Shown here: positions 1 through 53,384 of the stretch, one piece after another | How positions within the stretch are numbered: position 1 is the first letter of the stretch | How the letters are laid out: each line of letters opens with the position of its first letter | IMG/VR virus record: IMGVR_UViG_3300030104_001707 | Coordinates: 1-53,384 of that record | Source: a virus | Direction: 5' to 3' (one strand) | DNA length: 53,384 nt | The notes under the pieces: model-generated | Told to the model about the DNA's origin: nothing | Databases searched by the model: none | Seen by the model: only the letters and a program-made list of their open reading frames with translations | Position numbers and translations under genes: made by a program

Positions 1-32
1 TTTTTTTGGCTCGGCAGATATGGGGTTTTGAT
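1..32. repeat. left copy of 32-bp terminal repeat
   Basis: The first 32 bases are identical to the last 32 bases (53353-53384). They hold seven T residues, the core GGCTCGGCAGATA and then TGGGGTTTTGAT. This is either an assembly overlap showing a circular map or a short piece of a real terminal repeat. The right end carries an extra 21-bp unit of the same core, so the assembler may have broken the genome inside a longer tandem array. Confidence 0.9.
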
Positions 33-53
33 AGGAACGCAGTGACATGATAG

Positions 54-83
54 ATGATAGGTCGCGTAGCGACACCATGATAG
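54..83. repeat. hairpin flanked by direct ATGATAG repeats (left copy)
   Basis: ATGATAG at 54-60 and again at 77-83 flank a short palindrome, GTCGC-GTA-GCGAC (61-73), followed by ACC. Further GATAG words lie at 30-34, 49-53 and 91-95. A second element with the same plan but a different stem sequence lies at 2346-2373. The two elements bracket the leftward gene cassette at 168-2197. Function is unknown; iteron, operator or recombination site are all possible. Confidence 0.7.
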
Positions 84-123
84 AAATTTTGATAGGATTT
101 ATCTAAAATTTTATCTATATTTT

Positions 124-162
124 AAATAAAAAATGGCTGAACCAAAAAATGATCCAGCCATT
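124..162 (-). terminator. Rho-independent terminator ending the left cassette
   Basis: Read leftward, AATGGCTG (162-155) pairs perfectly with CAGCCATT (139-132). The stem can extend inward by four weaker pairs. It is followed at once by a T-rich run (131-121). It begins 6 bases after the stop codon of the last left-cassette gene. It should stop leftward transcription before it reaches the promoter at 53.3 kb across the circular junction. Confidence 0.85.
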
Positions 163-167
163 CTAAT

Positions 168-374
168 TTAACTAAGTTTTATTTTGTTTTCTATTGTCTG
201 ATGTTGTTTAACTATATCTTCAAAAGGTAGACTTTCACAAATTTTTACAAGGCGATTTATCTGGCTGTCCGATAAATCCAATAGCGGTAAATGGTCTTTA
301 TCATTTCCACTATCTTTAACAATTTGTGATAAACCAGAGCGAATGTTTTGTAATCTTTGTTTTGAAATGTCCAT
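168..374 (-). CDS. hypothetical protein, 68 aa
   Basis: I do not recognise this protein. It is a small, soluble-looking, mostly helical polypeptide without cysteines or membrane segments. A GGGAG ribosome binding site lies about 8 bases before the ATG at 374, which supports the start. It is the last gene of the leftward cassette, and a strong terminator follows within 10 bases. About 100 bases of AT-rich DNA separate it from the tiny membrane peptide gene upstream. Its position suggests an accessory early protein, but nothing shows its role. Confidence 0.6.
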   Translation of the reverse strand: MDISKQRLQNIRSGLSQIVKDSGNDKDHLPLLDLSDSQINRLVKICESLPFEDIVKQHQTIENKIKLS

Positions 375-477
375 GGGACAAGCTCCCTTCTTAGAGCGTT
401 TGTGAATAAATACTTTTATATATAAAACGATTGAACTGCTAAAGTTATTGCATTTAATTTATTTTTTTTCACCTCCT

Positions 478-564
478 TTAGTCGCATAATTTGTTGAGAA
501 TATAAATAAACAATCCATAAATAAATAAAGCCAATGCAAGGAAAACAATTTTTTCAAGTAGCAT
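478..564 (-). CDS. tiny single-pass membrane peptide, 28 aa
   Basis: An open frame starts at an ATG (564-562) lying inside the last codons of the gp88-like gene (start-stop overlap of 11 bases) and ends at TAA (480-478). The product is MLLEKIVFLALALFIYGLF followed by IYILNKLCD. It is almost wholly one hydrophobic helix of about 20 residues with a short polar tail. The overlap with the upstream stop suggests translational coupling. Such peptides are frequent in phage early regions, but the short length makes a chance frame possible. A strong Shine-Dalgarno-like AAAGGAGGTGA follows its stop codon. Confidence 0.45.
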   Translation of the reverse strand: MLLEKIVFLALALFIYGLFIYILNKLCD

Positions 565-1285
565 GTGTTGTCCCTTCTATGTTCACAATAAATTTAGATA
601 TTGACGGATCAATAGCATTGCCTACGGATTTATATTTTAATCCTACTATTTTATTTTTATGAAGTAAATTATCAATGTCGGATGCATCACCATCAACAAC
701 TTGTTTCCCCATAAAATGAGATGGGATACCGCCATAAAATACAACTGACATCGGAACATCAGTTTTTAATGCTTTACGCACTGACTGTTGATATTTTGGC
801 GCATTGGAATAGGAAAACATCAGTTCATAGTTGTCTGGCGTTTTGCCTAGTCGTTTTGCTATTTTGGTATAATCATAAAAATTAATATTAGGAAAAGATT
901 GTGGAATTGATCCATTGGTTTTTAATTCCCATTGAATATCGGAAATAGTATTTAAACGAACGTATGCTTTAACATTTTGTTTTTTGCATAGTTTTTCAAA
1001 ATTATGTAATTCATTTTTCAATTGAATTATAAAGTTTTCTTTATCATTTAAATAGAAATCAGTTTTGTTAATTCTGGCCTTTTTAACTGATTTAAAAACT
1101 TTAGCCATACCAGAGCCATTTAAACAAGGTGCTTTGCATTCTGCTATATCTTGCATAGGGCAGATTGAGGTATTAGTTGGATTTAATGACATTGAAGCCA
1201 TACGGATCTTGATCTCTGTTTTATTGGTCGCGTTTTGTGTTTTCTTAATCTTTGTGTTGCTGTTACTTGTGTCTAAAAGTTTCAT
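554..1285 (-). CDS. mycobacteriophage gp88-like protein (DUF7227-like)
   Basis: The product is 243 residues when started at the ATG at 1285 (MKLLDTSNSNTKIKK). This start is preceded by AGGATT, and the N-terminal KLL-NTKI pattern is where this family normally begins; an upstream in-frame start at 1324 would run into the terminator hairpin. Seen features are a cysteine cluster (CPMQDIAECKAPCLN), a conserved ARINKTDFYL segment, a VRLNTISDIQWE segment and FYDYTKIAKR. I recognise these as the pattern of the widespread phage family called gene product 88 in mycobacteriophages. Its biochemical function is unknown. The clustered cysteines suggest metal binding. It is the largest gene of the left cassette. 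Confidence 0.7.
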   Translation of the reverse strand: MKLLDTSNSNTKIKKTQNATNKTEIKIRMASMSLNPTNTSICPMQDIAECKAPCLNGSGMAKVFKSVKKARINKTDFYLNDKENFIIQLKNELHNFEKLCKKQNVKAYVRLNTISDIQWELKTNGSIPQSFPNINFYDYTKIAKRLGKTPDNYELMFSYSNAPKYQQSVRKALKTDVPMSVVFYGGIPSHFMGKQVVDGDASDIDNLLHKNKIVGLKYKSVGNAIDPSISKFIVNIEGTTHAT

Positions 1286-1304
1286 GGTTTTAATCCTATA
1301 AGTT

Positions 1305-1342
1305 AAAGAAAAGAATAGGGCCAAGTTTCTCAGGCTCGGCCC
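1305..1342 (-). terminator. intercistronic terminator/attenuator (leftward)
   Basis: Read leftward, GGGCCGAG pairs with CTTGGCCC (8 bp with one G-T pair, loop of 9) between 1342 and 1318. It is followed by TATTCTTTTCTTT. It lies between the 152-aa gene and the gp88-like gene, so it would reduce read-through into the latter. Confidence 0.65.
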
Positions 1343-1357
1343 TTGTTAGAGTTTACA

Positions 1358-1816
1358 CTAGGAAGCTAATCTTATTTTGTGTCCCTTGTCTAAAACTTTG
1401 TTTCTCAATTCACGACTAAATATTTCAGTTTGTTTAAAGTTTAACGTCAAAACTTTTTTAATTTTGTTAGCTTGTCTTAATCTTGAACGAGTACGGTTAT
1501 ATTGCTTCATTTTCTCGACTGTAACTGAAGCCGTTTTTAACTGCTGTTTCATATCAAGATAATTGAAGAAATTACCATTTAAGAAATCAAACAATTTTAA
1601 AAAGATATTCCGTTTCAAATCGGCCCGTGCTAAATACCCAAAACCGTTATTTGTTACGAATGATCCACAACCCTCATTGGAATAATAGCTATTAATTATA
1701 CAGTCGTATTTACGAACATGGAATAAATACGCATGGTTCCAAAAAACTACTGCTTTGTTTTCCCAATTGTTTTTGTGATGCTGTTTAACGTTTGATCCGA
1801 AAATATAATTACACAT
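1358..1816 (-). CDS. hypothetical protein, 152 aa
   Basis: I do not recognise the family. The first 70 residues are rich in aromatic residues, asparagine, histidine and cysteine (for example CNYIFGSNVKQHHKNN, then YYSNEGCGSF). The C-terminal half is basic and helical (MKQYNRTRSRLRQANKIKK) and could bind nucleic acid. The ATG at 1816 follows an AGGAAAAAGG ribosome binding site. A strong hairpin lies just upstream (1842-1867) and a terminator-like hairpin just downstream, so the gene is separated from its neighbours at the RNA level. Its function is unknown. Confidence 0.55.
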   Translation of the reverse strand: MCNYIFGSNVKQHHKNNWENKAVVFWNHAYLFHVRKYDCIINSYYSNEGCGSFVTNNGFGYLARADLKRNIFLKLFDFLNGNFFNYLDMKQQLKTASVTVEKMKQYNRTRSRLRQANKIKKVLTLNFKQTEIFSRELRNKVLDKGHKIRLAS

Positions 1817-1841
1817 TTTATTTTTCCTTTTTCCTAGTGTT

Positions 1842-1867
1842 GGGCCAGAACGGAATTGCTCTGGCCC
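1842..1867 (-). other. strong intercistronic hairpin GGGCCAGA/TCTGGCCC
   Basis: A perfect 8-bp inverted repeat (1842-1849 with 1860-1867) with a 10-base loop lies between two leftward genes. No T-run follows in either direction. Read leftward, the ribosome binding site of the next gene comes directly after it. It may be an RNA processing or stability element rather than a terminator. Its GGGCC arm is shared with the terminator at 1318-1342. Confidence 0.6.
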
Positions 1868-1876
1868 GATTAATAG

Positions 1877-2197
1877 TTATTCTGATATTGCCTTGATTTT
1901 GCTGATGATCTGTCTACTGCAACTCTTGATAACGCTATCAAGATTTAAATGTAACTTTCTATCGCCTATGCATAAACCCTCCTCTGTTGTCTGATTGATT
2001 AAAATATAGTTTCTGTTATTCCATGCAAAATGAGTTTCTTCACAATCCTTCCATTCTGGATTAGCGATTAATTCAAAATCCCCCTCCCCTAAATGAGCAA
2101 GAAGTGCGGTAATTTTTTTGGCGTAGTTGTCGGCATCCACTTTTGAATTAAATTTTGGAAACTCAATGGTAAAATCATTTTTGCTTGTGTGTGACAT
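1877..2197 (-). CDS. hypothetical protein, 106 aa
   Basis: I do not recognise this protein. It is a soluble alpha/beta-looking polypeptide (MSHTSKNDFTIEFPKFNS at the start) with a tryptophan-containing middle (NPEWKDCEETHFAWNN) and two later cysteines. The ATG at 2197 follows AGGAAAGGTG, a good ribosome binding site. The leader word CACTAGGAAA also precedes the next gene in the cassette. It is the first gene of the leftward cassette and so the nearest gene to the operator-like array at 2379-2426. That makes an early regulatory or host-directed role possible but unproven. Confidence 0.55.
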   Translation of the reverse strand: MSHTSKNDFTIEFPKFNSKVDADNYAKKITALLAHLGEGDFELIANPEWKDCEETHFAWNNRNYILINQTTEEGLCIGDRKLHLNLDSVIKSCSRQIISKIKAISE

Positions 2198-2345
2198 TTT
2201 TACAACACCTTTCCTAGTGGTTTCGTTCTCTTATTCTAACATATAAAAATCATAAAAAATAAAGGTTTAATTATAGAAATAATACACGCATCACATATAA
2301 GATACACTATGCAAATGAGAACCCTTCGCAAAAATGATAGGATAT

Positions 2346-2373
2346 ATGATAGGTGCGCAGCACACCATGATAG
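2346..2373. repeat. hairpin flanked by direct ATGATAG repeats (right copy)
   Basis: ATGATAG at 2346-2352 and 2367-2373 flank GTGC-GCA-GCAC (2353-2363) and ACC. A further ATGATAG lies at 2334-2340. The layout is the same as the element at 54-83, but the stem bases differ on both arms, so pairing is kept (GTCGC/GCGAC there, GTGC/GCAC here). That kind of paired change argues for a structure kept by selection. Confidence 0.7.
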
Positions 2374-2378
2374 ATTTT

Positions 2379-2426
2379 GTTCACGTTTTGTTCTCATTAT
2401 GTTCTCTATTAGAACGAAATAGGAAC
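2379..2426. promoter_or_regulatory. 11-bp phased GTTC/GAAC half-site array (putative operator)
   Basis: GTTC occurs at 2379, 2390 and 2401, and its reverse complement GAAC at 2412 and 2423. All steps are exactly 11 bp. The central pair forms the dyad GTTCT-CTATT-AGAAC. All half-sites fall on nearly the same face of the helix. This is the expected form of a cooperative repressor or initiator binding array. Confidence 0.6.
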
Positions 2427-2643
2427 ATATGGGGTACACAAATTTATTTGAGAGGGGATATGCAAAATCCGTGCCAATATAATTGATGCCAACTAGTATC
2501 ATATGAGCGATACCTAGGTGATGCAAGAATCATGCCAAGATTCCTCAACAATAATAGATTAATTTGAATGACATTTAGTTAAAATTGTATCTACTTGGGG
2601 TATGCGGTAGCCACGGCAGCGCTATACGTTATATATACATGAC

Positions 2644-2673
2644 CATATAAAATTCTAGAAAATAGGTTGTCAA
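2644..2673 (-). promoter_or_regulatory. possible leftward promoter of the left cassette
   Basis: On the minus strand TTGACA (2673-2668) is a perfect -35 box. It is followed after 18 bases by TATATG (2649-2644), a weaker -10 box, or after 17 bases by TTATAT. The start would be near 2637, leaving a leader of about 440 bases before the gene at 2197. The operator-like array would lie inside that leader. Confidence 0.4.
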
Positions 2674-2754
2674 CCCCTTGATAATAAATAATAATATATT
2701 TAGTACGAAAATCGGGGATATGGGTAATATCTGTACTAATATATAAAAAATAAC

Positions 2755-2783
2755 TTGACAAACGACATAATATATGCTATAAT
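2755..2783 (+). promoter_or_regulatory. sigma70 promoter P1 of the rightward late operon
   Basis: TTGACA (2755-2760), a 17-base spacer and TATAAT (2778-2783) match the bacterial consensus perfectly. Transcription would start near 2790. The repeat TAATATCTGTACTA (2725-2738) lies just upstream and recurs near the second promoter. Confidence 0.85.
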
Positions 2784-2931
2784 CTATTTCTTAGTCGAGC
2801 ATCAGCGAGACTATATACAGAGTATAATAATATATACTGTTAATTAGTATGTAAACAGGTATAATATCCGTACTATTTAATATAATACCGTATATATGTA
2901 AATATTATTTGTAAATATATGTATTTTTTAC

Positions 2932-2961
2932 TTGACAAGTGTTATGTACTTATGTTATAAT
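2932..2961 (+). promoter_or_regulatory. sigma70 promoter P2 of the rightward late operon
   Basis: TTGACA (2932-2937), an 18-base spacer and TATAAT (2956-2961). This is the second of two tandem promoters before the late genes, with a start near 2968. The leader then runs about 135 bases and contains a terminator-like hairpin before the first gene. Confidence 0.8.
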
Positions 2962-3051
2962 ACAATTCTCGTAAAAACTGCGTATATATGATCTTTATCT
3001 TGAGGGGTATGGGTTATTATACGGCCTTCTAGGGTCCAGTGATTGCATTAT

Positions 3052-3092
3052 AAGGGGTTGTAGGTTAGCAGTTACCTCCCCCTTAATTTTTT
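3052..3092 (+). terminator. attenuator-like terminator in the late leader
   Basis: AAGGGG (3052-3057) pairs with CCCCTT (3079-3084), and AGGT (3062-3065) pairs with ACCT (3074-3077) inside it. The hairpin is followed by AA and six T. The ribosome binding site and ATG of the first late gene come only 11 bases later. As drawn it would end most transcripts from both upstream promoters unless transcription is antiterminated, or it may be a leaky attenuator. Confidence 0.7.
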
Positions 3093-3103
3093 GAGGTGTA
3101 ATT

Positions 3104-3382
3104 ATGGCAGAAAAGAACTCTTGGGATAGTTTAAGTAAAAAAGAAAAAGAAGAATTTGGTGATAAAGCTACCTATGAAGCATTTCTTAGAGCTTTAGGAA
3201 CAATGAAATCAGAAAGTGAAGAACAAAGAAGTATGGGTGTAACTCCTGTACCAAAACCTAAACTACCAAAACCTAAACCCAAGAAAAAAGGTATAAATAT
3301 AAAAGAAGGTGGACTTGTACTAAAAGTAACAAAGAAAGGTCCATTATATAAAGGTAAGAAAAGTGGCAACAAGAAGACGTAA
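3104..3382 (+). CDS. small basic hypothetical protein, 92 aa
   Basis: I do not recognise the family. The N-terminal 45 residues are charged and probably helical (MAEKNSWDSLSKKEKEEFGD). The middle is proline/lysine-rich (PKPKLPKPKPKKKG). The C-terminal part has KEGGLVLKVTKKGPLYKGK, a KGG-type motif seen in several other small proteins of this genome. It is the first gene after the two late promoters and the attenuator-like hairpin, with GAGGTG before the ATG. It overlaps the next gene by 20 bases. A DNA-binding or packaging-linked role is possible given its charge and position, but this is inference. Confidence 0.6.
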   Translation: MAEKNSWDSLSKKEKEEFGDKATYEAFLRALGTMKSESEEQRSMGVTPVPKPKLPKPKPKKKGINIKEGGLVLKVTKKGPLYKGKKSGNKKT

Positions 3383-3596
3383 TTACCGCAAAGAGTATGA
3401 CGAGTATCATGCCAAGCCAGAACAGAAGAAGCGCAGAGCATCTCGTAATACAGCAAATAAAAGACTAAAACCACCTAAAGGAAAAGAAGTACATCATAAG
3501 AATGGGAATCCTAGAGATAATAGGCGTAGCAATCTAGCTGTAATCTCCAAAACTAAGAATAGGCGAATACAGCCTAAGAGAAAACCTAGAAGATGA
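3363..3596 (+). CDS. HNH-endonuclease-like small basic protein
   Basis: The product has 77 residues and a GTG start at 3363 inside the end of the upstream gene. The core EVHHKNGNPRDNRRSNLAV matches the HNH nuclease signature: paired histidines, then N-G-N-P and a later N-L. Both tails are very rich in lysine and arginine. HNH proteins next to terminase genes are known in many phages to assist DNA cutting during packaging, and terS and terL start about 1 kb downstream here. The domain is short and lacks an obvious zinc site. It could instead be a homing-type nuclease remnant. Confidence 0.65.
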   Translation: MATRRRNYRKEYDEYHAKPEQKKRRASRNTANKRLKPPKGKEVHHKNGNPRDNRRSNLAVISKTKNRRIQPKRKPRR

Positions 3597-3599
3597 GAA

Positions 3600-3755
3600 A
3601 TGGAAATAGTGGAATTAGCGTCAAGCACATGGCCCATAGCTTTGGGAGTCATTACTTTAATTATAGTATTAGCTAAAATGCACTCGGATATCGAGATTAT
3701 TAAGGAAAAGGTTCGTACCCTTTTCGATTTATGGAACTCTAAAAAGGATAAATAG
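3600..3755 (+). CDS. small single-pass membrane protein, 51 aa
   Basis: An ATG at 3600, four bases after the HNH-like gene stops, opens a 51-codon frame ending at TAG (3753-3755); the next gene starts at 3758. The product begins MEIVELASSTWPIALGVITL and has one membrane helix (about residues 10-26), followed by a charged helix (SDIEIIKEKVRTLFDLWNS). The layout, a membrane helix at the N-terminus then a coiled-coil-like tail, is like the longer protein at 25901-26140. The tight spacing to both neighbours supports a real gene. A membrane-associated or holin-like role is a guess. Confidence 0.6.
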   Translation: MEIVELASSTWPIALGVITLIIVLAKMHSDIEIIKEKVRTLFDLWNSKKDK

Positions 3756-3757
3756 TT

Positions 3758-4570
3758 ATGGCATCTAATATACAAGCAGAAATAAATAAAAGAAATAAAG
3801 GAATTTCAGACAAACTTTGGAGTTGGTTTAGTACATATATTGATAAAGTGTCTTCAGGGGGTGCAACGCGAAGAGGTAAGCCAATTTCAACCACAAAAGC
3901 TAAAGAGTTAGTAAAGAAAAGTGTAGAGAAAACAGGCTCATTAACTGATGCAAAGAAAGATCTTAAAGCAACAATAGATCCTGTTATAGAAGATTTTAAT
4001 GCGTCTGTAAAAGGAGCTAAAGCTACGGTAGCTGATAAAAAAGCTGGTAAAGAAAAATTTGTTGGCAAAATGAAAAAATCTGTTAAAGATGCAAGAAAAA
4101 AATCAGCGGAAAAAGGAATAGAAGATCTTAATAAAACTGTAACAGGAGCTAAATCTGCTGTAGCAAAAAGAAAAGATGTTGCAAAACTTGATGATGATGC
4201 AATAAAAGCAAAAAGAAGAGCAGATGCGAGAAAAGCATCAAAAAGTCAACCTGACGGTCCTAGTTCTGCACCTAAAGCATCAAAGAAAAAAGAAGGTAAA
4301 TCTGTAAAAGAGTCTTTAAAAGATCAAATTTTTAAACAGGATGTACGCAAATACGGCCCACTTACTGTAGATTCTACAGATAGAGGTATGAGTAAATTTA
4401 TGGGTACTGATGAAGAAATAGCTGAACAAGAGATGGAAGAAGAAATGAACCTCCGCAAGGGCGGTACTGCCAGAAGAAAAGCCTTTGGCAAGGGTGGTAT
4501 GTATAAAGCACCAAAGAAAACATACGGTATGAGAAAAGGCGGTTTTACTCGCAGAGGTGCATCTAGGTGA
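3758..4570 (+). CDS. lysine/alanine-rich basic protein with C-terminal KGG motifs
   Basis: The product has 270 residues. Residues 1-50 look globular (KLWSWFSTYIDKVSSGG). About 50-200 are a long lysine/alanine-rich helical region with repeated VTGAKSAV and VKGAKATV units. The last 40 residues carry LRKGGTARRKAFGKGG and MRKGGFTRRG motifs. The motif RKGGTARR recurs at the end of the 52-aa protein at 36592. The family is unknown to me. The strong positive charge suggests DNA contact, perhaps during packaging or inside the virion. The stop overlaps the GTG start of the small terminase gene (GTGA). Confidence 0.6.
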   Translation: MASNIQAEINKRNKGISDKLWSWFSTYIDKVSSGGATRRGKPISTTKAKELVKKSVEKTGSLTDAKKDLKATIDPVIEDFNASVKGAKATVADKKAGKEKFVGKMKKSVKDARKKSAEKGIEDLNKTVTGAKSAVAKRKDVAKLDDDAIKAKRRADARKASKSQPDGPSSAPKASKKKEGKSVKESLKDQIFKQDVRKYGPLTVDSTDRGMSKFMGTDEEIAEQEMEEEMNLRKGGTARRKAFGKGGMYKAPKKTYGMRKGGFTRRGASR

Positions 4571-4950
4571 AATTATCTTTAACTGAAAAAGAAAGCAAGT
4601 TCCTAGACGCTTTATTTGGCGATGCTAACGGACACTTTCGTACTGCAATGGACATAGCAGGGTATTCTAAAAGCGAGTATCCTGCAAGAATAATTAAACG
4701 GCTTAAGGAGGAAATTGTAGAAAGAGCAGAATATGTTCTGGCTGCAAATGCTCCAAAGGCCGTTATGTCTATGGTAGATATAATAGATGATCCCAGTGCA
4801 TTAGGAAACAGAGAGAAACTGGCAGCATCTAAAGAAGTGCTGGACAGAGTAGGGCTGGTCCGTACTGAAAAGATAGAACACAAAGGCACTCCGTCTGCCG
4901 TAGTGGTTCTACCGCCTCTTAACAAAGACGAAGATGAAGACGAGGAATAA
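4567..4950 (+). CDS. terS: terminase small subunit
   Basis: The 127-residue protein starts at GTG (4567), overlapping the upstream stop. Residues 1-50 have the TerS-type helix-turn-helix pattern (LTEKESKFLDALFG, then AMDIAGYSKS and a basic helix IIKRLKEEIVERAEYVL). A helical oligomerisation-like region follows (APKAVMSMVDIIDDPSALG, then KLAASKEVLDRVGLVRTEKI). The acidic tail is DEDEDEE. Small terminase subunits recognise the packaging site and feed DNA to the large subunit. The gene overlaps the terminase large subunit gene by 17 bases, which supports the call. It was assigned from domain pattern and position, not from a search. Confidence 0.8.
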   Translation: MKLSLTEKESKFLDALFGDANGHFRTAMDIAGYSKSEYPARIIKRLKEEIVERAEYVLAANAPKAVMSMVDIIDDPSALGNREKLAASKEVLDRVGLVRTEKIEHKGTPSAVVVLPPLNKDEDEDEE

Positions 4951-6748
4951 AACCAAACCGATACCAGCAGTAGGCACATTGCCGTATGGGTATGACAAGG
5001 CTGAAAGAGGACAGGATAAATCATGTTATTATCCTGATAAATTTGTACTCACTAAATTAGACGAAGCAATAGTACAAATAAGAGATGGCAGACAGCCAGT
5101 AAGAAAGGTTGCAGGATGGCTAGAGAATGAAACCGATCGTAGGCTATCCGCAACGAGACTTCATAAACTTGCGTGGACTAAAGAGGAGCTTGAGTCGCGT
5201 AGAGAAGAGCGAGAAGCCAACCTCACCAAACAGCAAAAACAGGTCAGTAGGCTCAAAAATACTGTTAAGCAGACAACAATCAAAGCTGAACAGGCAAAGC
5301 GAAGACTCAAGAAAGCACTTAATAAACCTGATCGTGTAGAGAAAGAGAATATAGAGTTTCCTGTAGAAGAGACAGAAGTAAAACAGGAAATTGCTTTTAA
5401 GCCGAATCCAGGTCCACAGACAGAGTTTCTATCTGCTGGAGAACGAGAAGTATTTTATGGTGGAGCAAGAGGTGGAGGTAAAACCTATAGTCTCTTAATT
5501 GCACCATTAAGGTTTGCACATAAGCCTACACACAGAGCATTATTATTGCGTAGGTCAATGCCAGAACTTAGGGATGTTATCTTTCAGACACAACAGATAT
5601 ACCCAAAGGCATTTAAAGGTGCAAAGTTTAAGACACAGGAAAACACTTGGCACTTTCCAAGTGGAGCTAGAATAGAGTTTGGATATGCAGAGAATTTACA
5701 AGATGCCCTCAGATATCAAGGTCAATCCTATACATGGATCGGTGTGGACGAGCTTCCGCAATATCCTAACGCAGATATATGGCATTTTCTACGGTCATCG
5801 TTAAGAACTGTAGATACAAGCATACCTCTTCAGATGAGGGCAACAGGAAACCCAGGAAACGTAGGATCGGCTTGGGTTAAGAAGATGTTTATAGATCCTG
5901 CACCGCAAGGCAAAAGATTTGTAGAAGAAGTCCGTTTTACTGCGAACGGTGAAGAAATAATATCTGGTATTAGCCGTAAGTTTATAGCAGCGTCAGTATG
6001 GGATAATCCGTACTTGACACAAGACCATAGTTATGTATCAATGTTGGGGTCACTTCCTGAAGCAAAACGCCAACAGTTTTTATATGGGAATTGGGATGTT
6101 GTCGAGGATGGAGCGTTTCCAGAATTTGATAAAGAAGTTCACGTTGTCGAATCTTTTAAGATTCCTTCAGGATGGACAAAAGTCAGATCTTGCGATTTTG
6201 GCTATTCTAGTCATTCTGCTGTGCTTTGGGGAGCTATTGATTATGATGATGTACTATGGATTTATAGGGAGTTATATGTTAATCAACTGACAGCAGACAA
6301 ATTAGCATGGGCTATACTGGATGCAGAAGAAGATGACGGTAAGATATATGATGCAGTACTAGACTCCTCATGTTGGGCAAAGCGAGGAGATGTAGGTCCA
6401 TCCATAGCAGAGACACTAAACAGAGAAGGATGCAGGTTCAGACCTTCTGACAGATCTCCAGGATCTAGGGTTGCTGGTAAAATAGAAATGCATAAAAGAC
6501 TGCAAATAGATGAAGAAACAGAAGAACCAAAATTAATAATACTAAGTAACTGCCGTAACTTAATTAGTCAGTTACCTGCATTACCTTTAGATAAACGAAA
6601 TCCAGAAGACGTAGATACAAAGTCTGAGGATCACTTGTACGATGCATTAAGATATATGGTAATGTCAAGACCAATGAATAAATTTTCAGCATGGGAACAT
6701 ATTCCAAAACAACGCTGGAAACCTTCAGATAATATGTTTGGATATTAA
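4934..6748 (+). CDS. terL: terminase large subunit with N-terminal extension
   Basis: The product is the 604-residue packaging motor and nuclease. Walker A is FYGGARGGGKT (about 174-184). Walker B is WIGVDE with D272 and E273. The nuclease domain has D421 (CDFGYSS), D477 (VLDSS) and D566 (DHLYDALRY), the expected three acidic metal ligands. Residues 1-150 precede the ATPase. They contain LPYGYD and a helix-turn-helix-like stretch (about 52-80) similar in style to the recombinase domain of large serine recombinases, then a charged coiled coil (about 83-130). This extension is unusual for TerL. The gene overlaps terS by 17 bases and its stop abuts the portal start. Confidence 0.95.
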   Translation: MKTRNKTKPIPAVGTLPYGYDKAERGQDKSCYYPDKFVLTKLDEAIVQIRDGRQPVRKVAGWLENETDRRLSATRLHKLAWTKEELESRREEREANLTKQQKQVSRLKNTVKQTTIKAEQAKRRLKKALNKPDRVEKENIEFPVEETEVKQEIAFKPNPGPQTEFLSAGEREVFYGGARGGGKTYSLLIAPLRFAHKPTHRALLLRRSMPELRDVIFQTQQIYPKAFKGAKFKTQENTWHFPSGARIEFGYAENLQDALRYQGQSYTWIGVDELPQYPNADIWHFLRSSLRTVDTSIPLQMRATGNPGNVGSAWVKKMFIDPAPQGKRFVEEVRFTANGEEIISGISRKFIAASVWDNPYLTQDHSYVSMLGSLPEAKRQQFLYGNWDVVEDGAFPEFDKEVHVVESFKIPSGWTKVRSCDFGYSSHSAVLWGAIDYDDVLWIYRELYVNQLTADKLAWAILDAEEDDGKIYDAVLDSSCWAKRGDVGPSIAETLNREGCRFRPSDRSPGSRVAGKIEMHKRLQIDEETEEPKLIILSNCRNLISQLPALPLDKRNPEDVDTKSEDHLYDALRYMVMSRPMNKFSAWEHIPKQRWKPSDNMFGY

Positions 6749-8938
6749 ATGAGTGATGATTTTTTAGATACTGATGAAAATACAGCACTGGAAGACTCGC
6801 CTCAAACAAGCGAGTTTGATGATCTTATAGGATATATTGATAAAAAATATACATCAGCTAAGTCTTCTAGATATAATGATGAGACACGATGGCTACAGTC
6901 GTACAGAAACTATAGAGGTATCTATGGTCCTGATGTAAAATTTACTGATGCTGAAAAGTCTCGCGTATTTATTAAAGTAACTAAAACAAAAGTACTGGCT
7001 GCGTACAGTCAGTTATGTGATGTACTGTTTAGCCAAAACAGGTTTCCTATAGGCATTGAGCCAACTACACTGCCTGAAGGTGTGGTAGATACTGCACATA
7101 TAGATCCAAAAGAACCAGCAGATATACCAGATGAACCTGAAATGCCAGATCTGCCTCTAGTATACGGTTTTCCTGGTGACGGTAACGAGTTAAATGCAGG
7201 AGATACTGCTGATACACTACTGGCTAAATTAGGACCATTGGAAAACAAACTAAAAGATATAGAAAATTTAAAAGAAGGTCCAGGAGAAACACAGTCTTCT
7301 GTTACATTTCAACCTGCTATGGTTGCAGCTAAGAAGATGGAAAAGAAGATTAGAGATCAGCTAGAAGAATCTGCTGCAACTAAACATCTTAGGTTTGCTG
7401 CATTTGAGTCGGTGCTGTTTGGTACTGGTATTATGAAGGGGCCGTTTGCTTTTAACAAAGAGTATCCTAACTGGAATGATGAAGGTGAATACGATCCAGC
7501 GGTCAAAACAATACCAAAAGTGGAATATACATCTATCTGGAACTTTTATCCTGATCCTGATGCAATAAATATGGAAGACGCTATGTATATTATTGAGCGT
7601 CACCGTATGACCCGATCTCAGATAAGAGCGTTAAAGAAACGTCCATTCTTTAGAGTAAAAGCTATAGAACGAGCCGTAGAAGAGGGTGAAAGCTATACAA
7701 GAGAATGGTGGGAAGATGATATTGAGTCTGACAGCTATGGCATAGATTCAGATGCTGGAGATCCAACAACAGGAATTGATCGTTTCGAAGTAATAGAGTT
7801 CTGGGGTACAGTAGATACAGAAATAGCTAAAGAAGCAGGTATAAAACTTCCTAAAGAACTTAAAAAACTAGAGGAGATACAAATAAACTGTTGGGTGTGC
7901 AATGATGAAATACTACGACTAGTAATAAATCCATTTACACCTAAACGTATTCCGTACTGCTCCGCACCGTATGAGATTAATCCATACAGTTTCTTTGGTA
8001 TAGGTCTTGCAGAAAATATGGACGATACTCAAACACTTATGAATGGTTTTATGAGACTTGCAGTAGATAATGCTGTACTCTCTGGTAATTTACTTATAGA
8101 AGTAGACGAATCAAATCTAGTTCCTGGACAGGACTTGACAGTATATCCAGGAAAGATTTTCAGGAGACAAGGTGGCGCACCTGGGCAAGCAATATTTGGA
8201 ACTAAGTTTCCAAATGTGTCAAGTGAAAATATGCAGTTATTTGATAAAGCCAGAGTGTTAGCTGATGAGTCCACTGGATTACCCTCATATTCATACGGTC
8301 AGACAGGGGTTCAGGGAACAGGACGAACTGCATCAGGGATATCAATGCTAATGGGAGCTGCCACCAGTTCTATTCGTACTGTTATTAAGAATATAGATGA
8401 TTATTTATTACGGCCTTTGGGGGAGGCTTTGTTTGCATTTAATATGCAGTTTGACTTTGATCCTTCTATAAAAGGAGACTTGGAAGTAAGGGCTAGAGGT
8501 ACTGAGAGCTTTATGAAGAATGAGGTTAGATCACAACGTCTGATTACATTCTTACAAATTGCAAGTAATCCAGTACTCGCACCTTTTGCCAAGTTTCCTT
8601 ATATTATGCGAGAGATCGGCAGAACTATGGATCTGGACGTTGATAAGATTACAAACAATCCAGAAGAAGCTATGCGTCAGGCAGTATTAATGCAACAAAT
8701 GCAACAGCAGATGCAACCAGAAGGTCCACCAGCAGGAGCAAATCCAAATGATCCTACAGGTGGAGGAGGAGGTAACATAGGTGTGGGTACTGCTCCAGGA
8801 CCAGGACAACAAGGTTTTCCAACTGGAGGTGGAGCTAATGCTGGACAGCGTAGACCTGCACCCCAACAAGGAGTAGCTAATGCACCCCAAACTCGCCAAG
8901 GCCCTGCTGCCACTGGTCAACCAACAAGACTTCAATGA
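6749..8938 (+). CDS. portal protein
   Basis: The 729-residue protein begins directly after the terminase stop. It has the podovirus portal pattern: an N-terminal DETRWLQSYRNYRG segment, a long central region (for example YEINPYSFFGIGLAENMDD, about 405-425), then TGRTASGISMLMGAATSSI and a helical barrel-like stretch. The portal forms the dodecameric DNA gate and packaging-motor platform at one capsid vertex. The last 90 residues are low-complexity glutamine, proline and glycine. The 3' end is overlapped by the next gene in another frame for 59 bases. Identity rests on order (terL-portal-scaffold-capsid), length and motif style. Confidence 0.88.
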   Translation: MSDDFLDTDENTALEDSPQTSEFDDLIGYIDKKYTSAKSSRYNDETRWLQSYRNYRGIYGPDVKFTDAEKSRVFIKVTKTKVLAAYSQLCDVLFSQNRFPIGIEPTTLPEGVVDTAHIDPKEPADIPDEPEMPDLPLVYGFPGDGNELNAGDTADTLLAKLGPLENKLKDIENLKEGPGETQSSVTFQPAMVAAKKMEKKIRDQLEESAATKHLRFAAFESVLFGTGIMKGPFAFNKEYPNWNDEGEYDPAVKTIPKVEYTSIWNFYPDPDAINMEDAMYIIERHRMTRSQIRALKKRPFFRVKAIERAVEEGESYTREWWEDDIESDSYGIDSDAGDPTTGIDRFEVIEFWGTVDTEIAKEAGIKLPKELKKLEEIQINCWVCNDEILRLVINPFTPKRIPYCSAPYEINPYSFFGIGLAENMDDTQTLMNGFMRLAVDNAVLSGNLLIEVDESNLVPGQDLTVYPGKIFRRQGGAPGQAIFGTKFPNVSSENMQLFDKARVLADESTGLPSYSYGQTGVQGTGRTASGISMLMGAATSSIRTVIKNIDDYLLRPLGEALFAFNMQFDFDPSIKGDLEVRARGTESFMKNEVRSQRLITFLQIASNPVLAPFAKFPYIMREIGRTMDLDVDKITNNPEEAMRQAVLMQQMQQQMQPEGPPAGANPNDPTGGGGGNIGVGTAPGPGQQGFPTGGGANAGQRRPAPQQGVANAPQTRQGPAATGQPTRLQ

Positions 8939-9107
8939 GTTATTTCAGGAGTATATAGATCTTAAAATAGAACAGACAGTTAGAGAGTTTGAACAAAGCG
9001 AGGTAGACAGTAATATGTGGAAGGCTCAAGGTAAACTACATATCTTGAGAAAGATACGAGACATAAAGACTGAAGTTAGGTCTACAGCAGAAAGAAATTG
9101 GAAATAG
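8880..9107 (+). CDS. small helical phage protein, 75 aa
   Basis: This gene starts at ATG 8880 inside the low-complexity end of the portal gene and runs on for 169 bases. The product is helical, with the pattern DLKIEQTVREFEQSEVDSNM then WKAQGKLHILRKIRDI. I associate this with small head-region proteins between portal and scaffold genes in marine podoviruses. Its function is not known. It overlaps both the portal gene and the in-frame TTG upstream of the next gene, so it sits tightly inside the morphogenesis operon. Confidence 0.7.
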   Translation: MHPKLAKALLPLVNQQDFNELFQEYIDLKIEQTVREFEQSEVDSNMWKAQGKLHILRKIRDIKTEVRSTAERNWK

Positions 9108-9109
9108 CT

Positions 9110-11335
9110 ATGAAAAACAATCCACCAGTAGGTTCAACACCAGAAGAAGTAGCAGACGATATACCTGCAATGATTTCTGAAGGTGAATTTGTAATACCAG
9201 CAGATGTTGTAAGATATGTTGGTTTAGATAAGATTCGTGCTATGATGCATGAGGCAAAGATGGGTCTTCAGTGCATGGAAGATGAAGGTCTTATAGTGGA
9301 TGTAGATGAAGAGGGAAGACCAGAAGAACCCCAAAAAGAATCTAAAGGTGAAGTGGCTATACTTGACGTAGTTCAAATTGAAAAGGCAGAACCAATGACA
9401 AAATCATTAAAAGAGGGTGGTATAGTTTCACCTATACTTAATCCAGAGGAGGAAGTTAAAATGAATAGAGGTGGAATGATAACTCAAGAAATAGGACCAG
9501 ACGGTGCTATGCGGATTATTGGAATGCAAGAGGGTGGAATGCCTATGCAGATGGAACAAATGATGGGCGAAATGCCACAGGAAGCTCCTGTTTCTGAATT
9601 TGCAGAAGAGATGCCTCCTGAACAAACAGAACCAATGCCAGAGGCTCCTATGATGAATGCTCCAGTAGCTCAAGTAATTAATGGTGTGCCTCATCTTATG
9701 ACTTATCTACAGGAAGATGAAATAATAGCTCTACAAAAAGAAGGTAGAGGAGTAGATGAAAACGGTGAGCAAATACTAAGTCCAGAAGGTATTCCAGTGT
9801 TTTGGGGTGCAGGTGAAGGATCGGGTGTAAATGATCCTGATGACGCACCTTCAGGTGAAATGGGTGGTGGAGTAGGTGGGCAAGCAGGTACAGGTACAGG
9901 GCAAGGTCCATCAGGTCCAGGAACAGGTACAGGGCAAGGTGATCCAGGTCAAGACGGTCATCCAGGAGATGATGTAGGCGGTATGGAAATAGAAGAAATG
10001 CAAAAAGAAATGACTGAGGCTGATAAAAAAGAATTAGATCCAGAAGCAGACGATAGAAAATTTGTAAAAGGCGTTGGATTTATTGAAAAATACATAGCTT
10101 CTCGCAATCAACCAAATCCGCTACAAGGAAAACCACAATATGCTGTAGCTACTGCTGCTGGTGGAGGATTAATGAGAACACCTGTTTATCTTCAACAGGG
10201 TGGTAGTATGATGGATGAGGAAGACAATAGAAGATTTGAAGGAGAAGATGAAGGTGGTTCAATTGAGTTTGATTCGCAGAGTCTTCCAGCAGATGAACAA
10301 AGCCGTTTGGAAGCAGAAGCTCCATCTGGTGCTTTTGATCCTGAAGGTCTTCAGCAAATGGGTTACGAAGTCGATACAACAGGGTCCGTACCTGTGGTGA
10401 CATCTACGGAGCCACCCTCTGAACCTAATATTGCTTCACAGGAAGAAGTTAGAGAAAGACTGCCTGACTTATTTAATTCACAAACAGGAGAAAGGTTAGG
10501 AATTGTTTATGGTCCTGAAGGAGGATATCGTGCAGAGCAGATACTTGGTGAAAATCCTGAGATAAGTGATGCATCTTTAGATTACTTGCGTCAAAATAGA
10601 GATGTATTTTTAGATGCTAAAAATCGTATACAAGGTGGTGAGAATGTTACCTATGATGCTGTAGCTCAACAGCATTTTGATCTTTTTGGTAGACATGAAG
10701 ACAGAAAAGGTATGGACGGTTTAATGAGTATGCCAGGAGCATTTGAAACTTCTGAAGAACCTACTGAAGAAACTATTGGAGATATGGTAGGAGATATAGC
10801 AGGAGGTATAATGAGTCCTGACACTCCTGAAGTTGAGGATGACGTTTCTCAAATTGGAAAACCTATAATTGCAGAAACCGATCCTGAACTTAATACTGAT
10901 GCGTTTCATCATCTTGATGCTACTAGGCAAACTGAGATAGAGAAAAAAGTCCGACGAGATAACAAGCGTCAGTATCAGCCTGGTCGAGAACCTACAGATG
11001 ACAAAGGAAGACCTTTATATGCACCTGCTGATACTATAGGTGATTTTGACAGAAGAGATGTAGAACTAGCTGCTAGATCTTTAAATAAAGCAAAAGGAGA
11101 TCGTGAACAGTTTAATTTAGATATAACTGATTTTTTTGAAGAAAAAGAAGATGGGTCATTCGATGTAATACCAAATGACTACGGTATTGGATTTCAAAAA
11201 CCTACTAAAGAAAGTAGAAAAAATAAAACACCAGTTAAACTTGCAGGTTCTTTAAATAAAGAAGGTATACCTGTATCTAGAGCATTAGCAAGTAGTATAA
11301 TAAATTCTCAACTAGCTTTAATAGACGAAACATAA
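9110..11335 (+). CDS. large acidic virion or head-assembly protein with GGM motifs
   Basis: With the ATG at 9110 the product has 741 residues; a TTG at 9098 is a less likely start. Residues about 20-55 (PAMISEGEFVIPADVVRYVG, then LDKIRAMMHEAKMGL) form a conserved segment known from proteins next to portals in marine phages. Then come EGGIV and RGGM motifs, glutamate/methionine/proline-rich repeats and a glycine-rich stretch (about 235-285). A segment near nt 10570-10720 (LRQNRDVFLDAK then FDLFGRHEDR) resembles part of the virion-like protein at 27309. Very acidic and largely disordered; scaffold, internal head or tail-assembly roles are all possible. Confidence 0.65.
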   Translation: MKNNPPVGSTPEEVADDIPAMISEGEFVIPADVVRYVGLDKIRAMMHEAKMGLQCMEDEGLIVDVDEEGRPEEPQKESKGEVAILDVVQIEKAEPMTKSLKEGGIVSPILNPEEEVKMNRGGMITQEIGPDGAMRIIGMQEGGMPMQMEQMMGEMPQEAPVSEFAEEMPPEQTEPMPEAPMMNAPVAQVINGVPHLMTYLQEDEIIALQKEGRGVDENGEQILSPEGIPVFWGAGEGSGVNDPDDAPSGEMGGGVGGQAGTGTGQGPSGPGTGTGQGDPGQDGHPGDDVGGMEIEEMQKEMTEADKKELDPEADDRKFVKGVGFIEKYIASRNQPNPLQGKPQYAVATAAGGGLMRTPVYLQQGGSMMDEEDNRRFEGEDEGGSIEFDSQSLPADEQSRLEAEAPSGAFDPEGLQQMGYEVDTTGSVPVVTSTEPPSEPNIASQEEVRERLPDLFNSQTGERLGIVYGPEGGYRAEQILGENPEISDASLDYLRQNRDVFLDAKNRIQGGENVTYDAVAQQHFDLFGRHEDRKGMDGLMSMPGAFETSEEPTEETIGDMVGDIAGGIMSPDTPEVEDDVSQIGKPIIAETDPELNTDAFHHLDATRQTEIEKKVRRDNKRQYQPGREPTDDKGRPLYAPADTIGDFDRRDVELAARSLNKAKGDREQFNLDITDFFEEKEDGSFDVIPNDYGIGFQKPTKESRKNKTPVKLAGSLNKEGIPVSRALASSIINSQLALIDET

Positions 11336-11356
11336 TAATTAAAAGACTTTTTAATC

Positions 11357-11390
11357 GGCTACCTGTTACCCTCTACAATAAGGTAGAGCC
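11357..11390 (+). other. intergenic RNA hairpin before the scaffold gene
   Basis: Between the acidic protein gene and the scaffold gene, CTCTAC (11371-11376) can pair with GTAGAG (11383-11388). Alternatively GGCT/ACC (11357-11363) can pair with GGT/AGCC (11382-11390). The two folds exclude each other. No T-run follows, so this is not a simple terminator. The scaffold ribosome binding site (AGAAGGAG) follows about 15 bases later. Confidence 0.4.
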
Positions 11391-11419
11391 ACTAATAGCC
11401 CCAGAGAAGGAGTAAAACA

Positions 11420-12253
11420 ATGGAAACAACAGCACAAGTACAACCAAATAAATCAACTACGATGCGATATCGTAAAAATACAGTAGAAGAAGATGAACAG
11501 GAAATTCAAGAATTGGAAAAAGCTAGAGCAGGAGAAGAAGAAGAGGTAGAAAAAGAACCTGATCATCCTGAAGAAAAAACTTTTAAGAAAAGATATGGAG
11601 ATCTTAGAAGGCATCTTCAAAAGAAAGAGGATGAACATCGAAAAGAGTTAATGACAGTTAGGGAGCAAATTTCAAGTTTAACAAAAACACAGGTAAGACT
11701 TCCTAAAACAGATGAAGAAATAGATGATTGGGCTAATAAATATCCTGATGTTGCTAAAGTAGTAGAAACTATTGCTACAAAGAAAGCAAGGGAAAATTCA
11801 AAACAAATAGAAGAAAAGTTAGCATACTTATCTGAAAAAGAACAAAGAGTTAATCGTAAAGAAGCAGAAACAGAATTAGGAAAACGTCATCCAGACTACG
11901 ATGACTTACGTTCTAATCCTAGTTTTCACGAATGGGCTGAAAGACAGCCTAAAATGATACAACAGGCACTTTACGACAATGAAGATGATTTTGAAGCTGC
12001 ATCAAAAGCAATAGATCTATTTAAATTAGAAAGAGAAAGAGATAGTGTAGATAGATCTTCACCTAAAGAAGCAGCTAAATCAGTTAGTACTCGTCGCAGA
12101 ACGAGTGAACCAAATGACCAGCCAAAAACAAAATGGTCTGAATCCAGAGTAAGAAAGTTATCTGACAAACAATGGGATCGTTTTCAAGAAGAAATAGAAG
12201 ACGCTATGCGTTCAGGAAATTTTGATTATGATGAAAGTGGTGCTGCTAGATAA
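11420..12253 (+). CDS. capsid scaffolding-like protein
   Basis: The 277-residue protein is highly charged and helical, with long coiled-coil-prone regions (about residues 25-75 and 95-165). It has no cysteine or membrane segment and ends in a basic then acidic tail (KLSDKQWDRFQEEIEDAM). It lies directly before the major capsid gene, the usual place of the podovirus scaffolding protein, which templates procapsid assembly and leaves before or during packaging. A good AGAAGGAG site precedes the ATG. The call is from composition and position. I saw no sequence motif that proves the family. Confidence 0.78.
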   Translation: METTAQVQPNKSTTMRYRKNTVEEDEQEIQELEKARAGEEEEVEKEPDHPEEKTFKKRYGDLRRHLQKKEDEHRKELMTVREQISSLTKTQVRLPKTDEEIDDWANKYPDVAKVVETIATKKARENSKQIEEKLAYLSEKEQRVNRKEAETELGKRHPDYDDLRSNPSFHEWAERQPKMIQQALYDNEDDFEAASKAIDLFKLERERDSVDRSSPKEAAKSVSTRRRTSEPNDQPKTKWSESRVRKLSDKQWDRFQEEIEDAMRSGNFDYDESGAAR

Positions 12254-12261
12254 CTTTTTAC

Positions 12262-12290
12262 TTGACAAGCATTTAGGTATGTGATATAAT
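12262..12290 (+). promoter_or_regulatory. consensus sigma70 promoter of the capsid gene
   Basis: TTGACA (12262-12267), exactly 17 bases, then TATAAT (12285-12290), a perfect match. The start would be near 12297, giving a leader of about 160 bases before the capsid ATG. A small stem TATATT-AGCC-AATATA (12431-12446) sits just before the AGGAG ribosome binding site. An extra promoter here would raise capsid output relative to other late proteins. Confidence 0.85.
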
Positions 12291-12459
12291 ATACTTAAAT
12301 GTTTCTTAGAGTTTTCTTACCTCTTTTAGTAAGACTACTAAGCAAACTCTTTCAATAACTCGATAAGTCTAAGGTACACCGTTTGGAGTTGGCCCCCGCA
12401 AGGATACCCAACAAAGAATGCCCCTGAACTTATATTAGCCAATATATAGGAGAAAATCA

Positions 12460-13524
12460 ATGGCTTTTAAGACTGCTGCTGGTTATGGAAACCTACCTAA
12501 TGGCAACTTTTCACCTGTAATTTACAGTAAAAAGGTTCAGTCGGCTTTCCGTAAAACTAGCATCGTTGAAGATATTACTAATAGTGATTACTTTGGCGAT
12601 ATTTCTAACTTTGGTGATACTGTCCGTATTATCAAAGAACCAGAAATCACCGTTAGCGAGTATGCTCGTGGAACTCAAGTAACTCCACAAGATCTCGATG
12701 ATGAAGATTTCACACTAGTTGTCGATAAGGCAAACTACTTTGCTTTTAAAATTGATGACATTGAAGAAGCACATTCTCATGTGAACTTTGAGTCTATGGC
12801 TACTGATCGTGCAGGTTATCGCCTGAAAGATCAATTTGACATGGATGTTCTAGGTTACTTGTCAGGCTTCCAACAAGCAACTATAGGTTCTGTAGCTGCT
12901 ACTGCTGGAACGGCTGCTAGTAAGTCTGGTACTGACCCAATCAGCACAGTTGCTGCTACAGGTCTACTAGCTTCTATGTTAATCTCTCGCGCAAGTTTTG
13001 TGTCGGGTGGTGCAACAACAGACTCAATTGCAACACATCCAGACGGATCTACTGGTGAAGCAACTCCACTAGAAGTACTAAACCGTATGGCTCGTTTGCT
13101 AGATCAGCAAAATGTTGACAGGGATAACCGATGGGTTGTCGTTGATCCAGTATTCGCTGAACAGCTAAACGATGAGAACTCTAAACTATTGAGTAATGAT
13201 TTCACTTCTAATGATAAAGACATTCTTCGGAATGGACGAATCATAAGTGGAATGGTTCGTGGTTTCAGAGTTTATATGTCTAACAATTTACCTTCCATAG
13301 GTAATGGTCCAGGATCAGTTGATACTAACGGTTCCAGTTCAAACTATGGAGCGATTGTTGCAGGACATGACTCTGCTGTTGCTACGGCTTCTCAAATCGA
13401 GAAGGTAGAGTCTTATCGTGACAATGACAGCTTTGCTGACATCGTTCGCGGTATGCATTTATATGGTCGCAAGATCCTTCGTCCTGAAGCTCTTGTTCGC
13501 GCCCATTATAACATAGCTGGTTAA
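12460..13524 (+). CDS. major capsid protein
   Basis: The 354-residue protein starts MAFKTAAGYGNLPNGNFSP and shows the HK97-fold coat pattern of podoviruses. It has an N-arm, FGDTVRIIKEPEITVSEY, then DKANYFAFKIDDIEEAHS, an acidic helix-rich middle (DQFDMDVLGYLSGFQ) and a late RWVVVDPVFAEQL segment. It forms the icosahedral shell. It has its own perfect promoter and long leader, a good AGGAG site, and a terminator after the next gene, all expected for the most abundant virion protein. Codon choice looks less AT-biased than in its neighbours, consistent with high expression. Confidence 0.92.
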   Translation: MAFKTAAGYGNLPNGNFSPVIYSKKVQSAFRKTSIVEDITNSDYFGDISNFGDTVRIIKEPEITVSEYARGTQVTPQDLDDEDFTLVVDKANYFAFKIDDIEEAHSHVNFESMATDRAGYRLKDQFDMDVLGYLSGFQQATIGSVAATAGTAASKSGTDPISTVAATGLLASMLISRASFVSGGATTDSIATHPDGSTGEATPLEVLNRMARLLDQQNVDRDNRWVVVDPVFAEQLNDENSKLLSNDFTSNDKDILRNGRIISGMVRGFRVYMSNNLPSIGNGPGSVDTNGSSSNYGAIVAGHDSAVATASQIEKVESYRDNDSFADIVRGMHLYGRKILRPEALVRAHYNIAG

Positions 13525-13536
13525 GGGAGATAAATC

Positions 13537-14061
13537 ATGGCTACTTATGATATGACAAGCTCCTCTACTACAGGTGTAGGAGCCAGTACTATTGCAGCCC
13601 TTCCAGGGGTAAGCATGAACCATAGTATGTATAATGTCGAGGCATATCTTGATATTGATGACTTGGTTGCAAAAGGATATTCTGGTGCAAACGGTGATAT
13701 CTTTCAACTTCTTGAAATTCCAGCAGGTACTCTTGTAATTAATGCTGGTGCAGAAGTAATGAAAGCATTCACTTCAAGTTGCACTCTAGATATGGACTTT
13801 GCAGCAGGTGACGATATCGTTGATGGTGCTGATATTACATCAACAGGTTTCTGTGCCGCTGGTACAAACGGTCAAACCAATACTGTTGTAGGTTCTGCCG
13901 CTTCAACTTACACTCAATTTGTTTCTACTACAGATACAATTGACTGTTTGATTGCTGGAGCAGCACCTGCCACAGGTAGGTTGCGTGTATATGCTACGCT
14001 TATTAATTGTAATGAGTCTGGAGCAGAAGCCACTGCTGCCGCAAGGGATGCATTGGCATAA
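13537..14061 (+). CDS. putative capsid-associated structural protein
   Basis: The product has 174 residues, is rich in serine, threonine, alanine and glycine, and is probably all-beta. It has patterns such as GDIFQLLEIPAGTLVINAGA and later TGRLRVYATLINCNES. It lies 12 bases after the capsid gene, shares its promoter, and is followed by a terminator, so it should be made in similar amounts. This suggests a decoration protein or a minor shell protein. I do not recognise a named family, so the role is inferred from position and composition. Confidence 0.65.
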   Translation: MATYDMTSSSTTGVGASTIAALPGVSMNHSMYNVEAYLDIDDLVAKGYSGANGDIFQLLEIPAGTLVINAGAEVMKAFTSSCTLDMDFAAGDDIVDGADITSTGFCAAGTNGQTNTVVGSAASTYTQFVSTTDTIDCLIAGAAPATGRLRVYATLINCNESGAEATAAARDALA

Positions 14062-14069
14062 TAGGTTTT

Positions 14070-14105
14070 GGGGTAGTTCATTAGTTTGGGCTACCCCTTT
14101 ATCTT
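14070..14105 (+). terminator. terminator after the capsid operon
   Basis: GGGGTAG (14070-14076) pairs perfectly with CTACCCC (14091-14097) around a 14-base loop, followed by TTTATCTT and further T residues. It lies 9 bases after the stop of the capsid-associated gene and closes the short high-expression unit that begins at the promoter at 12262. Confidence 0.85.
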
Positions 14106-14120
14106 AATTTTGGATATGAT

Positions 14121-14837
14121 ATGGCTACAACCTTTATTACATTAGTTAATGATACGTTGAGGCGGTTAAATGAAGTGGAACTTACTTCCACAGATTTTTC
14201 TACGGCTTCAGGTTTTCGCGCTCAAGTTAAAGACGCAGTTAATGCCTCGCTACAAGAAGTATCCCAAAAAGAATTTGAATTTCCTTTTAATTTTACCTCT
14301 GCTTCCCTTACCTTAACAGCAGGTACGGCTGAGTACTCACTCGCCTCTGATTTTAAAATAGCAGATTGGGATAGTTTTCGCATTGCTAAAGATGATGATA
14401 TAAACGCAGATGCAAAACTATTACGACTAATAAACTACGATACATTTTTAGGTAGATTTTATGAAAGGGATGGTAATGCAACATCTTCTGATTACACTGT
14501 TCCTGTTTATGTCTACAGAACACTTTCAAACAAAGCAGGGTTTACACCAATACCTGATAAAGCGTATACAGTAAATTATAATTACTTTGCGTTTTCAACT
14601 GATCTTTCAGCATCTACAGATACAATGTCTGTTCCTGATCAATTTAAACACGTTGTTATAGATGGAGCATTGTACCATACCTATATGTTTCGTGATAACG
14701 CTCAACAGGCAGCAATTACAAAACAAAAATTTGAAGAAGGAGTAGAGCGTATGCGTACCCTTCTTGTTAATAGATTTACAGATGTTAGGGATACAAGAGT
14801 GGGGAGATTAATAGCAGTACCACATGGTTCGTTCTAA
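14121..14837 (+). CDS. tail tubular protein A-like head-tail connector
   Basis: The 238-residue protein opens MATTFITLVNDTLRRLNEVE, followed by a helical segment ending EVSQKEFEFPFNF and beta-rich parts (TLTAGTAEYSLASDF, then VPVYVYRTLSNKAGFTPIP). This is the pattern I know from the gp11/gatekeeper-type adaptor proteins after podovirus capsids, which join the portal to the tail nozzle. Its position before the nozzle-like 701-aa protein agrees. The stop and the next start share a base (TAATG), suggesting coupled translation and fixed stoichiometry. Confidence 0.8.
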   Translation: MATTFITLVNDTLRRLNEVELTSTDFSTASGFRAQVKDAVNASLQEVSQKEFEFPFNFTSASLTLTAGTAEYSLASDFKIADWDSFRIAKDDDINADAKLLRLINYDTFLGRFYERDGNATSSDYTVPVYVYRTLSNKAGFTPIPDKAYTVNYNYFAFSTDLSASTDTMSVPDQFKHVVIDGALYHTYMFRDNAQQAAITKQKFEEGVERMRTLLVNRFTDVRDTRVGRLIAVPHGSF

Positions 14838-16942
14838 TGACAGATGCATTAAAAGACGTTACAGTACTTTCCAGAGGAGGATTGTTTACTAATGAAGATG
14901 CTTTAGCATTAGCAGGTTCTAATCCAGGTGCTGCACTTCGTATGTTAAATATGGAGATATCTCAATTTGGTGGATATAGAAGAATTAGCGGATATACTTC
15001 ATATGACTCTACTTATGGGACTGTTTCGGGTATTGGAGAAGTTGTGGGATTATGGATACTTGATGGTACTCCATATGCCTGTAGACGCAATGATGGCGAT
15101 TATACTGGATCTTTAGGAGCTAATCCTTTTACTACTAGTAGTGGCAGTGCAACTATAACCGTAGCTCATACTAGTCATGGATTAGCAGTAAGCGACAGAG
15201 TTATTTTTTCTGGTTCGTCTGCTGTAAACGGAATAACGCCAAACGATGTAGAAATGACAGTTGCTTCTGTTGTTGATGCTAATAGTTACACAGTTGCATT
15301 TACGTCTAATGCTAGTGGTTCAGGTAGTGGTGGTGGTAGCTCAGTAACATTTAAATATTTTGATGTATCTGCTGCTAAAACGCATTCTTTAGGTGCAAAC
15401 CCTTTTGTTGTTACTGATGAAAGTGCAACAATAACAGTAACACATACTGCTCATGGTCTGTCTGTAGGTAACTATGTTACATTTTCAGGTAGCTCTGCTG
15501 TAGGAGGTATAACTCCAAACTCAGTAGAAATGAAAATAGTAACTGTAGCTGATGCTAATACTTATACAGTTACTTTTACTTCTGCAGCAACAAGCGGTGC
15601 TACAGGAGGTGGCAGTTCAGTAACTGCTAAGTATAGTCAGTATTATACAATTTGGAAATACAATACAAGTGGCTGGACTAGGGTACATTCTTTTAGATCT
15701 TCTATAGAAATACCAAAAGTAAGGCATACATTAAATTCCTTTACAGGTACTGAAGCAGTTATAATTTGTGATGGGGTTAATACTCCAGCAAAGTATTCTG
15801 GAAGTACTTTTAGTAGCCATACTACAGGAGATGATGCTAATCCTCTAGGGGCTGCTTTTAGTACAGATTTTAAGAATCACCAGTTTTATGCAGGATTTCC
15901 AACAACAGCATTAGGACCAAATAAATTACTTTATAGTGAACCAAATACAGATAATAGATTTAGATCTGCTAGTGGTTCTGGAACTATTAATGTTGGTTTT
16001 AATATAACAGGTCTTGCAAAGTTTAGAGATGCTTTATATGTTTTTGGTAAAGATAAAATAAAAAAATTAACAGGTTCTTCTGCATCAGATTTTGCTCTTG
16101 CAGAAGTAACAGATAATATCGGATGTATTGCGACAGACAGTATTATTGAATTAGGTGGTGATGTATTATTTCTAGCATCAGATGGTATTCGTCCTATTCA
16201 AGGTACTGCTAGAATTGGTGACGTAGAGCTTGAAACGGTATCTAAACCAGTACAACAATTACTACAAGCATTACCTAGTACTCACGATTTAAGTAATATG
16301 TCTTCGGTTGTTATTAGAAATAAATCACAGTTTCGTTATTTCTTTCCTAAGACAACGACTTCAGCTGCTGATACAGCAGGAATAATAGGAGGTCTTAGAT
16401 TTGCAGACAGAAGAATTGGTTGGGAGTTTGGAGAATTATTAGGTATAAGAGCATTTGTAGCAACAAGTGGATTAATAGATAATGTTGAGTATGTTCTTCA
16501 TGGTGACGCAAGTGGTGAAGTATTTAAGCAGGAAAGTGGAAGTACATTTAATACTGCTGATGTTGTTTCTGTTTACGCAACGCCTTTTTTATATTTCGAT
16601 TCTACCGAAAAACGCAAAATATATCAGCATATTTCATTATTTACCAGACCAGAAGGATCGTCTACAATTAACTTAGGTATAGCCTATGATTGGGATGATC
16701 CTAATGTTCCAGATCCAAGTACATACTCATTAACAACAGCAGGAGCATTAGCAAGATATACGACAACAGGATCTACTTATGATTCTACTTTTACCTTTGA
16801 CGGTTCTTCTAGTCCAGTATTAGAATCAAATATTCAGGGATCGGGTAGGGCGATCTCATTAGTTATAACATCAACAGGAACCCAATCTCCCTACAGTATT
16901 AGTGGGTTTTCTATAACTTATCAGGATGCAGGATACAGATAA
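14837..16942 (+). CDS. tail tubular protein B-like nozzle protein with a duplicated domain
   Basis: The 701-residue protein is beta-rich. It opens LSRGGLFTNEDALALA with ALRMLNMEISQFGGYRRISGY, a pattern typical of podovirus tail nozzle proteins. Residues about 92-175 and 184-265 are two copies of one domain (ANPF, then SATITV-HT-HGL, SGSSAV-GITPN and a glycine/serine linker). I recall these as FCCH-like beta domains found in phage tail proteins. The later half (TDFKNHQFYAGFP, then LFLASDGIRPIQGTARIGD) fits the propeller body of the nozzle. It forms the tail tube below the connector. The start overlaps the upstream stop by one base, and the end overlaps the next start likewise. Confidence 0.8.
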   Translation: MTDALKDVTVLSRGGLFTNEDALALAGSNPGAALRMLNMEISQFGGYRRISGYTSYDSTYGTVSGIGEVVGLWILDGTPYACRRNDGDYTGSLGANPFTTSSGSATITVAHTSHGLAVSDRVIFSGSSAVNGITPNDVEMTVASVVDANSYTVAFTSNASGSGSGGGSSVTFKYFDVSAAKTHSLGANPFVVTDESATITVTHTAHGLSVGNYVTFSGSSAVGGITPNSVEMKIVTVADANTYTVTFTSAATSGATGGGSSVTAKYSQYYTIWKYNTSGWTRVHSFRSSIEIPKVRHTLNSFTGTEAVIICDGVNTPAKYSGSTFSSHTTGDDANPLGAAFSTDFKNHQFYAGFPTTALGPNKLLYSEPNTDNRFRSASGSGTINVGFNITGLAKFRDALYVFGKDKIKKLTGSSASDFALAEVTDNIGCIATDSIIELGGDVLFLASDGIRPIQGTARIGDVELETVSKPVQQLLQALPSTHDLSNMSSVVIRNKSQFRYFFPKTTTSAADTAGIIGGLRFADRRIGWEFGELLGIRAFVATSGLIDNVEYVLHGDASGEVFKQESGSTFNTADVVSVYATPFLYFDSTEKRKIYQHISLFTRPEGSSTINLGIAYDWDDPNVPDPSTYSLTTAGALARYTTTGSTYDSTFTFDGSSSPVLESNIQGSGRAISLVITSTGTQSPYSISGFSITYQDAGYR

Positions 16943-19680
16943 TGGCAGGATACACCAGACAATCAACAGCACAAATAGTTAGTGGTGAGGTTATTTCCGC
17001 AGCACCACTTAATGCAGAATTAAACCAAGTACTAGCAGCCTTTAACGAATCTACAGGTCACTCACATGACGGTACGGCAGCAGAAGGACCGCCTATAGAT
17101 CGTATAGGAGATGCTGATCAGAATAACAAGATACTTGTAGATACTTCTAATAATCATTTAGAATTTTATACAGAAGTTAGTTCTTCTTCTGTTCAACAAG
17201 TTCGTATCCAAGATGGATCTATTCTGCCTATAACAGATAATGATATAGATTTAGGTGGTGCATCAAATGAATTTAAAGATTTGTATTTAGATGGTACTGC
17301 ACATATAGATACACTTGACATTGACGAAAATGCTACTATCGCTGGTACATTAGCTGTTACTGGTGCGCTTACTGGATCTAGTACAGTCCAAGGAACTACA
17401 ATAACTGCCACAACTGCATTTGTTCCAGATGCTTCTGACGGTGCTGCGCTAGGTACAACCTCCTTAGAATTTAGTGATCTTTATCTTGCTGATGGTGCTG
17501 TAATTGGTTTAGGTGATGATCAGGATGTTACATTAACTCATGTAGCAGATACTGGTATCTTATTAAATAGTACAAATAAAATACAGTTTAATGATGCTTC
17601 TCAGTTTATTCAAGGTTCTAGTGCTACTGTACTATCTTTAGGTGCAACAGATGAAATAGATCTTACTGCAACTGCAATAGATATAAACGGTACTGTAGAT
17701 ATGAGCAGTACACTAGCAGTAACAGGTGCAGTTACAGCAGATGCTGGAGTATCTATAGACAATATTACAATAGATGGAACAGAAATAGATTTATCATCTG
17801 GAGATCTTACTGTAGATGTTGCAGGAGATATTATACTCGATGCAGGTGGTGATGAGGTTATATTTAAAGATGGAAGTACTAATGTTGGTCATGTTAGTAT
17901 GGACAGTGATAACCTGACAATTAAATCACTTGTAAGCGATAAAGATATAATCTTTCAAGGTAATGACGGTGGATCAGGCATTACTGCATTAACACTGGAT
18001 ATGTCAGGTGCAGGTGCAGCTACATTTAATTCTTCCGTTACTGCTACTGCACTTAGCGTAGGTGACGGTAATATAACTAATGTAGGCGATATTGCTCTTG
18101 ATTCTATATCTGCTGATAATACTGATATTAATGTAGCAGTAACAGATAACTCAGCAACTGCATTTACAATTAAACAAGGATCAGATGCTTATCTTATTGT
18201 TGATACCGCTGACAGCAGTGAGTCAGTATCTATCGGTACAGGCATATCTGGTACTGCTGTAACAATAGGACATGGTACTTCTGAGGTAACTATAGGTGAC
18301 AACTTAACTGTCTCAGGTAATCTTACAGTTAATGGAACACAGACAGTAGTAGATACTGTTACAATGAATGCAGCCAATGCAATCGTATTTGAAGGTGCTA
18401 CTGCTGATGCACATGAAACTACATTATCCATTGTTGATCCTACAGCCGATCATACACAATACTTAATTAACCAGGGTGGTTATATTCCTGTATTAGATAC
18501 TGTAACTACTACTGCAATTAGTGCTACTCCTGCTGAATTAAATATTATGGACGGTGTTACTGCTTCTACAGCAGAACTAAACATAATGGATGGAGTAACA
18601 GCTACAACTACTGAACTAAACTTAATGGATGGTGGCAGTACAGTAGGAACAACAGCAATCGCAGATGGTGATGGATTAATTATCAACGATGCTGGTACAA
18701 TGCGACAAGCTACTGTACAGACTTTAGCTGCCTATTTAGATGATGAAATAACTGCAATGCCAAACTTGGTTTCTACTGGTGCATTAAATAGTGGCAGTAT
18801 TAGTTCAGGGTTCGGTGCGATTGATAATGGATCATCTAATATTACTACAACAGGAACAATATCTTTTGGATCAATTACTGATGGCACTATAACAGCAACA
18901 GCATTTGTTGATGAAGATGATATGACTTCTAACAGTGCTACACTTATTCCTACTCAACAGTCTGTTAAAGCATATGTAGATTCTAATAAAAACGTATCAG
19001 GTTTGAATGCTACAGGTGCAGAATTAAATACTGTAGCAGATGCTTCAGCTATTAGTATAGATACCAGTACTGCTATAGCTAATAATGATGCTATATTAAT
19101 GTATGACAATAGTGCTACAGCTATGAAGTACTTTGATGTAGACCTACTGGATACTTACTATGCAAGCAGCACTCAGACATTATCAAATAAAACCTTGACA
19201 GCACCCAAAATAGTTGATGGGGGTTTTATTGCTGATGCTAATGGTAATGAAGCTGTAGTATTACAGACTGCTAGTTCTGCTGTAAATGCTGTAGAAATAA
19301 CTAACTCAGCAACAGGAGCATCTGTAGTTGTCGGAGCTATGGGTGATGACTCTAATATTGATATAGACATTACACCAAAAGGTACTGGTGAAGTTAATAT
19401 AGCAGCAGGTAACTTAAACTATGCAGGTACAGCAGTTACGTCTACAGGTGCAGAATTAAATATCCTAGATGGTGTTACATCTACTACTGCTGAATTAAAT
19501 AAGCTGGATGGATATAACGGAACTGTAACAGAATTAAATTATCTTAAAGATCTGTATGATACTGGTGTTACCAATACAGAATTTGATTACTTGGATGGTG
19601 TAACAAGTAATGTTCAAACGCAATTAAACGCAACAGCGTCAACAGGCAAGGCCATCGCTATGTCGATGGTTTTTGGTTAA
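16942..19680 (+). CDS. large tail fibre protein with AELNxLDGVT repeats
   Basis: The 912-residue protein starts MAGYTRQSTAQIVSGEVISA. This N-terminal segment with GHSHDGTAAEG resembles fibre attachment domains of marine podoviruses. The long shaft contains repeated short beta units (ALTGSSTVQGTTITAT, SNEFKDLYLDGTAHID) and, near residues 525-565 and 830-895, repeats of the type AELNIMDGVTAST. Such repeats form trimeric fibre shafts that bind the host surface. The C-terminus (STGKAIAMSMVFG) is a short conserved ending. No chaperone or cleavage domain was seen. The receptor-binding tip may instead be in the propeller proteins downstream. Confidence 0.82.
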   Translation: MAGYTRQSTAQIVSGEVISAAPLNAELNQVLAAFNESTGHSHDGTAAEGPPIDRIGDADQNNKILVDTSNNHLEFYTEVSSSSVQQVRIQDGSILPITDNDIDLGGASNEFKDLYLDGTAHIDTLDIDENATIAGTLAVTGALTGSSTVQGTTITATTAFVPDASDGAALGTTSLEFSDLYLADGAVIGLGDDQDVTLTHVADTGILLNSTNKIQFNDASQFIQGSSATVLSLGATDEIDLTATAIDINGTVDMSSTLAVTGAVTADAGVSIDNITIDGTEIDLSSGDLTVDVAGDIILDAGGDEVIFKDGSTNVGHVSMDSDNLTIKSLVSDKDIIFQGNDGGSGITALTLDMSGAGAATFNSSVTATALSVGDGNITNVGDIALDSISADNTDINVAVTDNSATAFTIKQGSDAYLIVDTADSSESVSIGTGISGTAVTIGHGTSEVTIGDNLTVSGNLTVNGTQTVVDTVTMNAANAIVFEGATADAHETTLSIVDPTADHTQYLINQGGYIPVLDTVTTTAISATPAELNIMDGVTASTAELNIMDGVTATTTELNLMDGGSTVGTTAIADGDGLIINDAGTMRQATVQTLAAYLDDEITAMPNLVSTGALNSGSISSGFGAIDNGSSNITTTGTISFGSITDGTITATAFVDEDDMTSNSATLIPTQQSVKAYVDSNKNVSGLNATGAELNTVADASAISIDTSTAIANNDAILMYDNSATAMKYFDVDLLDTYYASSTQTLSNKTLTAPKIVDGGFIADANGNEAVVLQTASSAVNAVEITNSATGASVVVGAMGDDSNIDIDITPKGTGEVNIAAGNLNYAGTAVTSTGAELNILDGVTSTTAELNKLDGYNGTVTELNYLKDLYDTGVTNTEFDYLDGVTSNVQTQLNATASTGKAIAMSMVFG

Positions 19681-19697
19681 TAGAAAGGATATAGAAA

Positions 19698-20072
19698 ATG
19701 GCAGCACCTAATATTGTCAATGTCGCTACTATTACGGCAAAGACAGATACAGCTTTACTCACAGGAACTTCAGCAACAGCAGCGTTAAGCAACGCAGCAT
19801 CTTCTGGTAAGGTTCTAAAAGTAAATAGCTTAGTAATATCTAACGTAGATGCTTCAGCAGCAGCAACAATAACAATAGGTATATACCCACAAGATGATAT
19901 AGCAGGTACAGCAGTTGTGTATGCAAATGCAGTGTCTGTAGCACCTAACTCATTTTTAGTGGCAATAGATAAAAATGTTGGAATGTACTTAGAAGAAGAT
20001 ACATCTATTGGTGTTACTGCTAGTGTAGCTAACGATTTGACCTACACGATTACATACGAAGAACTATCGTAA
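19698..20072 (+). CDS. small virion protein, fibre-associated, 124 aa
   Basis: An all-beta-looking polypeptide of 124 residues (MAAPNIVNVATITAKTDTAL at the start, then SLVISNVDASAAATITIGIY). It is rich in alanine, threonine and valine and has no cysteines. I know similar small proteins after fibre genes in marine phages, often given as structural proteins. It sits between the long fibre gene and the propeller genes, with ribosome site AAAGGAT. It could be a fibre adaptor or cap. No motif proves this. Confidence 0.6.
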   Translation: MAAPNIVNVATITAKTDTALLTGTSATAALSNAASSGKVLKVNSLVISNVDASAAATITIGIYPQDDIAGTAVVYANAVSVAPNSFLVAIDKNVGMYLEEDTSIGVTASVANDLTYTITYEELS

Positions 20073-20081
20073 GGAACTTAG

Positions 20082-21515
20082 ATGAAGTCTGTTGGTAACA
20101 TAGCTTCTGACTCAGAGGTGGTAAAAACTGCATCTGGTGCTATTGTAGCTGGTAAGCCAGTTGTAGTTAATAGTGCTGGTACTGTGAGTGAGGTAAGTGC
20201 TACTGCTCAATCACTTGGATCTGAAACAGAGTTTACTACTACTGCTGCAAACTATGTTCATGTAGTATATGACAGCAATAGTAACAGAAGTGTACTTATC
20301 TATAGAAATGGCACTAACTCAAAAGGTGAGGCTCGTGTAGGCACAGTATCAGGAACCAGTATATCTTATGGCACTGCTGTAGAGTTTGAACAGGGTAACA
20401 CAGAGTTTATAGGAGCTACATTTGATTCTAACTCTAACAAAGTAGTTATTGCGTATAGAGATGCTGGTAACAGTAACTATGGCACGGCTATCGTTGGAAC
20501 AGTAGATCCAAGTGATAACAGCATAAGTTTTGGAACTGCTGCTGTGTTTGAATCTGCTCATGCTTGGATTATTGACGCAACATTTGACAGCAGCAATAAT
20601 AAAGTTGTTATTGTATATACTGATGCAGATAATAGTAACTATGGAACGGCTATAGTTGGAACTGTATCGGGAACAGATATAACTTTTGGAACTGCTGTAG
20701 TATTTAAAAGTGCTGCTACGTATTATGCCGTTGCTACATTTGATACAACAAATAATAAAGTAGTTGTTTGTTATGATAGTAGTAATGGATATGGAATTGT
20801 TGGAACTGTTAGCGGTACGTCTATAAGTTTTGGATCAGAAACATCTTTTGATAGTGGAGGGCATACAGATTTAGATGTTGCATATGACAGCACTAGCGGA
20901 AAAGTTTTAGTAGTTGGTGCGAGTGGTAGCGATAGTAGCAGAGGAGAAGCAGTTGTAGGAACAGTATCAGGAACATCTATAAGTTTTGGTACTCTAGTTT
21001 CCTACGAAGCAGGAACATCAACATATAATCGAGTTGTATTTGATACTAACGTAAATAAAGCTGTTGTAACTTTTAGAGATCAAGGCGATTCTAACAAAGG
21101 TAAGTTTATTCTTGGTACAATATCAGGAACAGATGTTTCGTTTTCTGGTTTAACTGTGTTCAATGATGCTAACACAACCTACAATGGAACAGATTTTGAT
21201 AGTACAAGCAATAGAGTTGTTATAGGTTATAAAGATGATGGTGACGGTGATGATGGCACTGTAAGAGTGTTACAGAATGCAATACCAACAAACCTAACCA
21301 CAGAAAACTTTATAGGCTTTGCAAAAGATGCTGTTGCAGATGGTGCAGTAGCTACTTTGCATAGCGCAAATAGTATTAGCAGAAATCAATCGTCTTTAAC
21401 GGCTGGTCAAACATATTTTGTGCAAGAAAATGGTACTATAGGCACAACGGCTGACAGTACATCAGTAACGGCTGGAACTGCTATTTCAGCTACAGAATTA
21501 ATTGTGAAAGGATAG
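20082..21515 (+). CDS. seven-bladed beta-propeller tail/receptor-binding protein 1
   Basis: The 477-residue protein has seven repeats of about 50 residues (roughly residues 45-400). Each has the pattern FDSNSNKVVIxYRDxxNS then GTAIVGTVSGTSISFGT. Seven such units are enough for one closed beta-propeller. The N-terminal module (SGAIVAGKPVVVNSAGTVS) and the C-terminal module (NLTTENFIGF, then QSSLTAGQTYFVQENGT and ATELIVKG) are shared with the two paralogues downstream. Propellers of this kind in phage tails usually bind surface sugars or proteins. I infer a host-recognition role from its place next to the fibre gene. It appears to belong to a tandem gene family. Confidence 0.75.
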   Translation: MKSVGNIASDSEVVKTASGAIVAGKPVVVNSAGTVSEVSATAQSLGSETEFTTTAANYVHVVYDSNSNRSVLIYRNGTNSKGEARVGTVSGTSISYGTAVEFEQGNTEFIGATFDSNSNKVVIAYRDAGNSNYGTAIVGTVDPSDNSISFGTAAVFESAHAWIIDATFDSSNNKVVIVYTDADNSNYGTAIVGTVSGTDITFGTAVVFKSAATYYAVATFDTTNNKVVVCYDSSNGYGIVGTVSGTSISFGSETSFDSGGHTDLDVAYDSTSGKVLVVGASGSDSSRGEAVVGTVSGTSISFGTLVSYEAGTSTYNRVVFDTNVNKAVVTFRDQGDSNKGKFILGTISGTDVSFSGLTVFNDANTTYNGTDFDSTSNRVVIGYKDDGDGDDGTVRVLQNAIPTNLTTENFIGFAKDAVADGAVATLHSANSISRNQSSLTAGQTYFVQENGTIGTTADSTSVTAGTAISATELIVKG

Positions 21516-21522
21516 AAAAACA

Positions 21523-21786
21523 ATGTCAAAAACAATAGTAGAAAACTCAACTAAAATATCAAAGTATTTATTTGCTGACGATAAAGCAGTCAGCATGGCT
21601 TCTGATAAAATTACTGTAGGCAGTGATCCTGTAGATTTTCATATAGGTGATCTTAACAGTGGCAATGCAACGCTACATAGCGATGTATCCAATGCCCCTT
21701 CAGATTGGTATGGTAACAAATATAAGTTCGATGGAAGCAGTTGGTCTGCAAACTCTGACTTTGTTGATCCAAGAGATGAGGACTAA
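21523..21786 (+). CDS. small hypothetical protein between propeller genes, 87 aa
   Basis: The 87-residue protein starts at the ATG at 21523, eight bases after the first propeller gene. It contains a beta-type pattern (VGSDPVDFHIGDLNSGNATL, then WYGNKYKFDGSSWSANSDF). The ending resembles the short tryptophan-containing tail units seen after fibre proteins. I do not recognise a family. Its position inside the propeller block suggests a fibre accessory or adaptor. It ends eight bases before the next propeller gene. Confidence 0.6.
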   Translation: MSKTIVENSTKISKYLFADDKAVSMASDKITVGSDPVDFHIGDLNSGNATLHSDVSNAPSDWYGNKYKFDGSSWSANSDFVDPRDED

Positions 21787-21794
21787 TCTAACTT

Positions 21795-24410
21795 ATGCGT
21801 ATTGTCGGTAACGATCCAGAATTATCAAGACAATTAATGGCTACTGCCAGTGGTGCAATATCCGCTGCTGGTAAGCCGTTGGTTGTCAATACTGATGGTA
21901 CGGTTAGCGTTATTTCAAACTCACCAGACGTACTAAGTGATCAAAGTTCAGCAATATATTCTGGTGATTTCCAAATGGCAGCAGCAGTATACGATGAAGG
22001 TCAAGATAAAGTTTTATTTGTATATAGTGGTGCAAGTAATTATGGATATGCTGTTGTTGGCACTGTATCAGGAAATAGTATTAGCTTTGGTACTCCTACA
22101 GCTTTTATAAGTTCTGCTGCAGGTTATGTAGCTGCTACATATGACCCTGATAATGCCAAAACTGCTATATTTTGGAGTGACACTGGTGATTCAAACAAAC
22201 AAAAAGCTGTAGTAGCTACTATATCAGGAACTTCAGTTTCATTTGGAACCGTTGCTATATTTTCAGACGTTGCTAGTGGTGTTCCTACCAAAGACTCAAC
22301 ATATGACACTTCTGAAAACAAATTTATTGTTGTTTTTTCAAAAGGAACCTTTCCTTCTGCTAGAACAATGGAAGCGTTGGCAGCAACTATATCAGGAACA
22401 GATATTTCATTTGGTTCTGAAACAGAAATTGGTTCTTCAACAACAGCAGAAATAGGTGTTGCATATGATGCAAACGCAGATAAAAGTTTAGTAATATACA
22501 GAGATCCAAGCACTAACTATGTAAAGAGCAGAGTTTTGTCTTTGTCTGGAACTACAGTTAGTGCTGGTACAGAAACAACTCTTTATGGTGCTGCTGGTGA
22601 CAAACTTGGAATAACGTATGATTCAACGGCTCAAAAACTAGTTGCATTTTATAGACACGATTCAGGAACTACTCATACTAAGTTTATAGTAGCTACTATA
22701 AGCGGTACATCAGTAAGCTATGGGACTCCAGTAGACACTGGCATAGATTTTAATGGTACACCTCGTAATAACAGTATCCATCATAATGTTGCTGCTAATA
22801 AAATAGTTTTTATTGGAAGAGATGGTGGAAACTCCTTTATCATAAAATACGTTATAGCAACAGTTTCTGGAACTAGTATTACTATAGACAATACTGTAAC
22901 TATTTATGATGACTCAAACGACTCATATTTATCTTGTAATGTTTATGATCCTGACCAAGAAAAATCCATTTTATTTTATGCTGATGGAACAGCAGGTGCA
23001 TTTAAAAACCCTGTTGTAAGAGTTTTAACTGTAGGTGCAGGAGAAAACCTCACCACAGAAAACTACATAGGTACATCAGCGTACCCAGCAGCAGACGGTG
23101 CTAAAGTTCTTGTAAATACTCAAGGTGCAGTAGACGATAACCAGAGTGGACTGACAGCAGGGCAGACCTACTATGTGGATGTGAATGGTGATTTAGTGTT
23201 GACCACTAATGCCACTGCCTCTGTAGGAACAGAATCTGTGTTTGAAACAGGTTCTTCTTCAGTTACTAAAGTAGCATTTGATAGTAACTCAAATAGAATA
23301 CTCGCTGTATATTCTGATGAGGGCGATAGTGATAAAGGTAAAGCTGTAGTTGGAACAGTTGCTAGTGATGGCACTATAAGTTATGGCACTCCTGTTGTTT
23401 TTAATGATGCAGCCACTAAAGAATACTTTGGTATTAATGTAGTGTTTGATAGTAATGTAAATAAGTTTGCTATCTTTTATGCAGATGGTGGTGGTTCTGG
23501 GGGAGCAGGTAGAGCAAGGGTTGCAACAGTAGATCCAAGCGACAATAGTGTTACATTTGGCACAGAAGCAACATTTGAGTCGGGTGATGTAGCTTATATA
23601 AGTGCAACATTCGATAGCTCTGCTAATAAAATAATTATAGCATACATGGATGATAGTAATAGTGATAATGGAACAGCAATTGTAGGAACTATATCAGGTA
23701 CTGATATTACATTTGGCAGTGCGTCTGTATTTGAAGGTGCTAGTACTTTTCATGTAAGCGCAACATACGATAGCACAAATAATAAAACGTTAATATCATT
23801 TAGAGATGTTGGTGATTCTAGTAAAGGTAAAAGTCGTGTAGCGACTGTATCGGGAACTAGCTTATCATTTGGAACAGTACAAACATTTAGCAGCGTTGGA
23901 ATTACTAATTATATTAACAGTGTATTTGATCCTGATAGTGGAAAAGTAATAATAACGTATGAGGAAAATGCTGTTACAGATAGCAAGGGCAGAGCCAAGG
24001 TAGCAACAATATCAGGAACAGATGTAAGTTTTGGAAGTGTTGCAACTACTAACGATGCTTCTACTTATACCTCTGCACCAACATACGACACACTTAACAA
24101 TAAAGTTATTGTTATTTTTAGAGATAACAGTAATGATAACTACACCACTGCTGTTGAAGGTACAGTATCTGGAACTAGCATAAGTTTTGGAAGTGAAACA
24201 GTGATATATTCTGGTTATGGTGCTTATGCTGATGCTACATTTGACAGTAATGTTAATAAAGGAGTGGTTGTTTATAGTGGTCAGGCAGACAGTGGTAGAG
24301 GTGCTTCAGCTACTTTTACAGCAGCACAAGATTTGTCAGGTTCATTATCACACAATGTCGTAACAGCAGGAACTGCACTGTCTGCTACTAAGTTATTGGT
24401 GAAAGGGTAA
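21795..24410 (+). CDS. double seven-bladed beta-propeller tail protein 2
   Basis: The product has 871 residues and looks like an in-frame fusion of two propellers. Seven blades (about residues 55-410) are followed by the linker module NLTTENYIGTSAYPAADG and QSGLTAGQTYYVDVNG. Then seven more blades (about 485-840) and the short ending GTALSATKLLVKG complete it. Blades in the first half are the most divergent (for example VFSKGTFPSARTMEA). The linker module is the same one that ends the single-propeller paralogues, so an ancestral gene end is now internal. Likely a host-recognition protein on the tail. Confidence 0.75.
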   Translation: MRIVGNDPELSRQLMATASGAISAAGKPLVVNTDGTVSVISNSPDVLSDQSSAIYSGDFQMAAAVYDEGQDKVLFVYSGASNYGYAVVGTVSGNSISFGTPTAFISSAAGYVAATYDPDNAKTAIFWSDTGDSNKQKAVVATISGTSVSFGTVAIFSDVASGVPTKDSTYDTSENKFIVVFSKGTFPSARTMEALAATISGTDISFGSETEIGSSTTAEIGVAYDANADKSLVIYRDPSTNYVKSRVLSLSGTTVSAGTETTLYGAAGDKLGITYDSTAQKLVAFYRHDSGTTHTKFIVATISGTSVSYGTPVDTGIDFNGTPRNNSIHHNVAANKIVFIGRDGGNSFIIKYVIATVSGTSITIDNTVTIYDDSNDSYLSCNVYDPDQEKSILFYADGTAGAFKNPVVRVLTVGAGENLTTENYIGTSAYPAADGAKVLVNTQGAVDDNQSGLTAGQTYYVDVNGDLVLTTNATASVGTESVFETGSSSVTKVAFDSNSNRILAVYSDEGDSDKGKAVVGTVASDGTISYGTPVVFNDAATKEYFGINVVFDSNVNKFAIFYADGGGSGGAGRARVATVDPSDNSVTFGTEATFESGDVAYISATFDSSANKIIIAYMDDSNSDNGTAIVGTISGTDITFGSASVFEGASTFHVSATYDSTNNKTLISFRDVGDSSKGKSRVATVSGTSLSFGTVQTFSSVGITNYINSVFDPDSGKVIITYEENAVTDSKGRAKVATISGTDVSFGSVATTNDASTYTSAPTYDTLNNKVIVIFRDNSNDNYTTAVEGTVSGTSISFGSETVIYSGYGAYADATFDSNVNKGVVVYSGQADSGRGASATFTAAQDLSGSLSHNVVTAGTALSATKLLVKG

Positions 24411-24412
24411 AG

Positions 24413-25897
24413 ATGCGTACAGTACCACCAACAGAAAAAGGTAAATACAAAGCGTTTGCATCTGGTGCTATAACTAATGGTAAGCCTGTAATTGTTAATG
24501 CTGATGGTACTGTTAGCATTACAACTTCTTCTTCTTCTGTTACACAAAGTTTAGGTTCAGAGACAACCTTTACTGCTAATTCTGCTGAACACGTTTCTAC
24601 TGTTTTTGATTCTAATGCAGGAAAAACAGTCATAGCGTGGAACGATAATGCTAGTCAAGGTACAGCAAGAGTTGGAACAGTATCTGGCACTAGTATTAGT
24701 TATGGTACAGCAGTTGTATTTGAAAACGCAAATTCAAAAGATATTACTATGGCATTTGATAGCAATTCAAATAAGGTAGTTATTTCTTATAGAGATTACG
24801 GTAACTCTCAATATGGTACAGCGATTGTTGGTACAGTTAGCGGTACTGATATTAGTTTTGGATCTCCTGTTGTGTATGAAAGTGCTAGTGCTGCAGATTC
24901 TTCTATAGCGTTTGATAGTAGCAATAATAAAGTTGTTATAGTTTATTATGATGAAGGTAACAGTAATTATGGAAAAGCTATTGTAGGAACGGTAAGTGGA
25001 ACGTCAATTAGTTTTGGTTCTGCTGCTACATACGAATCAGGCGGTAAAGCGCAGTATAATGATGTTGTGTTTGATAGCAGTAATAATAGAATGGTGATTG
25101 TGTATAGAGATGTTTCTAACTCTAATCAAGGCACTGTTATAATAGGTACAGTATCTGGCACTAGTATTAGTTACGGTACTGCTGTTGTGTTTGATAGTGG
25201 AAATACACAAGAGATAGAAGTAGCTTTTGATAGCAATTCAAATAGAGTAGTTATTGTTTATCGAGATGGCAATAATTCAAATTATGGGACAGCCATTGTT
25301 GGCGCAGTAGACACTAGTGATAACAGTATTAGTTTTGGAACTCCTGTTGTGTATCATGCTGGAACAATAGGTGCAAATTTAGGTAATGCTATTGCATTTG
25401 ATAACAACGTTAATAAAGTAGTTGTAGCATTTGTAGATGGTAGTGATTCTAATCATGGAAAATTTGTAGTAGGAACTGTAGACTCCTCTGACAATAGTAT
25501 TAGTTTTACGAGTGCTACTGATTTTAATAGTGCTAGTACAACTTTGTATGCAAAAGCTATGAGTGTTGATACAACTAATAATAGGGTTGTACTTGGATAT
25601 AGAGATGATGGTAACTCTACTTATGGAACCGCTATTGTTCTTCAAGTAGCTGGTACTGCTACTGCATATAACCTCACCACAGAAAACTACATAGGTATAG
25701 CATCAGGTGGTACTTATGCAGATGGACAGAGCGTAACTGTAGATACAATAGGCACAGTAAATGCTGATCAGTCTAGCTTAACAGCAGGGCAACAGTATTT
25801 TGTGCAAGGAGATGGTACACTTGGATTAACAGCAGACAGCACAAGTGTCGTAGCAGGTACTGCCATATCTGCAACAGAATTAATAGTAAAGGAATGA
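24413..25897 (+). CDS. seven-bladed beta-propeller tail protein 3
   Basis: The 494-residue protein starts at ATG 24413, two bases after the previous gene. It is organised like the first propeller gene: N-terminal module (ASGAITNGKPVIVNADGTVS), seven blades (about residues 60-415; for example AFDSNSNKVVISYRDYGNS), then the C-terminal module (NLTTENYIGIASGG and ATELIVKE). Blade sequences are closer to propeller 1 than to the first half of protein 2. Tandem duplication followed by divergence is the simplest history. The likely role is binding to host surface receptors. Confidence 0.75.
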   Translation: MRTVPPTEKGKYKAFASGAITNGKPVIVNADGTVSITTSSSSVTQSLGSETTFTANSAEHVSTVFDSNAGKTVIAWNDNASQGTARVGTVSGTSISYGTAVVFENANSKDITMAFDSNSNKVVISYRDYGNSQYGTAIVGTVSGTDISFGSPVVYESASAADSSIAFDSSNNKVVIVYYDEGNSNYGKAIVGTVSGTSISFGSAATYESGGKAQYNDVVFDSSNNRMVIVYRDVSNSNQGTVIIGTVSGTSISYGTAVVFDSGNTQEIEVAFDSNSNRVVIVYRDGNNSNYGTAIVGAVDTSDNSISFGTPVVYHAGTIGANLGNAIAFDNNVNKVVVAFVDGSDSNHGKFVVGTVDSSDNSISFTSATDFNSASTTLYAKAMSVDTTNNRVVLGYRDDGNSTYGTAIVLQVAGTATAYNLTTENYIGIASGGTYADGQSVTVDTIGTVNADQSSLTAGQQYFVQGDGTLGLTADSTSVVAGTAISATELIVKE

Positions 25898-25900
25898 TTT

Positions 25901-26140
25901 ATGGAAGCAATATCACCAGTAATTTTCTGGAACGTAGTACTAACGCTGGTGATTGCACCTGCAATATGGATGTTCAGAAATCTTATGGCAGAGGTTAAGC
26001 GCATAGATATATTGTTAAATAGAACAAGAGAAGACTACTCTACTAAACATGAATTGCGTGAAGATATGAAAATGGTATCAGACGCATTATATAGATTAGA
26101 GGATAAATTAGATAAAGTATTAGAAAGAGGAGGAAAGTAA
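25901..26140 (+). CDS. small membrane protein with coiled coil, holin- or spanin-like
   Basis: The 79-residue protein has one N-terminal membrane helix (VIFWNVVLTLVIAPAIWMF, about residues 7-25). A long charged helix follows (MAEVKRIDILLNRTREDYST, then ELREDMKMVSDALYRLEDKL). The pattern is common in marine phages after tail-fibre genes. Membrane anchoring plus a coiled coil could fit a type of holin, a lysis regulator or a membrane-linked assembly factor. The last bases (AGAGGAGGAAAG) serve as the ribosome site of the next gene. Confidence 0.6.
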   Translation: MEAISPVIFWNVVLTLVIAPAIWMFRNLMAEVKRIDILLNRTREDYSTKHELREDMKMVSDALYRLEDKLDKVLERGGK

Positions 26141-26141
26141 G

Positions 26142-27296
26142 ATGGCTGAAGAACCAAAACAATTAAATGATAACGAAGCATTAAGTTATTTACAAAATCC
26201 AAATAACTCTGATTTAATAACTCATTTTGAGGGTTTATCGCCAGAGCAAAAAGCATCCTCTGGTGGAAATCTTATAGATTTTGCAAAAATTCATTATGAT
26301 CTTGCAGGTAGAGCCGAAAATAGACAAATTGAAGCACCAGTAGAAACTCAAACATTTAGTTTATCTGCTGAAGATAGAAGTAGTCTTATTGATGATATAA
26401 AAAGTAATATACCTGCATCTTCAGTAGATCGGAGTGTTAGTATTAGCCAAACAGGGCCAGAAATAGATTATGGTCGTATTCAAGGTTTTGTAGGTGTTCC
26501 TGAAATTAGAGATGAAGAAGGTAATATCACTCAACAGGCAACAGGTATATACGCCCAACAGCCACAATTACCTCCAGGATTAATGGCATCACAAGAAGCT
26601 ACTCAACAGGCAATAGGTCAGGCAGCAGTTGATCCAGACACAGGAGAAGTAATACAACCTGCAACACTATTTGAAGGTCAGTCTGCATTAGGTGCTGGTC
26701 AGGCACAGTTAGAAACACAGTTAGGAGCAGGTCAGGCAGGACTTATGGCAGGACAACAGGTACTAGGTGCAGGACAAGAAACAATGGGTCAGGCAATAGG
26801 TGTTCCAGATGAACAACAACCTCAAACATTGTTTGGTGGTCAGAGGACATTAGGTCAGGGTCAGGCAGGTATTCAAACAGGAGTTACTGGATTAGGTAAA
26901 GATTTAAGTAGTTTAACAGGAAATATCAGTGATTTTGAAAAAATGCAAAGAGCATATCAAACTAGGGCTGAAGGACAAAGAGCGCAAGGTAGAGAAATTG
27001 GTATGACTACTAGAGATCAGTTAGAAGATCAGTTAAGAACTGTAGGATCTCAAACTAATAGAATTGCTGAACAACAGGCACAACAAAGACGATTAGGTAT
27101 GATGGGTCCACCACCACAAGCACAACAGCCCCCAGTTATGCCACAAGCACAACAGGCCACTCAGGCAGCACAAATAGCAGGACAAAACCTTAGAAGTTTT
27201 GCTCCTCAAGGTGGTGGTATGATGGGTCCAACTGGTCCTGTTGCGGTAGATCCTAGAGATCAAGTCGGTTTTGGACCTACTAGAAGTCCAGTTTAA
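26142..27296 (+). CDS. glutamine-rich virion-like protein, 384 aa
   Basis: The product has 384 residues. About residues 1-75 are helical and acidic. From about 150 to the end the protein is rich in glutamine, glycine and alanine, with repeats such as GQSALGAGQAQLETQLGAG and GQAGLMAGQQVLGAGQ, and a proline/methionine-rich end. No known domain was recognised. The gene sits between the tail proteins and the internal-virion-like genes, so a structural role (internal or tail-associated) is likely. Low-complexity regions of this kind are often seen in ejected podovirus proteins. Confidence 0.55.
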   Translation: MAEEPKQLNDNEALSYLQNPNNSDLITHFEGLSPEQKASSGGNLIDFAKIHYDLAGRAENRQIEAPVETQTFSLSAEDRSSLIDDIKSNIPASSVDRSVSISQTGPEIDYGRIQGFVGVPEIRDEEGNITQQATGIYAQQPQLPPGLMASQEATQQAIGQAAVDPDTGEVIQPATLFEGQSALGAGQAQLETQLGAGQAGLMAGQQVLGAGQETMGQAIGVPDEQQPQTLFGGQRTLGQGQAGIQTGVTGLGKDLSSLTGNISDFEKMQRAYQTRAEGQRAQGREIGMTTRDQLEDQLRTVGSQTNRIAEQQAQQRRLGMMGPPPQAQQPPVMPQAQQATQAAQIAGQNLRSFAPQGGGMMGPTGPVAVDPRDQVGFGPTRSPV

Positions 27297-27308
27297 TAGG
27301 AGAACAAG

Positions 27309-29321
27309 ATGGCTACTCCAGGAACTACAAGAATACGAGGAGGATCATATGAAATATTTGATCCTACTTATGGTGACGATGGTGAATTTCGTAGAATGTC
27401 TCTTAAAGAGATTCAGGATGCAGGAATAACTTTACCTGAAAACTTTGGAGGGTTTGGAGAAACTCCCCAAGGAAAGGTAAGAAGTATAGATCCAAATACA
27501 GGTTTGTATGTATTTACAGATCCTCCACCTGATCCTAATGCTCCTCCACCACCTAAAACACCAGAGCAGATAGCACAGGAACAGTTTGATCAGTCTATTT
27601 CATCTTACTTAGATCCTCAAGGCAATATTCGTGAAGACTTAATGGGTGGTGATTTCAACCTTAATGCACAACAGTTAAGAGATTTAAATGCTCAAGGCAA
27701 TACTGCACAGTTAGATGCTGCCCTTGAAAACTTAAAAGGCAGACAGACAGCTAGAGATACTGGATTTTTAGGTGCATTTGATGATCCAACTAAAGTACAG
27801 GCATTCTTAGGAGCGCAGGGTACTAAAGCAGGTAATGTAGATGCTTATGGTCAATTAACTGCTCAAGGCCAACAGGAACAGATGGCAGTTAATCCTCAAT
27901 TAGTACAAGGAACATTTGATCAACAGGCTTACTTGGATGCAAATCCAGATGTTGCACAAGCCATCCAAAGAGGAGACTTTACATCTGCTCAACAACATTA
28001 TGATACTTTTGGCAAGTTTGAGGGAAGAGGCGAACCTAAAAAAGGCGGTACTGAATTTAAACCTATACTGCAAACTGTTCAACCTGAAGAATTAATGGAC
28101 CCTGCTAGATATCAGGTAGATCCTAGAGGTATTGTAGCTCCTACTTCAACAGTTCAAAATGTGCAGACAGGTGTAGCTCAACCTAAAGTAGATGCTAGAA
28201 CAACTGTAGCTGCAACATCTTTACCTCAAGTACAGGAACAAGAGATAACAGCAGCTAGACAAGCTGATCTAAGAGATTTAGTATCTGCACAGGAAGAACA
28301 GGTAGCAGTAGAGTCTACAGTACAGGGTCAGATTGCTAGTCTTACTTCTCAGTTTGATGGTGGTGAGATACCATCATGGGCTGCACCATCAATACGATTA
28401 GCAGAACAAAGGTTAGCTGCACGAGGTATGGGTGCATCAAGTATGGCAGGAGCATCTATAGTACAGGCTGCTATGGAAGCTGCTACTCCTATAGCTGCTG
28501 CTGATGCTCAGACGTTTGCTAGATTTCAACAAGCTAATTTAAATAACAGACAACAAGCAGAAGTTTTAAATGCACAACAAACCTTACAATTAGATTTAGC
28601 TAATTTAAATAATCAGCAACAGGCAAACGTATTAAACTCACAGCAAAGAGTACAGGCTATATTTAATGATCAGGCAGCAGTAAACTCATCCAGACAGTTT
28701 AACGCGAAGAACGAACAGCAGAATGATCAGTTCTTTGCATCTATGTTTAATGAGACAAGTAAGTTTAATGCACAACAGCAGAATGCAATATCACAGTTTA
28801 ACGCTGGTCAAGAAAACACTATGTCTCAGTTTAATGCTACACTAGAAAATCAAAGAGAGCAGTTTAATACTAAGAATAGTATTCTCATAGATCAGTCTAA
28901 TACTGTATGGCGTAGACAGATAAACACACAAAACACTGCTCTACAGAATGCAGCCAATCAGATGAATGTTATGAATAGATTTAACATGAGCCAGACTGCA
29001 TTAAACAATCGTTGGCAACAGTTTAGAGACAACGAGTTTTGGGCTAGAACAACAGCTAGAGATAATGACCAGTATGCTAAGAAGGTTGCGTATGCATCAT
29101 TTATATATAATAAAAATGCTGACAATGCTTTTGCAAGTAAGGTTGGTGCTTTAGCTTTTGATGTTGTATCTGGTTTAGGTCAAGAGTTTGGCGGTGATTT
29201 AGTAGATGGTGTTAGGGATTTCTTTGGTGGTACTAGTGATCCAATAATTGATACCGATCCTTTTGGTTTCGCACAGGATTTTGGTGGTGTAGGTGGTGGA
29301 AACGAATTAGATTTAGTTTAA
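27309..29321 (+). CDS. large asparagine/glutamine-rich internal virion-like protein
   Basis: The 670-residue protein has a short N-terminal domain (ATPGTTRIRGGSYEIFDPTY). Near residues 204-245 there is a YLDANPDVAQAI then HYDTFGKFEGRGE motif, like a segment of the 741-aa protein at 9110. From about 320 to 590 there is a long helical region rich in glutamine and asparagine with repeats such as SKFNAQQQNAISQFNAGQEN. The protein ends with a glycine/aspartate-rich tail. Long glutamine-rich helical proteins in this position often act as internal core proteins that are ejected with DNA. No enzyme domain was seen. Confidence 0.6.
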   Translation: MATPGTTRIRGGSYEIFDPTYGDDGEFRRMSLKEIQDAGITLPENFGGFGETPQGKVRSIDPNTGLYVFTDPPPDPNAPPPPKTPEQIAQEQFDQSISSYLDPQGNIREDLMGGDFNLNAQQLRDLNAQGNTAQLDAALENLKGRQTARDTGFLGAFDDPTKVQAFLGAQGTKAGNVDAYGQLTAQGQQEQMAVNPQLVQGTFDQQAYLDANPDVAQAIQRGDFTSAQQHYDTFGKFEGRGEPKKGGTEFKPILQTVQPEELMDPARYQVDPRGIVAPTSTVQNVQTGVAQPKVDARTTVAATSLPQVQEQEITAARQADLRDLVSAQEEQVAVESTVQGQIASLTSQFDGGEIPSWAAPSIRLAEQRLAARGMGASSMAGASIVQAAMEAATPIAAADAQTFARFQQANLNNRQQAEVLNAQQTLQLDLANLNNQQQANVLNSQQRVQAIFNDQAAVNSSRQFNAKNEQQNDQFFASMFNETSKFNAQQQNAISQFNAGQENTMSQFNATLENQREQFNTKNSILIDQSNTVWRRQINTQNTALQNAANQMNVMNRFNMSQTALNNRWQQFRDNEFWARTTARDNDQYAKKVAYASFIYNKNADNAFASKVGALAFDVVSGLGQEFGGDLVDGVRDFFGGTSDPIIDTDPFGFAQDFGGVGGGNELDLV

Positions 29322-29335
29322 TTAGGAGACAATAG

Positions 29336-29656
29336 ATGGTAGCTGATCCGACAAGTATGGCAGTAACTCTAGGCTTTAAAGCACTAGGTAAAATATTTGG
29401 CAGTAAAGGTCAAAAAAAAACTACACCAGAGGATATGGCTAAAGCTGGAATAGCTCAAGAGGGTTATAGAACACCTGCCAAAATATCCATAAGTAAACCA
29501 GATACAGGTAGATTAGCTAAATCTGATGCCAGTGCAGAAATGTATGATTACTATAGAATGGTTGCAACAGCTAAACTCGTAGCAGATAGACTAGATCCAG
29601 AAAAAGGTACGCAAGTGGGTGAGTACGGTGCTATTAAGCAGGGTTCGATAACGTAG
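29336..29656 (+). CDS. hypothetical virion-region protein, 106 aa
   Basis: The 106-residue protein starts at ATG 29336 after AGGAGAC. It opens with VADPTSMAVTLGFKALGKIF, a short amphipathic helix, then a lysine-rich segment and a helical C-terminal part (YYRMVATAKLVADRLDPEK). I do not recognise the family. Small proteins like this occur among internal virion genes of marine podoviruses. Its place between two probable virion proteins is the only clue to its role. Confidence 0.55.
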   Translation: MVADPTSMAVTLGFKALGKIFGSKGQKKTTPEDMAKAGIAQEGYRTPAKISISKPDTGRLAKSDASAEMYDYYRMVATAKLVADRLDPEKGTQVGEYGAIKQGSIT

Positions 29657-29669
29657 GAGGTAGTAGAAT

Positions 29670-30158
29670 ATGTTAAATGAATTTTTAGGGGATGGGCCTA
29701 TTCCAGGATCTTCTTTTGTTGAAGAAGTTGGTACTGCTAAATGGCAGAAACCTCCGAAAATATCCTTACCTACTGAAGCTTTTCAACATTTTATAGATGT
29801 ATTGGCTAAAGAAGATAACTATGAAAAAATAGTATTTTGTATGGATGAAGGATTACCTATAGAAGGTATTACTAATACTATAGTTAATAACATGACTGCT
29901 AGTGGTCTTATTAGTTATGACGTAGCTCTTTTAATAACGCCCGAAATAGGTAGAGTACTTGAAGCTGTAGCTAAAAAAGCAGAAATAGATTATGTTATGG
30001 CTATTCCTCGTAAGGTAGATACTAGCTTTGTTGAAGCCCAGATTAAAAAGATTGAAGAAGAAGAGGGTCTTGCTCCATCCGATTCAGAAGAAGAACCTGA
30101 AAAGGAAGAGGTAGAAGATAAGGAAGAACCAAAGCGTAAAGGTTTGATGGGAGCGTAG
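29670..30158 (+). CDS. hypothetical virion-region protein, 162 aa
   Basis: The product has 162 residues. Residues 25-125 look globular and helical (EAFQHFIDVLAKEDNYEKIV, then LITPEIGRVLEAVAKKAEID). The rest is a very acidic tail rich in glutamate, ending in KRKGLMGA. No known domain was recognised. It starts after GGAGGTAG and ends two bases before the next gene. The acidic tail suggests contact with a basic partner, perhaps the neighbouring lysine-rich protein. A minor virion or assembly role is inferred from context. Confidence 0.55.
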   Translation: MLNEFLGDGPIPGSSFVEEVGTAKWQKPPKISLPTEAFQHFIDVLAKEDNYEKIVFCMDEGLPIEGITNTIVNNMTASGLISYDVALLITPEIGRVLEAVAKKAEIDYVMAIPRKVDTSFVEAQIKKIEEEEGLAPSDSEEEPEKEEVEDKEEPKRKGLMGA

Positions 30159-30159
30159 T

Positions 30160-31548
30160 ATGTCATTTTTCAAAAGGGCGGTAGTAGGAGCATTAGAGCG
30201 TAGAGAAGAAGTAAGAGATGCTAATCAACTTAAATACGAAGCAGATGTAACTGCTGGTATAACTAAATTAAACGAAGCTGAGAAAGAAATGAAGAAGAAC
30301 AATTTAATTGTTCGTAATAGAAAAAAATTAATAACTCCTATAGGTATGAATGTATTTAACGAAACAGGTTATAAATTTAGTGAGCCAGTGCTTTTAAATG
30401 TGCTTATGTCATCTAAAGGTGATGCGGATCTGGCAACAGATACTTTAGTTAGAATGGCAAAAAGTAGAACTCCTGATACCACAACTACGGTAACAGACGG
30501 TATGGAAGGATTTACTCAAGAATCAGCCTCTACAAGAGATTTAAGCGATATGTCTGGAGATACAACTAGAGCATTGCAGGATGCATCTAGTATGATCAGC
30601 ACTACAAGTACTCAGTTACCATCGCAACAAAAAGCATTAATTACCACAAAAGAAAATGAAAGAACACAAAGGTATGGTGGTGGTTTTGCTGGTAATATCT
30701 TGAATACTTTACTTGGGGGAGTATCTGGGCCTTCTGTACGAGAGGCGGTAAAAGAAAGATATTCTTCTATGTTTAGAACACCTGAAGAAGGTGAACAGGC
30801 ATATACTGATGCTATGAATTATATGGAAGAAGTAAGGGATAAAGGAGAGGCATCGACTGTTCCTGACTTACCTCCCAATATGTTAGCAGACATTCAAAGA
30901 GAAACTCGTAAAGCTAAAAAATATGAAACATTTGAAAAAAATCTTGTAACAGAAGTTCCTAGACAATTAAATGATTTAAAAAATCTAATTATAAATAAAA
31001 ATCCTGATCGATTACAACAACTAGCAGCAATGGTTAATAAGTCTTCCCTAAGTAACAGTGACTTAGCAGGTTTACCTGAAACCATACAAAGACAAGTAAA
31101 AGAATTTATGAAAATAAAAGAGGAAACTATAAGGGGTTCTACATCTATTTTTAATAATACAAATGTAAATAGTGCAGTTTCTGCAACACAACAATTTTTA
31201 AATACTCCAATAGGTGCAGATGGAAAAACACAACTGGATATTTTTCAGGAAAGAATGATTGGAGGTACAAACAAACGGTCTTCAAAACCTATAACAAGTA
31301 AACCAAATGCTAAAAAGATAAAGTCTTCTGTTCCTACTGTAGATTTATCTGAAGGAACTAAACTATCTTTTGAACAACTTATGAACTTAGCAAATACAGA
31401 TGACAGAGAAGCATTTATAAAAAAATACAGAAAACAAGCAAAAACAATAAGAGATCCTAATAGTAATACTTTAGCTCATCTTTACGTTATAGAAGGAAAC
31501 AGGTATGTTGTTTCTTCTAATTTTGATACCATTAGAAAAATAAAGTAA
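30160..31548 (+). CDS. hypothetical internal virion-region protein, 462 aa
   Basis: The 462-residue protein is mainly helical and charged. It starts MSFFKRAVVGALERREEVRD and has a mid-region with GGGFAGNILNTLLGGVSGP. The C-terminal domain (about 395-462) includes LSFEQLMNLANTDDREAFIK and a short beta pattern ending VVSSNFDTIRKIK. It lies directly before the 1229-aa probable internal core protein, so it may be part of the same ejected complex. No lytic or other enzyme motif was seen. The family is not recognised. Confidence 0.55.
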   Translation: MSFFKRAVVGALERREEVRDANQLKYEADVTAGITKLNEAEKEMKKNNLIVRNRKKLITPIGMNVFNETGYKFSEPVLLNVLMSSKGDADLATDTLVRMAKSRTPDTTTTVTDGMEGFTQESASTRDLSDMSGDTTRALQDASSMISTTSTQLPSQQKALITTKENERTQRYGGGFAGNILNTLLGGVSGPSVREAVKERYSSMFRTPEEGEQAYTDAMNYMEEVRDKGEASTVPDLPPNMLADIQRETRKAKKYETFEKNLVTEVPRQLNDLKNLIINKNPDRLQQLAAMVNKSSLSNSDLAGLPETIQRQVKEFMKIKEETIRGSTSIFNNTNVNSAVSATQQFLNTPIGADGKTQLDIFQERMIGGTNKRSSKPITSKPNAKKIKSSVPTVDLSEGTKLSFEQLMNLANTDDREAFIKKYRKQAKTIRDPNSNTLAHLYVIEGNRYVVSSNFDTIRKIK

Positions 31549-31567
31549 TTAAAGAAAGCATATACAC

Positions 31568-34500
31568 ATGAAAAATTCTATGGATAATCTTAGCTATGAA
31601 AAACTTTTAGAAAACAAAGAGTTTTTAAATAATACTCGTAATGTATTATACGATAGTTTTGGCGAAGACCATGTTCTAAGTACGGATGAAGAAATTTTAG
31701 ACGCTTTTTATGAAAATTTTAGAGAGGTAGATACTAACACGGTTGATGCATATCAACTTTGGAGTGCTACAAATGGTGATCTTAACGATACTCAAAAAGA
31801 CGAATTAAGACAATCATACGAAGTATATCGCGCATTACCTAGTTTTTGGGAAGATGATTCTGCTTCTAATGTTCAGGCATTTTGGGATTATGCCTCTGCT
31901 ATTTTTACTGATCCTGCCACATATTTAGGAATAGCTACTGGTGGTATTGCTAGTGTTGCAACAAAAGCATCTGCATATGGTGCGATAAGAGCAGGTCTAC
32001 AAACATCCTTACAAGCAGGTCGTAAAGCTACTCTTAACTCTGCTATGGCAGGTGTTGCTACAGATACCGTAGCTAGTGTTTTAACAGATGCAGAAATACA
32101 AGGCGTAGAACGAAGAATAAATTATAGAGAAGATGGCTATGATTTTTCTCAAGCAGGATTAGCTGCTGCCGCTGCTATTGTTCCTGGAGCAGCTATAGGT
32201 CTTACAGGTAGAGCGTTAAAAGGTTTAAGTAAATCTGATACTATGATGCAAAATGTAGCAGAAGGTAAAAGAATTTATTTAGAAAATTCAGAAGCAGGTA
32301 AAGCATTTCTTGATGGTAAAGTAGTTGAGGGTAGTTTTGTTCAAGTTAATGATAAAAACATATTAAAAGGTGATGCAGTAGACCGTATGGCTTATGTAGA
32401 TAGTATTAATACAGATAAAAATACCTATACTGTTAATGTAGGTTTTGATGAGTTAGGTGATGCTATAACTAAAGAAGTAAATATGGATAAAGTAAAATTA
32501 GTTGATCCTTTTGATACTAAAGTTACTAGAAAAATAGAAAGACAAATTCAAGGTGCTGCTAAAATATATAACACTGAAAGAGCGCAATTAGGTTATAAAG
32601 ATTTTCAAAAAGAAATGAAAGAGGTTTTGGAAGCAAGAGGAGTTACTAAAAAACAATTAGAAGAGTTAGATGAAGGCGTTGAATTTGTCTTATCAGAATC
32701 CGCAGTAAAAAAAGTACATGGAGCATTTTTAGATATTATGCAGGATTCTGGTATATCTTATAATCCTAATAAAGCAATATCCGTTATGGTAGAAGATGTC
32801 CTTGCTAGTAACCCTAAAGGATTTGGTACAGATGATTTTGTAAGAATACTGGATTCTCATGGTGTTAGTAACATAGAGATGTTAGGCGTAATGATGGGTG
32901 AAACATTATCAAAAGCCTATAGAGGTACAGTATATAAGTCTGCATCTACATTAGGTAAATTAAGTGGATTAAGTAAAAAAGCAAGAAAACTAGCTATAGA
33001 AAAAGAGTTAGATGTAACTTTTGGAGGAAACTTTCAAAAACTTACAGGTGGAATGCGTACAGAAGCTCAGTTTAGAGGTATAAAAGACGGTAGGCAATAT
33101 GCCGAAGAGGTATTAGGAACAACTGAACTTAGTAAAGAAACAGAAGCATACTACACTGCTTTACTTGCAGAACGAAACAATATAGATAAGATGGTTAAAT
33201 TATATGGTCCTATTGCACACAGAGGAGATCAATGGAACAGAATGATCCGTTTAGGTATGATTGCTCAACCAGCCACAACTTGTCGTAATATTATGGGTGG
33301 TTTAATTAGATCTCCAATGGATTGTACTACAAGAACTTTTGATAATATATTAACAGTGGCTATGTCAAAAATTACAGGAACTACTATTCGTCCAGTTAAT
33401 CTTTCTGATGGATTTGAACATTTAACTTCTTTGTTATCTCCTCAAGAATATAATGAAATGGCTAAGTTAATAATGTCTAAAAAACCTTTAGCTGCTGACT
33501 TAATAAAAGGCCCAGAAGGTTACTTGCAAACCGCTAAAATAGCTCAGACTATGAATGGAGATAAAGGTGGATTTGTAAATAAAGTATTAGGATATGGATT
33601 TGATCCTCTAGAACGTGGTCTAATTCATGCAAACGTACTAAATAGTGTGCAAGATAAGTATATGAAGTCTCAATCTTTTATTGTAGGATTAAGGCAGTCT
33701 ATGTCAAGAGAAAATTTAGATCTTGATGATTTTATAAGAAATGGTAAAATACAAGATATTGATGATCGTTTTATAGCTGACGGTATGCAATGGGCTTTTG
33801 AATATAACTACCAAGCTAACATACGAGGCGATACAGCTTTAACTAGATTTGCTGTAGAAACAATAAACAAGCTATCTAATGTTCCTTATATAGGATCTGC
33901 ACTAGCACCGTTTCCTAAGTTTATGATAAATAGTATGAAATTTATGTACGAACATTCTATTGTAGGTTTACCTGAATCTATAGCAAAAATGAAAAGAGGG
34001 TTTGGAAAAGAAGGTAATCAGTTTTTACAACAAGAAGGAATAAAAGCTCTTAGTAGACAAGCAAGTGGAGCATCTTTATTATTGATGGCATATGCTATAA
34101 GAACATCTGAACTTGGTGGTGAGCTTTGGCATGATCTTATAGATGATACAGGTAATGCACAAGATATAGGCACTTGGTATCCTTTAGCTCCTGCTTTGTG
34201 GTTTGCTGATGGTATAGTTCAATTTGGCGAACAACTAGACGGAAAAAGCGATATGGGAGATTTTAAAGAGGCTTGGCTTTTAGACACTATGAAAGCATTA
34301 GGTGGTCCTTCCAGTAGATCTGGAATATGGAAAGAAATTGATAAAAATTTTCTAGAAGGGATTATATCTGGAGATGCTAACAGTAAAGAAGAGTTACTAA
34401 ATGGTATGGGTAGAGCTATGGGAACTATACTAGGTGCTTTAGCTACACCATTAAAGCTAGGTTCTGAAGTACTTGCAGAAACGAATGCTTTTGGATTTGA

Positions 34501-35257
34501 TGATATGGCTAGAGTACTACATGATGCTAGAAGTAGTCAGGGATTTAAATCTAATTTTTTAGATGCAATTTTTAAAAATGTTCCTTATGGATATTCGATG
34601 TTAAAAAGTCCTTATAGTGGGGTAAGAAGACAAAAAAATGGTACATTTATATTTGAAGAAAATGTAGAGTATTCCAAAGATATAAAAACAGGACAAACAA
34701 CTGTGCCAAGAACTAGATATTCTGTTCTTAATCCAGAGCCTTTAACTAATGTTTCTCCTTTAGGAAAACAAGTTTCTGGTGCATTTAGAAAAAGAAAAAG
34801 AAACTACATAGAAAAAGAATTTGAAAGACTAGGACTTGCAGAGTGGAGATTATTTAAGAGAACTAACATTCCTGATTACGATAGAGAACTAGCAATGTTG
34901 ACAGGTAACTTTGCAGAAAGAATATTACAGGATGCTATAGTGTCTAAAAAATATTTAGATTATAATGATTCAGGTAAAAGAGATATGATTAAAAGCGTAT
35001 TAAATGATGCAAAAGGTTACGTTGCTAAAGAATTTAATTCTCTTTTTCATTTAGGATTGCTAGGATCATTAGATAAATTACCTAAAACCCCTAGAAATAG
35101 CGGTGTAAGGTGGATGCAAGAAAATGGCTATCTTCCTCAATATGAAAATGAAAGAGCAGAATATATAAGTAACTTTGAACTTACGAAAGATGAAACTGCT
35201 TTACTAGTAGAATTAACTAAAATATATAAATCTAAAAAAGCTAAGAGTAATTTATAA
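31568..35257 (+). CDS. very large internal virion protein
   Basis: The largest gene of the window encodes 1229 residues. It is mostly helical. Alanine/glycine-rich hydrophobic stretches occur near residues 105-215 (YLGIATGGIASVATKA, then GLAAAAAIVPGAAIGLTGRA) and again near 750-860 (YIGSALAPFPKFMINSMKF). These could cross or dock to membranes. Podoviruses commonly end their structural operon with such a giant core protein that is ejected to form a channel for DNA. No transglycosylase motif was seen in the N-terminus. Its stop shares a base with the next start (TAATG). Confidence 0.7.
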   Translation: MKNSMDNLSYEKLLENKEFLNNTRNVLYDSFGEDHVLSTDEEILDAFYENFREVDTNTVDAYQLWSATNGDLNDTQKDELRQSYEVYRALPSFWEDDSASNVQAFWDYASAIFTDPATYLGIATGGIASVATKASAYGAIRAGLQTSLQAGRKATLNSAMAGVATDTVASVLTDAEIQGVERRINYREDGYDFSQAGLAAAAAIVPGAAIGLTGRALKGLSKSDTMMQNVAEGKRIYLENSEAGKAFLDGKVVEGSFVQVNDKNILKGDAVDRMAYVDSINTDKNTYTVNVGFDELGDAITKEVNMDKVKLVDPFDTKVTRKIERQIQGAAKIYNTERAQLGYKDFQKEMKEVLEARGVTKKQLEELDEGVEFVLSESAVKKVHGAFLDIMQDSGISYNPNKAISVMVEDVLASNPKGFGTDDFVRILDSHGVSNIEMLGVMMGETLSKAYRGTVYKSASTLGKLSGLSKKARKLAIEKELDVTFGGNFQKLTGGMRTEAQFRGIKDGRQYAEEVLGTTELSKETEAYYTALLAERNNIDKMVKLYGPIAHRGDQWNRMIRLGMIAQPATTCRNIMGGLIRSPMDCTTRTFDNILTVAMSKITGTTIRPVNLSDGFEHLTSLLSPQEYNEMAKLIMSKKPLAADLIKGPEGYLQTAKIAQTMNGDKGGFVNKVLGYGFDPLERGLIHANVLNSVQDKYMKSQSFIVGLRQSMSRENLDLDDFIRNGKIQDIDDRFIADGMQWAFEYNYQANIRGDTALTRFAVETINKLSNVPYIGSALAPFPKFMINSMKFMYEHSIVGLPESIAKMKRGFGKEGNQFLQQEGIKALSRQASGASLLLMAYAIRTSELGGELWHDLIDDTGNAQDIGTWYPLAPALWFADGIVQFGEQLDGKSDMGDFKEAWLLDTMKALGGPSSRSGIWKEIDKNFLEGIISGDANSKEELLNGMGRAMGTILGALATPLKLGSEVLAETNAFGFDDMARVLHDARSSQGFKSNFLDAIFKNVPYGYSMLKSPYSGVRRQKNGTFIFEENVEYSKDIKTGQTTVPRTRYSVLNPEPLTNVSPLGKQVSGAFRKRKRNYIEKEFERLGLAEWRLFKRTNIPDYDRELAMLTGNFAERILQDAIVSKKYLDYNDSGKRDMIKSVLNDAKGYVAKEFNSLFHLGLLGSLDKLPKTPRNSGVRWMQENGYLPQYENERAEYISNFELTKDETALLVELTKIYKSKKAKSNL

Positions 35258-35580
35258 TGCAATCACTGGACAGTATATCACTGGACCTAACCAATGCCCT
35301 AGTACCCCTCATCGCTATCTTCCTCAGTCTAGGGCTTGGTTTTTTTATAAAAGACCTACTAACAAACTTTATTACTGGTATTAGATTTAAATTTGATGGC
35401 AGTTTTAATGAAGGAGATAAATGCATTGTTGATGGAGACAGGGCAGTGCTAGTTAAAGTAGGAATATATGAGAGCGTATTTGCCATAACTAATGGTAGAG
35501 GCCATGTCTGGAGATATGTTCCTAATGAAAGAATTAAGTTTCTAAAAATAGAAAAGATAATAGAGGAGCCTAAAGAATGA
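35257..35580 (+). CDS. MscS-like small membrane protein
   Basis: The 107-residue protein has one hydrophobic helix (about residues 13-32: LVPLIAIFLSLGLGFFIKDL). It runs straight into DLLTNFITGIRFKFDGSFNE and a beta-rich domain ending RYVPNERIKFLKIEKI. This order (pore-type glycine-rich helix, G-x-x-x-K-D-L-x-x-N-F-x-x-G, beta domain, then PN) is that of the pore helix and beta domain of MscS mechanosensitive channels. It is reduced to one helix. It lies among probable lysis genes, so it may act as a pore-forming or membrane-tension protein in lysis. That role is inference. Confidence 0.6.
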   Translation: MQSLDSISLDLTNALVPLIAIFLSLGLGFFIKDLLTNFITGIRFKFDGSFNEGDKCIVDGDRAVLVKVGIYESVFAITNGRGHVWRYVPNERIKFLKIEKIIEEPKE

Positions 35581-36038
35581 TTACAATACTAGGATCATTA
35601 ATAGGTTTTGCAGGATCTGCATTGCCTAAAGTATTTGATATGGTAGATGATTGGCAAGATCGTAAACATGAATTATCTATGATGGATCGCCAGATAGAAG
35701 CATCCAAACTTTCTCATACTCAAAAAATAGAAGCACTTAATATAGAAGCAGACATAAGTGAAAGCAAAGCTCTATATCAGCATGATCGCTCTATGAAATC
35801 TACAGGTTTTATGGCAGGACTAAGAGCCAGTGTTAGACCAGTTATAACGTATTTATTTTTTACATTATTTGCAGTAATAAAAGGAACAGCTTTATATGGT
35901 TTAATCTATACGGATGGTATTGTGTGGGAATTGGCTATACAGACATTGTGGGATGAAGAAACACAAGGCATATTCGCTGCTATTATCTCATTCTGGTTTG
36001 GAAGCCGCGCACTCCAAAGATCTAGGAGCAGTTCGTAA
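35577..36038 (+). CDS. GTA-type three-helix holin candidate
   Basis: The product has 153 residues. An N-terminal hydrophobic helix (ITILGSLIGFAGSALPKVF) is followed by a charged coiled-coil region (about 23-70). Two more hydrophobic stretches then follow (SVRPVITYLFFTLFAVIKG, then GIFAAIISFWFGSRALQ). The ASVRPVITY-type segment and the general plan resemble the holin of gene transfer agents (three-membrane-segment holin family). Such proteins open the inner membrane for the endolysin, here probably the lysozyme at 37902. The start overlaps the MscS-like gene by four bases (ATGA). Confidence 0.65.
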   Translation: MITILGSLIGFAGSALPKVFDMVDDWQDRKHELSMMDRQIEASKLSHTQKIEALNIEADISESKALYQHDRSMKSTGFMAGLRASVRPVITYLFFTLFAVIKGTALYGLIYTDGIVWELAIQTLWDEETQGIFAAIISFWFGSRALQRSRSSS

Positions 36039-36316
36039 TGTCTATAAAAAAAGGCAGTGAAACATTTTCTGGGTACAACAAACCAAAAAGAACCCCGAAT
36101 CATCCGAAGAAATCCCATGCCGTATTAGCTAGAGAAGGTGGTAAGGAGAAGTTAATACGTTTTGGACAACAGGGTGTTAAAACTGCTGGTAAAAAAAAGA
36201 AAGGTGAGTCAAAAAAACAAACAGCTAGAAGAAAATCCTTTAAGGCTAGACATGGCAAGAATATTGCAAAAGGTAAAATGTCAGCTGCTTATTGGGCTAA
36301 TAGAGTTAAATGGTAG
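36038..36316 (+). CDS. conserved basic marine-phage protein, 92 aa
   Basis: The 92-residue protein is strongly basic, with KPKRTPNHPKKSHAVLARE, then IRFGQQGVKTAGKKKKGES and ARHGKNIAKGKMSAAYWANR. I recognise this ending and the RFGQQG word from many marine and cyanobacterial phages. The family's function is unknown. High positive charge fits binding to nucleic acid or to virion DNA. The start shares one base with the upstream stop. It is part of a block of small late genes before the lysis cassette. Confidence 0.7.
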   Translation: MSIKKGSETFSGYNKPKRTPNHPKKSHAVLAREGGKEKLIRFGQQGVKTAGKKKKGESKKQTARRKSFKARHGKNIAKGKMSAAYWANRVKW

Positions 36317-36361
36317 ACTGTGGGCTACTACAGAAGATATTATATGCAAGAGGAAACTGAA

Positions 36362-36592
36362 ATGAACGCTATATTAGATAATCTAGGAGGTTGCGGTAAA
36401 GAAAGTATACTTTTAAAAGAAAGGACTAATAATATGGCTGAAGACATGAACGAGTATTTTGATACATATCATAGTGGATCTAAATGCGACAGTTGTATAG
36501 AATGCAATTGTGATCCTTGTGTGTGTAAATGCAGTTGTCATAAAAGTCCATTTGACAAAACAGAAATATTTAAAAATAAAGGAGAACAATAA
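36362..36592 (+). CDS. cysteine-rich small protein
   Basis: The 76-residue protein starts at ATG 36362, chosen because GAGGAAA precedes it by about 6 bases; an upstream TTG at 36320 and an internal ATG at 36434 are alternatives. The C-terminal half has eight closely spaced cysteines (CDSCIECNCDPCVCKCSCH). This could bind zinc or another metal, or form disulfides. The family is not recognised. It shares one base with the next start (TAATG). The cluster is striking but its partner is unknown. Confidence 0.55.
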   Translation: MNAILDNLGGCGKESILLKERTNNMAEDMNEYFDTYHSGSKCDSCIECNCDPCVCKCSCHKSPFDKTEIFKNKGEQ

Positions 36593-36750
36593 TGCCTAAA
36601 TATACAAAAAAAGGTACTAAAATGTACGCAAAAGGTGGAGCTATGGCTAAGAAAAAGGGTACAAAGATGTACGCTAAAGGTGGTGCTATGGCTAAGAAAA
36701 GACCAATGAAGATGATGGCTAGAAAAGGTGGAACAGCTAGACGTAGATAA
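36592..36750 (+). CDS. tiny repeat protein with MYAKGGAMAKK units
   Basis: The 52-residue protein is built of two direct repeats (KGTKMYAKGGAMAKK) and a related third unit ending in ARKGGTARRR. Nearly 40 percent of residues are lysine or arginine. GGAGAAC precedes the ATG. The motif RKGGTARR is also in the 270-aa protein near the start of the late operon (nt 4450-4480). Similar KGG-repeat proteins are known in marine phages but without function. It may bind DNA or a virion scaffold. The stop and next start share one base. Confidence 0.65.
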   Translation: MPKYTKKGTKMYAKGGAMAKKKGTKMYAKGGAMAKKRPMKMMARKGGTARRR

Positions 36751-37427
36751 TGTCTTATTTAATAAGTAACATTCCACACTTTAGTTGTTGGGTGAGAAGG
36801 GAGTTCACTTGTAACCATCAAGATTATCACGGTGACTTCCTTCACGCTATGGTTTTTGCAGTAAACACAATACCTGACAGGTCTTTAAGTTTTCAGATTG
36901 TATTTACTGGTTGTGAAATTGACAGGGAAGATGGACCTGAAGAAAATATTCACGGAGGAGCTATGTGGGCAAGAATGCCAATACAGGCTCTGGTAGCAGA
37001 TATACCGTTTGAGGATTGGCCTGATCCTATGGAAGACCACATATGTCAGCCTTGGGATTGTGAATCTAGACATCATAGCGTAATAGTGATGGATAGAGTT
37101 AGTTCATCACCTTGGTTATGTAAGATAGATGGTGAGTTTTATACTGGTAAATATATGTTTACTGTAGACTATACTGACCATGATATTGCTGATGATCCTG
37201 CACAACACAAACAGTCTCATGTTATCCAGTTAATGGATGCAGGAAAATGGACAGGTAATATAGTAGCACTTCCTAATAATAGAGTTAGAGCAACTAGTCC
37301 TGCCTTGTGGAGAACAGGAGATGGTGTACCAGATTTTACTCCTTCTCAGTGGACACACTCAGCAGAGTCGCATCAATCTTACCTAGATCCTTCTGTAACC
37401 TTTAACAATCTTTACTCAGATAAATAA
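36750..37427 (+). CDS. hypothetical protein, 225 aa, rich in tryptophan and histidine
   Basis: The 225-residue protein has an unusual number of tryptophan, histidine and cysteine residues (for example CNHQDYHGDFLHAMVFA, then HICQPWDCESRHHSVI). It contains repeated acidic-aromatic segments and ends SHQSYLDPSVTFNNLY. It is a globular protein without membrane helices. I have the impression of a conserved marine-phage protein but cannot name a family. The concentration of His, Cys and Asp could form a metal site. It lies two bases before the iron-sulfur carrier gene. Confidence 0.6.
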   Translation: MSYLISNIPHFSCWVRREFTCNHQDYHGDFLHAMVFAVNTIPDRSLSFQIVFTGCEIDREDGPEENIHGGAMWARMPIQALVADIPFEDWPDPMEDHICQPWDCESRHHSVIVMDRVSSSPWLCKIDGEFYTGKYMFTVDYTDHDIADDPAQHKQSHVIQLMDAGKWTGNIVALPNNRVRATSPALWRTGDGVPDFTPSQWTHSAESHQSYLDPSVTFNNLYSDK

Positions 37428-37428
37428 A

Positions 37429-37755
37429 ATGCTAGATATAACTCAAGAAGCAAAAGAATATCTTTGTAGTATTACAAAAGAAAATAATAGAGAGTATATA
37501 GCTTTTGGAGTAAAGGGTGGAGGATGTTCAGGATTTTCATACATATGGGATTTTTCTGATGGTCCTCTTAAAGAAGATGAGCTAATAGATTTAGGTGAAG
37601 GAATATCACTTGTTGTTGATGGGATGAGCGTTATGTACACACTAGGAAGTAAAATAGATTACGTTAAAGAGTTAGGCGGTACATATTTAAAAGTATTAAA
37701 CCCTATGGCAGACAGCCAATGCGGTTGTGGAGAATCTTTTTCAGTTAGGATGTAA
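37429..37755 (+). CDS. IscA/HesB-type iron-sulfur cluster carrier
   Basis: The 108-residue protein is a full-length A-type carrier, with FGVKGGGCSGFSYIW (C33) and the C-terminal pair QCGCGESF (C98, C100). These three cysteines are the cluster ligands of the family. The rest (GISLVVDGMSVMYTLGSKID) also matches the fold. In bacteria such proteins deliver [2Fe-2S] or [4Fe-4S] clusters to client enzymes. In a phage this counts as an auxiliary metabolic gene. Its client could be a host enzyme or the phage's own cysteine-clustered nuclease at 43471. It is in the late operon, which is unusual for a metabolic gene. Confidence 0.9.
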   Translation: MLDITQEAKEYLCSITKENNREYIAFGVKGGGCSGFSYIWDFSDGPLKEDELIDLGEGISLVVDGMSVMYTLGSKIDYVKELGGTYLKVLNPMADSQCGCGESFSVRM

Positions 37756-37758
37756 TTA

Positions 37759-37887
37759 ATGTCTTTGTATAAAAATATAAATAAAAGAAAGAAACAGGGA
37801 ATATCTCGTAGTAAAGCAAAAAGTACAATAAGCCCTAAAGCATATGCAAATATGAAAAAGGGGTTTCCAAAAAAGAAAAAAAAATAA
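37759..37887 (+). CDS. tiny lysine-rich protein, 42 aa
   Basis: An ATG at 37759, three bases after the IscA gene, opens a 42-codon frame ending TAA at 37885-37887. The product begins MSLYKNINKRKKQGISRSKA and ends in KKGFPKKKKKK. I recognise the plan (SLYKNI at the start, KAYANMK near the end) from small basic proteins of marine phages. No function is known. Its charge suggests DNA or RNA binding. It is followed after 14 bases by the lysozyme gene. Confidence 0.65.
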   Translation: MSLYKNINKRKKQGISRSKAKSTISPKAYANMKKGFPKKKKK

Positions 37888-37901
37888 AGGTGTAATTAAA
37901 C

Positions 37902-38348
37902 GTGAGAAGAATGACTGATGAAGGGTTAGACCTTATTAAATTTTATGAAGGGTATTCCTCTTCTGCATACCTCTGCCCTGCCCAACATTGGACAATAGGC
38001 TATGGAGCTATTTGGGGAATGGATAATAAGAGAGTAACAGAGGATCATCCTGATATCAATGAAGATCAGGCAGACTATTTGTTAAGAAGAGATGTTAAGA
38101 AGTCGGAGATGGCAGTTCTCAGACATATAAGAGTTCCACTAGAGGATGGGCAGTTTAATGCCTTATGTTCATTTGTATTTAATTTAGGCAGTGGTGCGCT
38201 ACAAAGCAGTACATTAAGACGTAAAATTAATAAAGGAAATTACATTGGTGCATCTAATGAATTTAAGCGTTGGATATGGGCTGGAGGCAGAAAATTAAAA
38301 GGATTAATAAGAAGAAGGGAACATGAACGCTTGATGTTTCTTGGATGA
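37902..38348 (+). CDS. phage lysozyme (GH24 endolysin)
   Basis: The 148-residue muramidase starts at GTG 37902 (AAAGGTG is 9 bases upstream); ATG 37911 is an alternative. The catalytic region is KFYEGYSSSAYLCPAQHWT: E16 is the catalytic acid, T31 matches T26 of T4 lysozyme, and the place of Asp20 is held by C25. Then come GYGAIWG, a helical domain (LEDGQFNALCSFVFNLGSGA) and RRREHERLMFLG. It cleaves the glycan backbone of peptidoglycan at lysis. No signal peptide was seen, so it needs a holin; one is a few genes upstream. It is the last gene of the rightward operon. Confidence 0.92.
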   Translation: MRRMTDEGLDLIKFYEGYSSSAYLCPAQHWTIGYGAIWGMDNKRVTEDHPDINEDQADYLLRRDVKKSEMAVLRHIRVPLEDGQFNALCSFVFNLGSGALQSSTLRRKINKGNYIGASNEFKRWIWAGGRKLKGLIRRREHERLMFLG

Positions 38349-38392
38349 GTTTAGCGATAACGCATAGACATTGGTATCCACCCTAGTAAAGG

Positions 38393-38674
38393 CTACTGTG
38401 TATTAGTAATAAATATCCTGAATAAACTTGTAGCAATAGTAGCTAGAGCAAAACTGTTTATTACCATTAATGCTCTGTCATTCCAAAGCATCCCTACAAT
38501 CATCCACCCTGCAATCCCTACGAAATGGAAATAAAGATTAACAGGGTAGATGTTGTTGGACGTAAGTAACATACCAACCATAAGAACTACACTAGAGAAC
38601 CACTTGATATACCAATCAAGGGTATACAGGGGGGTTTTGGTTACAATACTAGTTCCGTTGTGGTTGTCACTCAT
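38393..38674 (-). CDS. small three-helix membrane protein
   Basis: The 93-residue protein has three hydrophobic segments: about residues 25-40 (WFSSVVLMVGMLLTSNN), 46-64 (LYFHFVGIAGWMIVGMLWN) and 70-88 (ALMVINSFALATIATSLF). I associate this arrangement with a family of small membrane proteins in marine phages and bacteria that have no known role. It is the last gene of the leftward operon and ends 45 bases from the end of the lysozyme gene on the other strand. No clear bidirectional terminator was seen between the two. A lysis or exclusion role is possible. Confidence 0.6.
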   Translation of the reverse strand: MSDNHNGTSIVTKTPLYTLDWYIKWFSSVVLMVGMLLTSNNIYPVNLYFHFVGIAGWMIVGMLWNDRALMVINSFALATIATSLFRIFITNTQ

Positions 38675-38682
38675 GTTCTAAT

Positions 38683-38811
38683 TTATTCTTTACTCTTTTT
38701 TTCAGTCTTTGTTTTAGTCGGTTCACTACCAAAATCTACTATAGGATCAAAAGGCCACTCTTTAGCCCATTGAGCTTTATTTTTTTTCATTATATCAATT
38801 ACTGACTCCAT
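38683..38811 (-). CDS. tiny hypothetical protein, 42 aa
   Basis: The frame starts at the ATG at 38811 with a very good GGAGG ribosome site 5 bases upstream and ends with TAA at 38685-38683. The product begins MESVIDIMKKNKAQWAKEWP and has an acidic then lysine-rich end (KTKTEKKSKE). It lies eight bases before the membrane protein gene. The strong ribosome site and placement support a real gene. The function is unknown. Confidence 0.6.
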   Translation of the reverse strand: MESVIDIMKKNKAQWAKEWPFDPIVDFGSEPTKTKTEKKSKE

Positions 38812-38946
38812 TTTTACCTCCTTTCTAAAAAAATGACCTCTGAGGATGCGCGAGAAATGCCCTCAAAGACCTCTTAATATAGGTATAGCCCAAAAAATAC
38901 CTACTTGCTCTGTATAAGGCTTAAAACGCTATATACAGGATTTTGC
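38812..38946 (-). other. intergenic gap with two inverted repeats near the operon end
   Basis: This 135-base gap separates two leftward genes. TAGGTAT (38880-38886) pairs perfectly with ATACCTA (38897-38903). A second imperfect hairpin (TGAGG to CCTCA, about 38841-38864) is flanked by two direct GACCTCT copies. Neither hairpin is followed by a good T-run on the transcribed strand. They may be RNA stability or processing elements. Confidence 0.45.
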
Positions 38947-39327
38947 CTATTTTGAGTCATTTTTATTGCTAAAAGTAGTATCTGTTACCTCTCCAGTAGT
39001 TCCAGCATCCACCATACATAAAGAATTTATATCTTTAGGCATTATTACATTAGCAGACCATGTTCCTGTCTTTTTATTAAGATGAATTATAGTAACATGA
39101 CCTCTTTCTGATACACCTCTGAATACAATTCTTTCTTTATGTATACCTTCAATTATCCCAGCTGCTATCGGAAGAGGCTTACAAGTTATAGAACTTTTAG
39201 GTTGTGACCAAGCTATTGAGATATTCATACAAATTACAAATATAAGTATAAATATACAAGCAACAAAATAAGTATTACTAAAAATATCAAATTTAATTTT
39301 TTGTATAAGTTCTTTTATTAAATTCAT
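38947..39327 (-). CDS. membrane-anchored hypothetical protein, 126 aa
   Basis: The 126-residue protein has one N-terminal membrane segment (about residues 20-39: YFVACIFILIFVICMNISIA). A domain outside the membrane follows, with two cysteines (ITCKPLPIAAGIIEGIHKER and INSLCMVDAGTTGEVTD). The beta-rich middle (GHVTIIHLNKKTGTWSANVI) resembles small secreted or periplasmic domains. The family is not recognised. It has a good AGGAGG-type site before its ATG. It could be an envelope protein acting on host entry or lysis timing. Confidence 0.6.
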   Translation of the reverse strand: MNLIKELIQKIKFDIFSNTYFVACIFILIFVICMNISIAWSQPKSSITCKPLPIAAGIIEGIHKERIVFRGVSERGHVTIIHLNKKTGTWSANVIMPKDINSLCMVDAGTTGEVTDTTFSNKNDSK

Positions 39328-39337
39328 TTTTACCTCC

Positions 39338-39784
39338 TTAATTTAAAAATATTCTTCGTTGATGTGCTTCTATATAATCTATTGCTCTTTTTAAAAAACT
39401 TGTATCATCGTCAAACCCACCCAATGCTCTATTGCATTTGTGACAGAGCCAACCTCTAAACGTATCTGTATCGTGACAATGATCTATAACCCATGATCCA
39501 TTTTTGGTGTTGCCTTTACCTTTAACAGCTTCAGCATCACCATTACAAATAGGACAGATATAACCTTCTTTAGGCATACCATATTCTTCTCTTAATCTGT
39601 CTCTTACTTTTTTCATTTCATTGTTGCAACTACGGCATTCTGCTCTTAGAAAGTTAGCACCAGAATGTCTGCCAAATTTAGATAAGGGAAGGTAAGTATC
39701 ACACTTAGTACAAACCTTACCTTCACCTGCACCTAAATCTTCATTTTCAAAAAGATTTTCCTCTTCAAAAAAATCAAGCTGCAT
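39338..39784 (-). CDS. recombination endonuclease VII-like nuclease
   Basis: The 148-residue protein has an N-terminal zinc ribbon (C25, C28, C50, C53: VCTKCDTYLPLSKFG, then ECRSCNNE) and a nuclease core. The core has CPIC (C77, C80), VIDHCHDT (D101, H102, H104) and WLCHKCNRALGGFDD (C114, C117). This is the His-Me finger signature of the T4 endonuclease VII family, which cuts Holliday junctions and branched DNA and clears DNA before packaging. It overlaps the start of the upstream RMF-like gene by 11 bases. It lies in the replication operon beside ribonucleotide reductase. Confidence 0.88.
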   Translation of the reverse strand: MQLDFFEEENLFENEDLGAGEGKVCTKCDTYLPLSKFGRHSGANFLRAECRSCNNEMKKVRDRLREEYGMPKEGYICPICNGDAEAVKGKGNTKNGSWVIDHCHDTDTFRGWLCHKCNRALGGFDDDTSFLKRAIDYIEAHQRRIFLN

Positions 39785-39971
39785 TTTTCTTTATCCTTTT
39801 CAAGTGTATAAAGTACGCCTTGTTAAAACCACGTTCCCATTCTTTATATCTTGATGTACCATAAGAATAGGGATTTGTCAGATTTTCTACAAATCCTATC
39901 ATCCCTTCCTTATGTATTTTCTTTAGAGGATAAAAATCTCCACTATATACTCGTCTTTTCTTATACGCCAC
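39774..39971 (-). CDS. RMF-like (ribosome modulation factor) small protein
   Basis: The 65-residue basic protein has EGMIGFVEN, then NPYSYGTSRYKEWERGF and a terminal basic helix. The order (glycine-containing helix, [NC]PY, later W-x-x-G-[WF]-x-x-A) is the pattern of ribosome modulation factor and its relatives, which in E. coli dimerise ribosomes. A phage copy might bind ribosomes and bias translation or hibernation. Related RMF-like proteins also occur as inhibitors or modifiers in plasmids and phages. It overlaps both neighbours by 11 bases. The match is by pattern only. Confidence 0.55.
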   Translation of the reverse strand: MAYKKRRVYSGDFYPLKKIHKEGMIGFVENLTNPYSYGTSRYKEWERGFNKAYFIHLKRIKKNAA

Positions 39972-41667
39972 AAACTCCTCCTGAATTTGTTATCTCACAA
40001 ATGTCATGTGTTTCAACGTGTTCATCAAACTCTTCACCTAACTTATCTACCGCTTCAGAATATGGCACTGTAGACAAAGGCTGACCACCTCTACTACCAT
40101 CAGGATAACAAGTAAATCCTCTTAATCTGTGAGCGTAGGATGCTAGGGTATTTGCAAAATTCTTAACTGTATCAGGGTTATTAAACTTTGTACCCCAAGC
40201 AGGTAAGTTAATAGTGGAACTGATGGACATATCAACATAGTCTTGAACATCTGCCTGAAATTTAATTCTTCTTTCGTAATCTTCTGCAAGATCCAATGCT
40301 GATTCAATACTCTCTGGATCAACACCATACAAATCAATTAATTCTTGAGCAGCACTGTCTATAACATATTGATACTTCCACCTAGTTCCACCAGTTAAGT
40401 ATCTCCGCTTGTATGCAACGGCAAAGATTGGTTCTATACCAGAAGAACTACCAGCAAGTATACTAATAGAGCCAGTTGGAGCAATAGCACGGTTCGCCAC
40501 TGGCCTAGATACGGATAACTCGTCTGCAAATCTTTTAGAAACGTCATCACTAATCCCTTTGTATACCGATAACCATCGGTGAAGATCGGTACTAACTTCA
40601 TATTTTTCTCCTCTTTTAATAAGCCACTCATGCATTCCCATAAGCCCAAGACCTAATCTTCTGTTCTTTTGCCTTACAGCATAAACTTTCGGATAAGGTA
40701 ATTCGGCTCTCAAGGTTCCGCATATTAAAAATTTAGTGGCTAAGTCTACTACATGGGCCAACTCTGATATCGACTCAATACGGCCCAAATTGATACTCCC
40801 CAAATTGCAAACATCACTGTCGTCAGCACTACATACCTCAGTACAGGCATTGCGTAAAGTTTCATCCTCATTCTCCATAAAATTAAAACTGAATCCTGGT
40901 TCTGCTGTTCGTAATGCCTGTTCAATATTCTTAACAAATATATCACCAACAGATCCAGTATTCCAATACTCTAACAACCAATTAGTATCATAATTAACAC
41001 TAATATTAGTCATATCTAAAGGAGCGCGAAAGTTAAAATCTTGCTCCTTAATTTGCTTAAAATTAAAACCAGTATTACCTACTGGCATTGTATCCCAATC
41101 CTTTGCTGTAAGGAAGTTGGGGATATCGTTGTGCTTCCAATGTAACGAAGCGTACATAGCAGATCTACGAGATCCACCCTGCATTACATTAGCACCTATG
41201 CTATTAATCATTTGCATCTTGGGGATTGGGCCAGAAGCAAGACCACCAGATCCTCCTAAAGTTCTACCTGACTCTCGATATACTGAATAGTCAATACCTA
41301 TACCTCCCCCTGTCATTAAACAGGATTCAGCTTTCCAACTGAGATTAGCCCAATCCTCTCTTGTATCCTCTTCAGCAGACAGTAGAAAACAATTATTATA
41401 AAAGCGTTTGTCTCTACCTGCATAGTATAAGTATCTGCCTCCAGGAACAAATTTTAGATCAGTTATATATTCTGCAAGTTGACTTCGTTCCTCTTTTCTC
41501 ATTAAGGCTTCTTCACCTGAACGATAGTTGCCACATACATCCTCAACTAAAACTTTAGCAAGTTGTTCCCAACTATCGCATCCAGTGTGTGCATATTTTA
41601 AATTAAATATATCTTCAGAAAACTTTGATCTGAACATAGGGTTCATGTTTGATTTAAATCTAGTCAT
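39961..41667 (-). CDS. nrdJ: class II (adenosylcobalamin) ribonucleotide reductase
   Basis: The 568-residue protein turns ribonucleotides into deoxyribonucleotides. It has the N-terminal redox cysteine (NNCFLLSAEED, C93) and the radical site NACTE (N273, C275, E277). C287 follows in CNLGSINL, and later APTGSIS. C-terminal cysteines (C557, C566 in CEITNSGGVCG) can reduce the active site. No NrdB partner is present, and the protein lacks the ATP cone, consistent with a compact vitamin-B12-dependent NrdJ. The host or community must supply cobalamin. It recycles nucleotides from host RNA/DNA for replication by the phage polymerase. Confidence 0.9.
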   Translation of the reverse strand: MTRFKSNMNPMFRSKFSEDIFNLKYAHTGCDSWEQLAKVLVEDVCGNYRSGEEALMRKEERSQLAEYITDLKFVPGGRYLYYAGRDKRFYNNCFLLSAEEDTREDWANLSWKAESCLMTGGGIGIDYSVYRESGRTLGGSGGLASGPIPKMQMINSIGANVMQGGSRRSAMYASLHWKHNDIPNFLTAKDWDTMPVGNTGFNFKQIKEQDFNFRAPLDMTNISVNYDTNWLLEYWNTGSVGDIFVKNIEQALRTAEPGFSFNFMENEDETLRNACTEVCSADDSDVCNLGSINLGRIESISELAHVVDLATKFLICGTLRAELPYPKVYAVRQKNRRLGLGLMGMHEWLIKRGEKYEVSTDLHRWLSVYKGISDDVSKRFADELSVSRPVANRAIAPTGSISILAGSSSGIEPIFAVAYKRRYLTGGTRWKYQYVIDSAAQELIDLYGVDPESIESALDLAEDYERRIKFQADVQDYVDMSISSTINLPAWGTKFNNPDTVKNFANTLASYAHRLRGFTCYPDGSRGGQPLSTVPYSEAVDKLGEEFDEHVETHDICEITNSGGVCGV

Positions 41668-41833
41668 GTATATCTGCCTTCACTATAGAAATGTCTACAC
41701 CTTCAAAGTGATCTTCAAGAACCTCTTTGACATCATCAGGAAGAGTTTGAAGAAGACCATCTGCCCCATCTACAGGAACTATATGATGATCTTCTTCTAC
41801 CCTAACTTTTACTAATAAAATAAAACTATGCAT
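41660..41833 (-). CDS. small hypothetical protein upstream of ribonucleotide reductase, 57 aa
   Basis: An ATG at 41833, sharing its first base with the TAA of the upstream gene, opens a 57-codon frame ending TAG (41662-41660) eight bases inside the reductase gene. The product begins MHSFILLVKVRVEEDHHIVP and continues VDGADGLLQTLPDDVKEVLE. It is acidic and soluble. The double overlap with both neighbours is the mark of a translationally coupled phage gene. The family is not known. It may be a partner or regulator of the reductase, by position only. Confidence 0.65.
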   Translation of the reverse strand: MHSFILLVKVRVEEDHHIVPVDGADGLLQTLPDDVKEVLEDHFEGVDISIVKADIHD

Positions 41834-42069
41834 TAAAACCGAAATGTTCTACTACGCCATAAAGTAGTTGGTGTTAAACCATGACCTGATTTAGCTTCAG
41901 ATAATGATTTAAATGCATCAGATAAATTTTTACTAGCTTCTTCATATACTACCTTTGCAGATTCATATGCATCTTGAGCTTCATATACATCACCGTATTT
42001 AAGACGTTGCAGTTCATCTTGTTTTATTTTAATTTCATCTTCAAGAGTTTTAATCATTTCACTATCCAT
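41833..42069 (-). CDS. coiled-coil hypothetical protein, 78 aa
   Basis: The 78-residue protein is almost wholly helical: residues 1-65 are charged heptad-like repeats (MIKTLEDEIKIKQDELQRL, then AYESAKVVYEEASKNLSDAF). A short basic end follows. It overlaps the MazG-like gene by 8 bases and the next small gene by one base. Coiled-coil proteins of this size occur in phage replication operons. No function is known. It may act in oligomerisation or as a partner of an adjacent enzyme. Confidence 0.6.
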   Translation of the reverse strand: MDSEMIKTLEDEIKIKQDELQRLKYGDVYEAQDAYESAKVVYEEASKNLSDAFKSLSEAKSGHGLTPTTLWRSRTFRF

Positions 42070-42526
42070 CGTTTACTCCTTTCTCTATTAAGTCAGACAG
42101 ATCTGGTGGTAAGTGACCAGCAGGTTTTACAATCTTTCCATCATTTCTCACAGTTCCTTTTTCTAACTTTTCCATGTTATTACCGTGTACTCTTAGAAAA
42201 GCCTCATCTAAATACTTTAATTCTTTGTATCTCGATGCAAAACCAAATACAACATAGAGAACATCACATAACTCTTTCATCACCTTCTCTGGATTTATTT
42301 CATCGTCAGGTGAATGCATAGCATCTAGTTCTTCTATTAGTTCTTGATACTCCTCTGTCATGTTATTGACACAAAGCTGTAATCTTTTTTCGTTGTGTTC
42401 ATCTTTAATTTTTAAACTGTGACCTCTACTTTGAAATGGAACTTTATCATATATTGCTCTCATTGTCAAGGCATTTGTTACAGAATCTTGCCATTCATTT
42501 AAACATTCTTTATAATTAATCTGCAT
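42062..42526 (-). CDS. MazG-like nucleotide pyrophosphohydrolase
   Basis: The 154-residue protein has the all-alpha NTP-PPase signature: EEYQEL (E59, E62), later ELCDVLYVVFG (E85, D88). Together these form the ExxE-x(n)-ExxD metal site that binds Mg2+. A conserved end, NMEKLEKGT then GKIVKPAGHLPPDLSD, fits phage MazG-like proteins. They hydrolyse nucleoside triphosphates and may lower (p)ppGpp or cleanse dNTP pools. It lies with DUF3310, reductase and polymerase genes, as is usual in marine podoviruses. It overlaps the downstream gene by 8 bases and the upstream one by 11. Confidence 0.85.
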   Translation of the reverse strand: MQINYKECLNEWQDSVTNALTMRAIYDKVPFQSRGHSLKIKDEHNEKRLQLCVNNMTEEYQELIEELDAMHSPDDEINPEKVMKELCDVLYVVFGFASRYKELKYLDEAFLRVHGNNMEKLEKGTVRNDGKIVKPAGHLPPDLSDLIEKGVNDG

Positions 42527-42836
42527 TAAATTTCCTCCCTCTTAATCTGTCTAACTCTTCCTGTGAATCTAATTCTTTAAATTCAGGTATATATACTTCA
42601 TCTATTAATTTATCTAAATACCATTTGGCTTTTTGTAAATCTTCTATAGGTTTACCTTTGTAATCAAAACGCCAGAGATACTTCATTATGTTTCCTTTTA
42701 AATAATGTTTAAAGTTATCTCCTGTAGTTGCTTTAATTGCATCTATACACTCTACACCATGTTGATTGTAATGCGGTGGATGATTTACCATGTCTTCAAT
42801 CGTAATGGTTTCCTCACCCATAGTTAATGTTACCAT
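42516..42836 (-). CDS. DUF3310-like protein (SaV-like)
   Basis: The 106-residue protein contains DMVNHPPHYNQHGVECIDAI, KHYLKGNIMKYLWRFDYKG and DLQKAKWYLDKLIDE. This is the DUF3310 pattern often called nucleotide kinase in phage annotation, although the real function is unsettled. The NHPPHY motif and the K-x-x-x-Y-x-W-R-F helix are conserved. The genes beside it (MazG-like, nucleases) fit a role near nucleotide or replication metabolism. The start ATG at 42836 follows AGAGGA. It overlaps the MazG-like gene by 11 bases. Confidence 0.85.
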   Translation of the reverse strand: MVTLTMGEETITIEDMVNHPPHYNQHGVECIDAIKATTGDNFKHYLKGNIMKYLWRFDYKGKPIEDLQKAKWYLDKLIDEVYIPEFKELDSQEELDRLRGRKFNAD

Positions 42837-42858
42837 TATATAAATCCTCTTTTATCAA

Positions 42859-43161
42859 TTAATGTTTGGTTTGTGGTTTAAAATTTACATAAATTACGTT
42901 CTTTAACTTTTTTTTATCCTCCTCTGGTAGTTCTATGTCTTCTTTTTCATATCTTTTTTGTGCATCCTCAATAACACTTTTTACTAGTAGTAATAAAGAA
43001 TCACCGATATCGTTTATAACATGATGACGATCAGTATCATATACATCTTCAGTAGCAAAATCACCACAAGATATGTTAATACCTTCTCCATCATGTGTAA
43101 TAAATAAGCCAAACGTACAGTCAGGCACATTTATCATATGAGTTATTTCGCTTTTTGACAT
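42859..43161 (-). CDS. hypothetical protein, 100 aa
   Basis: The 100-residue acidic protein opens MSKSEITHMINVPDCTFGLF and has a helix (LLLLVKSVIEDAQKRYEKED) and a beta end (KNVIYVNFKPQTKH). Its family is not recognised. It starts inside the end of the resolvase-like nuclease gene (19-base overlap) and has GGAGATG before its ATG. Its place between nuclease and DUF3310 genes suggests a small replication-operon accessory protein. The fold might be an alpha/beta single domain. Confidence 0.6.
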   Translation of the reverse strand: MSKSEITHMINVPDCTFGLFITHDGEGINISCGDFATEDVYDTDRHHVINDIGDSLLLLVKSVIEDAQKRYEKEDIELPEEDKKKLKNVIYVNFKPQTKH

Positions 43162-43520
43162 GACATCTCCAAAAAATCTTTTGCGTAAACAACTGCTAGT
43201 GGTTCTTTGCGATTTGCTTTGATGATCACTAACGGCTTAGTTCCTTTAGTCATATGACTTTCAGCTTGAGATATAATGTCATATACAGCAAACTTTGCTC
43301 TTGACTTACACTCTACAGCCCAAGGCCATTTCTTTCTAGCAAGTGGGGATAAACTAATATCTGGACCGTTTACTCCCATCGGTGTAGATTTAATATCATC
43401 CTGTTCCACACCTTTTAGTCGAGATAAAAGTAAATCCCTCACCCACTGTTGTAGTAGTCTCCCTTTGTTTTTAGCTGACGCTGGTTTCATATCGCCTAGC
43501 CATTTGAGTATAGTATTCAT
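43143..43520 (-). CDS. PD-(D/E)XK resolvase-like nuclease
   Basis: The 125-residue protein has the restriction-fold core: GPDISLS (D54) and AVECKSR (E70, K72). This is the D-x(n)-ExK metal site. A later LVIIKANRKEPLAVVYAKDF strand pair follows. The short N-terminal helix (KNKGRLLQQWVRDLLLSRL) is typical of phage Holliday-junction resolvases of the RecU/VRR group. It would cut branched DNA from recombination-dependent replication. It overlaps the larger nuclease gene upstream by 50 bases in another frame, a rather long overlap. The exact subfamily is uncertain. Confidence 0.78.
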   Translation of the reverse strand: MNTILKWLGDMKPASAKNKGRLLQQWVRDLLLSRLKGVEQDDIKSTPMGVNGPDISLSPLARKKWPWAVECKSRAKFAVYDIISQAESHMTKGTKPLVIIKANRKEPLAVVYAKDFLEMSCQKAK

Positions 43521-44340
43521 AGTTTCCTGCTTTTGATACAGGGTTTTTAGCGTACTTTAAATCCTTCCAACAAGAAAACTTATAGTCACAAAACGTACAA
43601 GGCATCTGTAATTTTCTGTTACCAGTAGTGCGCTTATAGTATGTTTCTACAGCATCGTCATATAGTCTTTCAAAGTGAGCATCCTCAGTGGTCTTGGATA
43701 CCTGCAATGCTTTCTGCTCAATCAAGTCTATATAGTAATCCTCATCTTCTGGATCAGCTTCTATAACTTTGATCTCCCCTGTACCTTTGTTTACTACAAT
43801 CCATCCACCAGCTTTTACACCTTCAGCCCTAGCATATCCAAACAACTGACAGCAATAACCAAAGTCATCCTGTTTCTTTAGTTGCTCGTAGGATGCAAAG
43901 CGTTTGTCATATGACCAAGAACTAGCACTCTTAATATCCCAAACACTTTTATCACCTAACTGTATAACTAAGTCAAGTTCCCCATATAAATCTCCTGCCT
44001 TAGTAGATAACTTAACTTTCTTATTCATATCAGTTATCTCTATTCCTGCTGACAAAAGAAGGGCAACAGCTAAAACTTCAGTCATATCACCGTAAGCCAT
44101 CATGATCTTAAAGTGATTTGGCTTGTCTGCCTCTTTCCATCCTAACTTTGATGCCTGTAATTGACACATAGGTTTGCCAATCTGAGACATGGATGGAAGT
44201 CCATTACTGCTACCTAACTTTTTATAATTAAACCTTGACAGCTTCTCATTAAACATCTGACTAGCTGTAAAAATTATACTTTTAGGTATCTCTGGACCTC
44301 CAGACAGAAACAAGTCTAGCTTTGTTTGAAGATTATTCAT
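43471..44340 (-). CDS. Cas4/AddB-like PD-(D/E)XK nuclease with likely iron-sulfur cluster
   Basis: The 289-residue protein carries the nuclease core GELDLVI (E121, D123), VWDIKSA (D135, K137) and CCQLFGYA (Q165). C59 before the core and C248, C251, C257 after it (PCTFCDYKFSCWKD, spacing C-x2-C-x5-C) match the one-plus-three cysteine clasp. This clasp holds a [4Fe-4S] cluster in Cas4 and AddB nucleases. It would be a 5'-3' or 3'-5' DNA exonuclease for recombination or host DNA breakdown. Operon partners are a ssDNA-binding-like protein upstream and a resolvase-like nuclease downstream. The cluster requirement may relate to the phage IscA gene. Confidence 0.82.
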   Translation of the reverse strand: MNNLQTKLDLFLSGGPEIPKSIIFTASQMFNEKLSRFNYKKLGSSNGLPSMSQIGKPMCQLQASKLGWKEADKPNHFKIMMAYGDMTEVLAVALLLSAGIEITDMNKKVKLSTKAGDLYGELDLVIQLGDKSVWDIKSASSWSYDKRFASYEQLKKQDDFGYCCQLFGYARAEGVKAGGWIVVNKGTGEIKVIEADPEDEDYYIDLIEQKALQVSKTTEDAHFERLYDDAVETYYKRTTGNRKLQMPCTFCDYKFSCWKDLKYAKNPVSKAGNYEYYTQMARRYETSVS

Positions 44341-45139
44341 CGTCTACTGATTCTATAAATTCAGCACCAACACTGCCGTTACCTATATTCTCTCTCATTC
44401 TTTCGGTAACATCTTCATTCTCTTTTTGTATAACCTGTTGAAATGTAAGCAAATTTGCTTCATCATCTTTAGATACTTTAATTTTATTATCAACTATAGG
44501 TTTGTAATTAAGAACGAACCACTGATTAGATCCTCGCTTCTCAACTTTAAAGTCTATGCCAAGCTCATAGTTAAAGTGCTTTAGCTTTTGCTTTTCAAGT
44601 TCACCAACAACTTTACCTATTTCGTAAAAATTAGATGGGCCAAGACGCATACGGAATGGTATTGGATCAAACTCTACTGGCTCTGATCCAGGTTTTACTG
44701 CATCATTCATTCTAATCATGCCAAACAAATGTCTATACAATTTTGTTCGACTAGCTTTTGCATATGCTACAGGATCTGAAGCCTTGAGTTTTTCTTTTTG
44801 TCTGGATGGCATCCAGCCACATTTATTTCCACCAAACCAATCAATAGCTTTGTCAGCAAATCTGATAAAGTGCTGAGACATATTTGCATATTCCTCTGCA
44901 TCACTGTCAAATACAGAAGTCTGCATGGTTGTTGCAAAGACACGAACAGCAACGTCCTTGCCAAACACAGGGCCATGATCAGGATGCTCAAGTCTTATTG
45001 ATGGTACTGGTACACTAGCCATCTCTTCACCAAAGAATGCATCTCTATTTATTGATGCTCTAGGTATTTGTGGGCCAGTGTCTTCTGGCACTACGAAAAG
45101 ATTCGTAGATTGATTAAAGTCTAATTCAACTAACGACAT
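44333..45139 (-). CDS. putative single-strand DNA-binding or recombination protein
   Basis: The 268-residue protein opens MSLVELDFNQSTNLFVVPED. Its middle has FATTMQTSVFDSDAEEYANM, WFGGNKCGWMPSRQKEK and a beta-rich second half (FELGID-type: NYELGIDFKVEKRGSNQWFV). The acidic tail ending VDDE resembles those of single-strand DNA-binding proteins that recruit partners. I do not see a sure OB-fold signature. It has its own good promoter (45166-45194) that starts inside the end of the polymerase gene. Its neighbour, an exonuclease, suggests a recombination pair. The function is inferred from context and tail. Confidence 0.55.
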   Translation of the reverse strand: MSLVELDFNQSTNLFVVPEDTGPQIPRASINRDAFFGEEMASVPVPSIRLEHPDHGPVFGKDVAVRVFATTMQTSVFDSDAEEYANMSQHFIRFADKAIDWFGGNKCGWMPSRQKEKLKASDPVAYAKASRTKLYRHLFGMIRMNDAVKPGSEPVEFDPIPFRMRLGPSNFYEIGKVVGELEKQKLKHFNYELGIDFKVEKRGSNQWFVLNYKPIVDNKIKVSKDDEANLLTFQQVIQKENEDVTERMRENIGNGSVGAEFIESVDDE

Positions 45140-45165
45140 TTTTTTCTCCTTTCAAATGTATAATG

Positions 45166-45194
45166 CTTATAACACATTAATTTTGATTTGTCAA
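45166..45194 (-). promoter_or_regulatory. leftward sigma70 promoter between polA and the DNA-binding gene
   Basis: On the minus strand TTGACA (45194-45189) is followed by a 17-base spacer and TATAAG (45171-45166), five of six matches. The -35 box overlaps the polymerase stop codon (the TGA inside TTGACA). Transcription would begin near 45159, just before the gene at 45139. It would boost the nuclease, nucleotide and reductase genes downstream. Confidence 0.8.
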
Positions 45195-47269
45195 GCACAA
45201 TCTTCTTGTTCCATCCAATTTTTTCCAATCGACATTTCGACATCAAGAGGAATAAATTTTTCTAAACCAAATCTTTTTTCTGCTTCATCTTGCGCTTTAA
45301 TTAAACAAATAGGAGCTATCTGCTTTACTTCCTCAATCTCATCTGGATGACAATCTACTATAACAGAATCGTGTACCGTGTTGATAACTAAGCTATTTAG
45401 TCCACGTTCCTTTAGCTGTTTATGTAGTAGTATGACACCAAGAGGAACGATCTCAGCAGTGGCTACAGACTGAACTGGATAGTTTACGATTTGAGTTTTA
45501 GAAGATGCGTTACCCTGTTTAGTACGATAGACATTCGGAAATGCAAACTGTCTACCTGTAGCAGTTGTAACAACCTCATTCTCAATCGCTTCAGACTGTA
45601 AAATTTTGTGCCAGTTGAACACTCCTGCATACTTTCCAAAGAACTCCTGAAAGTATACTCGTTGTGCAAATGTACCCTGCGATCCTCCGTATAGAGGTCT
45701 GAAAGTAGATGCTTTGGCAGCACCACGTTCTGTTGGTTCTCCATTATCTGTAAGAACCTTTGCCGTATATGCATGGACATCGAAGCCCTCCCTTACTTCT
45801 TGTTTTATTCTCTCATCCTTGGCAAGGATACCTGCAACCCTAAACTCTAATTGAGAATAATCTACTTCAAGTAATTCCCCACCTTCAAACCTACTGACAA
45901 ACGCCTTGCGAACAGGGAACAGTTTACCTTTAGGCATATTTTGTAGGTTGGGATTACTACTGCTAAGTCTACCTGTAGCTGTTATACATTGGTTAAAGTT
46001 AGCGTGAAGTATAGTATCACCTTCTCGTATACCTTTTTTAATACCTTCAATAAACGAACTACGATATGTATCTATAGCAGACAATCGTATCAAAGAGTTA
46101 AGAAACTTCTTGACTTCTGGATTTTTTTGCGTCTTTTCCAAATCAACAAGAGTATTCTTATCAGTCTTAAAACCTCCTGCTGATGCTAATGCAACAATCG
46201 GGGTCACTTGAAGTCCTGCCCTTTCTGGCAACTCTTTGTATTCAAAACCTGTACCGTTACAGTGATCACACTTAGTCATATTTTTAAACTTAGTGCCATC
46301 CTTTTTAATCTTATAGTATCCACCTCTGCCAAAACAGTGTGAACATTTCATTGCCTGAGTTTTATATGCAGGAGTAAAGCAGTCCTCTACGCATTTAACA
46401 AAACCTGAGTCCATCATCTTTGGTCTGCGCTTTGGTTTACCTCTAGCATCTACTCCTATGTTCATGTATTCACGCCAAGATTTTTTATTATTTAACTTGT
46501 ATGAATAAATAACCTGAGACAGTTGCTCTGGACTACTTAGATTGATTGGTGTATCTCCTACAAGTTTTTTAACTGTAGTATTTAAATAGTGTTGCAACTC
46601 TCCTTGTTCTATCTCATACTCTTGGTCAACCTTGTTAAGAACATCTATATCAATAGCCATACCTGCTCTCTCTATGTCAGTAAGCACATCACAGAACTCA
46701 CACATAAGATCACGAATAGCTACGAGTGAGTGGTTTGAGGCTTTACTAAACCTCTCTTGTTGCTTCTGAAATACTTCAGCAGTTGCAAGAACATCATTAG
46801 TTAAATAAGTTTCTTGATCAAACAAAGACATATCACTGTAGTTCAAACCTTTGTTGAGTGTATCTCCAAGAGAACTTTCTTTACGAGTAACTTTATATTT
46901 CTCAGCTAGACCATCTAACGAAAGTTTATTTCGTAAGCCTTTGCTAAGTACATACTCATTAATCATAGTATCAATAATCTTAACATCACATTCTATTCCT
47001 ACCTCACGCAACCAAGCTACATCAAACTTAGCATTATGGGCTACGATATACTTAGCACCTTTTATCTCCTCTTCAAAATCATCGAGATCAAAATTATTAG
47101 ATGATTTGTTTTTTATTTGTACAGTTAAACCACCTATTTTAGATCCATCCAAGTTTCTTTTTAAGTAACCTATGGCTACTAACTCGTTGTATTTATTATA
47201 TGGTGAAGGATCTTTTCTATCTCCCTTCAAATCAACTTCCAAGTCTACAACTAATACATAATCTTCCAT
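45191..47269 (-). CDS. polA: family A DNA polymerase with internal DnaJ-type zinc module
   Basis: The product is the 692-residue replicative polymerase. The 3'-5' exonuclease has D9 and E11 (VVDLEVD), D83 (HNAKFD) and D159 (YLTNDV). A zinc-finger insertion lies at about 305-345, with CSHCFGRGG and CDHCNGTG (C309, C312, C334, C337), the CxxCxGxG pattern of DnaJ. Polymerase motif A is EVDYSQLE (D470). Motif B is R515 to Y527-G528, with F523 at the position of E. coli Phe762. Motif C is VHDSV (D634). No 5'-3' exonuclease domain is present. The DnaJ-type insert is a known trait of HMO-2011-like marine phages. It starts seven bases after the SleB-type gene ends. Confidence 0.95.
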   Translation of the reverse strand: MEDYVLVVDLEVDLKGDRKDPSPYNKYNELVAIGYLKRNLDGSKIGGLTVQIKNKSSNNFDLDDFEEEIKGAKYIVAHNAKFDVAWLREVGIECDVKIIDTMINEYVLSKGLRNKLSLDGLAEKYKVTRKESSLGDTLNKGLNYSDMSLFDQETYLTNDVLATAEVFQKQQERFSKASNHSLVAIRDLMCEFCDVLTDIERAGMAIDIDVLNKVDQEYEIEQGELQHYLNTTVKKLVGDTPINLSSPEQLSQVIYSYKLNNKKSWREYMNIGVDARGKPKRRPKMMDSGFVKCVEDCFTPAYKTQAMKCSHCFGRGGYYKIKKDGTKFKNMTKCDHCNGTGFEYKELPERAGLQVTPIVALASAGGFKTDKNTLVDLEKTQKNPEVKKFLNSLIRLSAIDTYRSSFIEGIKKGIREGDTILHANFNQCITATGRLSSSNPNLQNMPKGKLFPVRKAFVSRFEGGELLEVDYSQLEFRVAGILAKDERIKQEVREGFDVHAYTAKVLTDNGEPTERGAAKASTFRPLYGGSQGTFAQRVYFQEFFGKYAGVFNWHKILQSEAIENEVVTTATGRQFAFPNVYRTKQGNASSKTQIVNYPVQSVATAEIVPLGVILLHKQLKERGLNSLVINTVHDSVIVDCHPDEIEEVKQIAPICLIKAQDEAEKRFGLEKFIPLDVEMSIGKNWMEQEDCA

Positions 47270-47275
47270 GTCACC

Positions 47276-47683
47276 TCACTTATAAAATATATGATCACCA
47301 ATTTGTCTTACTTTTACTTTGTACTTAGCCCACCAAGGATCTACCTTCACACTATGATAATGTGTAGCACCTTTTACGGTATCTGTCAAGCCATAATATA
47401 CTTTTTCTGCAACTTCTAATGAATTTAGCCATGCTATTTCATCTTTAGGCTTGTCACTAAGACCGTCACAGTACCAGCTAAACTGACAGCGATCCTTAAT
47501 AGGATAATTAACAGACCAAGAATATGTTGGCCCTTGAAACACAACCTCGCACACAGTATTAGGATATTTTTCTGATTTTACTCGTTCTAATACTACCTGA
47601 CTTACTGCTATCTGACCCTCAATAGGCTGATTACGAGATTCAAAATAAATATTTAATGCTAAACAAGTTATTGCTTCAATCAT
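47276..47683 (-). CDS. SleB-type cell wall hydrolase
   Basis: The 135-residue protein has the hydrolase_2 pattern: ALNIYFESRNQPIEGQIAV with E15 as catalytic acid, then VVLERVKSEKYPNTVCEVVF and QFSWYCDGLSD. The family (SleB, CwlJ) cuts peptidoglycan glycan strands. No signal peptide is present. Unlike the lysozyme it lies in the early leftward operon between a small gene and the polymerase. It could open the wall early, help lysis, or act during DNA entry if it is packaged. The start overlaps the upstream gene end by eight bases. Confidence 0.87.
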   Translation of the reverse strand: MIEAITCLALNIYFESRNQPIEGQIAVSQVVLERVKSEKYPNTVCEVVFQGPTYSWSVNYPIKDRCQFSWYCDGLSDKPKDEIAWLNSLEVAEKVYYGLTDTVKGATHYHSVKVDPWWAKYKVKVRQIGDHIFYK

Positions 47684-47897
47684 TATTTTTATTCCCTAAG
47701 TTTACATCTCTACAAAAGTTATTTTGTAATTTATTTATCATTTTGTTTTTATACTCTTCAGGATACCAATCAGGTCTAAAATCACACATATAATCTAGCT
47801 GTTGCATTTTTTCAACATAATTTTTTTCAGCGTAAGATAATTTATGACCTTCAGATTCTAATTTTTTTAAATCTAAATAAACTTCATCTAAAATCAT
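47676..47897 (-). CDS. hypothetical protein, 73 aa
   Basis: The 73-residue protein is helical and charged, with one striking tract (YMCDFRPDWYPEEYKNKMIN) and an asparagine-rich end. It has two cysteines. The family is not recognised. Its start overlaps the stop of the upstream gene by 4 bases and its end overlaps the next gene by 8, so it is translationally coupled. Its position suggests an accessory early protein. Confidence 0.55.
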   Translation of the reverse strand: MILDEVYLDLKKLESEGHKLSYAEKNYVEKMQQLDYMCDFRPDWYPEEYKNKMINKLQNNFCRDVNLGNKNND

Positions 47898-48121
47898 TGA
47901 CCTACCCTTTCAATATTGATATTCCAATCTTTAGCTACAAAATTACCTCTGACTTTAGCACTCTTACCTAGTCTATATATTTGTTTATAATCTAAACCAT
48001 GCATAGATGCAAGTATTTTAGCAGTTTCTATATTCCAATTAGGATTACTCTTAGCAGAATACCAGATAAACTCCAGTATACTGTTATTGTATAATTGTCT
48101 TTGAAGCTCTCTTTTATTCAT
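47894..48121 (-). CDS. hypothetical protein, 75 aa
   Basis: The 75-residue basic protein has an N-terminal helix (MNKRELQRQLYNNSILEFIW) and a helix-turn-helix-like middle (TAKILASMHGLDYKQIYRLG). It ends with a basic strand. The HTH-like pattern could bind DNA, but this is weak. It is the first gene after the promoter at 48165-48193, following a hairpin at the presumed 5' end of the RNA. As such it could be an early regulator. Confidence 0.55.
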   Translation of the reverse strand: MNKRELQRQLYNNSILEFIWYSAKSNPNWNIETAKILASMHGLDYKQIYRLGKSAKVRGNFVAKDWNINIERVGQ

Positions 48122-48140
48122 AAGTAATCCTAATAAGGTT

Positions 48141-48162
48141 GTATCCCCCCGAAGGGGAATAC
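48141..48162 (-). other. stable UUCG hairpin at the presumed mRNA 5' end
   Basis: Read leftward, GTATTCCCC pairs with GGGGGATAC across a TTCG loop (nine pairs, one G-T). UUCG is an unusually stable tetraloop. The promoter at 48165-48193 puts the start near 48158, inside the first arm. No T-run follows, so it is more likely a 5' stabilising hairpin than a terminator. Confidence 0.7.
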
Positions 48163-48164
48163 TT

Positions 48165-48193
48165 TATATATCACATATTTATCAAGTTGTCAA
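48165..48193 (-). promoter_or_regulatory. leftward sigma70 promoter within the tail of a small gene
   Basis: On the minus strand TTGACA (48193-48188), a 17-base spacer and TATATA (48170-48165). The -35 box lies within the codons of the 49-aa gene (KTLDNLINM), so the promoter overlaps its 3' end. It would start transcription near 48158 for the SleB-type and polymerase genes. Confidence 0.7.
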
Positions 48194-48320
48194 GTGTTTT
48201 TTCATCTTCATCTGGAATATTTTTAAATGGGTCTGCTTTCCAGCAGTCACACTCAAGACACATTACATCAGGATCAGGATGAACACAACTCTTCATATCA
48301 ATAAAATCACTAGTCAACAT
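48171..48320 (-). CDS. small cysteine-containing protein, 49 aa
   Basis: The frame starts at the ATG at 48320 (11 bases inside the end of the helicase gene) and ends at TGA 48173-48171. The product begins MLTSDFIDMKSCVHPDPDVM and continues CLECDCWKADPF. Four cysteines (C-x8-C-x2-C-x-C) could form a small zinc site. The rest is acidic. The start overlap suggests translational coupling to the helicase. The last codons contain the -35 box of a promoter. The function is unknown. Confidence 0.6.
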   Translation of the reverse strand: MLTSDFIDMKSCVHPDPDVMCLECDCWKADPFKNIPDEDEKTLDNLINM

Positions 48321-49518
48321 ATCTAGATACCTCTGGTTCTATGACAGTGGTGCAGGTTCCATGCTTACCTCCTAGCTTATTCTTGCTAACGTAGATATGC
48401 CTGAGTTTATTATCCTCACCACTATCTTCTTGCTCCTTGCCAATGCCGACAATAAGATCAGCTTCAGCTGCCTTACCCACACGGCTACCTGCCATCTGAG
48501 TAAACCTAAGAACAGTTCTGCCATCTGCTTCTGCATTTGCCTGAGACACTCCTATAACTGCACAAACATGTTTCTTGGATAATGTTCTGGCAGACCTGTA
48601 TATCTCACCTAGTCTGATGTCATCTCTGGCATAGTTTCCACCAATCTGCATCTTATCTAGCTGATCAATACCTACAATGTCAGGCTTGTGCTTGGCAATC
48701 AACTGGTCAAGTTCTTCCATTGAGGGAACTTCATCAGTATTAAGAAACACACACTGATTACGGTATACATCCCACAAGTTATGTGCTTTCACTGTGTCAG
48801 CAGTTATCTGTGCATCAGTCATACCTGTAAAAGAACTTACTGCTCTCAGTGCAGTCCTCTCAACAGGTTCCTCATTACCTAGTATCATTACCTTCGCACC
48901 TTGGGCCATGAAACCTTTCGGAGCAAACAGCGTAGATATAAGAAAGGCTGTTTTACCAGTTTCAACCAAAGCAAAGATAGCAGAGAAGGTCGAGGGGCCG
49001 ATTCCTGGACAGATATCCCTAAGTCCTTTGAGGTTCCATTTGTATTTGGAAACATCTCTAGTAGAGTGGAGTAAAGATGCAACGTCATGTTTAATCTCCT
49101 GTATTGTTTCTCTTGGCATAAAGTTTTCCTGATAACGATCAATTAAATCAGTAACTTTATTCAGATCATTAACCTTGTTATCCATCATGGCAATGCCAAG
49201 ATCAGCTAACTGTCTGCCAAAGTATGCTTTGAATTGATCCTTCAAAACATCTTGTGCTACATCCTCACCAATATCTTTTGGTAAAGATCGGACTAACATC
49301 ATCATAGATTTCTTCTGGCTGGTAGTCATTGTTCTAAACTCACTGAACAATACCTGTTCTACTTCAGCAGGGGTCAAGTCTCTGCCATACCTAGCATGAC
49401 CTAACTCAATGCTACGCCATATCTTTTTAGCTTCATTCTCAAAGAAATCTATTGCTATAAGATGTCTGTTTTGCTCATAAAATCTATGAGATAAAAATAG
49501 TCCTAGTAAATCATTCAT
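48310..49518 (-). CDS. DnaB-like replicative helicase
   Basis: The 402-residue protein has the RecA-type DnaB core: Walker A-like ALVETGKT (183-190), VMILGNEE, Walker B PDIVGIDQLDKM (D285), VIGVSQANAEADG and a final beta segment (HIYVSKNKLGGKHGTCTTVI). It lacks the first glycine of the usual GxxxxGKT loop, having alanine there. The N-terminal half (about 1-150) resembles the primase-interacting part of DnaB. It would unwind the fork with the primase encoded next to it. Two tiny genes lie between this gene and primase. Confidence 0.88.
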   Translation of the reverse strand: MNDLLGLFLSHRFYEQNRHLIAIDFFENEAKKIWRSIELGHARYGRDLTPAEVEQVLFSEFRTMTTSQKKSMMMLVRSLPKDIGEDVAQDVLKDQFKAYFGRQLADLGIAMMDNKVNDLNKVTDLIDRYQENFMPRETIQEIKHDVASLLHSTRDVSKYKWNLKGLRDICPGIGPSTFSAIFALVETGKTAFLISTLFAPKGFMAQGAKVMILGNEEPVERTALRAVSSFTGMTDAQITADTVKAHNLWDVYRNQCVFLNTDEVPSMEELDQLIAKHKPDIVGIDQLDKMQIGGNYARDDIRLGEIYRSARTLSKKHVCAVIGVSQANAEADGRTVLRFTQMAGSRVGKAAEADLIVGIGKEQEDSGEDNKLRHIYVSKNKLGGKHGTCTTVIEPEVSRYVD

Positions 49519-49519
49519 A

Positions 49520-49600
49520 TTATTCTCCTGCTAACAACATTAAAAAAACTGCACCAAAACATATACCAATGATATGCCAGTTATCAAGTATCTCCATCAT
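49520..49600 (-). CDS. tiny membrane peptide, 26 aa
   Basis: The frame starts at ATG 49600 (AGGTAGG just before it) within the end of the 55-aa gene and stops at TAA 49522-49520, two bases before the helicase start. The product MMEILDNWHIIGICFGAV continues to FLMLLAGE, one membrane helix. AGGAG within its last codons serves as the helicase ribosome site. The function is unknown. The short length makes it tentative. Confidence 0.45.
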   Translation of the reverse strand: MMEILDNWHIIGICFGAVFLMLLAGE

Positions 49601-49751
49601 TTTTCCTACCTGGTCTAATAATGTGTAGAGTTACGTTACCTGCTTCACTCTCATACCATTGAGGGTTCCAAGGTTGAGGACAGGTATGATACCATTCAAA
49701 CAGTCTTGCCATGTCAGCATCCCATCTTAAAGGTTTATCTTTATCAGTCAT
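49584..49751 (-). CDS. small hypothetical protein, 55 aa
   Basis: An ATG at 49751 overlapping the primase stop (ATGACTGA) opens a 55-codon frame ending TGA at 49586-49584. The product begins MTDKDKPLRWDADMARLFEW, contains YHTCPQPWNPQWYES and ends with a polar tail. It is rich in tryptophan. It is tightly packed between primase and helicase, overlapping both the primase gene and the tiny membrane peptide gene. The family is not recognised. Confidence 0.6.
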   Translation of the reverse strand: MTDKDKPLRWDADMARLFEWYHTCPQPWNPQWYESEAGNVTLHIIRPGRKNDGDT

Positions 49752-50508
49752 TTAATACTCCTTTCGGGTTTTCTTTTGGATCTACTTCTAATAATTTTAC
49801 ATTTGCCCTAGTAAACTGTGCTATCCTATTCTTCATACGAATAGCTTTAGATGACGCATCTTTATCAAGACACACTATAACATAGGGATACTTTATCACA
49901 ATGTCAAGTACCTCATTAGATAAATTTGTACCCAACAATGCTAAACCTATACCGTGTTGCGAAACTGCAACAGCAGATGCAGAATCCTCAACGACATAAC
50001 AAGTTTCTCCTTCACCACAAATAAAAGGCAAACCTGAGTTAGAATATCTATGCCATTTAGCACCATACTTAGATAACGATCTGCCTACAGCATCAATAAT
50101 CTTAGGCGTTATGGTTGGCAGACTTCCTTCATTTATTTTAACGTCAAAGATTGGAAACACTGCCCTGTCAAGTTTTACATCGTGATACAGTTGAACTTTA
50201 TCTGTATTAATATTATTTTCATTACAGTATCTTGTCATCTTCTTAGGCAGATATACAGAGAAGTGATCTGGTATTTTGAACTCCTGTTTTTTCTGACTCG
50301 GCAGTATGATAGATTTTTCTCTGATGTACCTGCTAGAAGACAGCATCCTTTTCTTTCCAGACACATTGCATCCAGCTTTATAACAGTTATACAAAACTAT
50401 GCCATCAGTTCTGGTTGCAGTAAATGTTTTAACACCACCACAACTAGGACAATTAATCCTAATCTTCTGATACTCCATTAGATCGTCAAACTCTGGTAAA
50501 TCAAACAT
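49744..50508 (-). CDS. DNA primase (zinc ribbon plus Toprim)
   Basis: The 254-residue protein has an N-terminal zinc ribbon (INCPSCGGVKTFT and YNCYKAGCNVSG; C20, C23, C42, C47) and a Toprim domain. The Toprim domain has CYVVEDSASAVAVS (E174) and VIVCLDKDASS (D215, D217), the metal-binding acidic residues. This is the compact phage primase that makes RNA primers for the family A polymerase. No helicase domain is attached; the DnaB-like helicase is a separate gene downstream. Zinc ribbon and Toprim are closely spaced, as in related marine podoviruses. Confidence 0.92.
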   Translation of the reverse strand: MFDLPEFDDLMEYQKIRINCPSCGGVKTFTATRTDGIVLYNCYKAGCNVSGKKRMLSSSRYIREKSIILPSQKKQEFKIPDHFSVYLPKKMTRYCNENNINTDKVQLYHDVKLDRAVFPIFDVKINEGSLPTITPKIIDAVGRSLSKYGAKWHRYSNSGLPFICGEGETCYVVEDSASAVAVSQHGIGLALLGTNLSNEVLDIVIKYPYVIVCLDKDASSKAIRMKNRIAQFTRANVKLLEVDPKENPKGVLND

Positions 50509-50509
50509 A

Positions 50510-50617
50510 TCAAGAATCCAATAGTTGTCGTTTGTTTTGTCTCTTCAAAAGGTTCTTACGTCTTTTATCTTCAATCACTCGCTTATGAAATAGATTGTCA
50601 TTCAAAGCTATCGCCAT
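50510..50617 (-). CDS. tiny basic protein, 35 aa
   Basis: The ATG at 50617 is preceded by a good AGAGGA site in the preceding overlapping gene. The 35-residue product begins MAIALNDNLFHKRVIEDKRR and ends KRQLLDS. It is strongly basic. The frame is also open further upstream, but the longer version would overlap all of the acidic gene at 50598-50765 and lacks a good start. Two bases separate it from primase. The function is unknown. Confidence 0.55.
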   Translation of the reverse strand: MAIALNDNLFHKRVIEDKRRKNLLKRQNKRQLLDS

Positions 50618-50765
50618 AGGATTCCTCTTCCTTGAGGCTCTCAAAATCTTCGATGATCTCAGCATTTTCCCTTTCCTCTTCTTGTTTGATGTCATTATAA
50701 GTATCCTCAACATAGTCTCTCAGTATTTCTTCAATATCCTGAGAGGTTCTTTTACGCTGTATCAC
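50598..50765 (-). CDS. small acidic protein, 55 aa
   Basis: A GTG at 50765 directly follows the TAG of the upstream gene. The frame ends with TGA at 50600-50598. The product begins MIQRKRTSQDIEEILRDYVE and continues DTYNDIKQEEERENAEIIED. It is helical and very acidic after the first ten residues. The exact abutment to the upstream stop and the overlap with the next ATG favour a real coupled gene. The family is unknown. It was chosen over the competing frame on the same strand because of spacing and ribosome-site fit. Confidence 0.55.
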   Translation of the reverse strand: MIQRKRTSQDIEEILRDYVEDTYNDIKQEEERENAEIIEDFESLKEEESYGDSFE

Positions 50766-51041
50766 CTAATCCTCTCCCTGAATATTACTGTTCCAACGCT
50801 TTTCCAAAGACTGAAATATTAAAGCGTATCTTTGCTCCTCACTTATACCAGTAATATCATTCAGTCTGTCGAATAAAATCAATATAAGTGTATCAACAAG
50901 AGCTTTAACTCCCTCATCAGTCCATCCTTCATCATAATCCTCGCTCCAGCCATCAAAAACTCCAACGTTAATTGCTTTGCTAAAATCATTCCAGGATGGC
51001 TTGGCATCTAATTTGTTCAAATAACTTCTCCATTTATACAT
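50766..51041 (-). CDS. hypothetical protein, 91 aa
   Basis: The 91-residue acidic protein (MYKWRSYLNKLDAKPSWNDF, then GWSEDYDEGWTDEGVKALV) is helical, with many tryptophans and a hydrophobic helix LILILFDRLNDITG that may be amphipathic. The family is not recognised. It lies between a DUF932-like protein and the small genes before primase, with a fair AGGG site before its ATG. It probably acts early in infection. No domain was seen. Confidence 0.6.
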   Translation of the reverse strand: MYKWRSYLNKLDAKPSWNDFSKAINVGVFDGWSEDYDEGWTDEGVKALVDTLILILFDRLNDITGISEEQRYALIFQSLEKRWNSNIQGED

Positions 51042-51053
51042 AATTTTTCCCTT

Positions 51054-51902
51054 CTATGCAACTAACTTTAAAAACTCTGGATGTTCTATCCATTTGGCTA
51101 CATCTTCATTACGCTTGAACTGACGCTCCAGTGTATTATCATTGGCAGTCTGGCGAAACCCAAAGCGGTCATCATGTGTAGCATACTGAGTGAATGCAGA
51201 GTATACAGACCAAGCATTTGCACCTCGTATCTCAAACTCACTTAGCACAGAGTTAAGCATATTCTTTGATGCTCTCTTTGGTAGCATAGTTTCAAGCGCA
51301 TCTTTTAAACGTACCACAGATATAGGTGTTTGTGCAAGTTTCTGACACCATTGAGTGTGATCAATAAAACGATCATAGATACCTTCCATCTCATATGTGA
51401 TACGGTTCATATCAAAGTGTCTGGTATTCTTCTTTCTTATTTTATTGTAGTCACCAGATACCATACCGTTAGTGCAGAAGAAATCAATAGCACCACTAAT
51501 CACATTATTAGATGTAAGACCATCGACACCATGCCAAGCATACAATGTCAGAGCAGTATCAGTCTTATGCTTATTTGTCTCAATGGTAGCACGATGATTA
51601 TTGAATGTTACTTTCTCCAATGCCCATGCACCATTACGAGATATTCTAGTGTCGATCTCTACATCATTATCTTTGTCATAGAAATCCTCATCATCGAATC
51701 TCAACTCCTTACTCCATGCCTCTCGTATTGGGCCAAAGAAATCTGGATGACTGACACCACCAAAGTCTTTACCGACTACACCAATAGCCTCATCAGTATC
51801 AGTGCGAATAACATACTTACGTTCTGGAAATCTTTCCAGTGGAGCATATGCTATATCAAAGTCTGCTTGTCCAAAGTCATTCATGTCTACAGTATTAATC
51901 AT
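51054..51902 (-). CDS. DUF932-like protein
   Basis: The 282-residue protein has an N-terminal beta-rich half (YAPLERFPERKYVIRTDTDE and RISRNGAWALEKVTFNNHRA). The later part has GAIDFFCTNGMVSGDYNKIR, then a helical part (LKDALETMLPKRASKNMLNS). The order NG[ML]-x-GD and the surrounding pattern are typical of DUF932 proteins in phages and plasmids, whose function is unknown. They often lie in early operons or near DNA metabolism genes, as here. I propose it from pattern and placement. Confidence 0.7.
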   Translation of the reverse strand: MINTVDMNDFGQADFDIAYAPLERFPERKYVIRTDTDEAIGVVGKDFGGVSHPDFFGPIREAWSKELRFDDEDFYDKDNDVEIDTRISRNGAWALEKVTFNNHRATIETNKHKTDTALTLYAWHGVDGLTSNNVISGAIDFFCTNGMVSGDYNKIRKKNTRHFDMNRITYEMEGIYDRFIDHTQWCQKLAQTPISVVRLKDALETMLPKRASKNMLNSVLSEFEIRGANAWSVYSAFTQYATHDDRFGFRQTANDNTLERQFKRNEDVAKWIEHPEFLKLVA

Positions 51903-51942
51903 AGTATTTATCCTCTCTTCCTAATATGTGGACCCATAAGCA

Positions 51943-52539
51943 TTAGTACTTAGGGTATTCATTGTTTATATCATAGCGTAAAGCATTACGCAATATCTTT
52001 TTTTCTTTTTTTGTACCAATAAAATAAACGTAACGATGTTTAGCACTACGATTAATTCTATTAGTTCTGTCTCCTAGATGATGTCTACTGTGTTTACCAT
52101 CCTTACCAGCCATGTCAGTACGCTTTTTAGTCGTACCAGTAAAGAGCCAGTTGGTAGCTTGATACACTATACCTGCATGATCTTGGGCAGTGTCGGCATA
52201 CGATACAACTACTTTAGGAGTGGGCAACATCTTGAGTGAGCGAGAAACTAAGAACGATGCTTCGTTTGGCAGATTATCTCTGAGTACCAATCTGTTTAGT
52301 TCGATAACATCTGATCTATGTTCCTCACCACAAATACCCTTGCATAAAGACGGTGATGCTGGACTGCCATAAGATACCATGCCCACCATTTCATCGTGAC
52401 GATACAGGCCATAAGCATAGCTAATACTAGGCATACGTTTAGCATAGTGGATATTGAGTATCCAGTGTTTAGTTTCAGAATGTAGACATGGACGTATTTC
52501 GTATTCGCTTTGCATTTGGTTATTCCATCCGATAAACAT
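51943..52539 (-). CDS. Mom-like DNA modification protein
   Basis: The 198-residue protein has YGLYRHDEMVGMVSYGSPAS, ICGEEHRSDVIELNRLVL, VVSYADTAQDHAGIVYQA and NWLFTGTTKKRTD, with a basic C-terminus. The pattern is that of the GNAT-related Mom family, named after phage Mu Mom, which changes adenines in DNA to a carbamoylmethyl form and blocks restriction. No Com-like regulator was seen nearby. In this phage it would protect its DNA in hosts with restriction systems. AAGGAG precedes the ATG. The match is by motif memory, not by search. Confidence 0.75.
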   Translation of the reverse strand: MFIGWNNQMQSEYEIRPCLHSETKHWILNIHYAKRMPSISYAYGLYRHDEMVGMVSYGSPASPSLCKGICGEEHRSDVIELNRLVLRDNLPNEASFLVSRSLKMLPTPKVVVSYADTAQDHAGIVYQATNWLFTGTTKKRTDMAGKDGKHSRHHLGDRTNRINRSAKHRYVYFIGTKKEKKILRNALRYDINNEYPKY

Positions 52540-52550
52540 TTGATTACTCC

Positions 52551-52754
52551 TTATACTAAGATGTCCAAGTTAGTACCACGATTAGTATCTACTGGTGGTG
52601 GTGGTCTAGTAGGTACTAGGTTGTCTACCTTTTTAGCAGATGGGTAGTGATGTTCTTCCACATGTTTAATGTGTGGTGTAGACTTCCAAGGTACATAGAT
52701 GTCTCTACCTATAAAGTCCTGCACCAGTATGTGATATACACTGTCAATGCTCAT
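52551..52754 (-). CDS. small hypothetical protein, 67 aa
   Basis: I chose the ATG at 52754 (AAGGAG seven bases upstream). A TTG further upstream would overlap the previous gene. The product begins MSIDSVYHILVQDFIGRDIY and contains SAKKVDNLVPTRPPPPVDTN. The end is proline-rich and probably flexible. It lies between the Mom-like and the Pyr_excise-like genes. The family is unknown. It may be an accessory of the modification enzyme. Confidence 0.6.
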   Translation of the reverse strand: MSIDSVYHILVQDFIGRDIYVPWKSTPHIKHVEEHHYPSAKKVDNLVPTRPPPPVDTNRGTNLDILV

Positions 52755-52765
52755 TAATAACTCCT

Positions 52766-53254
52766 TTATATCCAATCTGGTTGTGGTCTATTTGTCCAAT
52801 TAAGTATGTGTGCCTTATCTGATTTGTAGTATGCACGATAAGCATCTACATAGTCAAGTCTTTTATGCTCATCAGGCATACATTGTGGTGGTGTAGTATG
52901 TAGTCTGTAGTCCTCATCAAAGTCATCATAGAACATAAAGTCTGCAATGTTCTTGAGTATGGCAGTAGACTTGTGATTTTTACCATATCTGTATTTATAC
53001 TCAGCACCTATATGAAGACCGTGTAGTAATGCCCATGACATATTAGCATCATTCTCTCTGACCCATACAGTCATAGGATGGTTCTTGTACGCTGGTTTAT
53101 AAATACGATTAGTAATATCCTCATCAGGAAAACACCATTCATGTATGGCGGTACTACACATTTGAGCAGTCTCCAACACCATTTTAACAACGTGTTTATC
53201 ACACAGTTGTTCGGCAGATTTGAACGGACAACGATCAATAAAGAATATGTTCAT
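52766..53254 (-). CDS. pyrimidine dimer DNA glycosylase-like protein
   Basis: The 162-residue protein opens MNIFFIDRCPFKSAEQL and CDKHVVKMVLETAQM, followed by KPAYKNHPMTVWVRENDANM and a helical C-terminal part. I know this family as widespread in phages, often annotated as pyrimidine-dimer glycosylase (Pyr_excise) or left hypothetical. The biochemical function is not proven. As a first gene after a strong leftward promoter it is made early. Repair of UV damage would suit a marine phage. The ATG at 53254 follows GGAGAA. Confidence 0.6.
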   Translation of the reverse strand: MNIFFIDRCPFKSAEQLCDKHVVKMVLETAQMCSTAIHEWCFPDEDITNRIYKPAYKNHPMTVWVRENDANMSWALLHGLHIGAEYKYRYGKNHKSTAILKNIADFMFYDDFDEDYRLHTTPPQCMPDEHKRLDYVDAYRAYYKSDKAHILNWTNRPQPDWI

Positions 53255-53290
53255 TAATTTTCTCCAAAAGTTTCTAATTAATTTCTATAA

Positions 53291-53319
53291 ATAATAACAC
53301 AAATAATACATACTGTAAA
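53291..53319 (-). promoter_or_regulatory. leftward sigma70 promoter of the replication operon
   Basis: On the minus strand TTTACA (53319-53314), a 17-base spacer and TATTAT (53296-53291). Each box is one base off consensus. The start would be near 53284, 30 bases before the gene at 53254. The 21-bp repeats lie just upstream of the -35 box, where an activator could bind. Confidence 0.75.
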
Positions 53320-53330
53320 TAGTTTTTATA

Positions 53331-53372
53331 TTTTTTTTGGCTCGGCAGATATTTTTTTTGGCTCGGCAGATA
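53331..53372. repeat. two tandem 21-bp repeats, T8-GGCTCGGCAGATA
   Basis: Two exact copies (53331-53351 and 53352-53372) of eight T residues followed by GGCTCGGCAGATA. A further copy with seven T opens the window at position 1. The true number of units in the genome is unknown, since an assembler would collapse a longer array. The repeats lie upstream of the leftward replication promoter and next to the ATGATAG hairpins. Confidence 0.9.
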
Positions 53373-53384
53373 TGGGGTTTTGAT
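53353..53384. repeat. right copy of 32-bp terminal repeat
   Basis: The last 32 bases equal the first 32. The repeat covers 20 of the 21 bases of the second tandem unit plus TGGGGTTTTGAT. It supports a closed circular or terminally redundant map. Confidence 0.9.

Follow-up and report, generated by a model that had tools for sequence, protein, structure and literature searches.

The window, that is, the whole stretch of 53,384 nucleotides analysed here, belongs to an uncultured HMO-2011-type marine podovirus and forms a 53,352-bp circle when joined through its 32-bp terminal repeat (Table 1), which places position 1 inside an intergenic region and array B, described below, not at a genome end but between a leftward gene cassette and a leftward replication operon. 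The HMO-2011-type assignment follows from related portal, helicase, and capsid modules in the genome, the portal being 58–65% identical to those of HMO-2011 and CRP phages and the helicase 31–40%. A marker of the HMO-2011 type is the partial DnaJ domain of the DNA polymerase, which contains two CXXCXGXG motifs (PMC9038755), and both motifs (CSHCFGRG and CDHCNGTG) are present in the DNA polymerase encoded at 45191–47269 of the window. Phages of this type form a widespread, dominant group of marine viruses (PMC9038755), and a literature search for gene regulation in these phages found nothing describing it. The early operon also contains a gene for a Mom-family DNA-modification protein (51943–52539, minus strand).

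The leftward cassette of the window lies between two short noncoding arrays. Array A precedes the first cassette gene (start at 2197), within the divergent region, and array B is between the cassette terminator (164–130) and the promoter of the replication operon (53319–53291). Both arrays are built from the heptamer (C)TATCAT, equivalent to ATGATAG on the plus strand, and both are oriented so that CTATCAT is read along leftward transcription. The order of elements at site B is conserved and consists of the array, a TCTGCCGAG motif, an A/T tract, the TTTACA-17-TATTAT promoter, and the start codon; at the site of the tandem repeats, TCTGCC(GAG) occurs one to three times in relatives. The TCTGCCGAG motif with an A tract is found again at 50284–50312, and a further CTATCAT-ACTGCCGAG match occurs inside the primase coding sequence. 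At site A, a simple scan predicted no good promoter between the array of the window and its gene, and a leftward promoter-like site is present at 2855–2827.

Table 1. Positions of the arrays and neighboring features in the window, and records of the array-bearing relatives.
Feature	Position or record	Strand	Remarks
Direct terminal repeat, 32 bp	1–32 and 53353–53384		Contig circular or circularly permuted
Array B	28–96	−	Five heptamers, (C)TATCA(T/A) in leftward reading (ATGATAG/TTGATAG on plus strand), with hairpins between; upstream of leftward replication operon
Decayed hairpin GGAAC-GCA-GTGAC	34–46	+	3/5 pairs; intact GGAAC-GNA-GTTCC in L210, L223, and L290
Hairpin GTCGC-GTA-GCGAC	61–73	+	Purine-loop strand is the plus strand, template for leftward genes
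Intrinsic-terminator-like hairpin	130–164	−	Ends cassette, just before array B
Leftward cassette	168–2197	−	Genes for 106 aa (1877–2197), 152 aa (1358–1816), GP88 family (554–1285), and 68 aa (168–374)
Array A	2334–2373	−	Three heptamers and one hairpin, upstream of first cassette gene
Hairpin GTGC-GCA-GCAC	2353–2363	+	Site A; GTCGC-GC(A)A-GCGAC at equivalent place in relatives
162-aa protein (Pyr_excise Pfam/phrog_624)	52766–53254	−	First gene of leftward operon downstream of array B
Sigma70-type promoter TTTACA-17-TATTAT with TG	53291–53319	−	Conserved in L146 and L142; upstream of 162-aa gene
Two tandem 21-bp repeats	53328–53369	−	TCTGCCGAGCC then A tract; between array B and promoter
Array-bearing relative L142/L001	IMGVR 3300020477_000297
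Array-bearing relative L146/L002	IMGVR 3300020472_000496
Array-bearing relative L210	IMGVR 3300030376_005042
Array-bearing relative L223	IMGVR 3300046752_000125
Array-bearing relative L290	IMGVR 3300034190_001469
Array-bearing relative L269	IMGVR 3300030108_004652

The initial annotation had described two ATGATAG-flanked hairpin elements bracketing the cassette and a third, degenerate unit. Both elements were confirmed (ATGATAG-GTCGC-GTA-GCGAC-ACC-ATGATAG at 54–83 and ATGATAG-GTGC-GCA-GCAC-ACC-ATGATAG at 2346–2373), and the degenerate unit is real, its segment at 34–46 being the decayed counterpart of an intact GGAAC-GCA-GTTCC in relatives. The bracketing is present as described, but each element is part of a longer array, with further heptamers at 28–34, 47–53, 89–95, and 2334–2340. 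ATGATAG is not enriched genome-wide (10 copies found, 11.9 expected), and six of the 10 copies fall within the two array clusters. The window genome contains two GC-rich hairpins with an identical 7-mer on both sides within 4 nt, while dinucleotide shuffles (n = 200) average 0.1 of them per genome and contain at most 1, and none of the 200 has the same 7-mer flanking hairpins twice. Similarly, TGATAG triples within 60 nt occur four times in the genome and not at all in 200 shuffles. The folding energy of the hairpins is not distinctive on its own (z from −1.4 to +0.1), and support for them is comparative; folding energy was dropped as proof owing to these weak z-scores and to the near-equal energies that DNA parameters give for both strands.

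Searches by protein and by pattern identified six further contigs with arrays at corresponding places (Table 1). An array is found at every locus whose GP88 shares 73% or more identity with the query, and no heptamer cluster was detected at loci where it is at most 64% identical, nor an array at the corresponding junctions of the cultured relatives HMO-2011, HTVC033P, CRP-212, and CRP-235. Within these collections, the array is thus confined to one clade. A stringent pattern search of the genome_contigs collection gave no match, and the element has thus not been seen as a host repeat. Placement in relatives is not random, as every close-clade contig has the elements at corresponding sites, but outside this clade the cassette gene GP88 is widespread without them.

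Covariation of the hairpin arms, which had been suggested by the two stems in the window, is supported by the six relatives. Across units, four of the five stem pairs change on both sides and the closing pair is always C-G. For twelve distinct units centred on the loop, with standard pairs in 91.7% of cells, the covariation score was 0.727, compared with 0.171 (SD 0.060) for shuffled units, none of which scored as high (0/500), and at most 0.152 for slid pairings, with the observed score inflated because nearly all twelve units were chosen for forming hairpins. A census of the gaps between heptamers and the loss of a pair at site A are less exposed to this selection bias. A C-TNY-G hairpin occupies 19 of the 20 gaps of 12–20 nt, the exception being the decayed unit in array B of the window, and hairpins are absent from gaps of 10 nt or less (0/17), from gaps of more than 20 nt (0/4), and from three A/T-rich gaps of 11 nt, with the limitation that these counts are not independent events since some gaps are related by descent. 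When each gap is shuffled, a hairpin forms by chance in 1–3% of cases. At site A, where the surroundings are alignable, the leftward sequence GTGC-TGC-GCAC of the window corresponds to GTCGC-T(T)GC-GCGAC in L269 and L142, so that one C:G pair is gone, with one base missing from each arm and the pairing kept. The loops (14 triloops and one GCAA) also follow a rule in all 15 hairpins, with a closing C-G pair, a purine as the first loop base and A as the last on the plus strand of the window, and a free middle; among background triloop hairpins, this rule is met by 4.5% on one strand and 10.9% on the other. The changes on both arms, the gap census, and the loss of a single pair together indicate that the shape of the hairpin is under selection and is read by something, most likely in the control of neighboring genes. 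The element is genuine, clade-specific, noncoding, and conserved in structure; its function is inferred.

The gene content between the arrays differs among relatives, comprising the 106-aa, 152-aa, GP88, and 68-aa genes in the window, the 152-aa, GP88, and 68-aa genes in L142, genes for 84, 149, and 58 aa with GP88 in L210, and GP88 alone in L146. Such variation favors a recombination boundary that lets gene cassettes shuffle, similar to the promoter-stem-loop (PeSL) units of T4, and it bears out the variable content implied by the mobile cassette boundary that the initial annotation had offered as one of three options; the position of the one pair of junctions that can be resolved weakens both. 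The single gain or loss event that can be resolved among the relatives is that of the 106-aa gene, which is present in the window and absent from L142 and L269. Both of its junctions are at CACTAGGAAA leaders, which are ribosome-site repeats preceding the cassette genes (2198–2230 and 1820–1860 in the window and about 7410–7440 in L142), more than 100 bp from the array, and homology resumes at these leaders. Furthermore, L142 has lost array B while keeping the promoter and both flanking genes, and no integrase or transposase was found among the genes tested; a recombination boundary is a very improbable explanation of the arrays. PeSL cassettes of T4 were reportedly described by Arbiol in 2010 and by Comeau in 2014, as cited in PMC4503421. 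The arrays resemble them as a repeated noncoding regulatory unit beside transcription units of varying gene content, but a T4-type PeSL unites an early promoter and a stem-loop terminator, whereas the present hairpins precede the promoter, most of them without a T tract and those of the window with none, and the one resolved gene junction lies away from the array.

Our preferred reading, which we hold tentatively and at a little less than an even chance, is that the two arrays are cis-regulatory and act on leftward transcription, each from a place upstream of one of the leftward units. In all seven genomes or contigs, the arrays are upstream of a leftward gene and read in its direction, with L146 having its array directly upstream of GP88; they are always in one orientation and come after a terminator where one is visible, and given this consistent placement a regulatory array is the simplest account. 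The paired operator is the best supported of the three options originally offered. Against regulation, the phage genes tested included no recognisable DNA-binding regulator, the spacing of the heptamers has no constant helical phase, and the scan gave no good promoter between array A of the window and its gene. The promoter retained in L142 without array B indicates that this array is not essential there. Mechanistically, the direct CTATCAT heptamers would be bound by a protein of phage or host origin, the hairpins would form in DNA rather than in RNA under negative supercoiling or when single-stranded, extrusion of the hairpins would leave the heptamers on either side roughly one helical turn from each other, and this approach may modulate the downstream sigma70-type promoter. 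The spacing of flanking heptamers minus the hairpin is ∼10 bp in the window and L142 (23 − 13, 21 − 11, and 24 − 14) and, by direct count, roughly 6–13 bp in the other relatives, which suggests that hairpin extrusion brings two heptamers one turn apart.

The loop rule alone leaves the choice between DNA and RNA undecided, since the same rule is purine-N-A in plus-strand DNA and C-UNY-G in leftward RNA, and covariation fits RNA equally well. If the arrays were transcribed leftward, the C-UNY-G hairpins could serve as an antitermination (nut-like) or processing signal in RNA, and the promoter-like site at 2855–2827 could transcribe array A in this direction. Array B, however, sits between the terminator and the conserved promoter and is therefore outside the transcript of that promoter, and a search of 1–3200 against Rfam gave no family at or above the gathering score, leaving an RNA site quite improbable; that array B precedes a promoter which L146 and L142 also have speaks for DNA over RNA. 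A DNA site could also function in the initiation of replication, as in the iteron pair that was the remaining option of the initial annotation, with the heptamers as iterons and the hairpins as single-strand priming or helicase-loading signals of the plus strand. Replication origins are known to contain C(GNA)G mini-hairpins, and the arrays share with the iteron origins of plasmids and phages a series of short direct repeats close to A/T-rich DNA. Two tandem 21-bp repeats with A/T tracts adjoin array B. Cumulative GC skew has a broad, flat minimum from about 52.2 to 2.6 kb that spans the whole array region, and the origin reading is retained because this minimum is broad, although the switch in skew is also explained by gene strand. 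Unlike iteron origins, the present hairpins alternate with the repeats, there are two arrays per genome that are always upstream of leftward genes (in L146 one is immediately before GP88), array B is degraded in L142, and no initiator gene was recognised among the genes tested, which puts a replication-initiation site on the unlikely side.

The early promoters of coliphage N4 are template-strand hairpins read by the virion RNA polymerase (vRNAP); they need a hairpin with a C(GNA)G loop, which has a sheared G:A pair and unusual stability, and tolerate stem changes if pairing is kept (PMC4496689). Supercoiling-driven extrusion of the hairpin is a further mark of these promoters. The arrays are similar to these promoters in their small hairpins with a 3-nt C(GNA)G loop, conserved loop, and replaceable stem (PMC4496689), and the GTA and GCA loops of the window are on the strand that serves as template for the genes downstream, in the right orientation. 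The rule here is nevertheless purine-N-A and not strict GNA, several relatives having ANA or GCAA loops, and the conserved G at the loop centre (−11) is not kept, the window having T or C there and the relatives any of A, C, G, and T. The heptamers, which form an array upstream of sigma70-type promoters, are without counterpart in N4. Comparison of the N4 mini-vRNAP with all frames of the window gave a best E of 1.8, short of inclusion, in a search that could miss a very diverged enzyme; no RNA polymerase family was found among the proteins tested, and the large virion proteins had no RNA polymerase match in PDB or Pfam. With no vRNAP relative found and no conserved loop-centre G, the arrays do not qualify as an N4 promoter system despite the agreement in loop type and strand, and N4-type early promoters are an extremely improbable explanation.

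The regulatory arrays might represent a system of their own kind, which we regard as unlikely in this full form, where a heptamer-binding protein would read sites split by DNA mini-hairpins of the exceptionally stable C(purine-N-A)G type, supercoiling would extrude these hairpins and set the heptamers about one turn apart, and host-polymerase promoters would be switched without a phage RNA polymerase. Arms that covary in noncoding DNA upstream of promoters, around a loop of fixed type, are an uncommon sign that selection acts on shape over sequence, and arrays this short could be tested on a plasmid, which makes it directly approachable to ask whether DNA structure can gate a host-polymerase promoter.

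Other candidates emerged from the pattern searches. The exact pattern TGATAGGT-N3-20-ACCATGATAG had eight matches in viral contigs, none with a hairpin and in a number compatible with chance, and was rejected, as were tandem TGCGGTAACACCGC units in L157, L163, L200, L209, and L220, which alternate with CTATCAT, look coding, and break the loop rule. One CTATCAT-flanked hairpin obeying the C-TNY-G loop rule is found in each of L181 (4893–4940) and L188 (106–160), phages whose proteins show no detectable similarity to the window, and chance or convergence is a possible origin of both. The leader of the rightward operon (2755–3103, plus strand) is 98% identical to that of L142 (6534–6860) though noncoding, compared with 87% for the cassette. 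Two consensus sigma70 promoters lie in this leader, and at its end, just before the first start codon, is a conserved AAGGGG...CCCCCTT hairpin with a T-run; comparison of the leader with L142, L269, L210, L223, and L290 gave a few compensatory pairs; on these sequence features, it is a candidate attenuator or antitermination leader.

Follow-up and report, generated by a model that had tools for sequence, protein, structure and literature searches.

What does a short, perfect tandem repeat at the very ends of a viral contig do: does it mark a genome terminus, an origin, a control site or simply a fault of assembly? The window analysed here is the whole of record IMGVR_UViG_3300030104_001707 (53,384 nt), and its repeat had been described in a first-pass annotation as a 21-bp array, likely collapsed, that might lie at a packaging end, an origin or an upstream activating site. 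Of these options the last fits best: immediately beyond the array, on the minus strand, comes a promoter that is preserved in nine related contigs. We infer that the array is probably part of a regulatory region carrying sites for a putative regulator of that leftward early promoter. The repeat itself comprises the following:

53331–53351, minus strand: promoter-proximal 21-bp unit, T8-GGCTCGGCAGATA, exact copy
53352–53372, minus strand: distal 21-bp unit, T8-GGCTCGGCAGATA, exact copy, the same as 1–20 once the circle is closed
53350–53341, minus strand: core ATCTGCCGAG of the proximal unit, spanning about −66 to −57 relative to the inferred start
53371–53362, minus strand: core of the distal unit

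Tandem Repeats Finder called the array at 53328–53373 (period 21, 2.2 copies, 100% match), in an intergenic position upstream of gene 52766–53254. A perfect tandem of 46 bp is clearly beyond chance, as 89 of 100 dinucleotide shuffles held no perfect tandem at all with a period of 10–60 and the longest in the remaining 11 was 24 bp. The only other perfect tandem of such a period in the circle is a 15-bp repeat (30 bp) at 3249–3278. The core GGCTCGGCAGATA occurs exactly three times in the record (8–20, 53339–53351 and 53360–53372). The 32-bp terminal overlap noted earlier is exact, with 1–32 identical to 53353–53384, and because the window ends overlap in this way, the left-end unit is the second right-hand unit seen again. 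Thus, the two exact units at the right end stand, while the left-end unit is not a separate third copy. Closing the circle gives 53,352 bp, with two units and unique sequence on both sides, so collapse need not be assumed. No hairpin folds from the array itself: on neither strand was folding better than in shuffled sequence (z −0.71 and 0.10).

One could conceivably regard the array as a product of assembly, its true form being longer or variable in copy number across the population, with no further function. The window is indeed broken within the array, a place where related contigs are interrupted as well. However, the right end crosses both 21-bp units and continues into 12 bases of unique far flank, the two flanking genes stand 265 bp apart once the circle is closed, matching the 262 bp found in the unbroken contig of the closest relative (L001), and every spanning relative holds at most three copies of the TCTGCC site. 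The first two of these observations rule out a collapsed long array as the default, and the earlier suggestion of collapse is not supported; the broader assembly explanation is very improbable.

The contig ends also raise the matter of packaging. The site was found in nine other viral contigs (L001, L002, L081, L097, L098, L099, L101, L104 and L181), and when their ends were compared, three of the nine (L081, L097 and L101) stopped at the site, a sign of variability there or of difficulty in assembly. Together with the window, these contigs all stop within 45 bp of one another, 91–133 bp upstream of the first gene; a shared stop of four contigs of 5–53 kb is unlikely to have arisen by chance, and if virion DNA were linear, its ends would interrupt assemblies at a single point. 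A physical end of the genome or a packaging site, of the pac, cos or short-terminal-repeat type, would account for this, but the other six relatives (L001, L002, L098, L099, L104 and L181) read through, and the breaks are staggered through the repeats. Moreover, the terminase genes (4567–6748 in the window) lie 3.3–6.7 kb away, and HMO-2011 was deposited as a circular genome. In phage phiM6, whose TerL is related (40%), the published description predicts a terminally redundant genome with pac at position 1 and terL at 1082, about 1.1 kb downstream (PMC6256558). A packaging end, as the first-pass annotation had offered, is therefore highly unlikely. Because the stops are staggered and six relatives run through, we read them as repeats and sequence variability hindering assembly. 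A repeat at a contig end need not mean a genome terminus.

By its sequence, this marine phage is HMO-2011-like. The best matches of its terminase large subunit were HTVC033P (55% over 84%), CRP-738, CRP-212 and other HMO-2011-type phages, while all 11 records matching its primase were of the HMO-2011 type. Gene order is likewise shared with HTVC033P, HMO-2011 and the CRP phages. Phages of this type have been described as both dominant and widespread in the ocean (PMC9038755). A megablast search of 45191–53384 against the phage collection matched no record.

The array stands before a leftward block of early genes, and the features of this junction are as follows:

53291–53319, minus strand: σ70-like promoter, TTTACA-N17-TATTAT with an extended −10 (TGT); 10/12 consensus, TG present, kept in relatives
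53262–53265, minus strand: GGAG ribosome-binding site, from the sequence
52766–53254, minus strand: first gene behind the promoter, 162 aa; phrog_624, with a weak match to pyrimidine-dimer glycosylase
130–164, minus strand: intrinsic terminator (15 pairs) behind gene 168–374, separating that gene from module A

Read along the minus strand, the order is gene 374–168, the terminator-like hairpin (164–130), a cluster of CTATCA sites here termed module A (95–29), the two 21-bp units, an A/T tract, the promoter (53319–53291), the GGAG sequence and gene 53254–52766. The terminator search found one such element against a shuffle mean of 1.2. The promoter match alone is not significant, with two promoter-like sites in the region compared with 3.8 in shuffles, and the weight of the promoter call lies in its conservation among relatives and not in the single match. 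Behind the first gene the block is tightly packed, with gaps of 52 bp or less, as far as the primase at 49744; a helicase follows 225 bp past the primase on the same strand, and then come a 188-bp gap, small genes and a polymerase. The block also contains a gene for Mom-like DNA modification (51943–52539; Pfam PF25680, phrog_1384). Elsewhere in the window, two promoter-like sites on the plus strand (2755–2783 and 2932–2961), each with 12/12 consensus and TG before the −10, point towards the rightward block, which holds the terminase and virion genes.

In all nine related contigs the promoter is present as TTTACA or TTTACT, a 17-bp spacing and a TA...T −10 preceded by TGn. The spacing is thus 17 bp in the window and in 9/9 relatives, within the 16–18 bp criterion for σ70. 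Upstream of it, a TCTGCC site lies 29–34 bp from the −35 in the window and in all eight relatives that reach far enough (L101 ends before the site and was left out of this count). Copy number varies: L001 and L098 have a single site, L002 and L081 have two, the cut contig L097 has at least two, and L099, L104 and L181 have three. The spacing of the copies varies as well (21 bp in the window, 25 bp in L081, 26 bp in L002, and 22 and 12 bp in L099 and L104), and the proximal TCTGCC stays in place throughout; these differences in spacing rule out a conserved helical phasing of the units. Two relatives, L001 and L098, have a palindromic form of the site (TCTGC-N4-GCAGA and TCTG-N6-CAGA, respectively), centred at about the same place, as would be expected for a dimeric binder. 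The nine contigs amount to about five lineages, with L097, L099, L104 and L181 lying close together and likewise L081 and L101, so the fixed positions are partly inherited by shared descent.

Not every relative shares the arrangement. Five contigs with 66–74% identity in the first gene (L003, L004, L005, L105 and L116) have unrelated upstream sequence without the promoter or sites, and the upstream sequence of many more distant first-gene relatives (L006–L018) is also unrelated. The exact 21-mer matched one other viral contig, L081, at one place. Two copies of ATCTGCCGA spaced 3–18 bp apart occur in 58 viral contigs, five of them within the group (L081, L097, L181, L182 and L256); none of the other 53 encodes any of the five neighbouring proteins searched, and one has a chance promoter-like match.

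The number of sites changes quickly from one relative to the next. L001, the closest, has a single TCTGCC and a single CTATCA at the array locus, and its identity to the window is 97.3% in the gene behind the promoter, 92.3% in the small gene that precedes the spacer and 68.3% in the spacer itself. Within the spacer, the terminator part is near identical, whereas 30-bp windows in the module drop to about 40–60%. At about 2850–2890 of L001, the module of the window gives way to direct repeats, AT-rich and about 11 bp long (ATTTTAGATAA, ATTTTAAATAA and others).

How might such an arrangement work? No RNA polymerase was recognised among the proteins scanned, so the leftward early promoter would be expected to be read by the host RNA polymerase, with the array region controlling its use. 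With a start placed seven bases past the −10, at about 53284, the centres of the proximal and distal ATCTGCCGAG copies would fall at −61.5 and −82.5, respectively. Class I activators work from sites near −61.5 at σ70 promoters. Like the arrays of sites for such activators, the locus has a site at about −61.5, further copies upstream and a palindromic form in two relatives; unlike them, it has a fast-changing site number, a module of hairpins and heptamers further upstream and a regulator that is so far putative. The repeated ATCTGCCGAG sites, the nearest at about −61.5, would be bound by this sequence-specific protein, and its effect would be activation rather than repression. No helix-turn-helix or other regulator was recognised among the proteins scanned. 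In the HMO-2011-type group papers checked the word "promoter" does not occur, and a literature search found no paper combining "HMO-2011", "promoter" and "stem-loop".

The 21-bp array is, in fact, the promoter-proximal end of a larger CTATCAT/hairpin module, which is the unusual part of the region and has a counterpart about 2.3 kb away:

29–95, minus strand: module A, five CTATCA sites (29–34, 48–53, 55–60, 78–83, 90–95)
61–73, either strand: module A hairpin, GTCGC-GTA-GCGAC (minus strand GTCGC-TAC-GCGAC), flanked by two CTATCA sites
2335–2373, minus strand: module B, three CTATCA sites (2335–2340, 2347–2352, 2368–2373)
2353–2363, either strand: module B hairpin, GTGC-GCA-GCAC (minus strand GTGC-TGC-GCAC), with a stem unlike that of module A in both arms

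CTATCA thus clusters at two places in the window, each upstream of leftward genes, those behind module B being 1877–2197 and 1358–1816. Five CTATCA sites on one strand within 200 bp, as in module A, compare with a maximum of three in 100 shuffles. A reading frame with a TTG start and no family match (2236–2526) overlaps module B. The same putative regulator would probably also bind the CTATCAT/hairpin module upstream of the array, and the position of module B before another leftward block could let it act on both. A compact candidate region of control at two early blocks offers a direct handle on the timing of transcription or replication in such phages.

Related contigs carry such modules as well. 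In L001 and L183 a hairpin module lies upstream of their own copies of gene 1358–1816, and a pair of hairpins lies upstream of the L002 counterpart of gene 554–1324. In L099, L104 and L181 the hairpins form a chain, with GGTC/GACC and GAAC/GTTC as stems. Across the group, neighbouring CTATC[AC] sites delimit 32 distinct intervals, of which 11 contain a stem of at least four pairs; when the intervals were shuffled 2000 times, this number averaged 1.24 and peaked at 7. The loops and the closing C-G pair are constant (C-TNY-G on the coding strand, one tetraloop apart), while the stems differ on both arms. Folding was clearly better than that of shuffles in L002 (z −4.26) and L183 (z −3.12) and moderately so in module A (z −1.71 and −1.99) and L099 (z −2.13); the module B stretch alone folded no better than shuffles (z 0.47 and −0.55). 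Four viral contigs matched the module A hairpin pattern (L180, L181, L182 and L183), and no GTDB genome contig did. A known RNA element was ruled out by the absence of any Rfam match in the window at gathering scores.

Six named HMO-2011-type phages differ in having no heptamer/hairpin cluster in the stretches examined. Palindromes of another kind lie near early genes in HMO-2011 and CRP-1. In HMO-2011 (L087, 1–432 and 1183–1549, and the end of L088) they accompany several of these genes, AGTCCGACAGCGGACT being an example, and CRP-1 (L176) has GTCCAAYGTTGGAC; other members of the type seem to use palindromes of their own.

The main rival to a regulatory reading is a replication origin, in which the repeats and heptamers would be iterons bound by an initiator, the A/T tract would be the site of unwinding, the hairpins would help to load helicase or primase, and transcription from the promoter would activate the origin. 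Iteron-type origins combine short direct repeats and AT-rich DNA with replication genes downstream. The locus resembles them in each of these respects, as direct repeats, AT-rich DNA and hairpins lie upstream of a block whose last gene is the primase, the helicase and polymerase genes coming next on that strand, and the spacer of L001 is filled by AT-rich 11-bp direct repeats. The A-tracts at the array are also strongly phased, to a value reached by 0.11% of the genome's 100-bp windows; this phasing is not kept in relatives, so a role for curved DNA is not supported as a general one. For about 4 kb around the array (from about 52.3 to 2.5 kb) GC skew stays close to zero, though the genes there still run leftward. 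However, the skew shows no sharp flip and does not pinpoint the array, flipping instead with gene orientation near 2.5–3 kb. Nor was an initiator protein recognised among the proteins scanned, several early proteins being without any match, and the irregular spacing (21 bp here against the 25, 26, 22 and 12 bp of relatives) departs from the regularity of iterons. Promoter control would account at least equally well for two modules per genome, each lying ahead of genes. On this balance, an origin is rather unlikely, and control of the early promoter is the reading we retain.

Small hairpins ahead of early genes also call to mind phage N4, where hairpin promoters are used by a virion RNA polymerase; by analogy, the hairpins and not the σ70-like sequence would start early transcription here. 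In both cases small, GC-rich hairpins with three-base loops lie upstream of early genes (PMC4496689), here at two early blocks, and on the plus (template) strand their loops, GTA and GCA, sit within GCGNAGC cores that, with a stem of at least four pairs, occur nowhere else in the genome. Yet N4 requires a purine at −11, the loop centre (PMC4496689), and the loop centres in the window are T and C. The large virion-region proteins matched no polymerase in Pfam or PHROGs, searches that could miss distant homologues, and a 1229-aa protein had no PDB match and lacked the HD-motif C pattern. Moreover, CTATCAT direct repeats flank the hairpins and an ordinary promoter stands beside the array, unlike the N4 arrangement. 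The polymerase search and the loop-centre base speak against an N4-type promoter, and we give this explanation almost no credence. The 1229-aa protein, encoded in the virion region at 31568–35257, has no match in Pfam, PHROGs or PDB and shows weak tblastn matches in seven HMO-2011-type phage records.

A bolder form of the regulatory reading is that arrays of mini-hairpins and heptamers control early transcription in a small HMO-2011-type group, with hairpins extruded by negative supercoiling acting as the switch at both early blocks, a new phage or host factor reading them and the 21-bp repeat serving as its docking site. We regard this as improbable in its full form. Literature searches for mini-hairpins and for upstream repeats returned nothing on HMO-2011-type phages.

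A general link between clusters of short repeats and the GP88-like gene (554–1324) was also considered. A 7-mer present at least four times within 160 bp was found at 17 of 42 GP88-like loci, against 8/75 and 15/74 in controls and 29/54 in a set picked for repeats, a link that is a lead given that coding repeats were retained and some loci are near duplicates. Among relatives of this gene, dense short repeats of different kinds lie nearby, for example at 1071–1150 of L187, 2144–2260 of L192 and 3313–3480 of L200.
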